Below, one piece after another: positions 1 through 38,796 of a stretch of 38,796 nt of DNA. The DNA lies in the NCBI GenBank assembly GCA_025356035.1, contig JANXYN010000031.1, forward strand, positions 1 to 38,796. Reading direction: 5' to 3'. The DNA is from Geobacteraceae bacterium (GTDB lineage Bacteria; Desulfobacterota; Desulfuromonadia; Geobacterales; Geobacteraceae). Position 1 is the first letter of the stretch; every line of letters begins with the position of its first letter. Below the pieces are notes generated by a model that saw nothing but the letters and a program-made list of their open reading frames with translations, was not told the origin of the DNA and did not search any database. The position numbers and the translations under genes were made by a program.

Positions 1-1
1 T

Positions 2-121
2 GGTCGAAGTGAGCCTCGATGCCGCAAACGTCGACCGAAAAATTACGAACTCATGACCGCCCCAAGGCAGAAAATGAAGGTGATCCCCCACCGGAACAAT
101 TATCGTGCTAGTAATGCTTAA
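2..121 (+). CDS. C-terminal fragment of an IS4-type DDE transposase (5' end outside window)
   Basis: A reading frame enters from the left window edge and ends at TAA 119-121. It encodes 39 residues, very basic, with the core CRKRRPKNYELMTAPRQKM. An Arg/Lys-rich 'RRPK-x-Y-x-L-(L/M)-T-x-PR' tail is typical of IS4-family transposases, as recalled from the family and not searched. The catalytic DDE part would lie upstream, so whether the element is intact cannot be judged. The right end of the insertion sequence should lie between about 122 and 225, but no terminal repeat can be assigned without the left end. Next to it lies a broken SRAP gene, which fits damage caused by transposition. Confidence 0.6.
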   Translation, partial: GRSEPRCRKRRPKNYELMTAPRQKMKVIPHRNNYRASNA

Positions 122-227
122 ACTAGCGCCATTCGGGACACAATACGGAATTCCACAAATCGGGGAACCGCACCTTTCCAATTATCTGAATTTCCAGGAA
201 CCATCCCCGTCCCTTGAGGTACAAGCC

Positions 228-371
228 ATCTGCGGACGCTTTACCTCCACCACCAACAACGAATCCCTCCCACGGCTCTTTTCCCCCTACGAACCCATCC
301 CCGTGCCGTCCCGCTACAACATCGCCCCCACTAGTGCTGCGCCCGCCTGCGTCGAGATTTTCAAGTCATAG
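228..371 (+). pseudogene. Decayed 5' stub of a SRAP (YedK/HMCES-type) gene
   Basis: From 228 the frame reads (I)CGRFTSTTNNESLPRLF and then PSRYNIAPT before stopping at TAG 369-371. SRAP proteins begin Met-Cys-Gly-Arg-Phe, where Cys2 is the nucleophile that crosslinks to abasic sites, and they carry a conserved RYNIAPTQ motif about 35 residues later. Both landmarks are here with correct spacing. However, the codon before the catalytic Cys is ATC, not ATG, and homology ends after about 40 of the usual 200 or more residues. The rest of the gene is absent and the hipBA control region follows. A GAGGT sequence at 216-220 fits as the old ribosome binding site. An upstream ATG could in theory give an 88-residue fusion, but this would bury the essential N-terminal Cys. 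I read it as a non-functional remnant. Confidence 0.75.
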
Positions 372-403
372 AACTGTTTAACGGATTGCGGGATCGGCAC
401 GCT

Positions 404-520
404 AATACCGTACGGTAATGTCTATCCATTCCACAAGACTATTTTGTAATAATAATACCGAACGGTAATAATCACCTTGCATTTGCCTAAATATGGGGGT
501 AGTATTCCCGTACGGGTAAA
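404..520 (+). promoter_or_regulatory. Three phased palindromic operators of hipBA
   Basis: Three related palindromes share the core CCG(T/A)ACGG: TACCGTACGGTA at 406-417, TACCGAACGGTA at 456-467, and CCCGTACGGG at 507-516. Their centres fall at 411.5, 461.5 and 511.5, so they are exactly 50 bp apart. The third covers the expected transcription start of the hipBA promoter, just before the ribosome binding site. HipB-family repressors are known to bind several spaced palindromes and to autoregulate with HipA as co-repressor, so these are very likely HipB operators. The exact regular spacing suggests DNA wrapping or cooperative binding (inference). Confidence 0.8.
477..505 (+). promoter_or_regulatory. 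Predicted sigma-70 promoter of hipBA
   Basis: TTGCAT at 477-482 (-35) and TAGTAT at 500-505 (-10) are separated by 17 bp. The start of transcription would fall near 511, in the middle of the third palindrome, so repressor binding there would directly block initiation. A GGAGG ribosome binding site at 524-528 precedes the hipB ATG at 533. Confidence 0.6.
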
Positions 521-532
521 CATGGAGGGTAT

Positions 533-790
533 ATGGGAGAAGCGAAAGAGCAGGGGAGGGTTAAATCGTCTGCCGACCTTGGCAGGTTGGTGCGGGACAA
601 GCGGCGCAAAGACGGCTTGACCCAGGTGGATGCAGCGGCCCTTTGTGGAATCGGTACCCGGTTTCTTTCCGATCTGGAAAATGGCAAACCGACCATTGAG
701 CTTGGCAAAGTCCTGCAGGTGATGCAGGGGCTCGGGCTGGAGCTGTGGATTGAACCGCGTGGCTGGCCGGAAAGGGAACATAGGTCTTGA
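533..790 (+). CDS. hipB: HipB-type antitoxin, XRE-family repressor
   Basis: This 85-residue cytoplasmic protein is essentially one Cro/C1-type helix-turn-helix domain. Its core is at about residues 16-70: LVRDKRRKDGLTQ, then AALCGIGTRFLSDLENGK, then helix VLQVMQGLGLEL. The LSDLENG(K) signature is characteristic of XRE proteins. It starts at ATG 533 behind GGAGG. The stop overlaps the start of the kinase gene by 4 bp (TTGA), giving translational coupling as in other hipBA pairs. By family analogy it would bind the upstream palindromes as a dimer and neutralise the HipA kinase. Identification rests on the domain and on the adjacent HipA. Confidence 0.85.
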   Translation: MGEAKEQGRVKSSADLGRLVRDKRRKDGLTQVDAAALCGIGTRFLSDLENGKPTIELGKVLQVMQGLGLELWIEPRGWPEREHRS

Positions 791-2049
791 CCGGCGAGTT
801 GCTGGTATATCTGTTTGAACAACTGGTGGGACGCCTCTGGCTCGATGAGCGCAGGCGGTTCATTTTCCAGTACCTCCCCGGCTGGGTCGGAATGCCGGGG
901 GCGGTCCCGCTTTCCCTGGCGCTGCCACTCCGGCTGGAGCCGTTCGTCGATGACTCGGCACGCCCCTTCTTCGCGAATCTACTCCCCGAGGCCGACGTCC
1001 GGCGGGCTCTTGCCCAGACGCTCGGGATTTCCGAACAAAACGATTTTGCCCTCCTGGCGGCCATCGGCGGTGAATGCGCCGGCGCCGTCTCGTTGCTGCC
1101 AGCTGACGCAGAACCTTCAACGGGGGGTGATTACGTTCCCCTGAGCAGTGAGGCGCTCCACGCGATTATCACCTGCCTTCCCCAGCGCCCTATGCTGGCT
1201 GGTGAAGAAGGGGTGCGGCTGTCACTGGCCGGCGCCCAGAACAAGCTGCCGATTTATCTGGAGGGTGGGGAGATCTTTCTGCCAAAAGGGGGGGCGCCGA
1301 GTAGTCACATCATCAAGCCGCCCATCAGGGATCTGGCCGGAACGGTGGAGAACGAGGCCTTCTGCATGGAACTTGCCCGGCAGGTAGGGTTGCCGGTGCC
1401 GCCGGTGTCAATCCTCAAGGGAGACGACACGCTCTTTCTGATCGAACGTTACGACCGCCGTCGCGGGCCGGATGGACGGGTCCAACGCCTTCACCAGGAG
1501 GATTTCTGCCAGGCCCTCGGCTTCCTCCCGGAACAGAAGTATGAGGCGGAAGGCGGCCCAAAGCTCGCCGGCTGTTTTGGCCTGGTCCGGGAAAGGAGCA
1601 GCGCCCCGGCTGCCGACCAGAAGCTCCTCATCCATTGGCTGATTTTCAACCTGCTCATCGGCAACGCCGATGCTCACGCCAAGAACCTATCCGTCCTCTT
1701 TACCGACCAAGGTCCTCGACTAGCGCCATTTTATGATTTGCTCAGCACCACGGTTTACCCGCACCTCGCGTCAAGGCTTGCGATGAAGATCGGCGACGAA
1801 AACCGGCCCGACTGGCTGCAGCTTAGCCACTGGCAACGGTTTGCCGCTGAGGTGCAGATCAAGCCGAACTGGGTCATGACAACACTCCGGGCAATGGCTA
1901 ACTCGGTTCCTGTCGCTGCCGAACAGACCGCCGTCAGCTTCCAGCACGAGCATGGCAGCTCGCCGATCATCGCGGAGGTTGTCGGCTTGGTCCGGGAGCG
2001 GTCCGACCGGCTGCTGCGGCAGTTGGAGACGGCTCGCAAAGAAGGTTAG
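787..2049 (+). CDS. hipA: HipA-type serine/threonine protein kinase toxin
   Basis: This 420-residue full-length HipA homologue is initiated at TTG 787, overlapping the hipB stop. HipA kinases of the E. coli type phosphorylate glutamyl-tRNA synthetase and induce dormancy; other family members have different targets, so the target here is unknown. Visible landmarks are the N-terminal HipA subdomain (about 1-110) and the loop RLSLAGAQNKLP (144-155), whose Ser146 matches the regulatory autophosphorylation serine. PKGGAPSSHIIKPP follows the ATP-binding segment, the catalytic loop GNADAHAKN (292-300) has Asp295 as the likely catalytic base, and APFYDLLS (313-320) contributes the metal-binding Asp317. 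All key residues appear intact, so the kinase should be active. The pair sits in a scarred segment beside transposase and SRAP remnants, consistent with lateral gain. Confidence 0.9.
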   Translation: MTGELLVYLFEQLVGRLWLDERRRFIFQYLPGWVGMPGAVPLSLALPLRLEPFVDDSARPFFANLLPEADVRRALAQTLGISEQNDFALLAAIGGECAGAVSLLPADAEPSTGGDYVPLSSEALHAIITCLPQRPMLAGEEGVRLSLAGAQNKLPIYLEGGEIFLPKGGAPSSHIIKPPIRDLAGTVENEAFCMELARQVGLPVPPVSILKGDDTLFLIERYDRRRGPDGRVQRLHQEDFCQALGFLPEQKYEAEGGPKLAGCFGLVRERSSAPAADQKLLIHWLIFNLLIGNADAHAKNLSVLFTDQGPRLAPFYDLLSTTVYPHLASRLAMKIGDENRPDWLQLSHWQRFAAEVQIKPNWVMTTLRAMANSVPVAAEQTAVSFQHEHGSSPIIAEVVGLVRERSDRLLRQLETARKEG

Positions 2050-2093
2050 GGGAAGGATTGGGGCGGCAGAGTGAACCGTTCTGCTCCGGTAGA

Positions 2094-3650
2094 TCATCGC
2101 ACCGCCAGCGAATATCTGGTGTCGGTTTTCGCGATGTTATACACACCAAAATCACAGCTATAGATCGTCCAGGCCTGAGCAGTATCGGCAGCGTCGGTAG
2201 TGGAAGTCCAGTAGTAATCTGAGACTATAAAATTGTTGAAAATCACCGGACTAGTAACCGTACCGCCTGCTCCGGGTATCCCATTGAAATAATTCGCCTG
2301 CGGGAAAGTCGGGGCGCGGTCGGACAGACTCAACATCTCGCTCCGGTTCGGCATTCTCCACTGCCCAGCGGTCGATCCGTCCGCCAAGCCGCATTGACCT
2401 TCGGCTAGACTGTTGATGGTCGTGAAGGCACCGGACCATGACAGGTGTATGCAATCGGCCTTCTTCAGCCAGGTCAATCCGGTGACCGTATCGGCTACGG
2501 TCCCGTCGCCGTTATCGATGAAGCGTGGACAGGGAAAGCGCACCCCGATTTGCAGGCTGGGGTCGTCCCCGGTGCCGAAAGATTGTCCAGTTCCTCCACC
2601 CGGTCCCGCATAAAACGCGCCGGTTGCCAGAAGCTGCACCGCCACGGCGCCACCAGATTTCACCGCCCACAGGGAATTGGCGGCCGTGGCCTTGGCATTG
2701 TTGAAGCTACCGTCTCCGGCATCGGTCCCATTTATCCACCGCCCATCGGTAAAACGAATCGCCATGGCATTGGTAGTCAAGGCCATATAGGTCGTGGATG
2801 ACCAGTAGGCGTTGGCAAGATTGATATTGGTGAAAGGGGCACCAGCGGAAACCGCCGGATTAATTTGCGATACGTCCACCAGGCTTTCCAGCTCGTTTGC
2901 GTTGGGCATTCGCCACTGACCTGCGGTCGATCCGTCGGTCAAGCCGCAAGCGCCGCTGGCAAGTTGATTGGCGGCCGTCAAGGCCGTGGACCAATCCGCC
3001 GGGGTGAAGCACCCCGCGTTCTGCAACCAAACAAGGCCGGTCAGATGATCGGTAACGGTTCCATTCGTATTATCCGTAAAACGGGTGGCTGGCCAGGCTA
3101 TCCCCTTTTGTGCCGAGTAGTCGTCACCGACAGCATAACTGGTCGTCTGCCCCGTTCGGGGGAGGTTTGCCAGTTTGTCCCCAGAACGGTATGCGGTGAA
3201 ATGGGCGCTCGGCACATCGTGGGGTGGCATGGTCAGAAACCGGATGACGGTTCGGTAATACCCGTTGAAATCGTTTCTGGCTACGGTACCGGCGGGGTCG
3301 CCGCTGGATGGATAAAATCCCAATCCGGCTTTTCCCGCATAGATCGAATAATCCGAGATTGAGTGCCCCGAGTAAGTTCCGGTGTACAGTCCTGCAACCG
3401 AGTAGGCACCGTTGGCATCGGTGGTCGTTGTTACTGCGGTGTTGCTGTTATTGTAGTAGACCGTTATCGTGACTCCCGAAATTGGCGCCCCGCCTTTGTC
3501 GGCAACCTTGCCCGATAGCGTACTTGTCACTGGCGGCACGCCGGGATTGGTGTTTTCCCCCGGCCCACCGCCACCGCCGCAGGCAGCAAGTAAAGCGATA
3601 GACAGGATCATCAGCAGCAGTCCAGCCTGCTTAACCACGCTGCACTCCAT
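2094..3650 (-). CDS. Lipoprotein with a carboxypeptidase-regulatory-like domain and two DUF1566 repeats
   Basis: This 518-residue protein has a lipoprotein signal peptide (lipobox LLAAC, Cys24) followed by a poly-Gly linker. Residues about 41-100 form a carboxypeptidase-regulatory-like/Cna-B beta-sandwich (LSGKVADKGGAPISGVTI, then DANGAYSVAGL). Two DUF1566 (Lcl C-terminal-like) modules follow, at about 190-320 and 370-515. Each carries the pattern 'D-x-x-T-GL-x-W(L)...C...CGL-x-DGSTAGQWRMPN'. The Cys pair in each module may form a disulfide. The start is ATG 3650 with AAGGAA upstream, overlapping the end of the preceding minus-strand gene by 20 bp, so the two are probably cotranscribed. DUF1566 proteins are common surface or periplasmic proteins in Geobacter-like genomes, and their molecular role is not known. 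It is convergent with hipA, 44 bp away, with no clear terminator between them. Confidence 0.8.
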   Translation of the reverse strand: MECSVVKQAGLLLMILSIALLAACGGGGGPGENTNPGVPPVTSTLSGKVADKGGAPISGVTITVYYNNSNTAVTTTTDANGAYSVAGLYTGTYSGHSISDYSIYAGKAGLGFYPSSGDPAGTVARNDFNGYYRTVIRFLTMPPHDVPSAHFTAYRSGDKLANLPRTGQTTSYAVGDDYSAQKGIAWPATRFTDNTNGTVTDHLTGLVWLQNAGCFTPADWSTALTAANQLASGACGLTDGSTAGQWRMPNANELESLVDVSQINPAVSAGAPFTNINLANAYWSSTTYMALTTNAMAIRFTDGRWINGTDAGDGSFNNAKATAANSLWAVKSGGAVAVQLLATGAFYAGPGGGTGQSFGTGDDPSLQIGVRFPCPRFIDNGDGTVADTVTGLTWLKKADCIHLSWSGAFTTINSLAEGQCGLADGSTAGQWRMPNRSEMLSLSDRAPTFPQANYFNGIPGAGGTVTSPVIFNNFIVSDYYWTSTTDAADTAQAWTIYSCDFGVYNIAKTDTRYSLAVR

Positions 3651-4044
3651 TATTTTTCCTTTGCACCGTCTCAGCGGCCTTCGCGGCGCCGCTTTCCGTT
3701 GCTTCTTCCACAGGGGTGTAAATCTGCCGAGGCTCTGCAGTTGCAGCTTTGTTGACTTGTGGCGTTACCGTTGCCGCCTGTTTTGGGATGGCGCTCGACC
3801 CGACGTAGCCGGATACGGTTTTGGCATCCAGACCCATTTGGAGGGCAATCTGGGCTATCGTTTGGCCCTGGTGCTTCAGAGACCGGGCTTGAGCGGCGCC
3901 TGAAAGCTTTACGGAGTCCTTCTTAGGTTCGGTTACTGTCGGTTTTGAGGCCGATGAATCTACCTGAACCACTTTGGGTTGCGCTGCGGCAGCTTGTGCG
4001 AGTTGATTGATTTCTGGCGGAATCCCTGAAATTGGTGTTGTCAT
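3631..4044 (-). CDS. Small protein with a putative helix-turn-helix segment, unknown function
   Basis: This 137-residue protein has no signal peptide. The N-terminus (1-45) and C-terminus (85-137) are Ala/Pro/Lys/Glu-rich and probably disordered. The middle, residues about 46-82 (KLSGAAQARSLKHQG, then QTIAQIALQMGLDAKTVSGYVG), has the spacing of a LuxR/resolvase-like helix-turn-helix. I recall similar short proteins in Geobacter genomes but know of no function. AAGGGG at about 4052-4057 (minus strand) serves as ribosome binding site for ATG 4044. A MITE-like insertion begins only 21 bp upstream of the start codon, so the native promoter is displaced or replaced. The gene overlaps the DUF1566 lipoprotein downstream, suggesting an operon. 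Confidence 0.6.
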   Translation of the reverse strand: MTTPISGIPPEINQLAQAAAAQPKVVQVDSSASKPTVTEPKKDSVKLSGAAQARSLKHQGQTIAQIALQMGLDAKTVSGYVGSSAIPKQAATVTPQVNKAATAEPRQIYTPVEEATESGAAKAAETVQRKNNGVQRG

Positions 4045-4065
4045 TGTTTTTACCCCTTTTATTTA

Positions 4066-4241
4066 GTTTCCATCCGGAAACGGTCCTTTTTCGCCCTGGC
4101 GGCGTCAATCTTCGGGCTTGCTTGTGCGGCGTACTTGTGTACGCCTCCGCGCAACCCCTCGATTTCCTTGCCAGGACGAAAAATTCCTCGTTTCCGAATT
4201 GGAAACCAATGGTGTCACATCCAGAGTTTCCGGATGGACAC
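4066..4241 (+). mobile_element. MITE-like non-autonomous element, copy 1 (176 bp)
   Basis: The element has 16-bp terminal inverted repeats: left end GTTTCCATCCGGAAAC; the right end, reverse-complemented, is GTGTCCATCCGGAAAC (one mismatch). It is flanked by a perfect 6-bp direct repeat TATTTA (4060-4065 and 4242-4247), the expected target-site duplication. It encodes no transposase. It can fold into a long imperfect hairpin: TTTTTCGCCCTGG (4087-4099) pairs with CCAGGACGAAAAA (4171-4183), and GGCGTAC/GTACGCC (4128-4134 and 4139-4145) forms the tip with a TTGT loop. The second copy, at 16445-16620 in the same orientation, differs at only three positions. It lies directly upstream of the small helix-turn-helix-like gene on the minus strand. 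Confidence 0.85.
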
Positions 4242-4247
4242 TATTTA

Positions 4248-4540
4248 ACCGGTAATTAATAACATCGGTGTTTCTGCAAAAAGCTTGAAGTATAAGCGTT
4301 CGGATTGGTATGCAATAATTTACACTGGGTAAAGAGACTATGAAAAGAAGAGGAGGTTGCTATTCGTGATTTCCGGCTGTGCCACCCTTGGAGTTCAGTC
4401 CCAGAACAAGCGGAAGTAGTAATGAGAAGCGGAGATGTGGTTAGTCTGTTCTACGGCGGCTCAAAGGAAGCTAGTGCACTACTTGGGGATTTATTTGTTG
4501 CTCATTGAAAGGTCAAATCACCTCCACTGGCATTGGGAGC
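4248..4540. other. Intergenic stretch without a supportable gene
   Basis: About 290 bp between copy 1 of the MITE and the 3' end of the FapA-like gene. It is AT-richer than its surroundings. Several very short plus-strand frames follow GGAGG-like sequences near 4350 (for example 4422-4508, 28 codons), but none resembles a known protein. I see no clear terminator for the minus-strand gene ending at 4541 and no recognisable RNA gene. Confidence 0.5.
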
Positions 4541-6031
4541 TTAGCTTTTTTGGGGGATATACTTCTTCAGGAGGTCTTGGGCAGGAACCTCCAGCGGAGT
4601 CAGGTTGAGAAACAGAAAATTGCCCTCAGCAGGGTTTTCTATAATTGAATGAGGCCCGCTGACATCATGCAGTACCTGATTGGTATCCCCAAGGGTCAGG
4701 TCGACATGGTCCAACAGCCCCCCCCTAACGTTGATTTTTGCGTTGCTTCCGGGCTTTTCCTTGTTTCTGATGTTGATTATTTCCTTGCGCAGCCTGTTTC
4801 TCTCACTGTAGAGGTCCTCGAGAGCCTTCTTGTTTTTGACTTTTTCAAGTTTTGCGGAAATCTTTTGCAGTTCGGCATAGACGGCCCGTAGTTGTGCGAC
4901 ATCTTCATAGAGTATCCCTGCAATTATTGTGGTGCTAATTCCTGTCTTCGATCCGATCAGCTTCGCCTCAATCCCGCTCAAGGCAACGGTTTCTCCACCG
5001 GTCAGCATGCCATTGGACATGATGACTCTTCCCCCGGCTTTAATATTGGTATTGATGGCTTCCGTTTTAATGATCACATCCTTTTTGCATTGGACCTCGA
5101 CGTCATGGAGATAATTGGCTGTGAGCTTGCCTCCGCAAATGATTGTTCCCCTGTGTTGGCCGTTCATGCCGCCGATTTCTATATCTGCAGAAGATATTAA
5201 GGTACAGGCTTCTGCCACACCGGCAATGAATATCCCTTTTTCTGCAACAATTTTGAAATCATCGAGCACATCTCCACGGATTCTTACGATACCGTTAAAG
5301 TTGATGTTGCCAATTTTGAAGTCAACATTCCCGTTCACAATGAATTCATCCATGACTACCAAGCAGTTGTTTTTATAGATTACCATCCCGGTTTTTTCTG
5401 CAATAACGCTCCCGTCACTGTTTACTTTTACGTTTTCAAGCTTACCGAATCTCAGCAGCTTTGGTTCCGGTGGGGGGACCGGCTGACCAGCCACCGACGA
5501 ACCTGCCTTCCCCGGTACCGCAAAATGAATTACCGCAATTTTCTCTCCAGCATTCACACTGGTAAACATGGTCACATTATGAAAGTCCACATGGCCTGCT
5601 TCATCTTCTGACGGCTGCAGCTCGTCCGTTAAAATTGTGACTAAAAATTCGATAGTTTCATCCTGACCTGCTTCGGGAGCTTTTCCTTTTGCAATGAGAT
5701 AATCTTCCAAGTCATGGCTATGATCTGACTTTCGGCAGAGCTCATCAATTGCTTCCATGTCAATTCCAACCGTTATGGCATGCTCTGCCAGAAACTGATG
5801 GATTAAACCCGGAGCAATGGTTATGGCATCATGCCCTTCTTTGGGTATTAGCGTTACACAGCATTCCACCGCAGATTTACGGAGGGTGAACCGTAAAAAG
5901 CAATCCTGCAGGTTCAAGCTCCCGATGGAGGTCGTGGTGCTGTCCCCTGCTGCTTTTGTCGAAGGTGGGAGTTGCTGTTCCATGTTCACATTCCGCATTG
6001 CCATGAAGCCATTGATGTAATGGCTTTTCAA
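4541..6031 (-). CDS. FapA/DUF342-family protein
   Basis: This 496-residue cytoplasmic protein has no signal peptide. The region from about residue 190 to 370 has the right-handed beta-helix character of DUF342/FapA: repeated short strands such as VIVNGNVDF, INFNGIVRIRGDVLD, IFIAGVAEACTLISSADIEIGG, GGKLTANYLH and GGRVIMSNGMLTGGE. A charged coiled coil (about 380-430) and a short C-terminal strand region follow. FapA-like proteins of Vibrio and Geobacter have been linked to flagellar, chemosensory or polar functions, but the role of this one is unknown. I accept the TTG start at 6031 because AAGGA lies 7 nt upstream (6039-6043, minus strand). Internal ATGs at codons 10, 12 and 17 are alternatives. 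The gene stands alone, divergent from the ABC exporter. Confidence 0.75.
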   Translation of the reverse strand: MKSHYINGFMAMRNVNMEQQLPPSTKAAGDSTTTSIGSLNLQDCFLRFTLRKSAVECCVTLIPKEGHDAITIAPGLIHQFLAEHAITVGIDMEAIDELCRKSDHSHDLEDYLIAKGKAPEAGQDETIEFLVTILTDELQPSEDEAGHVDFHNVTMFTSVNAGEKIAVIHFAVPGKAGSSVAGQPVPPPEPKLLRFGKLENVKVNSDGSVIAEKTGMVIYKNNCLVVMDEFIVNGNVDFKIGNINFNGIVRIRGDVLDDFKIVAEKGIFIAGVAEACTLISSADIEIGGMNGQHRGTIICGGKLTANYLHDVEVQCKKDVIIKTEAINTNIKAGGRVIMSNGMLTGGETVALSGIEAKLIGSKTGISTTIIAGILYEDVAQLRAVYAELQKISAKLEKVKNKKALEDLYSERNRLRKEIINIRNKEKPGSNAKINVRGGLLDHVDLTLGDTNQVLHDVSGPHSIIENPAEGNFLFLNLTPLEVPAQDLLKKYIPQKS

Positions 6032-6125
6032 ATGGCTGTCCTTATAATGATTATCGGTAAAATCGGCGATTTGTTTAATTGCGCGAGTAAATTGAGGAGT
6101 AAATTAGGGACATCCTTGCACAGAT

Positions 6126-6153
6126 TTGCTTGAGAAACCAAACGTTATATACT
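6126..6153 (+). promoter_or_regulatory. Candidate promoter for the ABC exporter operon
   Basis: TTGCTT (6126-6131) and TATACT (6148-6153) are spaced by 16 bp within the 221-bp divergent region between the FapA-like gene and the exporter. The -10 box is strong and the -35 is fair. It would leave a leader of about 90 nt before the GTG start of the permease. Confidence 0.4.
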
Positions 6154-6252
6154 GTTAATCAAGGCCAGGTTAATCGTCTATAGACGGGGAGAGGGCTGGA
6201 AAATCTGATAAATTGCGCATCGCGGTGAGCCAACGCGGAAAGGATAGCGACA

Positions 6253-7389
6253 GTGCGCGGGATCCTTAAAATCGCTTACAAGCTGTTGGTGAACGACAAA
6301 GGAAAGTTCGCCGCATTGCTCATGGGGATCACCTTCGCGGTTTTTCTGATGGTGATGATGACCTCGATGTTCGCTGGCATACTCCACCGTTCCTCGGCAA
6401 CGGTCCTCAACATAGGCGCAAAGGTCTGGGTGATGGACCCAGCGGTCAACACCCCGGCGAACAGCATCCCGATGCCCGATTACGTACTTGACGCGGTGCG
6501 GAGCATCAACGGCGTCAGATATGCCGTGCCGCTCTATTCCGGCGGGGCACTGGTGAAGTTGCGAAGCGGCGTCTATCAGTCGGTGACGGTCATCGGCCTA
6601 GATGACTCCAGTTTGTATGGCCGGCCCGAACTCATAGAAGGGCAAATCGAGGACATATATGCGGAAAACGCCTTTGTGGTGGTCAAGGACGCGGAATTTC
6701 GCAAGCTCGGGAATCCCCGGGTCGGTACGGAATTCGAGGTAAACGACCATCGCGGGGTCATCGTCGGCATTGCACGAGTCACCACCAGCGGCCTTTTTGG
6801 TGTGCCGACCCTCTACACCACCTTCAACCGGGCGATCAGCTACATCCCCTCCACGCGGTTCACCACCGCGTTTATTCTGATTGAGCCGAAGAGCAACGAA
6901 GCCGTGCCGTCCATCAAGGCGCAGGTGAAGGCGCTCGGCTACGAGGCATTGACCAAGGACGAATTCATCCAGAAAACCTCTAACTTCTACAAGTACCAGA
7001 CCGGCGTCGGTACTAACGTTCTTATTATGACGGTGATAAGTTTCATCGTCGGGCTGTCCATCTCCGGGCAGACCTTCTATACCTTCATCCTGGAGAACCT
7101 GGAAAAATTCGGGGCGTTAAAGGCAATCGGGGCAAAGGGGAAGGAGCTCGTCTACATGATCCTGTTCCAGGCAACCTTTACCTCCCTTGCCGGCTATGGC
7201 CTCGGTATCGGTCTCGCCTCTCTGCTGATCACCGTCGCACGACTCAGGCTACCGAGCTACGCAGCCATGATTACTTTCGTAAACCTCGGGTTTGCTTTTG
7301 TCATGGTCTTGGTAATTGCCGGTATTTCCAGTTACATCGGCGTCAGAAAAGTGCTCAGGATCGAGCCGTTCGACATTTTCCGGGGGTAA
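6253..7389 (+). CDS. ABC transporter permease, DevC/MacB-FtsX type
   Basis: This 378-residue inner-membrane protein has the FtsX/MacB layout. One transmembrane helix lies near the N-terminus (about 19-42), followed by a large periplasmic domain (about 45-250) and three C-terminal helices (about 255-280, 300-335, 345-368). The end, VRKVLRIEPFDIFRG, is typical of DevC-like permeases. The first start codon with sensible spacing is GTG 6253, preceded by GGAAAGGA. Only 1 bp separates its stop from the ATPase start. With the following ATPase and HlyD-like adaptor it makes a DevBCA-type exporter that would work through a TolC-like outer-membrane protein. The substrate is unknown; glycolipids, peptides and macrolides are known for relatives. 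Confidence 0.85.
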   Translation: MRGILKIAYKLLVNDKGKFAALLMGITFAVFLMVMMTSMFAGILHRSSATVLNIGAKVWVMDPAVNTPANSIPMPDYVLDAVRSINGVRYAVPLYSGGALVKLRSGVYQSVTVIGLDDSSLYGRPELIEGQIEDIYAENAFVVVKDAEFRKLGNPRVGTEFEVNDHRGVIVGIARVTTSGLFGVPTLYTTFNRAISYIPSTRFTTAFILIEPKSNEAVPSIKAQVKALGYEALTKDEFIQKTSNFYKYQTGVGTNVLIMTVISFIVGLSISGQTFYTFILENLEKFGALKAIGAKGKELVYMILFQATFTSLAGYGLGIGLASLLITVARLRLPSYAAMITFVNLGFAFVMVLVIAGISSYIGVRKVLRIEPFDIFRG

Positions 7390-7390
7390 T

Positions 7391-8095
7391 ATGGCTGACT
7401 TGGCTATGCGGGCAACGGAGCTGGTCAAATGGTTTGGCGAAGGAGATGCAAAAACGGTCGCCGTGCGAGGGGTTAGCTTTGACGCCAACTTTGGGGAAAT
7501 GCTCTATATCGTCGGTCCCTCGGGAAGCGGCAAAACTACGCTACTGAGCATCATCTCCGGCATTCTTCGGCCAAATGAGGGGACCGTGTCGGTTGAGGAC
7601 GAGGATATCTGGAACATGAAGAGCGACCAGCTTGCCGAGTTCCGGTTGAACCGGGTGGGATTCGTGTTTCAAGATTACCACCTCTTTCCGCGCCTGACTA
7701 CGGTCGAAAATGTGGCGATCCCTCTCATTCTGAAAAGGCTCGACTGGAATAAATCCATGGACGAGGCTATGGGATTCCTGGAGATTGTCGGTCTCAAGGA
7801 CCGGGCACGACTTCCACCCGTCAAACTGAGCGGCGGAGAGCAGCAAAGGGTGGCGATTGCGCGGGCCATCGCCAGCCGTCCCGATATCCTGATCTTTGAC
7901 GAACCGACCGCTTCCCTGGATGGGGACACCGGGAGAAGAATCGTCGATTTTGTAAAGAAAAACATCCTGAACGAGAAGCGGTGCATCATCATCGTTACCC
8001 ACGACAGTAGGATCTTCGAATACGCCGATAGAATAATGAAAATGGAGGATGGCAGGATCACCGGCTTTGAACAGGGGGTGGGACATGAGGAATAG
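7391..8095 (+). CDS. ABC transporter ATPase, DevA/LolD/MacB type
   Basis: This 234-residue ATPase belongs to the exporter. Visible motifs are Walker A GPSGSGKTT, Q-loop FVFQDYHLFPRLT, signature LSGGEQQRVAIARA, Walker B ILIFDEPTASLD and the switch histidine in IIVTHDS. The QDYHLFPRLT region and overall length match the LolD/DevA subgroup, which powers FtsX-like permeases by mechanotransmission. I take ATG 7391 as start because it follows the permease stop at once; the frame stays open further upstream, but that would overlap the permease gene. It overlaps the adaptor gene by 11 bp, so all three proteins are translationally coupled. Confidence 0.9.
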   Translation: MADLAMRATELVKWFGEGDAKTVAVRGVSFDANFGEMLYIVGPSGSGKTTLLSIISGILRPNEGTVSVEDEDIWNMKSDQLAEFRLNRVGFVFQDYHLFPRLTTVENVAIPLILKRLDWNKSMDEAMGFLEIVGLKDRARLPPVKLSGGEQQRVAIARAIASRPDILIFDEPTASLDGDTGRRIVDFVKKNILNEKRCIIIVTHDSRIFEYADRIMKMEDGRITGFEQGVGHEE

Positions 8096-9170
8096 GATCA
8101 TATTCATCCTTGCCATCATCGGCCTTTTGGCCGGTTTGGTGAGCGCCTATATATTCGGCATCGAGAAAAAGCCCCTGCCGCCGGCGTTCAACCCCGCTTC
8201 CAATCCCTACGGCAAAGGGATCTACGCCAACGGTATCATCGAAAGCTACCAGCTAAACGGCGAGAACATCAACATTTATCCGGAAGTGCCTGGAACCATC
8301 ACCAAAATCCTGGTCGCCGAGGGGCAAAGTTTGCGACAGGGAACACCGCTCCTCGCAATCGACGATTCCGTGCAGCGGGCGATCGTGGCCCAGCAGAAGT
8401 CCCAGGCCGAGGCCGCCCTGGCCCTCCTGGAAGAGCTCAAGGCCCAGCCGCGCAAAGAAAATCTGGAAGTCGCCAAAGCCCAGGTGGATTTCGCAAGTGC
8501 CAGCCTCAAGAACGCTCAGGACCAGTTGGACAAGCAACGGCAATCGTACTCACTGGAACCGAGATCAGTCAGTAAAAACGATTTGGATAACGCCGAAAAT
8601 GCGGTCCACGTGGCAAAAGCGAATCTCGAAGTCGCCCGGAGACAGTACGAGCTCACCAAGGCCGGGGCCTGGGTCTATGACATTCGCAATCAGGAAAACC
8701 AGTACCAGGCGCTGACAAAGGCATACATGGCATCAAATGCTCTCCTTGCCAAATACACCATTCGAGCGCCGGCAGACGGGGTGATCCTCTCCATCAACGC
8801 AGCAGTGGGGAGCTATATATCCCCACAGGGCACCTATGACACCTATACTCAAGGATCTACCCCAGTTTTTGTCATGGGAAGCGCCCAGGAGTACAGCGGG
8901 ATAAGGTGCTACATCGACGAGATTCTCGTCCATCGCCTGCCGCCGGCCGCGAAGATGAAGGCAAAAATGTTCATCCGGGGGACCGACATCAGCATCCCCC
9001 TGGAATATGTCCGGATCCAGCCGTACGTGTTGCCGAAGATCGAGTTGTCGAACCAGCGGGCCGAGCGGGTAGACGTGCGGGTGCTGCCGGTCATCTTCCG
9101 GTTCGTACAACCGAAAAAAACGTCTCTCTATCCCGGCCAGCTGGTGGACGTCTACATCGGCGAGGAGTAA
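8085..9170 (+). CDS. HlyD/DevB-type periplasmic adaptor of the ABC exporter
   Basis: This 361-residue membrane fusion protein has an N-terminal anchor (about 4-24), a first half-lipoyl segment (INIYPEVPGTITKILVAEGQ), a long alpha-helical hairpin (about 105-215, rich in Ala/Gln/Lys/Glu), a second half-lipoyl segment (YTIRAPADGVILSINAAVG), and a C-terminal beta-barrel region. The start is ATG 8085 behind AGGGGGTGGG, inside the ATPase 3' end. It would bridge the inner-membrane permease and an outer-membrane factor, plausibly the one encoded at 9643. The order permease-ATPase-adaptor differs from the devBCA order, but the components are the same. Confidence 0.85.
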   Translation: MRNRIIFILAIIGLLAGLVSAYIFGIEKKPLPPAFNPASNPYGKGIYANGIIESYQLNGENINIYPEVPGTITKILVAEGQSLRQGTPLLAIDDSVQRAIVAQQKSQAEAALALLEELKAQPRKENLEVAKAQVDFASASLKNAQDQLDKQRQSYSLEPRSVSKNDLDNAENAVHVAKANLEVARRQYELTKAGAWVYDIRNQENQYQALTKAYMASNALLAKYTIRAPADGVILSINAAVGSYISPQGTYDTYTQGSTPVFVMGSAQEYSGIRCYIDEILVHRLPPAAKMKAKMFIRGTDISIPLEYVRIQPYVLPKIELSNQRAERVDVRVLPVIFRFVQPKKTSLYPGQLVDVYIGEE

Positions 9171-9273
9171 CCGGCGCGTGATGAAGGGCGATACTCCGAA
9201 TTCAGCTGATTGCGGGAGGTCGGTCGCATACAGAGCCGCAGCAATGTTCGCTTCAGCCAAGAGGTAATCTACG

Positions 9274-9609
9274 ATGGAGACCCTGGGCAGTATTGTCCAA
9301 CTGACCTGTACGGTAATCAGCGTTTCAGGTGCCATGATTGTCATCTACGGCGTCATCGAGGCAATCATCAGTTTTTTGCGGCACAAGCTGTCCGCGGAGA
9401 AGAAGGACCAGATATCGGAAAATGAGGCGATCCGCCAACGGCTGGGCGCTCACCTCCTTTTGGGGCTGGAAATCTTCATTGCCGCGGACATCATCAGTTC
9501 TGTCGTCAGCCCGAACTGGAGCAAGGTGGGGATATTGGCCTCTATCGTTGCCATCCGCACAGTCCTGAGCTATTTCCTGAGAATGGAAGTAAAACAGACC
9601 CAGGCGTAA
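9274..9609 (+). CDS. DUF1622-family small membrane protein
   Basis: This 111-residue protein has three predicted membrane helices (about 8-33, 58-80 and 83-100). The segment 'RLGAHLLLGLEIFIAADIISSVVSP' with following 'ILASIVAIRTVLSYFL' is the conserved core of DUF1622, a family of unknown function. The start is ATG 9274 with AAGAGG upstream. It lies 103 bp after the adaptor gene and 33 bp before the outer-membrane factor, so it is probably part of the exporter operon. Whether it helps the exporter is not known. Confidence 0.75.
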   Translation: METLGSIVQLTCTVISVSGAMIVIYGVIEAIISFLRHKLSAEKKDQISENEAIRQRLGAHLLLGLEIFIAADIISSVVSPNWSKVGILASIVAIRTVLSYFLRMEVKQTQA

Positions 9610-9642
9610 CTGCTATCGGGTAGATTCGCGAAGGGATGGGCG

Positions 9643-11205
9643 ATGTTCAGTTATCGAGACGACCTCACGAACGTTGGAAGAGCAGAAAAAGTGGCAGGCG
9701 TCCCAAGGGCACTGCCGTTGGCGCTGGGAGTGGTTTGCGGTATAGCGCTTGTCTCGCTTGCCGGTTGCGCGGTGGGCCCTGATTTTGTTCGCCCAACGCC
9801 TCCCCCGGTTGATCGCTATACCCAGGGGACGGAGCCGACCGCGACCATCGTTGCCGACGGTCAGACGCAGCACTTTGCCATGGGGGCGAGGATAGCCGCC
9901 GACTGGTGGCGACTGTTCAATTCCGTCAAGCTCGATAACGTGGTACAGGAGTCCATCGTCGGCAATCCGACTCTCCAGGCGGCGCAGGCAAGTCTGCGTC
10001 AAAGCCAGGATACCCTGCGGGCAGGATACGGAGTGTTCTATCCCCAGCTGGACGCCAGTTTCGATGCCTCGCGGCAGAAGTTCTCCCCGGCCCGCATTGG
10101 ATCCAATTCTTCCAGCAGCATTTTCAATCTGTTTACCCTTTCGGCGACAGTCAGTTACGCCCTCGATGTCTTCGGCGGCGAGCGCAGGGCGGTGGAAGGG
10201 CTGCAAGCCCAGGTAGACGTGCAGCGCGCCGCTGCCCTCGGCACGTACCTCACGCTTGTGGGCAATATTGTTAACACCACGATTGCCCAGGCGGCCTACC
10301 GCGAACAGATCAAGGCCACCGAGCAAATCATCAGCATCCTGAAGGAACAGATCGGGATTACCGAAACGCAGGCACGTGCGGGCACGGTTCCGTACACGAA
10401 CGTGCTCAGCCTTCGAAGTCAGCTGGCCTCTTTTGAGGCGTTGCTCCCTCCCCTGAAGCAAAAGCTCAACCAGACCGAACACCTCCTTGCCACCCTGGCC
10501 GGTCGTGCCCCCGTCGAATGGGATCAGCCACACGTCGATCTATCTGACCTTACGCTTCCCAGTGAACTGCCGGTAACCCTCCCTTCGGAGCTGGTGCGCC
10601 AACGCCCCGACATCCTCGCCGCCGAGGCGGAACTCCATAGCGCCAGCACAGAAATCGGCGTAGCCACTGCCGCATTGTTCCCGAGCTTTACCTTGAATGG
10701 TTCCTACGGGCAGAACAACACGTCGATGAATGGCCTCTTTAAGAGTAGCAGCAACTTTTGGAGCATGGGAGCGGACGTTACCGCGCCACTGTTCCATGGC
10801 GGGACATTGTGGTTTAAGAGAAAGGCGGCCCTTGAAGGGTACCAGCAGACGCTGGCCACCTACCGCCAGACCGTCCTCAGCGCTTTTGCCCAAGTTGCCG
10901 ATACCATGCGGGCGCTGGAACATGACGCCGAATCCATGCACGCCCAGTCCCAGGCGCTCGAAACGGCGGAGGAAGCACTCCGGCTCATCCAGGCGAATTA
11001 CCAGGCCGGAGTCGTCAATTATCTGCAAATTCTCATCGCAAATGGACAATACCATCAAGCGCGGATCGGCTATCTCCAGGCCCAGGCCCAGCGTCTACAG
11101 GACACCGTCGCCCTTTTCATGGCCATGGGTGGAGGGTGGCAGGGCGCTAATGATGACAAAAAGGATACTTCATCAACCGGAGGTGGAAAATTTCCACCCC
11201 CGTAG
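9643..11205 (+). CDS. Outer-membrane factor lipoprotein (NodT/OprM family)
   Basis: This 520-residue TolC-like efflux duct has a lipoprotein signal (LVSLAGC, Cys42), then GPDFVRP, the hallmark start of NodT/OprM-type proteins. Two outer-membrane efflux repeats follow (about 85-275 and 300-490). Conserved ELVRQRPDI and AALFPSFTL motifs and the ending TVALFMAMGGGW fit the family. The N-terminal 41 residues are long for a lipoprotein signal; internal starts are possible. Its position behind the ABC exporter suggests it is the exit duct for that system. A separate RND operon in this window has its own factor. Confidence 0.85.
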   Translation: MFSYRDDLTNVGRAEKVAGVPRALPLALGVVCGIALVSLAGCAVGPDFVRPTPPPVDRYTQGTEPTATIVADGQTQHFAMGARIAADWWRLFNSVKLDNVVQESIVGNPTLQAAQASLRQSQDTLRAGYGVFYPQLDASFDASRQKFSPARIGSNSSSSIFNLFTLSATVSYALDVFGGERRAVEGLQAQVDVQRAAALGTYLTLVGNIVNTTIAQAAYREQIKATEQIISILKEQIGITETQARAGTVPYTNVLSLRSQLASFEALLPPLKQKLNQTEHLLATLAGRAPVEWDQPHVDLSDLTLPSELPVTLPSELVRQRPDILAAEAELHSASTEIGVATAALFPSFTLNGSYGQNNTSMNGLFKSSSNFWSMGADVTAPLFHGGTLWFKRKAALEGYQQTLATYRQTVLSAFAQVADTMRALEHDAESMHAQSQALETAEEALRLIQANYQAGVVNYLQILIANGQYHQARIGYLQAQAQRLQDTVALFMAMGGGWQGANDDKKDTSSTGGGKFPPP

Positions 11206-11972
11206 GGACGTGGTAATTATCAATACCACGTGGGGCTCAGCACTGGCAACGTTGAGATTGCCGGCCTTCTCTTTCATGAAATCATCTGCTCAGGGTTTGG
11301 TCAGGCCCCGATTGTTTGCCGGTGCCACCATGTCTTACCACGCATAGACCGATCCCTATAGGCATGACGGATGACAAGAAATTCCGGACCGGCTTCGAGG
11401 TGTCGGCGTCGATAATGGCCATCTGCAACCTAAAGGTATTCGGCTCGGGTCTCTGGACGACCGGATCGCACCCTCCCAGCCGTTATGCTATTCCTGCGGA
11501 CATCACCAAAAGTGCTATAGACTTTATACGACTCATAATTTTCCCCCTCCTTTCGTAATGCTGCGATTGATATCGACTCTGAAACTTACTAACATTATTA
11601 AAATATTTCAAACGACCACTTGAAAACCAGCAATAGCCAGGTAAACTAAACGCAAAGGTTGGATTACACTAATTAAAATGTTCGGTCGGGAACGTTCTGA
11701 AGTCCTTTCCGTCTCGTTTACGGAGGATCGGGGCTGAGGTAGATTACTCGGCGCTCCAGCCCAACGATAGAGCCGGCAGTCGCTGGAGCGTGCGGGTCTT
11801 TATTATCTCCGTGATCCCCACGTTCGCGTTTAAGGGGGTGGGGGAGAGGTATCGCTTTCCGGGCATATAGTTGGCGAGTTTGGAACAAACCACATCAGTG
11901 CATTTGGTCTGAGCATGAACGGGAAGATCTAGTACCACGAATACATTCGATGAATCGAAAAAGGAGCTGACA
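11206..11972. other. Long intergenic region (about 770 bp) without a supportable gene
   Basis: No frame here resembles a protein on either strand. It contains an 8-bp stem (ACGTGGTA at 11208-11215, TACCACGT at 11224-11231) just after the outer-membrane factor, without a following T-run, so a conventional intrinsic terminator is not evident. AT-rich DNA follows at about 11560-11660 and could hold promoters. Further items are a 9-bp inverted repeat at 11752-11790 and a small dyad TTCGAT-GA-ATCGAA at 11946-11959, just ahead of the next ribosome binding site. Confidence 0.55.
11752..11790. repeat. 9-bp inverted repeat in the intergenic gap
   Basis: CGCTCCAGC (11752-11760) and GCTGGAGCG (11782-11790) are exact complements with a 21-nt spacer. 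There is no T-run after it. It might be part of a structured RNA, a protein site or a relic of mobile DNA; the sequence does not decide. Confidence 0.45.
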
Positions 11973-12461
11973 ATGACACCTATCAGAACACAACTCTCAA
12001 TTCTTACTCTCGTTGCCTGTACGGTTTTTGTGGTGATGGCAGCAACCGCGTATGCCGCACAGGAGCCCATTGTTTTCCCGGCTAAGGGGCAGAGTAATCA
12101 GCAGATGGAAAGCGACAAGTACGCCTGTTACTCGTGGGCCAAGGGGCAGACCGGTTTTGACCCGATGCAGGCGCCGACCGCTACCGCACCTCCCCCTCCG
12201 ACAAAAGGTGGTGCGGTGCAAGGCGCCGCCAAGGGCGCCGTTGCAGGTGTGGCCATCGGTGCAATTGCCGGCGATGCGGGAAAAGGCGCGGCTATCGGCG
12301 CGGCTTCCGGCGGCATAGTTGGCGGCGCACGCAGGCAACAGAGCAAAAGGGAGCAAGAGCAATACTCGCAGCAGCAGGCTGCCGGATACGACCAGCGGCG
12401 AAGCGAGTATAACCGTGCCTGGGGCGCCTGCATGGAGGGGAAAGGCTACACGGTAAAATAA
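11973..12461 (+). CDS. Exported glycine-zipper protein
   Basis: This 162-residue protein has a Sec signal peptide (cleavage likely after AYA, about residue 28). The short segment ACYSWAKGQTGFDP (51-64) is typical of one family of glycine-zipper proteins. A Pro stretch and a Gly-zipper membrane-associating segment follow (about 79-118: GAVQGAAKGAVAGVAIGAIA, then GKGAAIGAASGGIVGGA), then a Gln/Arg-rich tail ending ACMEGKGYTVK. Cys52 and the Cys in the final ACMEG could pair. Such proteins sit in the periplasm or at the outer membrane and often respond to envelope stress; the role here is unknown. Ribosome binding site AAAGGAG precedes ATG 11973, and a small dyad lies at 11946-11959. Confidence 0.75.
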   Translation: MTPIRTQLSILTLVACTVFVVMAATAYAAQEPIVFPAKGQSNQQMESDKYACYSWAKGQTGFDPMQAPTATAPPPPTKGGAVQGAAKGAVAGVAIGAIAGDAGKGAAIGAASGGIVGGARRQQSKREQEQYSQQQAAGYDQRRSEYNRAWGACMEGKGYTVK

Positions 12462-12497
12462 AACCATTTCGCAGCCTAAATAAGCGAGGAGATAATC

Positions 12498-12893
12498 ATG
12501 ATCAAATATATCACCGTAATTCTTGCAGTAATGATTCTGGTCGGAACCAGCAGCTTCGGCATGGCGGCAGAAGATACCTTCACCTGTGCCCTTACCAAGG
12601 CTTTTGAGTGCTTACCCGATGACGGGTGCACGGCATGGTCGATAGATGAAATGGCTCTCCCCCGGTTTGTGCGCATCGATCTCAAAAGTAAGACCATCAC
12701 CTCTCTGGACAAGGTGATGCCGCGCAACTCAAAAATTGCGTCAATCGATCGTCTGGAGCGCGTGATCGTTTTGCACGGTACCGAGATGCGTGGCTGGAGC
12801 ATAGCGCTGGGAGAGGATTCGAACGAGGTTACCCTGAGTGCTTCCGGAGATGGGGAAGGGTTTATCGTGTTCGGATACTGTATGAAAAACTGA
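12498..12893 (+). CDS. Exported protein of unknown function
   Basis: This 131-residue protein has a clear Sec signal peptide (cleavage probably after MAA, about residue 24). The mature part is short and has four Cys: two in FTCALTKAFECLPDDGC, another ending that segment, and one near the C-terminus (FGYCMKN), so one or two disulfides are likely in the periplasm. I do not recognise a domain. Ribosome binding site CGAGGAG precedes ATG 12498. It follows the glycine-zipper gene by 36 bp and is probably cotranscribed with it. Confidence 0.65.
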   Translation: MIKYITVILAVMILVGTSSFGMAAEDTFTCALTKAFECLPDDGCTAWSIDEMALPRFVRIDLKSKTITSLDKVMPRNSKIASIDRLERVIVLHGTEMRGWSIALGEDSNEVTLSASGDGEGFIVFGYCMKN

Positions 12894-12984
12894 GGACTGG
12901 CAAAACAGAAGGTGAATTCGGCAGTACTGGTAAGTTTTATCGAATAACGATGTTACCGACAACCAATTGAAAAGGAGAATTATC

Positions 12985-13578
12985 ATGAAGAAATTGCTTG
13001 CCACTGTAGTTGCCGCATTCATTTCCCTATCCTTTGCAGGAGTGACCCTTGCCGATGAGCAAGTGACAGTAACGAAAGGCACGTCAAAAAAGCTTTCATT
13101 GACGAAGGAGCGGCTGATCAACGAAACAGCCACGGTAGAGGCGGTGAATTATGACACCCGAGTCGTGACGTTAAAAGGGCCGAAGGGAAATGTTTTCGAT
13201 ATCACGGCCGGTGACCAGGTGCGGAACCTGGCCCAGGTAAAGGCCGGCGATAAGGTGAAGGTAAAATATTATCAGTCGGTGGCAGTCAAAGTGATGGCGC
13301 CGGGCCAGGCGCCGGGCGGAACGCAGGCAACTGTGGTGCAGAAACGGGCGAAACTCGGTGAAAAGCCGGGCGGGATGATAGGTGGCGAGATAACCATAAC
13401 AGCCAAAGTGGAGGCCATCGGTAAGAAGAAACAGTCCGTAACCCTGAAAGGACCGGAAGGAAAGACTTTGAAAGTAAAGGTGGAGCATCCGGAGTATCTG
13501 GAACACGTCAAGGTGGGTGACGATGTGCTTATTACCATGACCGAAGCGCTGGCCATCTCGGTCGAAGGGGTCAAATAA
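12985..13578 (+). CDS. Exported protein with two copies of a beta-rich repeat
   Basis: This 197-residue protein has a Sec signal peptide (cleavage likely after TLA, about residue 23). The mature protein contains an internal duplication: 'ATVEAVNYDTRVVTLKGPKG...AQVKAGDKVKVKYYQSVAVKV' (about 48-107) and 'AKVEAIGKKKQSVTLKGPEG...EHVKVGDDVLITMTEALAISV' (about 138-194). The matching 'V-T-LKGP-x-G' and 'VK-x-GD-x-V' blocks suggest a small OB- or beta-barrel-like module repeated twice. Ribosome binding site AAGGAG (12972-12977) supports ATG 12985 over the in-frame codon at 12967. Function is unknown. It is the last of three small exported genes and lies 125 bp before the decarboxylase gene. Confidence 0.7.
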   Translation: MKKLLATVVAAFISLSFAGVTLADEQVTVTKGTSKKLSLTKERLINETATVEAVNYDTRVVTLKGPKGNVFDITAGDQVRNLAQVKAGDKVKVKYYQSVAVKVMAPGQAPGGTQATVVQKRAKLGEKPGGMIGGEITITAKVEAIGKKKQSVTLKGPEGKTLKVKVEHPEYLEHVKVGDDVLITMTEALAISVEGVK

Positions 13579-13703
13579 GCAGACCTGAAAATAACCCTGA
13601 ACAGGACTGGTTCGTATCTGGAACCTATTTGTATCAGGTATGCGCCAGGGATTGCCGGCGTCTCAACGGTCTCTATAGTTGTTAACCATAAAAGGAGAAG
13701 ACC

Positions 13704-16445
13704 ATGGACCTTGTTAATTTCTTTTCAGCGTCCGAGGCAAGGATCGACCGCTGGCGTCAGCTGAACGCAACGAGCCGCGCCTGGGAAGCCTCGATCGCGA
13801 AGGGAAAGCCTGATGATAAATTGCATGTCGAGGCAGCGCAGATTTTCACGGAGATACAGCCGCTCGAGGATTACTGGGCCTTTCCCGGGCCCCGGCTGAT
13901 GGCCACGATCAGCGAGGCCCTTGAGCAACGTAACGCGGCGGTGTTCGCCCGCCTCGTGCAGAAGACATCCAATGCACTGCTCACCGGCTCCTACCGCTAC
14001 GAGAGTGCCACCTGGGACCCGCTGCAGGAAGGCGAGGGGAGCACTCCCGACATTCTGCCGCCGGACGTCAAACCGGGCGAATCCCACAAGCCGTATTTCG
14101 AGGTGCTCGTGGTCACGCCCAATGACCCGAAGGTATGGGAGCGTGCGCGGAACGAACTCAGACGCCTGCGCCGGACGGAAGATCTGTTCAACTATGAGAT
14201 CGTACAGGTCGGAAGCTTCGAGGACGGGGCCCTTGGCGCGATCTTCAACCACAACGTGCAGGCCGTGGTGATCTATGACGGCTTTTCGTTCCACTCCCGG
14301 CACGACTTGCCGGTGATGCGCGAGTTCCTGACGCGCAACCTGCGCGTCGATCCCACAAGCATTGCGCCCGGGGCGCTTGCGACCACGCTCGCGCGGGCGA
14401 TCAAGAACTTCCGGCCGGAGCTGGACATCTATCTGCTCACCGATCGGGCCGTCGAGACGCTCGCCGGCAGCGAGGAGGCCGCGCCCATCCGCAGGATCTT
14501 CCATAATATCGAAGAGGTGATGGAACTCCACCTCGCCATCCTGGACGGCGTGAACGATCGCTACGACACGCCTTTTTTCTCGAACCTCAAGAAATACGCC
14601 CAGCGGCCCGTTGGCACGTTTCACGCCCTGCCGATCGCCCGCGGCAAGTCGGTCTTCCGCTCGAACTGGATCCGGGACATGGGCCAGTTCTACGGAACGA
14701 ACCTGTTCCATGCCGAGTCGTCGGCGACCACGGGCGGGTTGGACAGCCTGCTTGAGCCCACGGGCAACATCAAGAAGATGCAGGACATGGCGGCGCGGGC
14801 GTTCGGAGCAAAGCGGGCCTATCTCGGAACGAACGGCACTTCAACATCGAATAAAATCGTGGTGCAGGCAGTCTGCAAGCCGGGCGACATCGTGATCGTG
14901 GACCGGAACTGCCATAAGTCGCACCACTACGGGTTCGTGCTGACCGGGGCGCAACCATATTACGTCGAAGCCTATCCCTTGACGCAGTACTCGATGTACG
15001 GCGCCGTGCCGCTCCGCACGATCAAGAAGGCGCTGCTCGATTGCAAGGCAGAGGGAAAGCTCGACCGCGTGAAGGTGGTGGACATGACCAACTGCACCTT
15101 CGACGGCCACATGTACAACCCGAAGCGCGTGATGGAAGAGTGCCTCGCGATCAAACCGAACCTGATCTTCCTCTGGGACGAGGCATGGTTCGGGTTTGCA
15201 CGCTTCAATCCGTTCCATCGACGGCGCACGGCCATGGGCGCAGCCGCCGCGTTGACCGCACGGTATCGTGATCCTGCGTACCGCAACGAGTATAAGGCTT
15301 TTGCTGCAAAGGCAGGCAAGCTCGACCCGAAGGACGCAAAACTGCTCGACCTGCATCTCATGCCGGACCCGGACAAGGTGCGCATCCGCGTCTACCAGAC
15401 AAACTCGACCCACAAGTCCATGTCCGCATTGCGCCAGGGGTCGATGATCCTGGTGTGGGATGAGGACTTCCATCAGGTGGAGGGGCCCTTCGAGGAGGCG
15501 TTCTTCACGCACACCTCTACCTCGCCTAATCAGCAGCTCATCGCGTCGCTCGACGTGGCGCGGCGGCAGATGGAGCTGGAGGGCTACGAGCTGACCATGA
15601 AGATGACCGAGCTCTCCCTCAGGCTGCGCCGCGAGATCAACAACCATCCGCTCATTTCGAAGTACTTCCGCGTCGCCACACCGGAGGAGATGATCCCCGC
15701 CGAGTTCCGCGCGTCAGGGCTGAAGGAGTATGGTCCGCCCCATGCCACCTGGAAGGAAGCGATCGACGCGCTGGACAACGACGAGTTCAGCCTCGATCCG
15801 ACCCGGATGACGCTCATCTGCGGCTCGTCCGGCTTCGACGGCACGCAGTTCAAGAATCTGCTGGCGGACCGCTACGACGTCCAGATCAACAAGACCTCGC
15901 GCAACAGCATACTCGTCCAGATCAACATCAACAACACGCGCAGCGACGCGGCGCTCCTGATCAAGGTGCTGGCCGATCTCTCCCGGGAGATCGAGGCGCG
16001 CCTTGCCCAGGGCGGCAAGGAGGAGCAGGCGATCTTCGCTGCCCGGGTGAAGTCGCTGATGACGGATGTCCCGGACCTGCCGAACTTCAGCCGGTTCCAC
16101 GACGTGTTCCGCGAGAACCCGAAGGCCGTGAGCAACGAAGGCCACATGCGGCCTGCCTTCTTTATGGCCTACGATGACGCCAACTGCGAATTCGTGAAGC
16201 TCGCGAGCAAGGAGATCGACGACCGGTTGAAGAACGGCCCCGAGCTCGTCTCGGCCAACTTCGTGATCCCGTACCCGCCGGGCTTCCCGATCATGGTGCC
16301 GGGCCAGGTGATCACCAATGAGACGATCGTTTTCATGCGCAAGCTCGACGTGAAGGAGATCCACGGCTATCACGCCGCGCACGGCCTGAAGTTGCTCAAG
16401 CCGGCTGTGCTCGCCGGGCGCAAGAAGCCGGGCGCAGATATCTAG
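13704..16445 (+). CDS. Oversized PLP-dependent Orn/Lys/Arg-type amino-acid decarboxylase
   Basis: This 913-residue cytoplasmic enzyme belongs to the fold-I family of AdiA, CadA and SpeF, which are usually 710-760 residues. An N-terminal receiver-like wing (about 130-240, starting FEVLVVTPNDP) is followed by the PLP domain. It shows GTNGTSTSNK, the DRNCHKSHHYG motif, DEAWFGFARFNP (Asp492 to the pyridine nitrogen) and STHKSMSALRQGS with Schiff-base Lys571. About 60 extra residues lie between Asp492 and Lys571. The C-terminal domain contains FVIPYPPGFPIMVPGQ, as in classical members. The substrate cannot be assigned; arginine, lysine, ornithine or an acidic amino acid are all possible. Decarboxylation consumes a cytoplasmic proton. 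AAAGGAG precedes ATG 13704. The stop TAG is formed by two target-site bases plus the first base of MITE copy 2; before insertion it would have been TAA at the same codon. Confidence 0.85.
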   Translation: MDLVNFFSASEARIDRWRQLNATSRAWEASIAKGKPDDKLHVEAAQIFTEIQPLEDYWAFPGPRLMATISEALEQRNAAVFARLVQKTSNALLTGSYRYESATWDPLQEGEGSTPDILPPDVKPGESHKPYFEVLVVTPNDPKVWERARNELRRLRRTEDLFNYEIVQVGSFEDGALGAIFNHNVQAVVIYDGFSFHSRHDLPVMREFLTRNLRVDPTSIAPGALATTLARAIKNFRPELDIYLLTDRAVETLAGSEEAAPIRRIFHNIEEVMELHLAILDGVNDRYDTPFFSNLKKYAQRPVGTFHALPIARGKSVFRSNWIRDMGQFYGTNLFHAESSATTGGLDSLLEPTGNIKKMQDMAARAFGAKRAYLGTNGTSTSNKIVVQAVCKPGDIVIVDRNCHKSHHYGFVLTGAQPYYVEAYPLTQYSMYGAVPLRTIKKALLDCKAEGKLDRVKVVDMTNCTFDGHMYNPKRVMEECLAIKPNLIFLWDEAWFGFARFNPFHRRRTAMGAAAALTARYRDPAYRNEYKAFAAKAGKLDPKDAKLLDLHLMPDPDKVRIRVYQTNSTHKSMSALRQGSMILVWDEDFHQVEGPFEEAFFTHTSTSPNQQLIASLDVARRQMELEGYELTMKMTELSLRLRREINNHPLISKYFRVATPEEMIPAEFRASGLKEYGPPHATWKEAIDALDNDEFSLDPTRMTLICGSSGFDGTQFKNLLADRYDVQINKTSRNSILVQININNTRSDAALLIKVLADLSREIEARLAQGGKEEQAIFAARVKSLMTDVPDLPNFSRFHDVFRENPKAVSNEGHMRPAFFMAYDDANCEFVKLASKEIDDRLKNGPELVSANFVIPYPPGFPIMVPGQVITNETIVFMRKLDVKEIHGYHAAHGLKLLKPAVLAGRKKPGADI

Positions 16446-16620
16446 TTTCCATCCGGAAACGGTCCTTTTTCGCCCTGGCGGCGTCAATCTTCGGGCTTGC
16501 TTGTGCGGCGTACTTCTGTACGCCTCCGCGCAACCCCTCGATTTCCTAGCCAGGACGAAAAATTCCTCGTTTCCGAATTGGAAACCAATAGTGTCACATC
16601 CAGAGTTTCCGGATGGACAC
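16445..16620 (+). mobile_element. MITE-like non-autonomous element, copy 2 (176 bp)
   Basis: It is nearly identical to 4066-4241 (three substitutions: G to C in the hairpin-tip loop, T to A, G to A; no indels). It has the same 16-bp terminal inverted repeats and is flanked by a 6-bp direct repeat TATCTA (16439-16444 and 16621-16626). It sits inside what would otherwise be a tight junction: removing the element and one repeat leaves about 30 bp from the decarboxylase stop to the exchanger ATG. It overlaps the TAG stop codon by one base. Its hairpin would be transcribed within the operon message. Confidence 0.87.
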
Positions 16621-16656
16621 TATCTAATCACCATAATACCTACTAAGGAGGTTTGC

Positions 16657-18351
16657 ATGGTAGCGCTATTCGAGTTTCTGAGAACGAATCCGTTTCTTCT
16701 TTTGTTCCTCACCGTAGGTCTGGCCGTCTTGATCGGGCGATTGACGGTCAAAGGGTACGGCCTTGGCATGGTGGCGGCGGCGGTCGTCGTGGGGGTCGTG
16801 CTGGCCACCTGGGCCTCGACCTACGGTGTCAAACTGCAGCTCGACAACTTCGCGAAGTCGCTGATGTACTACCTGTTCATGTACGGTGTGGGCTTACGGG
16901 TGGGTCCCTCCTTCTTCAACAGCCTGAAGAAGGACGGCCTGACCTTTACCATCCTCGCTGTCGTGTGCAGCGTCCTCGGCCTGGGCCTCGTCGTGGTGCT
17001 GAGCCGCCTGTTCGGTCTGCCGGCCGGAGCGGCGGGCGGGGTCCTCGCCGGCTCCCAGACCATGTCAGCGGCTATCGGCACGGCTGAGATGGCCATGACC
17101 CAGGGGGCATACCAGGTGCCGGCGGGTTCCACCCCCGAGGCCGTGACGGCGATGATCGCCCTCGGCTACGGCATTACCTACATCTGGGGGACGGTCGGCA
17201 TCATCCTGGTCTGCAAGTACCTTCCGAAGTGGTGGGGCGTAGATGCGCGCAAGGCAGCGAAGGAGTATGAAGAGCAGCATGGGGTGCCGAATCTCGACGA
17301 CGCCGGGATGACCGGGTACCGTCCTGCAGGGCTCCGCGCCTACCGTCTGGAGAATAAAGAGACCGCCGGTAAGACGATCGCCCAATTTCGCCAAAGCTTT
17401 CCGCAGTATCGCATCCTGAACGTTGTTCGTGGCAACGAAGTGCTCGGGGCGAGCGCTGATCTGGCGATGCAACTGGGTGACGTCGTGGCCCTCGGCGGCC
17501 GGATTGAAGACCTTACTGCCAACATGGGGCTCCTGGGCCCTGAGGTTTCCGATTCCAAGGCCCTGGCGATCCCGCTCGACCAGGCGGAGATACTGGTCAC
17601 CCAGAAGAGCGTGGAGGGGAAGGCGCTCAAGGAGTTCCGCCACGAGGAGTTTGCCGGCCAGCTCCAAGTGGTCCGCATGGAGCGCGGGGGGGTTCCATAC
17701 CCCGTCGGGGCCGATACTCAGCTGAAGCGGTTCGACGTGCTGTTCGTTGCAGGGCTCAAGAGCGCGGTGGAGAAGGTGGCTGCGGTTTTGGGGAAGGTTG
17801 CCCGGCCGAGCACGGCAACCGACCTGCTGACGCTGTCGATCGGCATGATCCTGGGCCTTCTGATCGGCGGGATCAACGTGCCAGTGGGCGGCTTCAAGGT
17901 CGGTCTGGGCAACGCCGGCGGGCTGCTTCTCTCTGGCATATTCGTCTCGTCTGCCGTCTCGCGCCTGCGGTTCTTTGGCAGCACGCCCAACGCCGCACGC
18001 AACGTCCTCGAAGACCTGGGCCTCGTTACCTTTGTCGGGATCGTGGGCATCAATGCAGGCGCATCCCTCTTGGCACAGCTCACCGGGGTGGTGGCGCTCA
18101 AGATCTTCCTCGTTGGCTTCATTGCGAGCACGGTCCCACCGTTCATCACCTGGGCGCTCGGTTATCACCTGTTCAAGATCAACGCCGCGGTCCTGATGGG
18201 CGGCGTGGCCGGCGCCCGTTCGCACTCGGGGCCGGCGCGCGAGGCCGCGAAGGAGATCAACAGTTCGGTGCCGTGGGTCGGGTTTCCGGTGGGCTACGCC
18301 GTCTCTGGCGTCCTGCTCACGGTCTTCGGCTATTTTGCGATGATTCTCTAA
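16657..18351 (+). CDS. AspT-family (AAEx) exchanger, first paralogue
   Basis: This 564-residue inner-membrane protein has the symmetric layout of the aspartate:alanine exchanger family (TC 2.A.81). About five helices (5-185) come first, including GGVLAGSQTMSAAIGTAEMA. A cytoplasmic central region with two RCK/TrkA-C modules (about 205-375) follows, then about five or six helices (390-564) with the counterpart loop GGVAGARSHSGPAREAA. Known members exchange Asp for Ala or export succinate. I choose ATG 16657 because AAGGAGG sits 6 bp upstream; an in-frame extension would begin inside the MITE and is spurious. It stands next to a decarboxylase, as classical substrate/product exchangers do, and is followed 82 bp on by a paralogue. 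Confidence 0.85.
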   Translation: MVALFEFLRTNPFLLLFLTVGLAVLIGRLTVKGYGLGMVAAAVVVGVVLATWASTYGVKLQLDNFAKSLMYYLFMYGVGLRVGPSFFNSLKKDGLTFTILAVVCSVLGLGLVVVLSRLFGLPAGAAGGVLAGSQTMSAAIGTAEMAMTQGAYQVPAGSTPEAVTAMIALGYGITYIWGTVGIILVCKYLPKWWGVDARKAAKEYEEQHGVPNLDDAGMTGYRPAGLRAYRLENKETAGKTIAQFRQSFPQYRILNVVRGNEVLGASADLAMQLGDVVALGGRIEDLTANMGLLGPEVSDSKALAIPLDQAEILVTQKSVEGKALKEFRHEEFAGQLQVVRMERGGVPYPVGADTQLKRFDVLFVAGLKSAVEKVAAVLGKVARPSTATDLLTLSIGMILGLLIGGINVPVGGFKVGLGNAGGLLLSGIFVSSAVSRLRFFGSTPNAARNVLEDLGLVTFVGIVGINAGASLLAQLTGVVALKIFLVGFIASTVPPFITWALGYHLFKINAAVLMGGVAGARSHSGPAREAAKEINSSVPWVGFPVGYAVSGVLLTVFGYFAMIL

Positions 18352-18433
18352 GAGAAGCAGGCGGGTTTCCGACGGTTTGTAACGGATCTGGAAAGGCAGA
18401 GGCTTACCTGTATCACATAGAGGAGACACCACT

Positions 18434-20116
18434 ATGGATTATTTCGTGAAGGCCTTTCAGGAGCATGCGGAGCTGGCCATCTTCCTTGCGCTGGCCCTTG
18501 GGTTCCTAATCGGTCGGATCAAGATAAGATCGTTCAGCCTTGGGACTGTGGTGGGGACCCTCCTGGCAGGCGTTATCATCGGTCAGCTCGATATCAAGGT
18601 CCCCGCGATAGTGGAGGCCGTATTCTTCGACCTGTTCCTGTTCACTACCGGATACAAGGTCGGGCCCCAGTTCTTCCGGGGGTTGAAGAAGGACGCCCTG
18701 CCACAACTGGCGGTTACGGTTGTCCTGTGCGTCACCTGCCTGCTGGCCGCGTACACGAGCGCGAAATTTCTCGGCTACGATATGGGTACAGCGGCAGGCC
18801 TACTGGCCGGTGCCTTCACGGAATCCACGGTCATCGGCACGGCAAGCGATGCCATCAATCGCCTCAGCCTTGCGGCAGAGGAGAAGACCCGCCTAATGAA
18901 TAACATTCCGGTTGCCTACGCGGTGACATATCTTATCGGCACCGCGTTCATCATATGGTTTCTGCCAACGATCGGGCCCAGGCTGATGGGAGTCAATTTG
19001 AAGGAGGAGGGGAAGAAGCTGCAGTCAGAGATCTCCGGCGCGGAAGAGCCGGAGGCCGGCGTGCAATCGGCCTTCCAGAATTTTGGGGTCCGGGCATACC
19101 GTGTGACCAATGAGAAGCTCGTGAACAAGACCGTCGCGGAGCTCGAGGTCCTGCCTAGGGAGTTTCGCATATTCATCACGCGGATCCGTCATAATGGCAC
19201 GATCATCGAGCCCGAACCGACCACGGCCATTCATCAGGGAGACGTGATCGCAGTAATAACCCGCACCGAGGCCCTCATGGCGCGGGGCGCCCAGATCGGA
19301 CCTGAAGTGGACGACAAGGTCCTCCTCGATTTTCCCCAGGAGTTCCTGGACGTGGTGATCACGAACAAGGCCCTGGCCGGGAAGTCTTTCCGGGAGCTGG
19401 CGGCCTTGGAGTTTGCCCGAGGGGTTTTCCTGCGTAAGCACCTGCGGGTCGGGGAGCCGATGCCGTTCACCTTCGAGACGCGCGTTGACCGGGGCGACGT
19501 GCTGAGCCTTGTCGGCGCCAAGCGCGATGTCGAACGGGCGGCGAAGGAGTTGGGATACGCTGACCGGCCTACGAATGCGACAGACATGATATTCGTGGGC
19601 ACGGGCATCGTTCTCGGTGGACTGGTCGGCCTGCTCTCTATCTCGATTGGTGGATTGCCGATCACCCTGACGGCGAGTGGCGGTGCGCTGATCATGGGGC
19701 TGGTTTTCGGCTGGCTCCGGTCCGTGCGTCCGACCTTCGGCCGGATACCCGAGGCGGCCATGTGGGTCTTCGACACTGTCGGGCTCACGACCTTCATGGC
19801 TGTTGTGGGTCTGGGGGCCGGCCCCAGTTTCATCGCGGGCCTCCAGAAAACAGGGGTGAGTCTGGTCTTTGTGGGCCTTCTGGTGGCGGTGCTGCCTCAC
19901 GTCACGGCAATCCTCTTCGGGCGGTATGTATTAAAGATGAACCCCCTGATCCTCCTGGGCGCTTGCTCCGGAGCAGGGACGATCACTGCGGCGCTTCGCG
20001 CAGTCCAGGAAGAGGCGCAGAGCAAGCTTCCGGCACTTGGCTATACCGTACCCTATGCCATCGGAAACATCCTGCTCACGGCATGGGGGCCGGTCATCGT
20101 GGCCATGATGGCGTGA
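18434..20116 (+). CDS. AspT-family (AAEx) exchanger, second paralogue
   Basis: This 560-residue paralogue of the preceding gene has the same plan: N-terminal helices with AGLLAGAFTESTVIGTASDAI, two central RCK/TrkA-C modules (about 210-385), and C-terminal helices with GACSGAGTITAALRAVQEEA. The two proteins align end to end but differ clearly in the repeated pore-like loops (for example SQTMSAAIGT against AFTESTVIGT), suggesting different substrates or a heteromeric carrier rather than a recent duplicate. AGAGGAG lies upstream of ATG 18434. A porin gene follows 55 bp downstream. Confidence 0.85.
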   Translation: MDYFVKAFQEHAELAIFLALALGFLIGRIKIRSFSLGTVVGTLLAGVIIGQLDIKVPAIVEAVFFDLFLFTTGYKVGPQFFRGLKKDALPQLAVTVVLCVTCLLAAYTSAKFLGYDMGTAAGLLAGAFTESTVIGTASDAINRLSLAAEEKTRLMNNIPVAYAVTYLIGTAFIIWFLPTIGPRLMGVNLKEEGKKLQSEISGAEEPEAGVQSAFQNFGVRAYRVTNEKLVNKTVAELEVLPREFRIFITRIRHNGTIIEPEPTTAIHQGDVIAVITRTEALMARGAQIGPEVDDKVLLDFPQEFLDVVITNKALAGKSFRELAALEFARGVFLRKHLRVGEPMPFTFETRVDRGDVLSLVGAKRDVERAAKELGYADRPTNATDMIFVGTGIVLGGLVGLLSISIGGLPITLTASGGALIMGLVFGWLRSVRPTFGRIPEAAMWVFDTVGLTTFMAVVGLGAGPSFIAGLQKTGVSLVFVGLLVAVLPHVTAILFGRYVLKMNPLILLGACSGAGTITAALRAVQEEAQSKLPALGYTVPYAIGNILLTAWGPVIVAMMA

Positions 20117-20171
20117 CGAAAATTAACCTCTTACCTCTCTGCAGGGAAGGCGAGCAGGAAAGGAGAAACCG

Positions 20172-21614
20172 ATGATGACCAATCTGATCCATACATGCTG
20201 CGGGAACTATCGACCAGGATTACTGAAAAACTCGGCGTTTTCGGGCAGGATACTTCTGTCGACGGGAATAAGCCTTATGATCCTGATGCTCTGGGCGAGC
20301 GCCCCTGCCCTGGCCGATGAGGCGATCTCCCAGGAGGAACCGACCCCCGGGTCGGTGAAGGAAGAGGTTGTGCCCATGGAACGGTCATTTATGGAGAAGC
20401 TTAGCCGTCCCGGTTTTTTCCCCTGGCTGAAAGAGCAGTTGAAAGATACCACTCCTTTTATCCGTGACACGAATCTCGATCTGAACCTCCGAACGTATTA
20501 CTTCGATCGCAACAAGTTCGATGACACGGAAACTTTGGCTTGGGCCATTGGCGGCGCTCTCGCGTACCGCTCCGGCTTTTTTCTCGACCACGTCGGTGTC
20601 GGCGCAACGCTCTACACCTCCCAGCCCATCTACGCGCCGGACCACAAAGACGGGACGCTCCTGCTGAAACCGGGCCAGGAAAGGTACACGGTGCTGGGCC
20701 AACTGTTCAGCAGGGTAAAAGTAGTCGACGAGAATTTTTTCAATATCTATCGATACGAATATAACACCCCCTATCTGAACAAGAACGACAACCGCATGAC
20801 CCCGAACACCTTTGAGGGGTACACCTTCACGGGAGCCGCGGGAGGCAAGGACGGCGCGCCGAAGTTCAACTACGGGGGCGGGTACATCGAAAAAATCAAA
20901 CCCCGGAACACGGACCATTTCACCTCGATGTCCCAAGCTGCCGGCGCAAATGTGAAACGGGGAGTTGTGCTCGGCGGCGCCAACACCTCTTTCAACAATT
21001 TCACGATAGGCGCCATCGACTACTATTCGGATGACATCATCAACATCGGTTATGCCGAGGCGAAATACACCTTAGCGTTGACAGAGCGTGTAGGCCTCCT
21101 CTTCGCGGCCCAGTTTACGGATCAACGGAGTACGGGCGACGATATCTTGAAGGGCTCTTCCTTCAATACGAATCAGACCGGCTTGAAGGCCGAGGCAAGC
21201 TCCGGGGGAGGCATCATCTCCCTTGCCTATACGATAGACTCCGACGGGGCTGATCTGCAAAATCCCTGGAGCAGTTTTCCGGGTTACACCAGCGTGCAGG
21301 TGCAGGATTTCAACCGCGCCGGTGAACAGGCGTTCATGGTCAAGGGGTCCTATGATTTCTCCCACCTCGACCTAGATGGCGTTACGGCGTATGTTCTGTG
21401 GGTGCACGGATGGGATGCGGTTAATCCCTTGACCAAAGCGGAAGTGTATAACCAGGATGAAGTCGACTACGATATCCAGTGGAAGCCGAAGAGCGGCAGT
21501 CTGAAGGGGCTGTGGTTCCGGGTCCGGTATGCCGACGTTAATCAGCGAGGGATGGGCAATGCATCCCTGACTGATTTACGCGTCATCGTAAACTACGATC
21601 TGCCGTTGCTGTAA
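20172..21614 (+). CDS. OprD-type outer-membrane porin
   Basis: This 480-residue protein has a long N-terminal export signal (hydrophobic core about 27-45, cleavage probably after ALA, about residue 48). The mature part has OprD-family features: DTNLDLNLRTYYFDRN, AWAIGGALAYRSGFF, GVGATLYTSQPIYAPD, the NTPYLNKNDNRMTPNTFEGY segment, and a series of amphipathic strands. It ends in VNYDLPLL rather than the usual terminal Phe. OprD porins admit basic amino acids or small carboxylates; pairing with a decarboxylase and exchangers suggests it brings in the substrate (inference). AAAGGAG precedes ATG 20172. Confidence 0.75.
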   Translation: MMTNLIHTCCGNYRPGLLKNSAFSGRILLSTGISLMILMLWASAPALADEAISQEEPTPGSVKEEVVPMERSFMEKLSRPGFFPWLKEQLKDTTPFIRDTNLDLNLRTYYFDRNKFDDTETLAWAIGGALAYRSGFFLDHVGVGATLYTSQPIYAPDHKDGTLLLKPGQERYTVLGQLFSRVKVVDENFFNIYRYEYNTPYLNKNDNRMTPNTFEGYTFTGAAGGKDGAPKFNYGGGYIEKIKPRNTDHFTSMSQAAGANVKRGVVLGGANTSFNNFTIGAIDYYSDDIINIGYAEAKYTLALTERVGLLFAAQFTDQRSTGDDILKGSSFNTNQTGLKAEASSGGGIISLAYTIDSDGADLQNPWSSFPGYTSVQVQDFNRAGEQAFMVKGSYDFSHLDLDGVTAYVLWVHGWDAVNPLTKAEVYNQDEVDYDIQWKPKSGSLKGLWFRVRYADVNQRGMGNASLTDLRVIVNYDLPLL

Positions 21615-21668
21615 GATGCGGGACTCTTTGTTCGGCGGCGCTGTGCAGTGGGCAGAAGACGACGCGCT

Positions 21669-22328
21669 ATGATGCAAGAGCAATTTCAAATACCGATCAT
21701 CTTCGATCTCGGCGCAACCTTTGTCTTCGGCATAACCGGGGCCCTGGCAGCGCTGCGGCGCGGTTACGACATCATCGGGCTGTTTGCGCTGGCCTTTGCC
21801 AGCGGGGTCGGCGGCGGTCTGCTGCGCGATGGCCTGTTTCTCCAGCAGGGGCCTCCGGCGCTTACGACGGATGGGCGCTACCTCGTTGCCATCTTGGCGG
21901 CCGGACTCGTCGGGTTGCTCTTTCTCCGCTGGGTGGATCGGTTCACTAAGATGATCGCCCTTGTCGATGCCCTCGGCCTCGGCGCCTATGCGGTCGTGGG
22001 CGTACAGAAGTCAATAATTGCCGGCTTGAGCGTTCCGGCGGCTGTTCTGGTCGGCGTCATCAATGCCGTGGGGGGCGGTCTGCTCCGCGATCTGTTGGTA
22101 AGGGATGAGCCCTTGCTGCTCAAGCCCGGCCAATTCTATGCGCTGGCTGCCCTGGGAGGATGTCTGCTCTTTGTCTTCCTCACCGTGAACATTGGCATGC
22201 CGGCCCCGCGGGCGGGCCTCATCACCATCGCCTGCACCTTTATCGTGCGCGTTCTGTCGATTACGTTCAACTGGAGGACGAAGTCGTTGTATCGTCCGGA
22301 AACGCCGGAAGAGGAGCAGAAGCGTTAA
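21669..22328 (+). CDS. TRIC/UPF0126-family membrane protein (putative cation channel)
   Basis: This 219-residue inner-membrane protein has about seven helices. It is built from two repeated halves, each with the conserved Gly-rich kink and acidic end: GVGGGLLRDGLFLQQGPPAL, then VGGGLLRDLLVRDEPLLLKP. This is the signature of UPF0126 (YadS/YicG) proteins, whose bacterial members form trimeric K+-permeable channels related to TRIC. I prefer ATG 21669; the frame extends to GTG 21648, but that adds an Arg-rich head without a better ribosome binding site. In this cluster it may balance charge when the exchangers work, which is inference. Confidence 0.8.
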   Translation: MMQEQFQIPIIFDLGATFVFGITGALAALRRGYDIIGLFALAFASGVGGGLLRDGLFLQQGPPALTTDGRYLVAILAAGLVGLLFLRWVDRFTKMIALVDALGLGAYAVVGVQKSIIAGLSVPAAVLVGVINAVGGGLLRDLLVRDEPLLLKPGQFYALAALGGCLLFVFLTVNIGMPAPRAGLITIACTFIVRVLSITFNWRTKSLYRPETPEEEQKR

Positions 22329-22342
22329 CGGGGACGGTTTAC

Positions 22343-22367
22343 GGGAGAGACGGATCCGAGCTCTCCC
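22343..22367 (+). terminator. Hairpin after the TRIC gene, weak terminator candidate
   Basis: GGGAGAG (22343-22349) pairs with CTCTCCC (22361-22367), and the palindrome CGGATCCG lies in the loop. It starts 15 bp after the stop codon, but there is no T-run, so it may be only an RNA-stabilising or pausing hairpin. Confidence 0.35.
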
Positions 22368-22454
22368 ATTCGGGGCTCTCTGTCGATCTGCCTCTGTGGG
22401 GGGATCGCCTGTTCGCCTGCACACGGGCATTGTTGATACCACAGGAGAAAACCC

Positions 22455-23525
22455 ATGATAAGGAATTCTGTGCGGTTTTTCGGAGTGCCGATCCTGCTCG
22501 CACTTCTCATCGGCTGCACGGCGATCGGGCCGGCTACCGTCGCCCGCGACCGCTTCGACTATACCACCTCGGTTTCCGACTCGTGGAAGCGGCAGATGCT
22601 CCTCAACATCGTAAAGATACGCTACGGTGACGCCCCGATCTTCCTCGACGTGGCCTCCATCATAAACCAATATCAGTTGACCACCGACGTGAACGCCTCG
22701 TTCGGCTGGTCGTTTCCGCCGACCGGCAACAACCAGAGAATAGGTGTCGACGGCAGTTTCGTCGACCGCCCCACGATCACCTATACCCCCATGACCGGCG
22801 AGAAGTTCGCCCGCAACCTCATGACCCCCATTGCACCTGCCACGATCATGAGTATGGTTGAGGGGGGATACCCCATCGACATGGTCTTCCGGATTCTCGT
22901 CCACTCCGTGAACGGCATCCAGAACCAGTTCGGGGGCACCGCCCGGGCGCGGCGGGCCGACCCGGAGTTTTATCTCATCCTGGAGAAGCTCCGTCACATC
23001 CAGGCCTCGGGGGCGGTTGCCCTGCGGGTGCGAAAGACGGAGAACCGCGATGCATTGATGATGGTCTTTCGCAAACGGGTGGACCCGGAGATTGAAGCGG
23101 AGGGGAAAGCGGTGCGGCGGCTGCTTGGCCTCAAGGAGGAAGGGGGCGAATTCAGGGTCGTCTACGGGTCGGCGCCGAGCAATGATGAAGAGGTTGCCCT
23201 CCTGACCCGCTCCATCATCGAAATTCTCAGCGACATCTCCTCGACCGTCGTAGTGCCTGCGGAACATGTGGCCGAGCTGCGGACCCCGCCGACCATGGAG
23301 CCGGAGGGTGAGGGTATCAAGGGGACGATGATACGCATCCTCTGTTCGGAAAAAAGGCCCGGGGACGACTTCGCCGCCGTGCCGTACCGGGACCGATGGT
23401 TCTGGATCGACGACCGGGACTACCGGTCGAAAAAACTCTTCTCGTTCCTTATGTTTGTGATGACCCTCACTGAGACCGTCGGCAAGGAGGGGGCGCCGAT
23501 CGTGACAATCTCGGCGGGGGGATAA
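22455..23525 (+). CDS. Lipoprotein of unknown function
   Basis: This 356-residue protein has a lipoprotein signal peptide (LLIGC, Cys21). The mature part contains DRFDYTTSVSDSWKRQMLLNIVKIRYGDAP near its start and a mixed alpha/beta body with no family I can name. Similar proteins are, as I recall, found across Deltaproteobacteria as uncharacterised lipoproteins. It is about 127 bp downstream of the TRIC gene, behind a hairpin, and AGGAG precedes ATG 22455. It may be the last gene of the decarboxylase cluster or a separate unit; the RND operon begins 99 bp later. Confidence 0.65.
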   Translation: MIRNSVRFFGVPILLALLIGCTAIGPATVARDRFDYTTSVSDSWKRQMLLNIVKIRYGDAPIFLDVASIINQYQLTTDVNASFGWSFPPTGNNQRIGVDGSFVDRPTITYTPMTGEKFARNLMTPIAPATIMSMVEGGYPIDMVFRILVHSVNGIQNQFGGTARARRADPEFYLILEKLRHIQASGAVALRVRKTENRDALMMVFRKRVDPEIEAEGKAVRRLLGLKEEGGEFRVVYGSAPSNDEEVALLTRSIIEILSDISSTVVVPAEHVAELRTPPTMEPEGEGIKGTMIRILCSEKRPGDDFAAVPYRDRWFWIDDRDYRSKKLFSFLMFVMTLTETVGKEGAPIVTISAGG

Positions 23526-23538
23526 CCATTGCCGCCTA

Positions 23539-23566
23539 TGTTACGCTTCTCTACGATTGTGTAACA
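23539..23566. promoter_or_regulatory. Possible operator upstream of the RND operon
   Basis: TGTTAC (23539-23544) and GTAACA (23561-23566) form an inverted repeat with a 16-bp spacer, 58 bp before the adaptor start. No regulator gene (TetR, MarR) lies beside the operon, so the binding protein is unknown. It may be chance. Confidence 0.25.
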
Positions 23567-23624
23567 CCTTTCCCCTTTGGTCGGGGACGTTTGTACACTG
23601 CACATTCCCTTTTGAGGAGGGCCC

Positions 23625-24869
23625 ATGAATCCCACGAATGAAGGACGGCTTGTCATCTCCCGTATCATGCTCCTGTCCAGCCTCGGCTGTGCCTCACTGG
23701 CGCTTCTTCTCACCGCCGGTTGCGGCAAGGAGAAGGCACAGGCACCTCCACCGCCGACGGTCGAGGTGGTTAACGTAGTCCAGAAGGATGTCCCGATCTA
23801 CAAGGAATGGGTCGGTGCGCTGGATGGCAATGTCAATGCCGTTATCCGTCCCCATGTGAGCGGTTACCTGATCAAGCAGAACTACCGTGAAGGAGAGCTG
23901 GTCAAGACCGGCCAGGTGCTGTTCGAGATCGACCCGCGCACCTTCCAGGCCTCTCTTGATCAGGCCAAGGGGCAACTTGCGCAACAGAAGGCGCGTCATG
24001 ACACCGCCGCGGCCAATCTGGCCCGGATTCGCCCCCTGGCCGCAAAAAATGCGGTCAGCAAGAAGGACCTGGATGATGCCATCGGCGCCGAGCTGTCTAC
24101 GAGGGCTTCGGTCGAGGCTGCCCAGGCGGCAGTGGAGGAAGCCCAGCTGAACCTCGGGTTTACCAGAATTACTTCCCCCGTTGACGGCATTGCCGGAATC
24201 GCCAAGGCTCAACTGGGCGACCTGGTCGGCCCGAACATGCCGACCGAACTGACGGCCGTCTCCTCGGTTGACCCGATCAAGGCCTATATCAATGTCAGCG
24301 AGCAGGAATACCTCAATGTCAACAAGTCAAGCCCGATTCCCGAGAAGATTCCCCTGGAACTGATCCTTGCAGACGGCAGCGTCTATCCTCACAAAGGTCA
24401 TCTGGCCCTGGCCGACCGGCAGATCGACCCGACCACCGGCACCCTCAAGGTGGGATCGCTCTTTGCCAATCCCGGCAACAGGCTTCGTCCCGGCGGGTAC
24501 GGCCTGGTGCGGGCGGTCATGTTGGTCAAAAAGGGTGCCCTGCTGATCCCCCAGCGGTCCGTCACCGATATGCAGGGTAAATTCCTGGTTGCGGTAGTCG
24601 GGGCCGATAACAAGGTCAGCATCCGCCCGGTGAAAGTGGCGGAGAGGATCGGCTCGGATTGGATCATCGAGGAAGGGCTGAAGCCGGGCGACAAGGTGGT
24701 GGCCGAGGGGACGCAGAAAGTTAAGCCGGACATGGTGGTTAACCCGCAGCCGTTCGATCCGGAAGCGGCTGCCAAGGCAGCGGCCGCAAAAGCTGCGGCG
24801 CCGACCCAGGGAGCAGCCGCCAAACCTGAGGCGAAACCGGCAGCTCCGGCGCCGGCAGAGAAGAGGTAG
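23625..24869 (+). CDS. RND efflux periplasmic adaptor lipoprotein (AcrA/MexA family)
   Basis: This 414-residue protein has a lipoprotein signal (LLLTAGC, Cys33). The order of parts is typical: a beta strand leading into the lipoyl half VIRPHVSGYLIKQNYREGEL, an alpha hairpin (about 105-170, including LAAKNAVSKKDLDDA), the second lipoyl half FTRITSPVDGIAGIAKAQLG, then a beta barrel and membrane-proximal domain. The C-terminal tail (about 380-414) is Ala/Pro/Lys low-complexity. GAGGAGG precedes ATG 23625. The pump gene follows 6 bp later. It links the pump to the outer-membrane factor encoded at 28048. Confidence 0.9.
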   Translation: MNPTNEGRLVISRIMLLSSLGCASLALLLTAGCGKEKAQAPPPPTVEVVNVVQKDVPIYKEWVGALDGNVNAVIRPHVSGYLIKQNYREGELVKTGQVLFEIDPRTFQASLDQAKGQLAQQKARHDTAAANLARIRPLAAKNAVSKKDLDDAIGAELSTRASVEAAQAAVEEAQLNLGFTRITSPVDGIAGIAKAQLGDLVGPNMPTELTAVSSVDPIKAYINVSEQEYLNVNKSSPIPEKIPLELILADGSVYPHKGHLALADRQIDPTTGTLKVGSLFANPGNRLRPGGYGLVRAVMLVKKGALLIPQRSVTDMQGKFLVAVVGADNKVSIRPVKVAERIGSDWIIEEGLKPGDKVVAEGTQKVKPDMVVNPQPFDPEAAAKAAAAKAAAPTQGAAAKPEAKPAAPAPAEKR

Positions 24870-24875
24870 CCAGCC

Positions 24876-27800
24876 ATGTCAAAATTCTTTATTAATCGCC
24901 CTATTGTGGCCATGGTGATCTCGATCTTCATGGTCATCCTTGGCGCTGTGGCCATGTCGGGACTTCCCATCGCCCAGTTTCCCAACATTGTCCCGCCGGC
25001 GATTCAGGTGAACGCTGTTTACACCGGCGCCGACGCCATTACCGTGGAGCAGTCGGTGGCTACCCCGATCGAGCAGCAGATGTCCGGCGTCGATAATCTG
25101 GATTACATGTACTCCGTCAACGCCAACGACGGTTCGATGACCCTCTACAACTACTTCGAACTGGGGACCGACGCCAATACCGACCAGATACTTTCCCAGA
25201 TGCGCCAGAATCAGGCGTCATCGCAACTGCCGGCCGATGTCAACAGCTACGGGGTTACCGTGGCGAAATCGACCTCGGCGCCGATGATCATGTTCGCCCT
25301 CTACTCTCCCAACAACACCTACGACAACGTCTTCCTGGCTAACTACTCCTACATCAACATCAACGACCAGATGACCCGCATCAAGGGGATTGCCAGCGTC
25401 TCGGTCTTCGGCGCCGGCCAGTACGCCATGCGGATCTGGGTCCGACCGGACCAGCTCGCCAAGCTCAACATCACCATCCCGGAGATCATGAACGCGGTCA
25501 AAGCCCAGAATACCGTCAACCCGGCGGGACAGGTCGGGAGCCAGCCGGTGCCGAAAGGGCAGGAGTTCACCTACACGGTTCGCGCCCAGGGGCGTCTCCA
25601 GACCGAGGCAGAGTTCGGCAAAATCGTGCTTCGCGCCAATCCGGATGGTTCCATCGTCCGGGTGAAGGACGTGGCCCGCATCGAGCTGGGCGCCCAGAAC
25701 TACAAACTGGAAGGACGCCTGAACGGCAAGCCGTGCGCGCTCGTGGCCCTCTACCAGATGCCGGGATCAAACGCCCTGGAAGCGGCCAACGGCACCAAGA
25801 AGCTGATGGAGGAGTTAAAGAAGAGCTTCCCGCCGGATCTGGACTACACGGTGGCGCTGGACACCACCCTGGCGGTCACCGAAGGGATCAACGAAATTAA
25901 GCACACCTTCTTCGAAGCCCTGATACTGGTAATCCTGGTGGTCTTCATCTTCCTCCAGGGGTGGCGGGCAACCCTGATCCCGCTCCTGGCGGTGCCGGTG
26001 TCGCTGGTGGGAACCTTCGCTCTCTTCCCGCTGCTCGGCTTTTCCATCAACACCCTCTCCCTTTTCGGGATGGTCCTTGCCATCGGCCTGGTCGTGGATG
26101 ACGCCATTGTCGTGGTGGAGGCAGTAGAGCACCATATCGAACATGGCATGTCGCCCAAGGATGCGGCCTTCAAGGCGATGGAGGAGGTCTCCGGCCCGGT
26201 CATCGCCATCGCCATCATCCTGACGGCAGTCTTCGTCCCGACCGCTTTCATCCCCGGCATTACCGGCCAGCTCTACCAGCAGTTCGCCGTGACCATCGCC
26301 GTCTCGGTCATCATTTCGGCCTTCAACGCCCTCACCCTTTCTCCGGCGCTCTGCGCACTGATGCTGAAGCCGAAGAAGAAGGGGACCGGCCCGCTCCAGA
26401 AGTTCTACGACTGGTTTAACCGGGTCTTCGGCCGGGCCACCGACGGCTACGTGTCAATCTGCGGCACCGCCATCAGGAAAAGCAAGACCAGTCTGCTCCT
26501 GCTGCTTGGGGTGGCAGTCCTTGCAGGGGTAGCGGGCAAGAGCATTCCAACCGGCTTCCTCCCCGACGAGGACCAGGGGTTCATCTTCGCCAATATCCAG
26601 CTCCCCAACGCAGCTTCGCTGCAGCGGACCGGCGAAGTGGCCCGTCAGGCCGAAGAGATCATCCTGAAAACCCCTGGCGTCAAATACTGCTCGACGCTGG
26701 TCGGTTTCAGCATGCTGAGCCAGGTCTATAACACCTACAGCGCCTTCTTCTTCATCTCACTGAAAGATTGGAAAGAGCGGAAGAATCCGGAAGAGCAGTA
26801 TGAGGCGATCAAGGCGTCCCTTACGAAAAAGATGGGCGGCATCCCCGGAGGAGTCGGCTTTCCGTTCCCGCCGCCGGCCATCATGGGGATCGGCACCTCG
26901 GGCGGGGCCACGTTCATGCTGCAGGACAAGGCCGGCAAGGACGTCGCTTTCCTCGCCGAAAACACGCAGAAATTCATCGAAGCGGCCAGGAAAAGGCCTG
27001 AGTTGGCCCGGGTCACCACTACATTCCTCCCCAACGTGCCGCAGCTGTTCGTGAATGTGGACCGGGATAAGGTGCTGAAGCAGGGGGTCAACATTGACGA
27101 CGTCTATAAGGTCCTGCAGAGCTTCATGGGGAGCGGTTTCATCAACTACTTCAACCGCTTCGGACGCCAGTGGCAGACGTACATCCAGGCTGAAGGTGAC
27201 TACCGGACCAACATCGACAACATCGGCCAGTTCTACGTGCGCAACAGGGAAGGGAAATCAGTCCCCCTCTCGGCGCTGACCTCGATTCGCAACATCTCCG
27301 GACCGGAATTCACCATGCGCTTCAACCTCTTCCGCTCCGCCCAGATCAACGCCACCGCGGCCCCCGGCTTCAGTTCGGCCCAGGCCATGAAGGCGCTGGA
27401 AGAGACCTTTGCCCAGACCATGCCGCGGGAGATGGGGTACGACTACAGCGGCATGTCGTTCCAGGAGAAGAAGGCCCAGAAGGGGGTTTCGCCGGCGGTG
27501 ATCTTCGCCTTCTCGTTCCTTTGCGTCTTCCTGATCCTGGCGGCCCAGTACGAGAGCTGGTCGCTGCCGTTCTCGGTCCTTCTGGGAACGCCGGTGGCCG
27601 TGGCCGGAGCCTTCGCCGGCCTGCTCTTCGGATCATTCGAGAACAACATCTACGCCCAGATCGGTCTGGTCATGCTTATCGGTCTGGCGGCCAAGAACGC
27701 CATCCTGATCGTCGAATTCGCCAAGATGGAGTATGAGAAGGGGAAACCCCTCGTGGAAGCTACCCTGGAGGGTGCCAAGCTGCGGTTGCGGCCGATCCTG

Positions 27801-28055
27801 ATGACCTCCTTCGCCTTCATTCTCGGCTGCGTGCCGCTGGCCATCGCCAGCGGGGCCGGTGCCATCTCCCGCCAGGTCATGGGGTACACCGTTATCTTCG
27901 GGATGCTGGCCGCCTCTTTCATTGCCATCTTCCTGATTCCGGTGACCTATTTTGTGGTGGAGAAGATCACCCACAAGGGCGACACCGGGGCCCAGCCTCA
28001 CGGAGGGGAGACTCCCGGTGGAGGCGGCGGAACAGGAGGTGATCACCATGCGTAG
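24876..28055 (+). CDS. RND efflux pump, HAE1 family (AcrB/MexB-like)
   Basis: This 1059-residue, 12-helix proton-driven exporter has the family N-terminus MSKFFINRPIVAMVISIFM. The proton-relay Asp pair sits in GLVVDDAIVVVEAVEHH of helix 4, and the conserved Lys is in GLAAKNAILIVEFAKMEYE of helix 10. Both periplasmic loops are full size, in the range of HAE1 drug pumps rather than CusA-type metal pumps: the Met triad of metal pumps is not evident. The C-terminus carries a Gly/His-rich tail. The last 8 bp overlap the outer-membrane factor start. Substrates are probably hydrophobic or amphiphilic compounds. Confidence 0.92.
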   Translation: MSKFFINRPIVAMVISIFMVILGAVAMSGLPIAQFPNIVPPAIQVNAVYTGADAITVEQSVATPIEQQMSGVDNLDYMYSVNANDGSMTLYNYFELGTDANTDQILSQMRQNQASSQLPADVNSYGVTVAKSTSAPMIMFALYSPNNTYDNVFLANYSYININDQMTRIKGIASVSVFGAGQYAMRIWVRPDQLAKLNITIPEIMNAVKAQNTVNPAGQVGSQPVPKGQEFTYTVRAQGRLQTEAEFGKIVLRANPDGSIVRVKDVARIELGAQNYKLEGRLNGKPCALVALYQMPGSNALEAANGTKKLMEELKKSFPPDLDYTVALDTTLAVTEGINEIKHTFFEALILVILVVFIFLQGWRATLIPLLAVPVSLVGTFALFPLLGFSINTLSLFGMVLAIGLVVDDAIVVVEAVEHHIEHGMSPKDAAFKAMEEVSGPVIAIAIILTAVFVPTAFIPGITGQLYQQFAVTIAVSVIISAFNALTLSPALCALMLKPKKKGTGPLQKFYDWFNRVFGRATDGYVSICGTAIRKSKTSLLLLLGVAVLAGVAGKSIPTGFLPDEDQGFIFANIQLPNAASLQRTGEVARQAEEIILKTPGVKYCSTLVGFSMLSQVYNTYSAFFFISLKDWKERKNPEEQYEAIKASLTKKMGGIPGGVGFPFPPPAIMGIGTSGGATFMLQDKAGKDVAFLAENTQKFIEAARKRPELARVTTTFLPNVPQLFVNVDRDKVLKQGVNIDDVYKVLQSFMGSGFINYFNRFGRQWQTYIQAEGDYRTNIDNIGQFYVRNREGKSVPLSALTSIRNISGPEFTMRFNLFRSAQINATAAPGFSSAQAMKALEETFAQTMPREMGYDYSGMSFQEKKAQKGVSPAVIFAFSFLCVFLILAAQYESWSLPFSVLLGTPVAVAGAFAGLLFGSFENNIYAQIGLVMLIGLAAKNAILIVEFAKMEYEKGKPLVEATLEGAKLRLRPILMTSFAFILGCVPLAIASGAGAISRQVMGYTVIFGMLAASFIAIFLIPVTYFVVEKITHKGDTGAQPHGGETPGGGGGTGGDHHA

Positions 28056-29796
28056 ACGATTCATTCTTTTCATTTCTCCCATCCTTGCTCTCTGCCTTGG
28101 GGGGTGCATGGTCGGTCCCGATTATGTTCGTCCCACGGTAGAGACACCACAAAACTGGCGCATTGAGGAGAAAGAGGCCAAGGATCTGAGCAACAGTTCC
28201 TGGTGGGAGCAGCTGAACGATCCGGTGCTGAACGATCTGGTCGCCACGGCGCTCAAGGAAAACAAGGATCTGCTCATTGCCGCGGCGCGAATTGAGGAGT
28301 TCGCCGGACGCTACGGCTTTGTGCGTTCCGGTCTCTTCCCCCAGGTCGGGGCAGGAGCCAGCTATGACCGCCAGCGGGTCAGCGAATCAGGGGAAAACGT
28401 GCTTCCGAGCGGTTTTAACCCCACCTATGACACGTTCCAGACGACCCTCAACGCCAGCTGGGAGCTGGATATCTGGGGGAGAGTCCGCCGTAGTACCGAA
28501 GCTGCCCGTGCCGAACTGCTGGCTAGCGAAGAGGGGCGGCGGGCCGTCATCCTCTCCCTGGTCAGCTCCGTGGCTGCTTCCTATGTCAATCTGCTCGATC
28601 TGGACCGTCAGTTGGAAATAACCAGAAACACGGCAAAGGTTCGCGAGAATTCCTACATAATCTTCAAAGACCGTTTCGAAGGCGGCATCATCTCCGAGAT
28701 GGAGCTGATGCAGGTGAAATCGCAGTATGAAGAAGCATTGGCGGCCATCCCGCAGCTTGAAAAAGCCGTGAGCCAGCAAGAGAACGGTATCTGCGTGCTC
28801 CTCGGGCGCAATCCGGGACCGATTACCCGGGGGAAAACCATCGACCAGCTGATGCTGCCGAACGTACCTGCCGGACTCCCCTCCGACCTTCTTACGCGTC
28901 GACCGGATATCCGCCAGGCCGAACAGAATCTGATTGCCGCCAATGCCGTGATCGGGGTTGCTAAAGCCGCCTACTTCCCGGCAATTTCCCTCACTGGTTT
29001 CTTCGGTTACGCCAGCAGCGACCTCTCGGATCTCTTTAAAGGACCTTCTGAGGTGTGGCAGTTCAGTGCGCCGGTGACAATGCCAATCTTCACCGCCGGC
29101 GCGATCGCCGGACAGGTCAAGGCCGCCGAAGCAATCCAGCAGCAGGCGCTGCTCGGTTACCAGGCGATCATTCAGACAGCCTTCCGCGAGGTTGACGATT
29201 CACTCGTTGACCAGAAGCGCACCCGAGAGCAGCTGGCCATCCAGCAGATACAGGTTGAGACGCTGCAGAGATACTATTCACTGGCCCAGTTGCGCTATGA
29301 CGAAGGCTACACCAGCTACATCGAGGTGCTTGACGCGGAACGGTCGCTGTTCAATGTGGAGCTGGCCTACACCCAGAACAAGGGAGTGCTGTTTCTTTCC
29401 CTGTTCAGCCTGTATAAGGCCATGGGCGGCGGATGGGTGACTGAGGCGGGGAAGCTGGCCGACATGTCAGCGGCGCCCATGGAGGAGTTTCCCTGCATGA
29501 TGGAGATCGAGCAGTTCTGCAAGGATGTCCTTCCCGGCGAAGGCCGGCTACTTCAATGTCTCGCCGGACATGAAAAGAACCTTTCGCCCGTCTGCCGGAG
29601 CAAGCTTGACAAGGTAAAGGCCCGCCTGGAAGAGGCCAAACGGACCTGCGCCCCGGAGCTGGAGAAATTCTGTGCCGGGGTTGCGCCTGGCCAGGGTCAT
29701 TTGCTGAACTGCCTGAAGGGCAAACTGGACGAGCTCTCACCGGCATGCCGGGAACAGGTTGTCATGATCGGGGCGAAAATCGCCCCAAAACAATAA
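28048..29796 (+). CDS. RND outer-membrane factor with a C-terminal pair of Cys-rich (GLG1-like) repeats
   Basis: The start ATG 28048 lies behind AGGAGGT inside the pump 3' end; the product has 582 residues. Residues 1-465 are a standard NodT/OprM lipoprotein duct: lipobox LGGC, GPDYVRP, LLTRRPDIRQAEQNL, and LYKAMGGGW at the usual end. About 115 residues follow that the family normally lacks. They hold two copies of a four-Cys module with identical spacing, C483-x7-C491-x12-C504-x11-C516 and C534-x7-C542-x12-C555-x11-C567, 51 residues apart. The pattern resembles the Cys-rich repeat of GLG1 (Cys_rich_FGFR). In an outer-membrane factor this end faces the periplasm, where disulfides could form. 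It could be a natural fusion with a separate periplasmic Cys-rich protein. Confidence 0.85.
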   Translation: MRRRFILFISPILALCLGGCMVGPDYVRPTVETPQNWRIEEKEAKDLSNSSWWEQLNDPVLNDLVATALKENKDLLIAAARIEEFAGRYGFVRSGLFPQVGAGASYDRQRVSESGENVLPSGFNPTYDTFQTTLNASWELDIWGRVRRSTEAARAELLASEEGRRAVILSLVSSVAASYVNLLDLDRQLEITRNTAKVRENSYIIFKDRFEGGIISEMELMQVKSQYEEALAAIPQLEKAVSQQENGICVLLGRNPGPITRGKTIDQLMLPNVPAGLPSDLLTRRPDIRQAEQNLIAANAVIGVAKAAYFPAISLTGFFGYASSDLSDLFKGPSEVWQFSAPVTMPIFTAGAIAGQVKAAEAIQQQALLGYQAIIQTAFREVDDSLVDQKRTREQLAIQQIQVETLQRYYSLAQLRYDEGYTSYIEVLDAERSLFNVELAYTQNKGVLFLSLFSLYKAMGGGWVTEAGKLADMSAAPMEEFPCMMEIEQFCKDVLPGEGRLLQCLAGHEKNLSPVCRSKLDKVKARLEEAKRTCAPELEKFCAGVAPGQGHLLNCLKGKLDELSPACREQVVMIGAKIAPKQ

Positions 29797-29806
29797 GGGG
29801 AAGAGG

Positions 29807-30145
29807 ATGAAGCCGACTGCCGTGAAAATGCTTCTTCTGGGGCTGCTCCTTCTCGGTGTATCCCTGGCCGCAGCCCAGGACCAACTCCCCCAGCTTCCCA
29901 CGAAGACTCCAGACGGCATAACCGAGAGTACCCGCGACCAGAACGTCAGTGTCACCTGTTACAAGGGGAACCCCAATACTGGTGGTTCTACCCTGGGCAG
30001 CATTCAGGCCATGGCCACAATGGCAGGGTCCACCTGCAACTCCCTGTACTACGACTGCCAGGGAAGCTGTTACGGCTGCTACTCAGACTTCGACATGTCG
30101 GAGGACGTCTGCGTTGACAGTGCCGGAAGGCGGTTCCTGCGCTGA
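29807..30145 (+). CDS. Small exported six-Cys protein
   Basis: This 112-residue protein has a signal peptide (cleavage likely after AAA-Q, about residue 23). The mature part has six Cys at 51, 77, 84, 88, 91 and 102, with a tight cluster STCNSLYYDCQGSCYGCYSD. Three disulfides or a metal site are possible. No family is recognised. It starts 10 bp after the outer-membrane factor (GGGGAAGAGG before ATG 29807), so it is very probably the last gene of the efflux operon. That operon thus ends with two Cys-rich periplasmic parts in a row. Confidence 0.65.
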   Translation: MKPTAVKMLLLGLLLLGVSLAAAQDQLPQLPTKTPDGITESTRDQNVSVTCYKGNPNTGGSTLGSIQAMATMAGSTCNSLYYDCQGSCYGCYSDFDMSEDVCVDSAGRRFLR

Positions 30146-30293
30146 TACTACCGCTCGCATTGTGCACGGTGCGTGACATTACTATGCATGGAAGGGGGAG
30201 GGCTCACGTTAGATTTGTCGTTGCCCCTGCGATGGACGACAGTTGCCGGTAAGGTTATACAGTCTCTACGTCTTAGACCATAGGAATTCATGC

Positions 30294-30989
30294 ATGAACA
30301 CCTCTCGCTCCGGCATCTTCATGCGGTTCAAGGAGTTTTGGCTGGGAGACGAAAGTCTTACGGCGTTCCTCTTGCTCCTTTTCATTGCCATTTTCCTCGG
30401 CCCCTTCGTCGATTCCCTCCAGGTTCGCCTGCTGACAAGCCTGCTTTTCTCCTTGGTTATGATCGCCGGCGTGGTGAGCATGTCGCAGCATGCGGCAATA
30501 CGTTTCGCCGCCGGCATGGTTGCCTGCATAGCCATCACGCTCCGCTGGCTGAAGCATGTAATGCCGACACCCACGATTATGAAGCTGGGGACCATAGCGG
30601 TTCTCATATTCATGATCATTCTGACCGGTGTGACTCTGGCTAAGGTGTTCAGCAAGGGACGGGTCACCAGCCACAAAATCATGGGAGCTATCGCCGTCTA
30701 TCTGCTGTTCGGCTTGACCTGGTCGCTCCTCTACGGTCTCCTGGACCAACTGCTCCCCAATGCCTTCAGCCTCCCCCCCATTGGCGACAACTTCATCCCC
30801 GAACGGCAGGAGACACTCACCTACTTTAGCTTTGTCACCCTGACAACCATGGGCTACGGCGACATCATCCCGACTCATGCAATAACGCGTATGTTTGTGG
30901 TCGTGGAGGGGCTGTGTGGGCAACTCTACCCGGCCACACTCCTGGCAAGGCTCGTGTCGCTGGAATTGATGAGCCAAGGGGATACTTAG
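30294..30989 (+). CDS. Potassium channel-like membrane protein
   Basis: This 231-residue inner-membrane protein has several helices: about 22-40, 45-62, 66-85, 95-118, 130-150, then a pore loop and a last helix 195-220. The selectivity filter is TTMGYGDI, with GYG at 187-189, and is typical of K+ channels. There is no RCK domain. Four or five helices before the pore make it longer than KcsA-type two-helix channels. I choose ATG 30294 because AGGAA lies 7 nt upstream; the frame extends to TTG 30243. The last gene before ppk, it may help balance the charge of polyphosphate, but this is only inference from proximity. Confidence 0.8.
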   Translation: MNTSRSGIFMRFKEFWLGDESLTAFLLLLFIAIFLGPFVDSLQVRLLTSLLFSLVMIAGVVSMSQHAAIRFAAGMVACIAITLRWLKHVMPTPTIMKLGTIAVLIFMIILTGVTLAKVFSKGRVTSHKIMGAIAVYLLFGLTWSLLYGLLDQLLPNAFSLPPIGDNFIPERQETLTYFSFVTLTTMGYGDIIPTHAITRMFVVVEGLCGQLYPATLLARLVSLELMSQGDT

Positions 30990-31065
30990 CGTCGGAAAGC
31001 AGGCCAGGCATTTTCTGCAGAAACACTCTGCAGGAACACCAATAACCATGTGACGGTACTCAACC

Positions 31066-33474
31066 ATGATAAAGGACCGCAGCAACTCATCGGAATTCGT
31101 GCACAAAACGGGCAGCCTTCCTGAGCATACGGTGGCCGTACAGGGGGACCGGAGCGACAAAAACGCAAGGCAGCCAGCACCTGAACCGGAGAATGAGCCG
31201 ACACCTGAGGCTGCTTCACACTGTCAGCATAAGGCCAGACGCGGGAGAAGCCTTTATGCTGTCCCTCTGGCCAAACCGGCAGTGGCCGCAGCAAGCGTTG
31301 AGTCCAGTCCGGCGGCAGCCAAGTCCAAAGCGGTACCGAAGAGAAAGCCTGCGCAACAGGTTGACCTGAATGACTCCGCTCTCTATCTCAACCGCGAACT
31401 GACCTGGCTGGAGTTCAACCGCCGGGTGCTGCGCGAGGCCGAGGACGAGCGGACCCCCCTTCTGGAGCGGTGCAAGTTCATCGCCATCGTCAGCGCCAAC
31501 CTTGACGAATTTTTCATGAAGCGGATTGGCGGTCTCAAACAGCAGGTGGAGGCCGGCATCCAGGCGTTGACGGTGGATGGACGCACCCCACGGCAGCAGA
31601 TTGTTGACTGTTATGCCTTGGTACGGGTGTTGGAGTCCCGCAAGGAAGAGCTGCTGCAGGAGTTGCTGCAGCTTTTGGCAAAAGCAGGAATAGTTATTAC
31701 CGCCTATAATGACCTCACCTCCCGGGAGCGGAAACAAGTCCGCGAATATTATCATCGCAACATTTTCCCCTTGATCACCCCCCAGGTGATGGACCCCGCC
31801 CACCCGTTCCCCTTCATCACCAACCTCTCCCTCAACATCCTGGTGAAACTGCACTACCGCAAAGACAAGGAAACATCACTGGCCCGGTTCAATGTGCCGG
31901 TGGGGGCGGGCATCTCCCGTTTTATCCGGGTAGGCGGTAAAGACACCTTCATACCGCTGGAAGAGTTGATCTGCCATAACCTCGATATGCTCTTCCCCGG
32001 CATGGTGATCGTCTCGTGGGAACTTTTCCGCATCACCAGAAATGCCAATACCGAGCAGGACGAGGAGCAGGCCGACGATCTGCTGGCCCTCATCGAGTCG
32101 GAACTGCGGGAGCGGAAGTTTGCCCCCATCGTTCGTCTGGAAGTGGAAAAGCGCATGACGCCGCAACACCGGGGTCACCTCGCTGCTCAGCTGCACCTGG
32201 ACGAACTTACCGATGTTTTCGAGGTAAGCGGTATGCTGGCGATGCGCGACCTCATGGAGATCGCCGCGATCGAGCAACCGGGGCTCAAAGATGCGCCGCA
32301 TCATCCGCAGGACCACCCGCTGCTGCTCACCCCCCGCAACATATTCCACATAATACGCGATGCCGGGGCGATCCTGCTGCAGCACCCTTACGAGTCATTC
32401 GCCACTTCAGTGGAGCGCTTTCTCAATGAGGCTGCGAATGACCCGAAAGTCAGGGCCATCAAGATGACCCTCTACCGTACTGCGACCGACAGCCGCTGCG
32501 TCGATTTCCTCATCAATGCCGCCGAAAACGGCAAGCAGGTCGCGGTGGTGGTGGAGCTGAAGGCCCGTTTCGATGAGGCGGCCAATATCCGCCTGGCAGA
32601 ACGGATGGAGCAGGCCGGCATCCATGTGACCTACGGTGTGATCGGCCTCAAAACCCACTGCAAGGTGATCATGGTTATCCGTCAGGATTACAACGGCCTG
32701 CGGCGCTATCTCCATATCGGCACCGGCAACTATCACCACGGGACCGCCCGGCTCTACAGCGATCTGGGCATTTTCACCTGCGACGAAAAGACCGGCGAGG
32801 ATGTGACTGAACTGTTCAACTACCTTACTACCGGCTATACCCCCAAACGGAACTACCGGAAGATCCTGCCGGCTCCCAAGCTGCTCAAGAAGGCTCTCAT
32901 CGCCAGGATAGAGCGGGAAATCGCCTTGCATCGCACCAAGGCTCCCGGGCTGATCCAGTTCAAGGTTAATGCCATGGATGACCCGGATATCGCCCGCGCC
33001 CTCTACCGGGCGTCCCGGGCCGGCGTGAAGATCGACCTCATCATACGTGACAGCTGCCTGATCCGCCCGGGGGTGCCCGGGGTTTCCGACAATATCCGGG
33101 TTATCAGCATTGTCGGCCGCTTTCTGGAACATGCTCGGATCTTTTATTTCCGCAACGGCGGCAAGGAGGAATACCTGATCGGCTCGGCCGACGCCATGCA
33201 GCGGAATCTGCAGAGCCGGGTCGAAATACTTGTGCCGGTGGAGCGCCTCAAGCTGCAGCATGAGCTGCGCCGCTTTCTCGACATCCAGTTCGCCGACAGG
33301 CGCAGTGCCTGGGACATGCAGCCCGATGGCACCTATATTCAGCGGAATCCGGTCAAAGGGGATGAAGCGAGAGGCTGCCATCAGCTTCTAATAGAACTGG
33401 CTGCCAGGCTACAGAAAAAGGCGTCACGACTGAAAAAACGCAAGCTTAAAGTGCTGTCAGCCGGCAAGGCATGA
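31066..33474 (+). CDS. ppk: Polyphosphate kinase 1 with an extended N-terminus
   Basis: This 802-residue enzyme makes inorganic polyphosphate from ATP. The conserved part begins at about residue 105 with LYLNRELTWLEFNRRVLREA and has the four PPK1 domains. The catalytic histidines are His531 (GLKTHCKVIM) and His689 (FLEHARIFYF); HIGTGNYHHGTARLYSDLG is also conserved. PPK1 proteins are usually about 690-720 residues, so about 100 N-terminal residues are extra. These are polar and Ala/Pro/Lys/Glu-rich, likely disordered. No strong ribosome binding site is visible before ATG 31066, and a start nearer the core is possible: no ATG lies between codons 2 and 105, but GTG codons do. The following genes form a polyphosphate block. 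Confidence 0.93.
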   Translation: MIKDRSNSSEFVHKTGSLPEHTVAVQGDRSDKNARQPAPEPENEPTPEAASHCQHKARRGRSLYAVPLAKPAVAAASVESSPAAAKSKAVPKRKPAQQVDLNDSALYLNRELTWLEFNRRVLREAEDERTPLLERCKFIAIVSANLDEFFMKRIGGLKQQVEAGIQALTVDGRTPRQQIVDCYALVRVLESRKEELLQELLQLLAKAGIVITAYNDLTSRERKQVREYYHRNIFPLITPQVMDPAHPFPFITNLSLNILVKLHYRKDKETSLARFNVPVGAGISRFIRVGGKDTFIPLEELICHNLDMLFPGMVIVSWELFRITRNANTEQDEEQADDLLALIESELRERKFAPIVRLEVEKRMTPQHRGHLAAQLHLDELTDVFEVSGMLAMRDLMEIAAIEQPGLKDAPHHPQDHPLLLTPRNIFHIIRDAGAILLQHPYESFATSVERFLNEAANDPKVRAIKMTLYRTATDSRCVDFLINAAENGKQVAVVVELKARFDEAANIRLAERMEQAGIHVTYGVIGLKTHCKVIMVIRQDYNGLRRYLHIGTGNYHHGTARLYSDLGIFTCDEKTGEDVTELFNYLTTGYTPKRNYRKILPAPKLLKKALIARIEREIALHRTKAPGLIQFKVNAMDDPDIARALYRASRAGVKIDLIIRDSCLIRPGVPGVSDNIRVISIVGRFLEHARIFYFRNGGKEEYLIGSADAMQRNLQSRVEILVPVERLKLQHELRRFLDIQFADRRSAWDMQPDGTYIQRNPVKGDEARGCHQLLIELAARLQKKASRLKKRKLKVLSAGKA

Positions 33475-33513
33475 ACGGTACCCGAATAGCAGCGGGAAAA
33501 GGGGATGGTCGTA

Positions 33514-35211
33514 ATGGAACAGCGTAGAAATTTTCTCCCCATCATGGACTGGCTGAAGTCGTATCAATTGGAGTGGCTCCGTTGTGATCTGGTCGCCGGC
33601 CTTACCACGTCGGCAGTCGTCATACCAAAGGCCATGGCCTATGCAGCCATCGCCGGACTGCCGCTTGTGGTGGGTCTCTACACCTCCCTGGTGATGCTGG
33701 TGGTGTACGCCATCCTCGGCACATCAAGGCTGTTGAGCGTAACAACCAGTTCGACCATTGCCATCCTTGCGGCGGGCATCCTCACCTCCGTCGCTCCGGC
33801 CGGTGATCCGACCGCGCTTTTGATAGCATCAGCCACCCTGTCGCTGCTGGTTGGGGTCTTTCTGGTGGCGGGAGGTGCGCTGCGCCTCGGCGCAGTCGCC
33901 AACCTGATCTCCGATCCGGTGTTGAGCGGTTTCAAGGCCGGCATCGGCCTGGTTATAGTCCTGGACCAGCTCCCCAAGCTGTTGGGGGTGCATATCACCA
34001 AAGCCGGCTTTTTCCGGGACATCGTCGACATCATCCGGCATCTGCCGGAGACGTCGCTAGCGACCCTAATGCTGGCGCTGGCGATGCTTGCTCTCATGCT
34101 GGGGCTTGAACATTTTGCGCCGCGCCTGCCGGCGCCGCTGATTACGGTGGCCGTAGGCATCGCCGCTTCTGCCTTTGCCGGACTTGACAGGATGGGGATC
34201 TCCCTGGTCGGAACCGTACAGTCAGGCCTTCCGGGGTTTGTTCTCCCCGATTTTTATCTACTGGAACAGCTCTGGCCAGCCGCCCTTGGTATAGCCCTGA
34301 TGAGTTTCGTCGAGACGGCTGCCGCTGGCCGCGCCTTCATCCTCAAAGGGACCCCTCCCCCGGTTGCCAACCGGGAACTGCTGGCAACAGGAATGGGCAA
34401 CTTGGTCGGCAGTCTCTTCCAGATCATGCCGGGCGGAGGCGGCACCTCACAGACCGCAGTTAATATGGGAGCAGGCGCCCGCAGCCAGGTGTCGGGTCTG
34501 GTGACCGCCGCAGTCATCGTCGCCACCCTGCTCTTCCTTGCGCCCCTCTTCGGTCTGATGCCCAATGCTACCCTGGCAGCTGTTGTCGTCATTGCCAGTA
34601 TCGGTCTGGTGAGCCCGGCGGAATTTCGCGCCATCAGGAATGTCAGGACCATGGAGTTTCGCTGGGCTCTCATCGCTGCTGCCGGGGTTATGGTGCTCGG
34701 CACCCTGAAGGGGCTACTGGTGGCGGTACTGGTATCGATGGTCGGGCTTATTGTCCGGGCCAACACGCATCCGCTCCTTGTGCTGGGGAGAAAGCCGGGG
34801 ACCAATGTCTTTCGCCCCCTCACACCAGAGCACCCGGAGGACGAGACCTTCCCCGGCCTTTTGCTGCTGCGGCCTGAAGGTGCGATATATTTTGCCAATG
34901 CCCCGCGACTGGGGCAGCAGATGCGCATGTTAATTGAAAAAGTTGCTCCGCAGGTACTGGCTCTGGATCTGAGCGCCGTTCCCGATCTGGAGTACACCGC
35001 CCTGAGGATGCTGACCGAGGGCGAGGAGACGTTGCGCGAAAGAGGAATCAGCCTCTGGCTGGTGGCCATGAACCCCGACGTCTGGACCGTGATAGAGCGC
35101 TCGCAGCTTGGCGAACGGCTCGGGCGTGCACAGACGTTCTTTACCCTTGAACAGGCGGTGACGCAGTATCAGCAGCATAACAGGGGAACAACGGAGGCCA
35201 GAGATGTTTAA
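33514..35211 (+). CDS. SulP-family anion transporter with STAS domain
   Basis: This 565-residue inner-membrane protein has about 14 membrane segments (about 25-420), beginning with LVAGLTTSAVVIPKAMAYAAIAGLP, a hallmark of SulP. A C-terminal STAS domain (about 440-560) contains LDLSAVPDLEYTALRML. The Asp-Leu-Ser position corresponds to the phosphorylatable site of STAS proteins. Substrate could be sulfate, bicarbonate or a dicarboxylate. ATG 33514 is favoured over ATG 33505 because the AAAAGGGG ribosome binding site ends at 33504, too close to the first. It is 39 bp after ppk and overlaps the next gene by 8 bp. Confidence 0.85.
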   Translation: MEQRRNFLPIMDWLKSYQLEWLRCDLVAGLTTSAVVIPKAMAYAAIAGLPLVVGLYTSLVMLVVYAILGTSRLLSVTTSSTIAILAAGILTSVAPAGDPTALLIASATLSLLVGVFLVAGGALRLGAVANLISDPVLSGFKAGIGLVIVLDQLPKLLGVHITKAGFFRDIVDIIRHLPETSLATLMLALAMLALMLGLEHFAPRLPAPLITVAVGIAASAFAGLDRMGISLVGTVQSGLPGFVLPDFYLLEQLWPAALGIALMSFVETAAAGRAFILKGTPPPVANRELLATGMGNLVGSLFQIMPGGGGTSQTAVNMGAGARSQVSGLVTAAVIVATLLFLAPLFGLMPNATLAAVVVIASIGLVSPAEFRAIRNVRTMEFRWALIAAAGVMVLGTLKGLLVAVLVSMVGLIVRANTHPLLVLGRKPGTNVFRPLTPEHPEDETFPGLLLLRPEGAIYFANAPRLGQQMRMLIEKVAPQVLALDLSAVPDLEYTALRMLTEGEETLRERGISLWLVAMNPDVWTVIERSQLGERLGRAQTFFTLEQAVTQYQQHNRGTTEARDV

Positions 35212-36184
35212 ACTGCTGCAGTCCATCTTCGGCGGTGAAAGACGGGGTGAATACCCTGAATCGCTCATCAAGATGGCCATCGAGCGGACGGTGGACGGCA
35301 CGGATCCCTGGCTGCGCGCCGTTTCCGGGTACAAAAAAAAGCTGCGCCCTGCCGTAGTCCGGGCAATCGATCATGTGGTGGCGATGGTGGACGCCTTGCC
35401 GCCGCCAGTGCCGGTGCATTTCGAAAACACTACAGGTGAGCGGCCCCTGAGAGGGTACTTCATTTCCGCCAGGGAGATGCAGGATGTCTTCAGCAGAGAC
35501 CGCAACCTTGCCGAATTCATGAAGGGGCCGGCAGCGGGCTCATCCCAGGTCGTTGCCATGCTGGCGATGGACAAACAGGAAAGAGCGACGTTCGGCGCAG
35601 CGTTGTCCGGTGACATTGTCACTCACGATGTCCCCATGGTGACGGTGAGTTTCGACGCCCATCGCCTCATGGACCCGACCGGAGACGAACAGGAGACACG
35701 CCGCTGCCTGAAACGGAGGGCGTTTGACCATCTGCTCAGTCTGGCGCTCAAGCAACTCAGCTCGGTAAAAGGAGAACGTAAAGAGCTGGAACAACATCGA
35801 ACTCTACTGCAGGCGAAACTCAACCTGCTCGAACGGGAGGGGTGGGGATTCGATCCCGCTACGGCACAAAGCGACATCGCAAAGGCAGAGGAGCGACTGG
35901 GACAGATCGAAGGGCAACTGCAGGACCTCGGAGGAAATTACGACGAGAACGAAGCGTACCTGAAAATCGTTGCCGAAGTGCTGGGGAATCCCGAGCAGCA
36001 CTTCCTCTCAAAAAGCGAAACCGTCTTCGTCAACCAGGTGGGCATCAAACAAATCGAAGCTGCAACCGATGTGCATGAACTGTCATTCACTGAACTTTAT
36101 AATGCAGCCGGGCGCAGACTGGTGGTGATGCTGGTTGCCCTCGATGCCGAGGAATTGCGCCGACTGTCTGCGGTACCGGGTTAA
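35204..36184 (+). CDS. Conserved hypothetical protein with coiled coil
   Basis: This 326-residue protein has no signal peptide or membrane helix. The N-terminal half (about 1-170) is mixed alpha/beta, with RGYFISAREMQDVFS and ERATFGAALSGDIVTHDVPMV. A coiled coil runs at about 175-245 (rich in Leu, Glu, Gln and Lys), then a C-terminal alpha/beta part (EVLGNPEQHFLSKSETVFVN). I do not recognise the family. It is embedded in the polyphosphate block, overlapping the SulP gene by 8 bp, with sixA 32 bp downstream, so it probably acts in the same process. ATG 35204 follows GGAGG-like sequence. Confidence 0.6.
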   Translation: MFKLLQSIFGGERRGEYPESLIKMAIERTVDGTDPWLRAVSGYKKKLRPAVVRAIDHVVAMVDALPPPVPVHFENTTGERPLRGYFISAREMQDVFSRDRNLAEFMKGPAAGSSQVVAMLAMDKQERATFGAALSGDIVTHDVPMVTVSFDAHRLMDPTGDEQETRRCLKRRAFDHLLSLALKQLSSVKGERKELEQHRTLLQAKLNLLEREGWGFDPATAQSDIAKAEERLGQIEGQLQDLGGNYDENEAYLKIVAEVLGNPEQHFLSKSETVFVNQVGIKQIEAATDVHELSFTELYNAAGRRLVVMLVALDAEELRRLSAVPG

Positions 36185-36216
36185 TAAGCAGGAGAGGGCG
36201 GCATAAAGGGGCGAAA

Positions 36217-36720
36217 ATGAAACTTATCCTGATCCGTCATGCTGAGGCCATTGAGAGGGGTGCAGACATTATCGATGCCTGCAGGTATCTGACTCCCGCA
36301 GGACGGGAATTTTTCCGCAAGACCGCCCGGACCATGCGAGACCATGGCGTTATCCCTGACCTGATTCTTACCAGCCCGCTGCTCAGGGCTGTGCAGACTG
36401 CAGATATCCTGGCGGAATCCTTGGCCTACAACGGGGAGCTAATGGCCGTGGATGCGCTGGAGCCGGGGTGCGATCTGGCAAAAATAAAGCCGCTCCTTGA
36501 CCAGTACCCACATGTCAATGAGCTGGTCATCGTGGGGCATGAACCGGATCTGGGGAGCTTGGTCAGCGCGTTTCTGGGTCTGCCGCAAGGGTTTACGTTC
36601 AAGAAGGGAAGTGCTGTAAGGCTCAATGTCAAGCCGGCGGATTTACGCGGCAACGCCGTTTTCAAATGGCTCGCCAGCGGCAGGAAACTGATCACGTCCC
36701 GGGAAGAGGCCTGCAGGTGA
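36217..36720 (+). CDS. sixA: SixA-type phosphohistidine phosphatase
   Basis: This 167-residue phosphoglycerate-mutase-like phosphatase has LILIRHAEAIERG with catalytic His8 near the N-terminus, ILTSPLLRAVQTADIL (the conserved Arg after SP), and VIVGHEPDLGSLVS with His108. The compact size and lack of extra insertions match SixA, which removes phosphate from phosphohistidine on HPt proteins such as ArcB or PtsI-type proteins. In many genomes SixA is found near CHAD and ppx genes. The start is ATG 36217 after GGGGCGAAA; the ribosome binding site is modest. Confidence 0.85.
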   Translation: MKLILIRHAEAIERGADIIDACRYLTPAGREFFRKTARTMRDHGVIPDLILTSPLLRAVQTADILAESLAYNGELMAVDALEPGCDLAKIKPLLDQYPHVNELVIVGHEPDLGSLVSAFLGLPQGFTFKKGSAVRLNVKPADLRGNAVFKWLASGRKLITSREEACR

Positions 36721-36760
36721 GTTATCGCCGGGCAATGTACACCATCATGAAGGAGTTGAC

Positions 36761-37285
36761 ATGGCACGGGGAATAAAGGAGCTGCAAAAGATCCAAGGCG
36801 TTGGTGAAGTTCTGTCCAGACGATTTCTGGAGGCCGGCTATGACAGTTTCGCCAAAATTGCCGCCGCCGGCGAAGAAGGAGTGCGAAAAATTCCCGGGGT
36901 AAACCCGCGCGTGCTGGGCTCTATTGTGGCACAGGCACGGGTATTGGCCGGGGACGCTGAAAAGGTCGGGACCAAGCGTGCAGAAGAATTGAAGGTGCGG
37001 GCAGCAGCACTGAAGGAACAGATCCAGGCGATTGCCGTCAGTGTGCGGGACCGATTCAAGGATGAAGTGGCGGGTAAGGCCGGCAGGAACGTGGAGAAGG
37101 AGATCCTTAAGGTGACTGCCGTGCTGGAGAAGGTGGAAGGGAAACTGGATACCAGGGTAAAAAAGGCCGGCAAAGGGCTGATCAAGGCCGAGAAGAAGCT
37201 GGAAGGGCTTACGGTTTCCGGCCTCGGGAAGGTCGGCAAGGGGCTGAAAAAGACGCGGAAATCTCTCAAAAGAGTCCTTGCCTGA
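36761..37285 (+). CDS. Helix-hairpin-helix protein with a Lys-rich tail
   Basis: This 174-residue soluble protein has an N-terminal tandem helix-hairpin-helix region (about 1-62): LQKIQGVGEVLSRRFLEAGY and EEGVRKIPGVNPRVLGSIV contain the two 'hG-h-G' turns. A long helical middle (70-135) follows, then a strongly basic tail (about 135-174) rich in Lys repeats (KKAGKGLIKAEKKLEGL, then KVGKGLKKTRKSLKRVL). HhH domains usually bind DNA without sequence preference, and Lys-rich tails bind polyanions such as DNA or polyphosphate. It lies directly before the CHAD gene, so a link between polyphosphate granules and the nucleoid is a reasonable guess, not shown by sequence. AAGGAG precedes ATG 36761. Confidence 0.7.
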   Translation: MARGIKELQKIQGVGEVLSRRFLEAGYDSFAKIAAAGEEGVRKIPGVNPRVLGSIVAQARVLAGDAEKVGTKRAEELKVRAAALKEQIQAIAVSVRDRFKDEVAGKAGRNVEKEILKVTAVLEKVEGKLDTRVKKAGKGLIKAEKKLEGLTVSGLGKVGKGLKKTRKSLKRVLA

Positions 37286-38224
37286 ATGAAATCAAAGGGC
37301 ACGGGCCCAGGCAAGGGGTGGCAGGGTGACGTGATGTGCGTAAAGGGAACGACGCCGCTCTGGGTTGCCGCCAGGACCCTCCTCCGGGAGCGGAGGGACG
37401 ATTTCTTCCGGCGACGGGACAAGGTCCTGTTGACGTTTGATCCCGAAGACATCCATGACCTCAGGGTCTCATCCCGCCGGTTGCGCGAGGGGCTGGCGCT
37501 CTTTGCTCCCTGTTATCCCACCGGGGAGATGGCCCGGCTGGTCAAGCGGATCAAAAGGGTGACCCGGCTTCTCGGCGAAATCCGCAACAGGGATGAAGCG
37601 GTCTTGTTCTTTTTATCTCTGGGGGAGGAACTTGACGATTCGTGCGGCAGCGAACTTGACCGGCTGGTAGCATCCTACCGGGGTGAGCGGAATGAAGAAC
37701 TGGAAAAACTCGGTTCCGGGTTACGGAAGATAGCCGGCGGCGAACTGCGCGACCTGAGTCTCCGGGTGATCGGCTCCCCCTGCCTATTTGCGCCGGCCTC
37801 CGGCAGTATCGACCCGTTTTCCCCGCTGGCGGTCTTCGCCAGGGATTCGCTCGGTGCCAGGTTTGCTGACGTTCTGGTGCTTGTTCCGGAAGCCCGCAAG
37901 GCAGAGAATTTCGAGGCGCAGCATTTGCTGCGGATCGCCGTGAAACATTTCCGCTATCGGCTGGAGATTCTTTCCTTACTGTTCGGGGACAGCTACGCAG
38001 ATATTCATGCTGCTGTCAAAACCTATCAGGAACTGTTGGGCAAAATGCACGACCTTGACGTTTTCGCCGGTGTCTGCCGGGCAGCTCCCTTCACCCAACC
38101 AACGGCAGCGCTTATTCTGGCTGCCATAACGGTGCACAGGGAGAGACTCTTCGCCGGATTTTCCGGCATGTTGGAAAGGATGCCGTTCGAAACAATCGGC
38201 GAGCGGGTGAGGTACGCGTTGTGA
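37286..38224 (+). CDS. CHAD-domain protein
   Basis: This 312-residue alpha-helical protein has HDLRVSSRRLREGLALF, with the conserved histidines and arginines of CHAD domains, and the second half LLRIAVKHFRYRLEIL. CHAD proteins bind inorganic polyphosphate through a positively charged pore and locate to polyphosphate granules. The ATG at 37286 follows the HhH stop at once (TGAATG), making coupling likely. An in-frame ATG at 37334 with AGGG upstream is an alternative that would remove a short polar head. It overlaps ppx by 4 bp. Confidence 0.85.
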   Translation: MKSKGTGPGKGWQGDVMCVKGTTPLWVAARTLLRERRDDFFRRRDKVLLTFDPEDIHDLRVSSRRLREGLALFAPCYPTGEMARLVKRIKRVTRLLGEIRNRDEAVLFFLSLGEELDDSCGSELDRLVASYRGERNEELEKLGSGLRKIAGGELRDLSLRVIGSPCLFAPASGSIDPFSPLAVFARDSLGARFADVLVLVPEARKAENFEAQHLLRIAVKHFRYRLEILSLLFGDSYADIHAAVKTYQELLGKMHDLDVFAGVCRAAPFTQPTAALILAAITVHRERLFAGFSGMLERMPFETIGERVRYAL

Positions 38225-38796
38225 AAAAGAATCGGCTGGCGGCCATCGACATCGGGACGAACTCCATCCGCTGTATCATCGTGGAAGTGGACAACCTTGG
38301 GAGTTACAAGGTCCTTGATGATGAAAAGGCAACCGTTCGCCTCGGCGAAGGGCTTGCCAGGGAGAACGTCATTTCGGAAGCTGCCTGGCAGCGGGCCATG
38401 GACACCCTCCTCCGGATGAAGAAGATCATCGACGGTTACGGGGTAACGCGGATTGAGGCAGCAGCCACGAGCGCGGTACGGCGGGCGACCAACGGCAATG
38501 CCTTTGTCAAGGCTGTTGCCGACAGCGTCGGACTTCGCATCGAAGTGATCAGCGGCGAAGATGAGGCTGAACTGGCGGCCTTGAGTGCGATCCACAATTT
38601 CGACATGGAGGGGACCCGCTACGCCATGGTCGATATCGGCGGCGGCAGCGTCGAGATCGTCACCGCTCTGGGCAGCCACATAGAAGAGGTCTATTCCCTG
38701 GAACTGGGGGCGGTCGTCCTGACGGAACAGTTTATAGCCAGTGACCCGATCACGAGGGAGGATTACCAGCGGCTGCGCAAGCACGTCCAAAAAAAC
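38221..38796 (+). CDS. ppx: Exopolyphosphatase (Ppx/GppA), 3' end beyond window
   Basis: 192 codons are visible, from GTG 38221 (overlapping the CHAD stop as GTGA) to the window edge, with no stop. Two phosphate-binding motifs of the actin-like ASKHA fold are present: AIDIGTNSIRCIIVEV at the start and MVDIGGGSVEIV at about residue 140. AAATSAVRRATNG and VISGEDEAELA are also typical of Ppx/GppA. The enzyme removes terminal phosphates from polyphosphate or converts pppGpp to ppGpp; the two cannot be told apart here. As the last visible gene of the polyphosphate block it would oppose ppk. Confidence 0.9.
   Translation, partial: MKKNRLAAIDIGTNSIRCIIVEVDNLGSYKVLDDEKATVRLGEGLARENVISEAAWQRAMDTLLRMKKIIDGYGVTRIEAAATSAVRRATNGNAFVKAVADSVGLRIEVISGEDEAELAALSAIHNFDMEGTRYAMVDIGGGSVEIVTALGSHIEEVYSLELGAVVLTEQFIASDPITREDYQRLRKHVQKN

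Follow-up and report, generated by a model that had tools for sequence, protein, structure and literature searches.

In the AspD/AspT proton-motive cycle of Tetragenococcus halophilus, an exchanger of the AspT family is found beside a PLP decarboxylase, and AspT performs an electrogenic exchange of Asp(1-) for Ala(0) that is coupled to decarboxylation (PMC9508256). In the chlamydial AaxABC set, a porin, a decarboxylase and an antiporter together bring about arginine:agmatine exchange (PMC2720952). Decarboxylases are also paired with exchangers in AdiA/AdiC, CadA/CadB and SpeF/PotE of E. coli, while GadB/GadC serves glutamate-dependent acid resistance, with glutamate entering, GABA leaving and a proton being used.

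The window analysed here, that is, the whole stretch of 38,796 nucleotides from a Geobacteraceae bacterium, contains five same-strand genes at 13704-22328 (+). Their products, all from families already known, are a PLP decarboxylase of the OKR fold, two carriers of the AspT family, a porin of the OprD family and a TRIC/UPF0126 protein, and the system is akin to known decarboxylase/exchanger systems. The likeness to AspD/AspT extends to the predicted transport, in which the window system too would swap an anion electrogenically for a neutral product; however, the window has an OKR enzyme of the Rv2531c-like kind, two divergent exchangers and a porin, and its genome has no recognised AspD. The decarboxylase fold, the PLP residues and the pairing with an exchanger are shared with the Adi, Cad and Spe systems, but the carriers are AspT-type (PF06826) rather than APC-type, and the residues that would read a basic side chain are replaced. 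The resemblance to AaxABC lies in having an outer-membrane porin, a decarboxylase and an inner-membrane antiporter in one co-directional cluster; it is a likeness and not membership, and the chlamydial set differs in its pyruvoyl enzyme, its arginine substrate and its carrier family. GadB/GadC has the same predicted chemistry, with an enzyme and a carrier from other families. No description of an OKR decarboxylase paired with an AspT carrier was found in the literature searched, which covered few subscription journals, and the pair appears to be undescribed.

Gene content and layout of the cluster

The original prediction had placed five genes of these kinds within these limits, and Pfam and NCBIfam matches bear out all of them. 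The first gene (13704..16445, +) encodes a 913 aa decarboxylase of the OKR fold (fold type I; Pfam OKR_DC_1, E 4e-70). Two carriers with PF06826 matches follow: AspT-1 (16657..18351, +) scores 392 bits against TIGR03802, under the cut-off of 547 for this aspartate:alanine antiporter equivalog, and AspT-2 (18434..20116, +) is over it with 659 bits. Next come the OprD-family outer-membrane porin (20172..21614, +; PF03573, E 1.3e-31) and the TRIC/UPF0126 membrane protein (21648..22328, +; PF03458, E 2e-34), whose Pfam name is glycine transporter. The gaps between the five genes are, in order, 211, 82, 55 and 33 bp. The start of AspT-1 was corrected in this analysis: the listed open reading frame begins with a TTG at 16501, and the ATG at 16657 is preceded by AAGGAGG. 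The ATG of the decarboxylase is likewise preceded by AAGGAG. Scans for promoters and terminators gave no signal exceeding shuffles, and the operon limits rest for this reason on spacing and strand, which suggest that the genes of the cluster are transcribed together.

The same-strand run extends past 22328, with a lipoprotein gene and then RND pump genes (23625 to about 29796), and these neighbours are possible further parts of the system. The lipoprotein (22455..23525, +), of an unnamed family, has no Pfam or NCBIfam match; homologues lie 75-87 bp upstream of the decarboxylase in two Acetobacter loci (L075, L077) and at most 8 kb away in L019, L081 and L083. It is followed by an RND efflux adaptor (23625..24869, +; TIGR01730, E 4e-76), an RND efflux pump (24876..28055, +) and an outer-membrane efflux protein (27952..29796, +; PF02321, E 2e-53), the last given as an open frame whose true start is probably after 28055. 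A Thermodesulfobacteriota metagenome-assembled genome (MAG; locus L011) keeps the order decarboxylase-AspT-AspT-adaptor-RND-outer-membrane protein, with the adaptor directly 3' of AspT-2 and with orthologues of the pump (1646 bits) and of the outer-membrane protein (645 bits). Another possible part is a small protein with a signal-like N-terminus, encoded directly upstream of the decarboxylase (12967..13578, +). In Pseudoroseomonas (L068) a homologue of this small protein precedes the decarboxylase by 99 bp.

Family, active site and probable substrate class of the decarboxylase

Among solved structures, the only full-length relatives of the decarboxylase are the entries for Rv2531c of Mycobacterium tuberculosis (9n0n, 9n0o and 9n0p), and residues 9-905 could be matched to 9n0o (E 8e-222). 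An AlphaFold model (pLDDT 81.9, pTM 0.86, with low pLDDT in parts such as 301-352) was compared with known folds using Foldseek. The best match was again 9n0o, with a TM-score by target of 0.94, and arginine, lysine and ornithine decarboxylases matched the model much less well over the whole length. Full-length homology and a common fold thus place the window decarboxylase among the Rv2531c-like enzymes. The N-terminal receiver-like wing (PF03709) had no match in a Pfam scan of the protein, and an alpha/beta region of the model (131-267) could be a divergent wing. To our knowledge, no member of the Rv2531c-like family has a known activity, and this counts against the explanation favoured below.

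Active-site residues were compared between 89 family members and E. coli CadA, LdcC, AdiA, SpeC and SpeF. The PLP-site set of the OKR fold (Thr-Ser, His, Asp-x-Ala-Trp, Ser-x-His-Lys) is present, as it is in CadA, AdiA, SpeC and SpeF, and catalytic and PLP-site residues including Lys571 (the PLP lysine), His404 and Asp492 are invariant (89/89). Conservation of fold and PLP site would suit a basic amino acid decarboxylase acting on arginine, lysine or ornithine in the manner of AdiA or CadA, next to AspT carriers now adapted to cations. Three positions, however, speak against this interpretation almost throughout the family. The position of CadA Glu526, proposed as a substrate-binding residue of lysine decarboxylase (PMC5607190), is occupied by Asn729 in all 89 members; an Asp of AdiA, aligned with CadA Pro530, is replaced by Arg733 in 88 of 89; and the position of CadA Glu663, which is also Glu in AdiA, SpeC and SpeF, is Gln868 in each of the 87 members aligned there. 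The Asn and Gln replacements are common to Rv2531c, which is about 36% identical to the window enzyme and has Ile at the position of Arg733. As the residues lost at these three positions are those that would read a basic side chain, activity on arginine, lysine or ornithine is unlikely. Furthermore, known basic decarboxylase systems use APC-type carriers, and we know of no AspT member that carries cations. Altogether, we regard a basic amino acid system as improbable.

The loss of negative charge, the gain of an arginine and carriers from an aspartate-handling family argue for an anionic side chain. Judging from the alignment, Arg733 would be located in the substrate pocket, and the substrate is probably an acidic amino acid. 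Of the candidates in the original prediction (Arg, Lys, Orn, Glu, Asp), the first three thus lose ground and the last two are favoured. Arg733 is present in all 69 enzymes linked to exchangers of types A or C (defined below). It is also present in a sister group without AspT genes (L007, L008, L010), and is therefore no marker of an exchange role.

Linkage with AspT carriers and pairing of exchangers

A scan of a genome collection using the decarboxylase alignment alone yielded 80 loci, which together with 8 earlier loci make 88. Neighbourhood genes were found by all-frame search, as longest-ORF calling misses genes in GC-rich loci. Matches included a Thermodesulfobacteriota MAG (75% identity), Lysobacter and Pseudoxanthomonas (71-72%), as well as Burkholderiales, Rhizobiales, Rhodobacterales, acetic acid bacteria, Verrucomicrobia, Acidobacteria and Rokubacteria. 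An AspT-family gene adjoins the decarboxylase in 72 of the 88 loci, which extend over the main clade of the tree of decarboxylases. This linkage is far above chance, and because loci were chosen by the decarboxylase alone, it is no selection effect; the 72 loci share descent and are not independent. Other families are less frequent: AspD is found in 27 loci, SulP in 24, OprD in 10 and TRIC in 2. The view that decarboxylase and carrier form a unit is hence upheld by conservation, and we are fairly confident that the decarboxylase and its AspT carriers make up one exchange unit.

The 16 loci without AspT comprise 4 at contig ends, 5 in the sister group (L007-L010, L088), 5 in one Bradyrhizobium branch, L038 and L085. 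The sister group is relevant to a different explanation, in which the enzyme is biosynthetic, acting on the way to some modified amine or peptide, the AspT neighbours move an intermediate and the locus has no part in pH or energy. Absence of AspT from these five loci fits such a role, as does a further gene that four of them share on the 3' side of the enzyme and that carries the annotation 'biotin carboxylase' in L007, and the function of Rv2531c of M. tuberculosis is uncharacterised (PMC12910592). That partner gene, however, was not found in AspT-linked loci, and the simplest loci have the decarboxylase and the carrier as their sole common content. A biosynthetic role is in our opinion quite unlikely. 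Loci with the decarboxylase and a single AspT gene occur in Acetobacter, Gluconobacter, Acinetobacter, Alcaligenes and Pseudochrobactrum.

In the family to which the window belongs, 22 other genomes yielded no relative of the decarboxylase. A sample of 395 genomes of the phylum yielded one further genome with a relative, again adjoining an AspT gene, and the nearest neighbours of the window in the decarboxylase tree are the Thermodesulfobacteriota MAG and Lysobacter. Absence from these other genomes of the family, rarity in the phylum and the tree neighbours suggest that the decarboxylase was acquired horizontally.

The two divergent AspT copies of the window proved to be a recurring feature, as at least two AspT genes are found in 44 of the 88 loci. 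A tree of 116 AspT proteins was divided into five types, A to E, with AspT-1 in type A and AspT-2 in type B. The type A gene adjoins the decarboxylase in all of the 24 related loci, and the type C gene does so in 41 of 43. Every locus with exactly two assignable carriers (41/41, window included) combines a carrier from {A,C} with a carrier from {B,D,E}: C+D in 17, A+E in 10, A+D in 6, B+C in 6, A+B in the window and C+E in one. All six combinations between the sets occur, and no pair falls within one set. In 20,000 shuffles, random pairing produced 20.8 such combinations on average and never more than 33 of 41. This test overstates the evidence, since the sets were defined with the pairs already in view and related genomes are counted repeatedly. 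Stronger points are that the pattern is spread over several lineages and that A and C replace one another next to the same enzyme. The two-slot pattern also holds in two loci outside the count, L011 (A+B, the A gene being split) and L047 (C+D+E), and L019 and L064 have one carrier each that could not be assigned to a tree type.

Given that pairs always take one member from each set, two distinct exchanger roles look real. No column of the decarboxylase alignment separates A-linked from C-linked enzymes, so that both types probably serve one and the same reaction of the enzyme; type C may additionally serve AspD. A more far-reaching interpretation, which we advance only tentatively, is that an OKR-fold enzyme was turned from basic to acidic substrates by way of the Asn, Arg and Gln replacements, that {A,C} and {B,D,E} carriers form a functional pair, possibly a heteromer, and that the resulting system is widespread.

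The distribution of AspD bears on the identity of the acidic substrate. Aspartate 4-decarboxylase (TIGR03801) has no match over cut-off in the window's genome assembly, and at the whole-genome level AspD accompanies type A exchangers in 1 of 25 cases and type C in 19 of 25 (Fisher p 6e-8, counting the window as type A and ignoring relatedness). Together with the probable common reaction of types A and C, we take this pattern to make a non-aspartate substrate a little more likely. The same facts can be read otherwise, namely that the enzyme is itself an aspartate decarboxylase, yielding beta-alanine by alpha-decarboxylation or alanine by 4-decarboxylation, that replaces AspD where AspD is missing (the window genome and 24 of 25 type A genomes, against presence in 19 of 25 of type C), with both carriers swapping aspartate for alanine or beta-alanine. 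The score of AspT-2 over the Asp:Ala cut-off agrees with this. On the other hand, AspD and the Rv2531c-like enzyme coexist in 27 loci, which makes the same reaction unlikely, and membership in an alpha-decarboxylase group makes 4-decarboxylation less likely. An aspartate decarboxylase is therefore an unlikely identity, if less so than the basic and biosynthetic ones. Orthologues of AspT-2 adjoin AspD in 5 loci, and our favoured explanation does not fully account for a second exchanger in a genome without AspD. Glutamate is preferred because AspD already covers aspartate in those 27 loci; as the specific substrate it is conceivable but somewhat doubtful, and the choice of glutamate over aspartate is a guess. 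The neighbourhoods of the simplest loci, searched for genes that would name the substrate, held mixed neighbours and no such gene. GABA-type genes occur in few loci and in ambiguous contexts, and the GABA-like neighbours in Phyllobacterium (L005) were discounted, as they adjoin ectoine-catabolism genes.

Porin, TRIC protein and a proposed exchange cycle

Porins, attached to the cluster in the original prediction, do recur: three families of them are found in the fetched neighbourhoods of 28 of the 88 loci, and OprD orthologues lie within the cluster itself in L023, in L024 and in seven loci of Lysobacter/Pseudoxanthomonas. Their recurrence fits an outer-membrane step, and the suggested span of both membranes has a precedent in AaxABC (PMC2720952). 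Whether the porin is a working part of the system we regard as evenly balanced. The original prediction is weakest where it makes TRIC a cation channel for charge balance. A TRIC homologue adjoins an AspT gene in L019 and L023 only (2/88 loci), and the TRIC/UPF0126 family plays an important part in the use of glycine by 11 bacteria (PMC12173739), so that a small-amino-acid carrier is at least as likely; a charge-balancing channel seems very doubtful, and any role assigned to TRIC is a guess. A lack of co-occurrence in other genomes had been named as grounds for refuting the original prediction, and the genomes covered do not show such a lack. All five families were found together in one other locus, L023, where AspD is present too (a Chthoniobacterales MAG contig, its binning taken as given).

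The explanation that we favour, and hold to be probable, is a decarboxylation/exchange cycle for an acidic amino acid with two carriers and a porin. An AspT-type carrier would import the anionic amino acid (most likely glutamate, possibly aspartate or a close analogue), the Rv2531c-like PLP enzyme would decarboxylate it in the cytoplasm with consumption of a proton, and the carrier would release the neutral product in exchange. The net effect would be a more alkaline cytoplasm, and the charge separation could add to the proton-motive force. AspT-1 (type A) would be the decarboxylase's own carrier and AspT-2 (type B) a functionally distinct second carrier, transporting a related acidic amino acid or its product, and the OprD porin would serve the outer membrane. 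Substrate class, exchange, proton consumption and the role of the porin are thus predicted features of the cycle. That it serves acid resistance rather than energy gain is a guess; no acid-linked regulator was found.

The locus joins two families that the literature searched does not report together. For the Rv2531c-like enzymes, which are uncharacterised and include that of M. tuberculosis, it offers a substrate class that can be tested, and it suggests that a decarboxylase/exchanger system exists across several phyla, acetic acid bacteria and rhizobia among them. The two-slot pattern of exchangers provides, in addition, a route to learning how AspT carriers divide substrates.

Intergenic stem between the decarboxylase and AspT-1

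Directly past the stop codon of the decarboxylase gene, inside the 211-bp gap that precedes the first AspT-type exchanger gene (AspT-1), a short stem followed by a T-rich tail is found at window 16445-16460. This stem could be an attenuator, but the number of such stem/T-rich-tail sites is not above shuffled expectation.

Recurrent neighbours of the decarboxylase

Members of an unnamed lipoprotein family lie downstream of the decarboxylase/AspT cluster (window 22455-23525) and directly upstream of the decarboxylase in two Acetobacter loci (L075:8724-9842 and L077:8754-9854). SulP transporter genes, one of which is found at window 33505-35211, are near the decarboxylase in 24 of the 88 loci retrieved with this enzyme alone; in Bradyrhizobium, SulP is directly upstream, loci without AspT among them. 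In the AspT-less sister group of the decarboxylase, four of the five loci (L007, L008, L009 and L088) share a gene 3' of the decarboxylase (L007:11696-13225), whose L007 copy is annotated as 'biotin carboxylase' and which has no Pfam match.

Many loci, among them L006, L014, L028, L051, L058 and L070, also have DUF3300, DUF2950, Na/Ca-type exchangers, histidine kinases and response regulators as recurrent neighbours of the decarboxylase.

Other genes in the window

The window's start harbors genes for a HipA-like protein (787-2049), FapA (4541-6031) and a MacB-type ABC exporter with an HlyD-like adaptor (6253-9170). A polyphosphate-like gene group spans 31066-38224, with polyphosphate kinase (31066-33474), a histidine phosphatase (36217-36720) and a CHAD-domain protein (37286-38224).

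A candidate ion channel

The original prediction was that the TRIC channel may provide charge balance. An Ion_trans_2 (potassium-channel-like) protein is encoded at window 30243-30989. In a Thermodesulfobacteriota locus its homologue (L011:4631-5323) lies upstream of the decarboxylase at a distance of 229 bp, and six Lysobacter loci have one within 10 kb of the enzyme gene. As a linked ion channel, the Ion_trans_2 gene is a better candidate than the TRIC gene.
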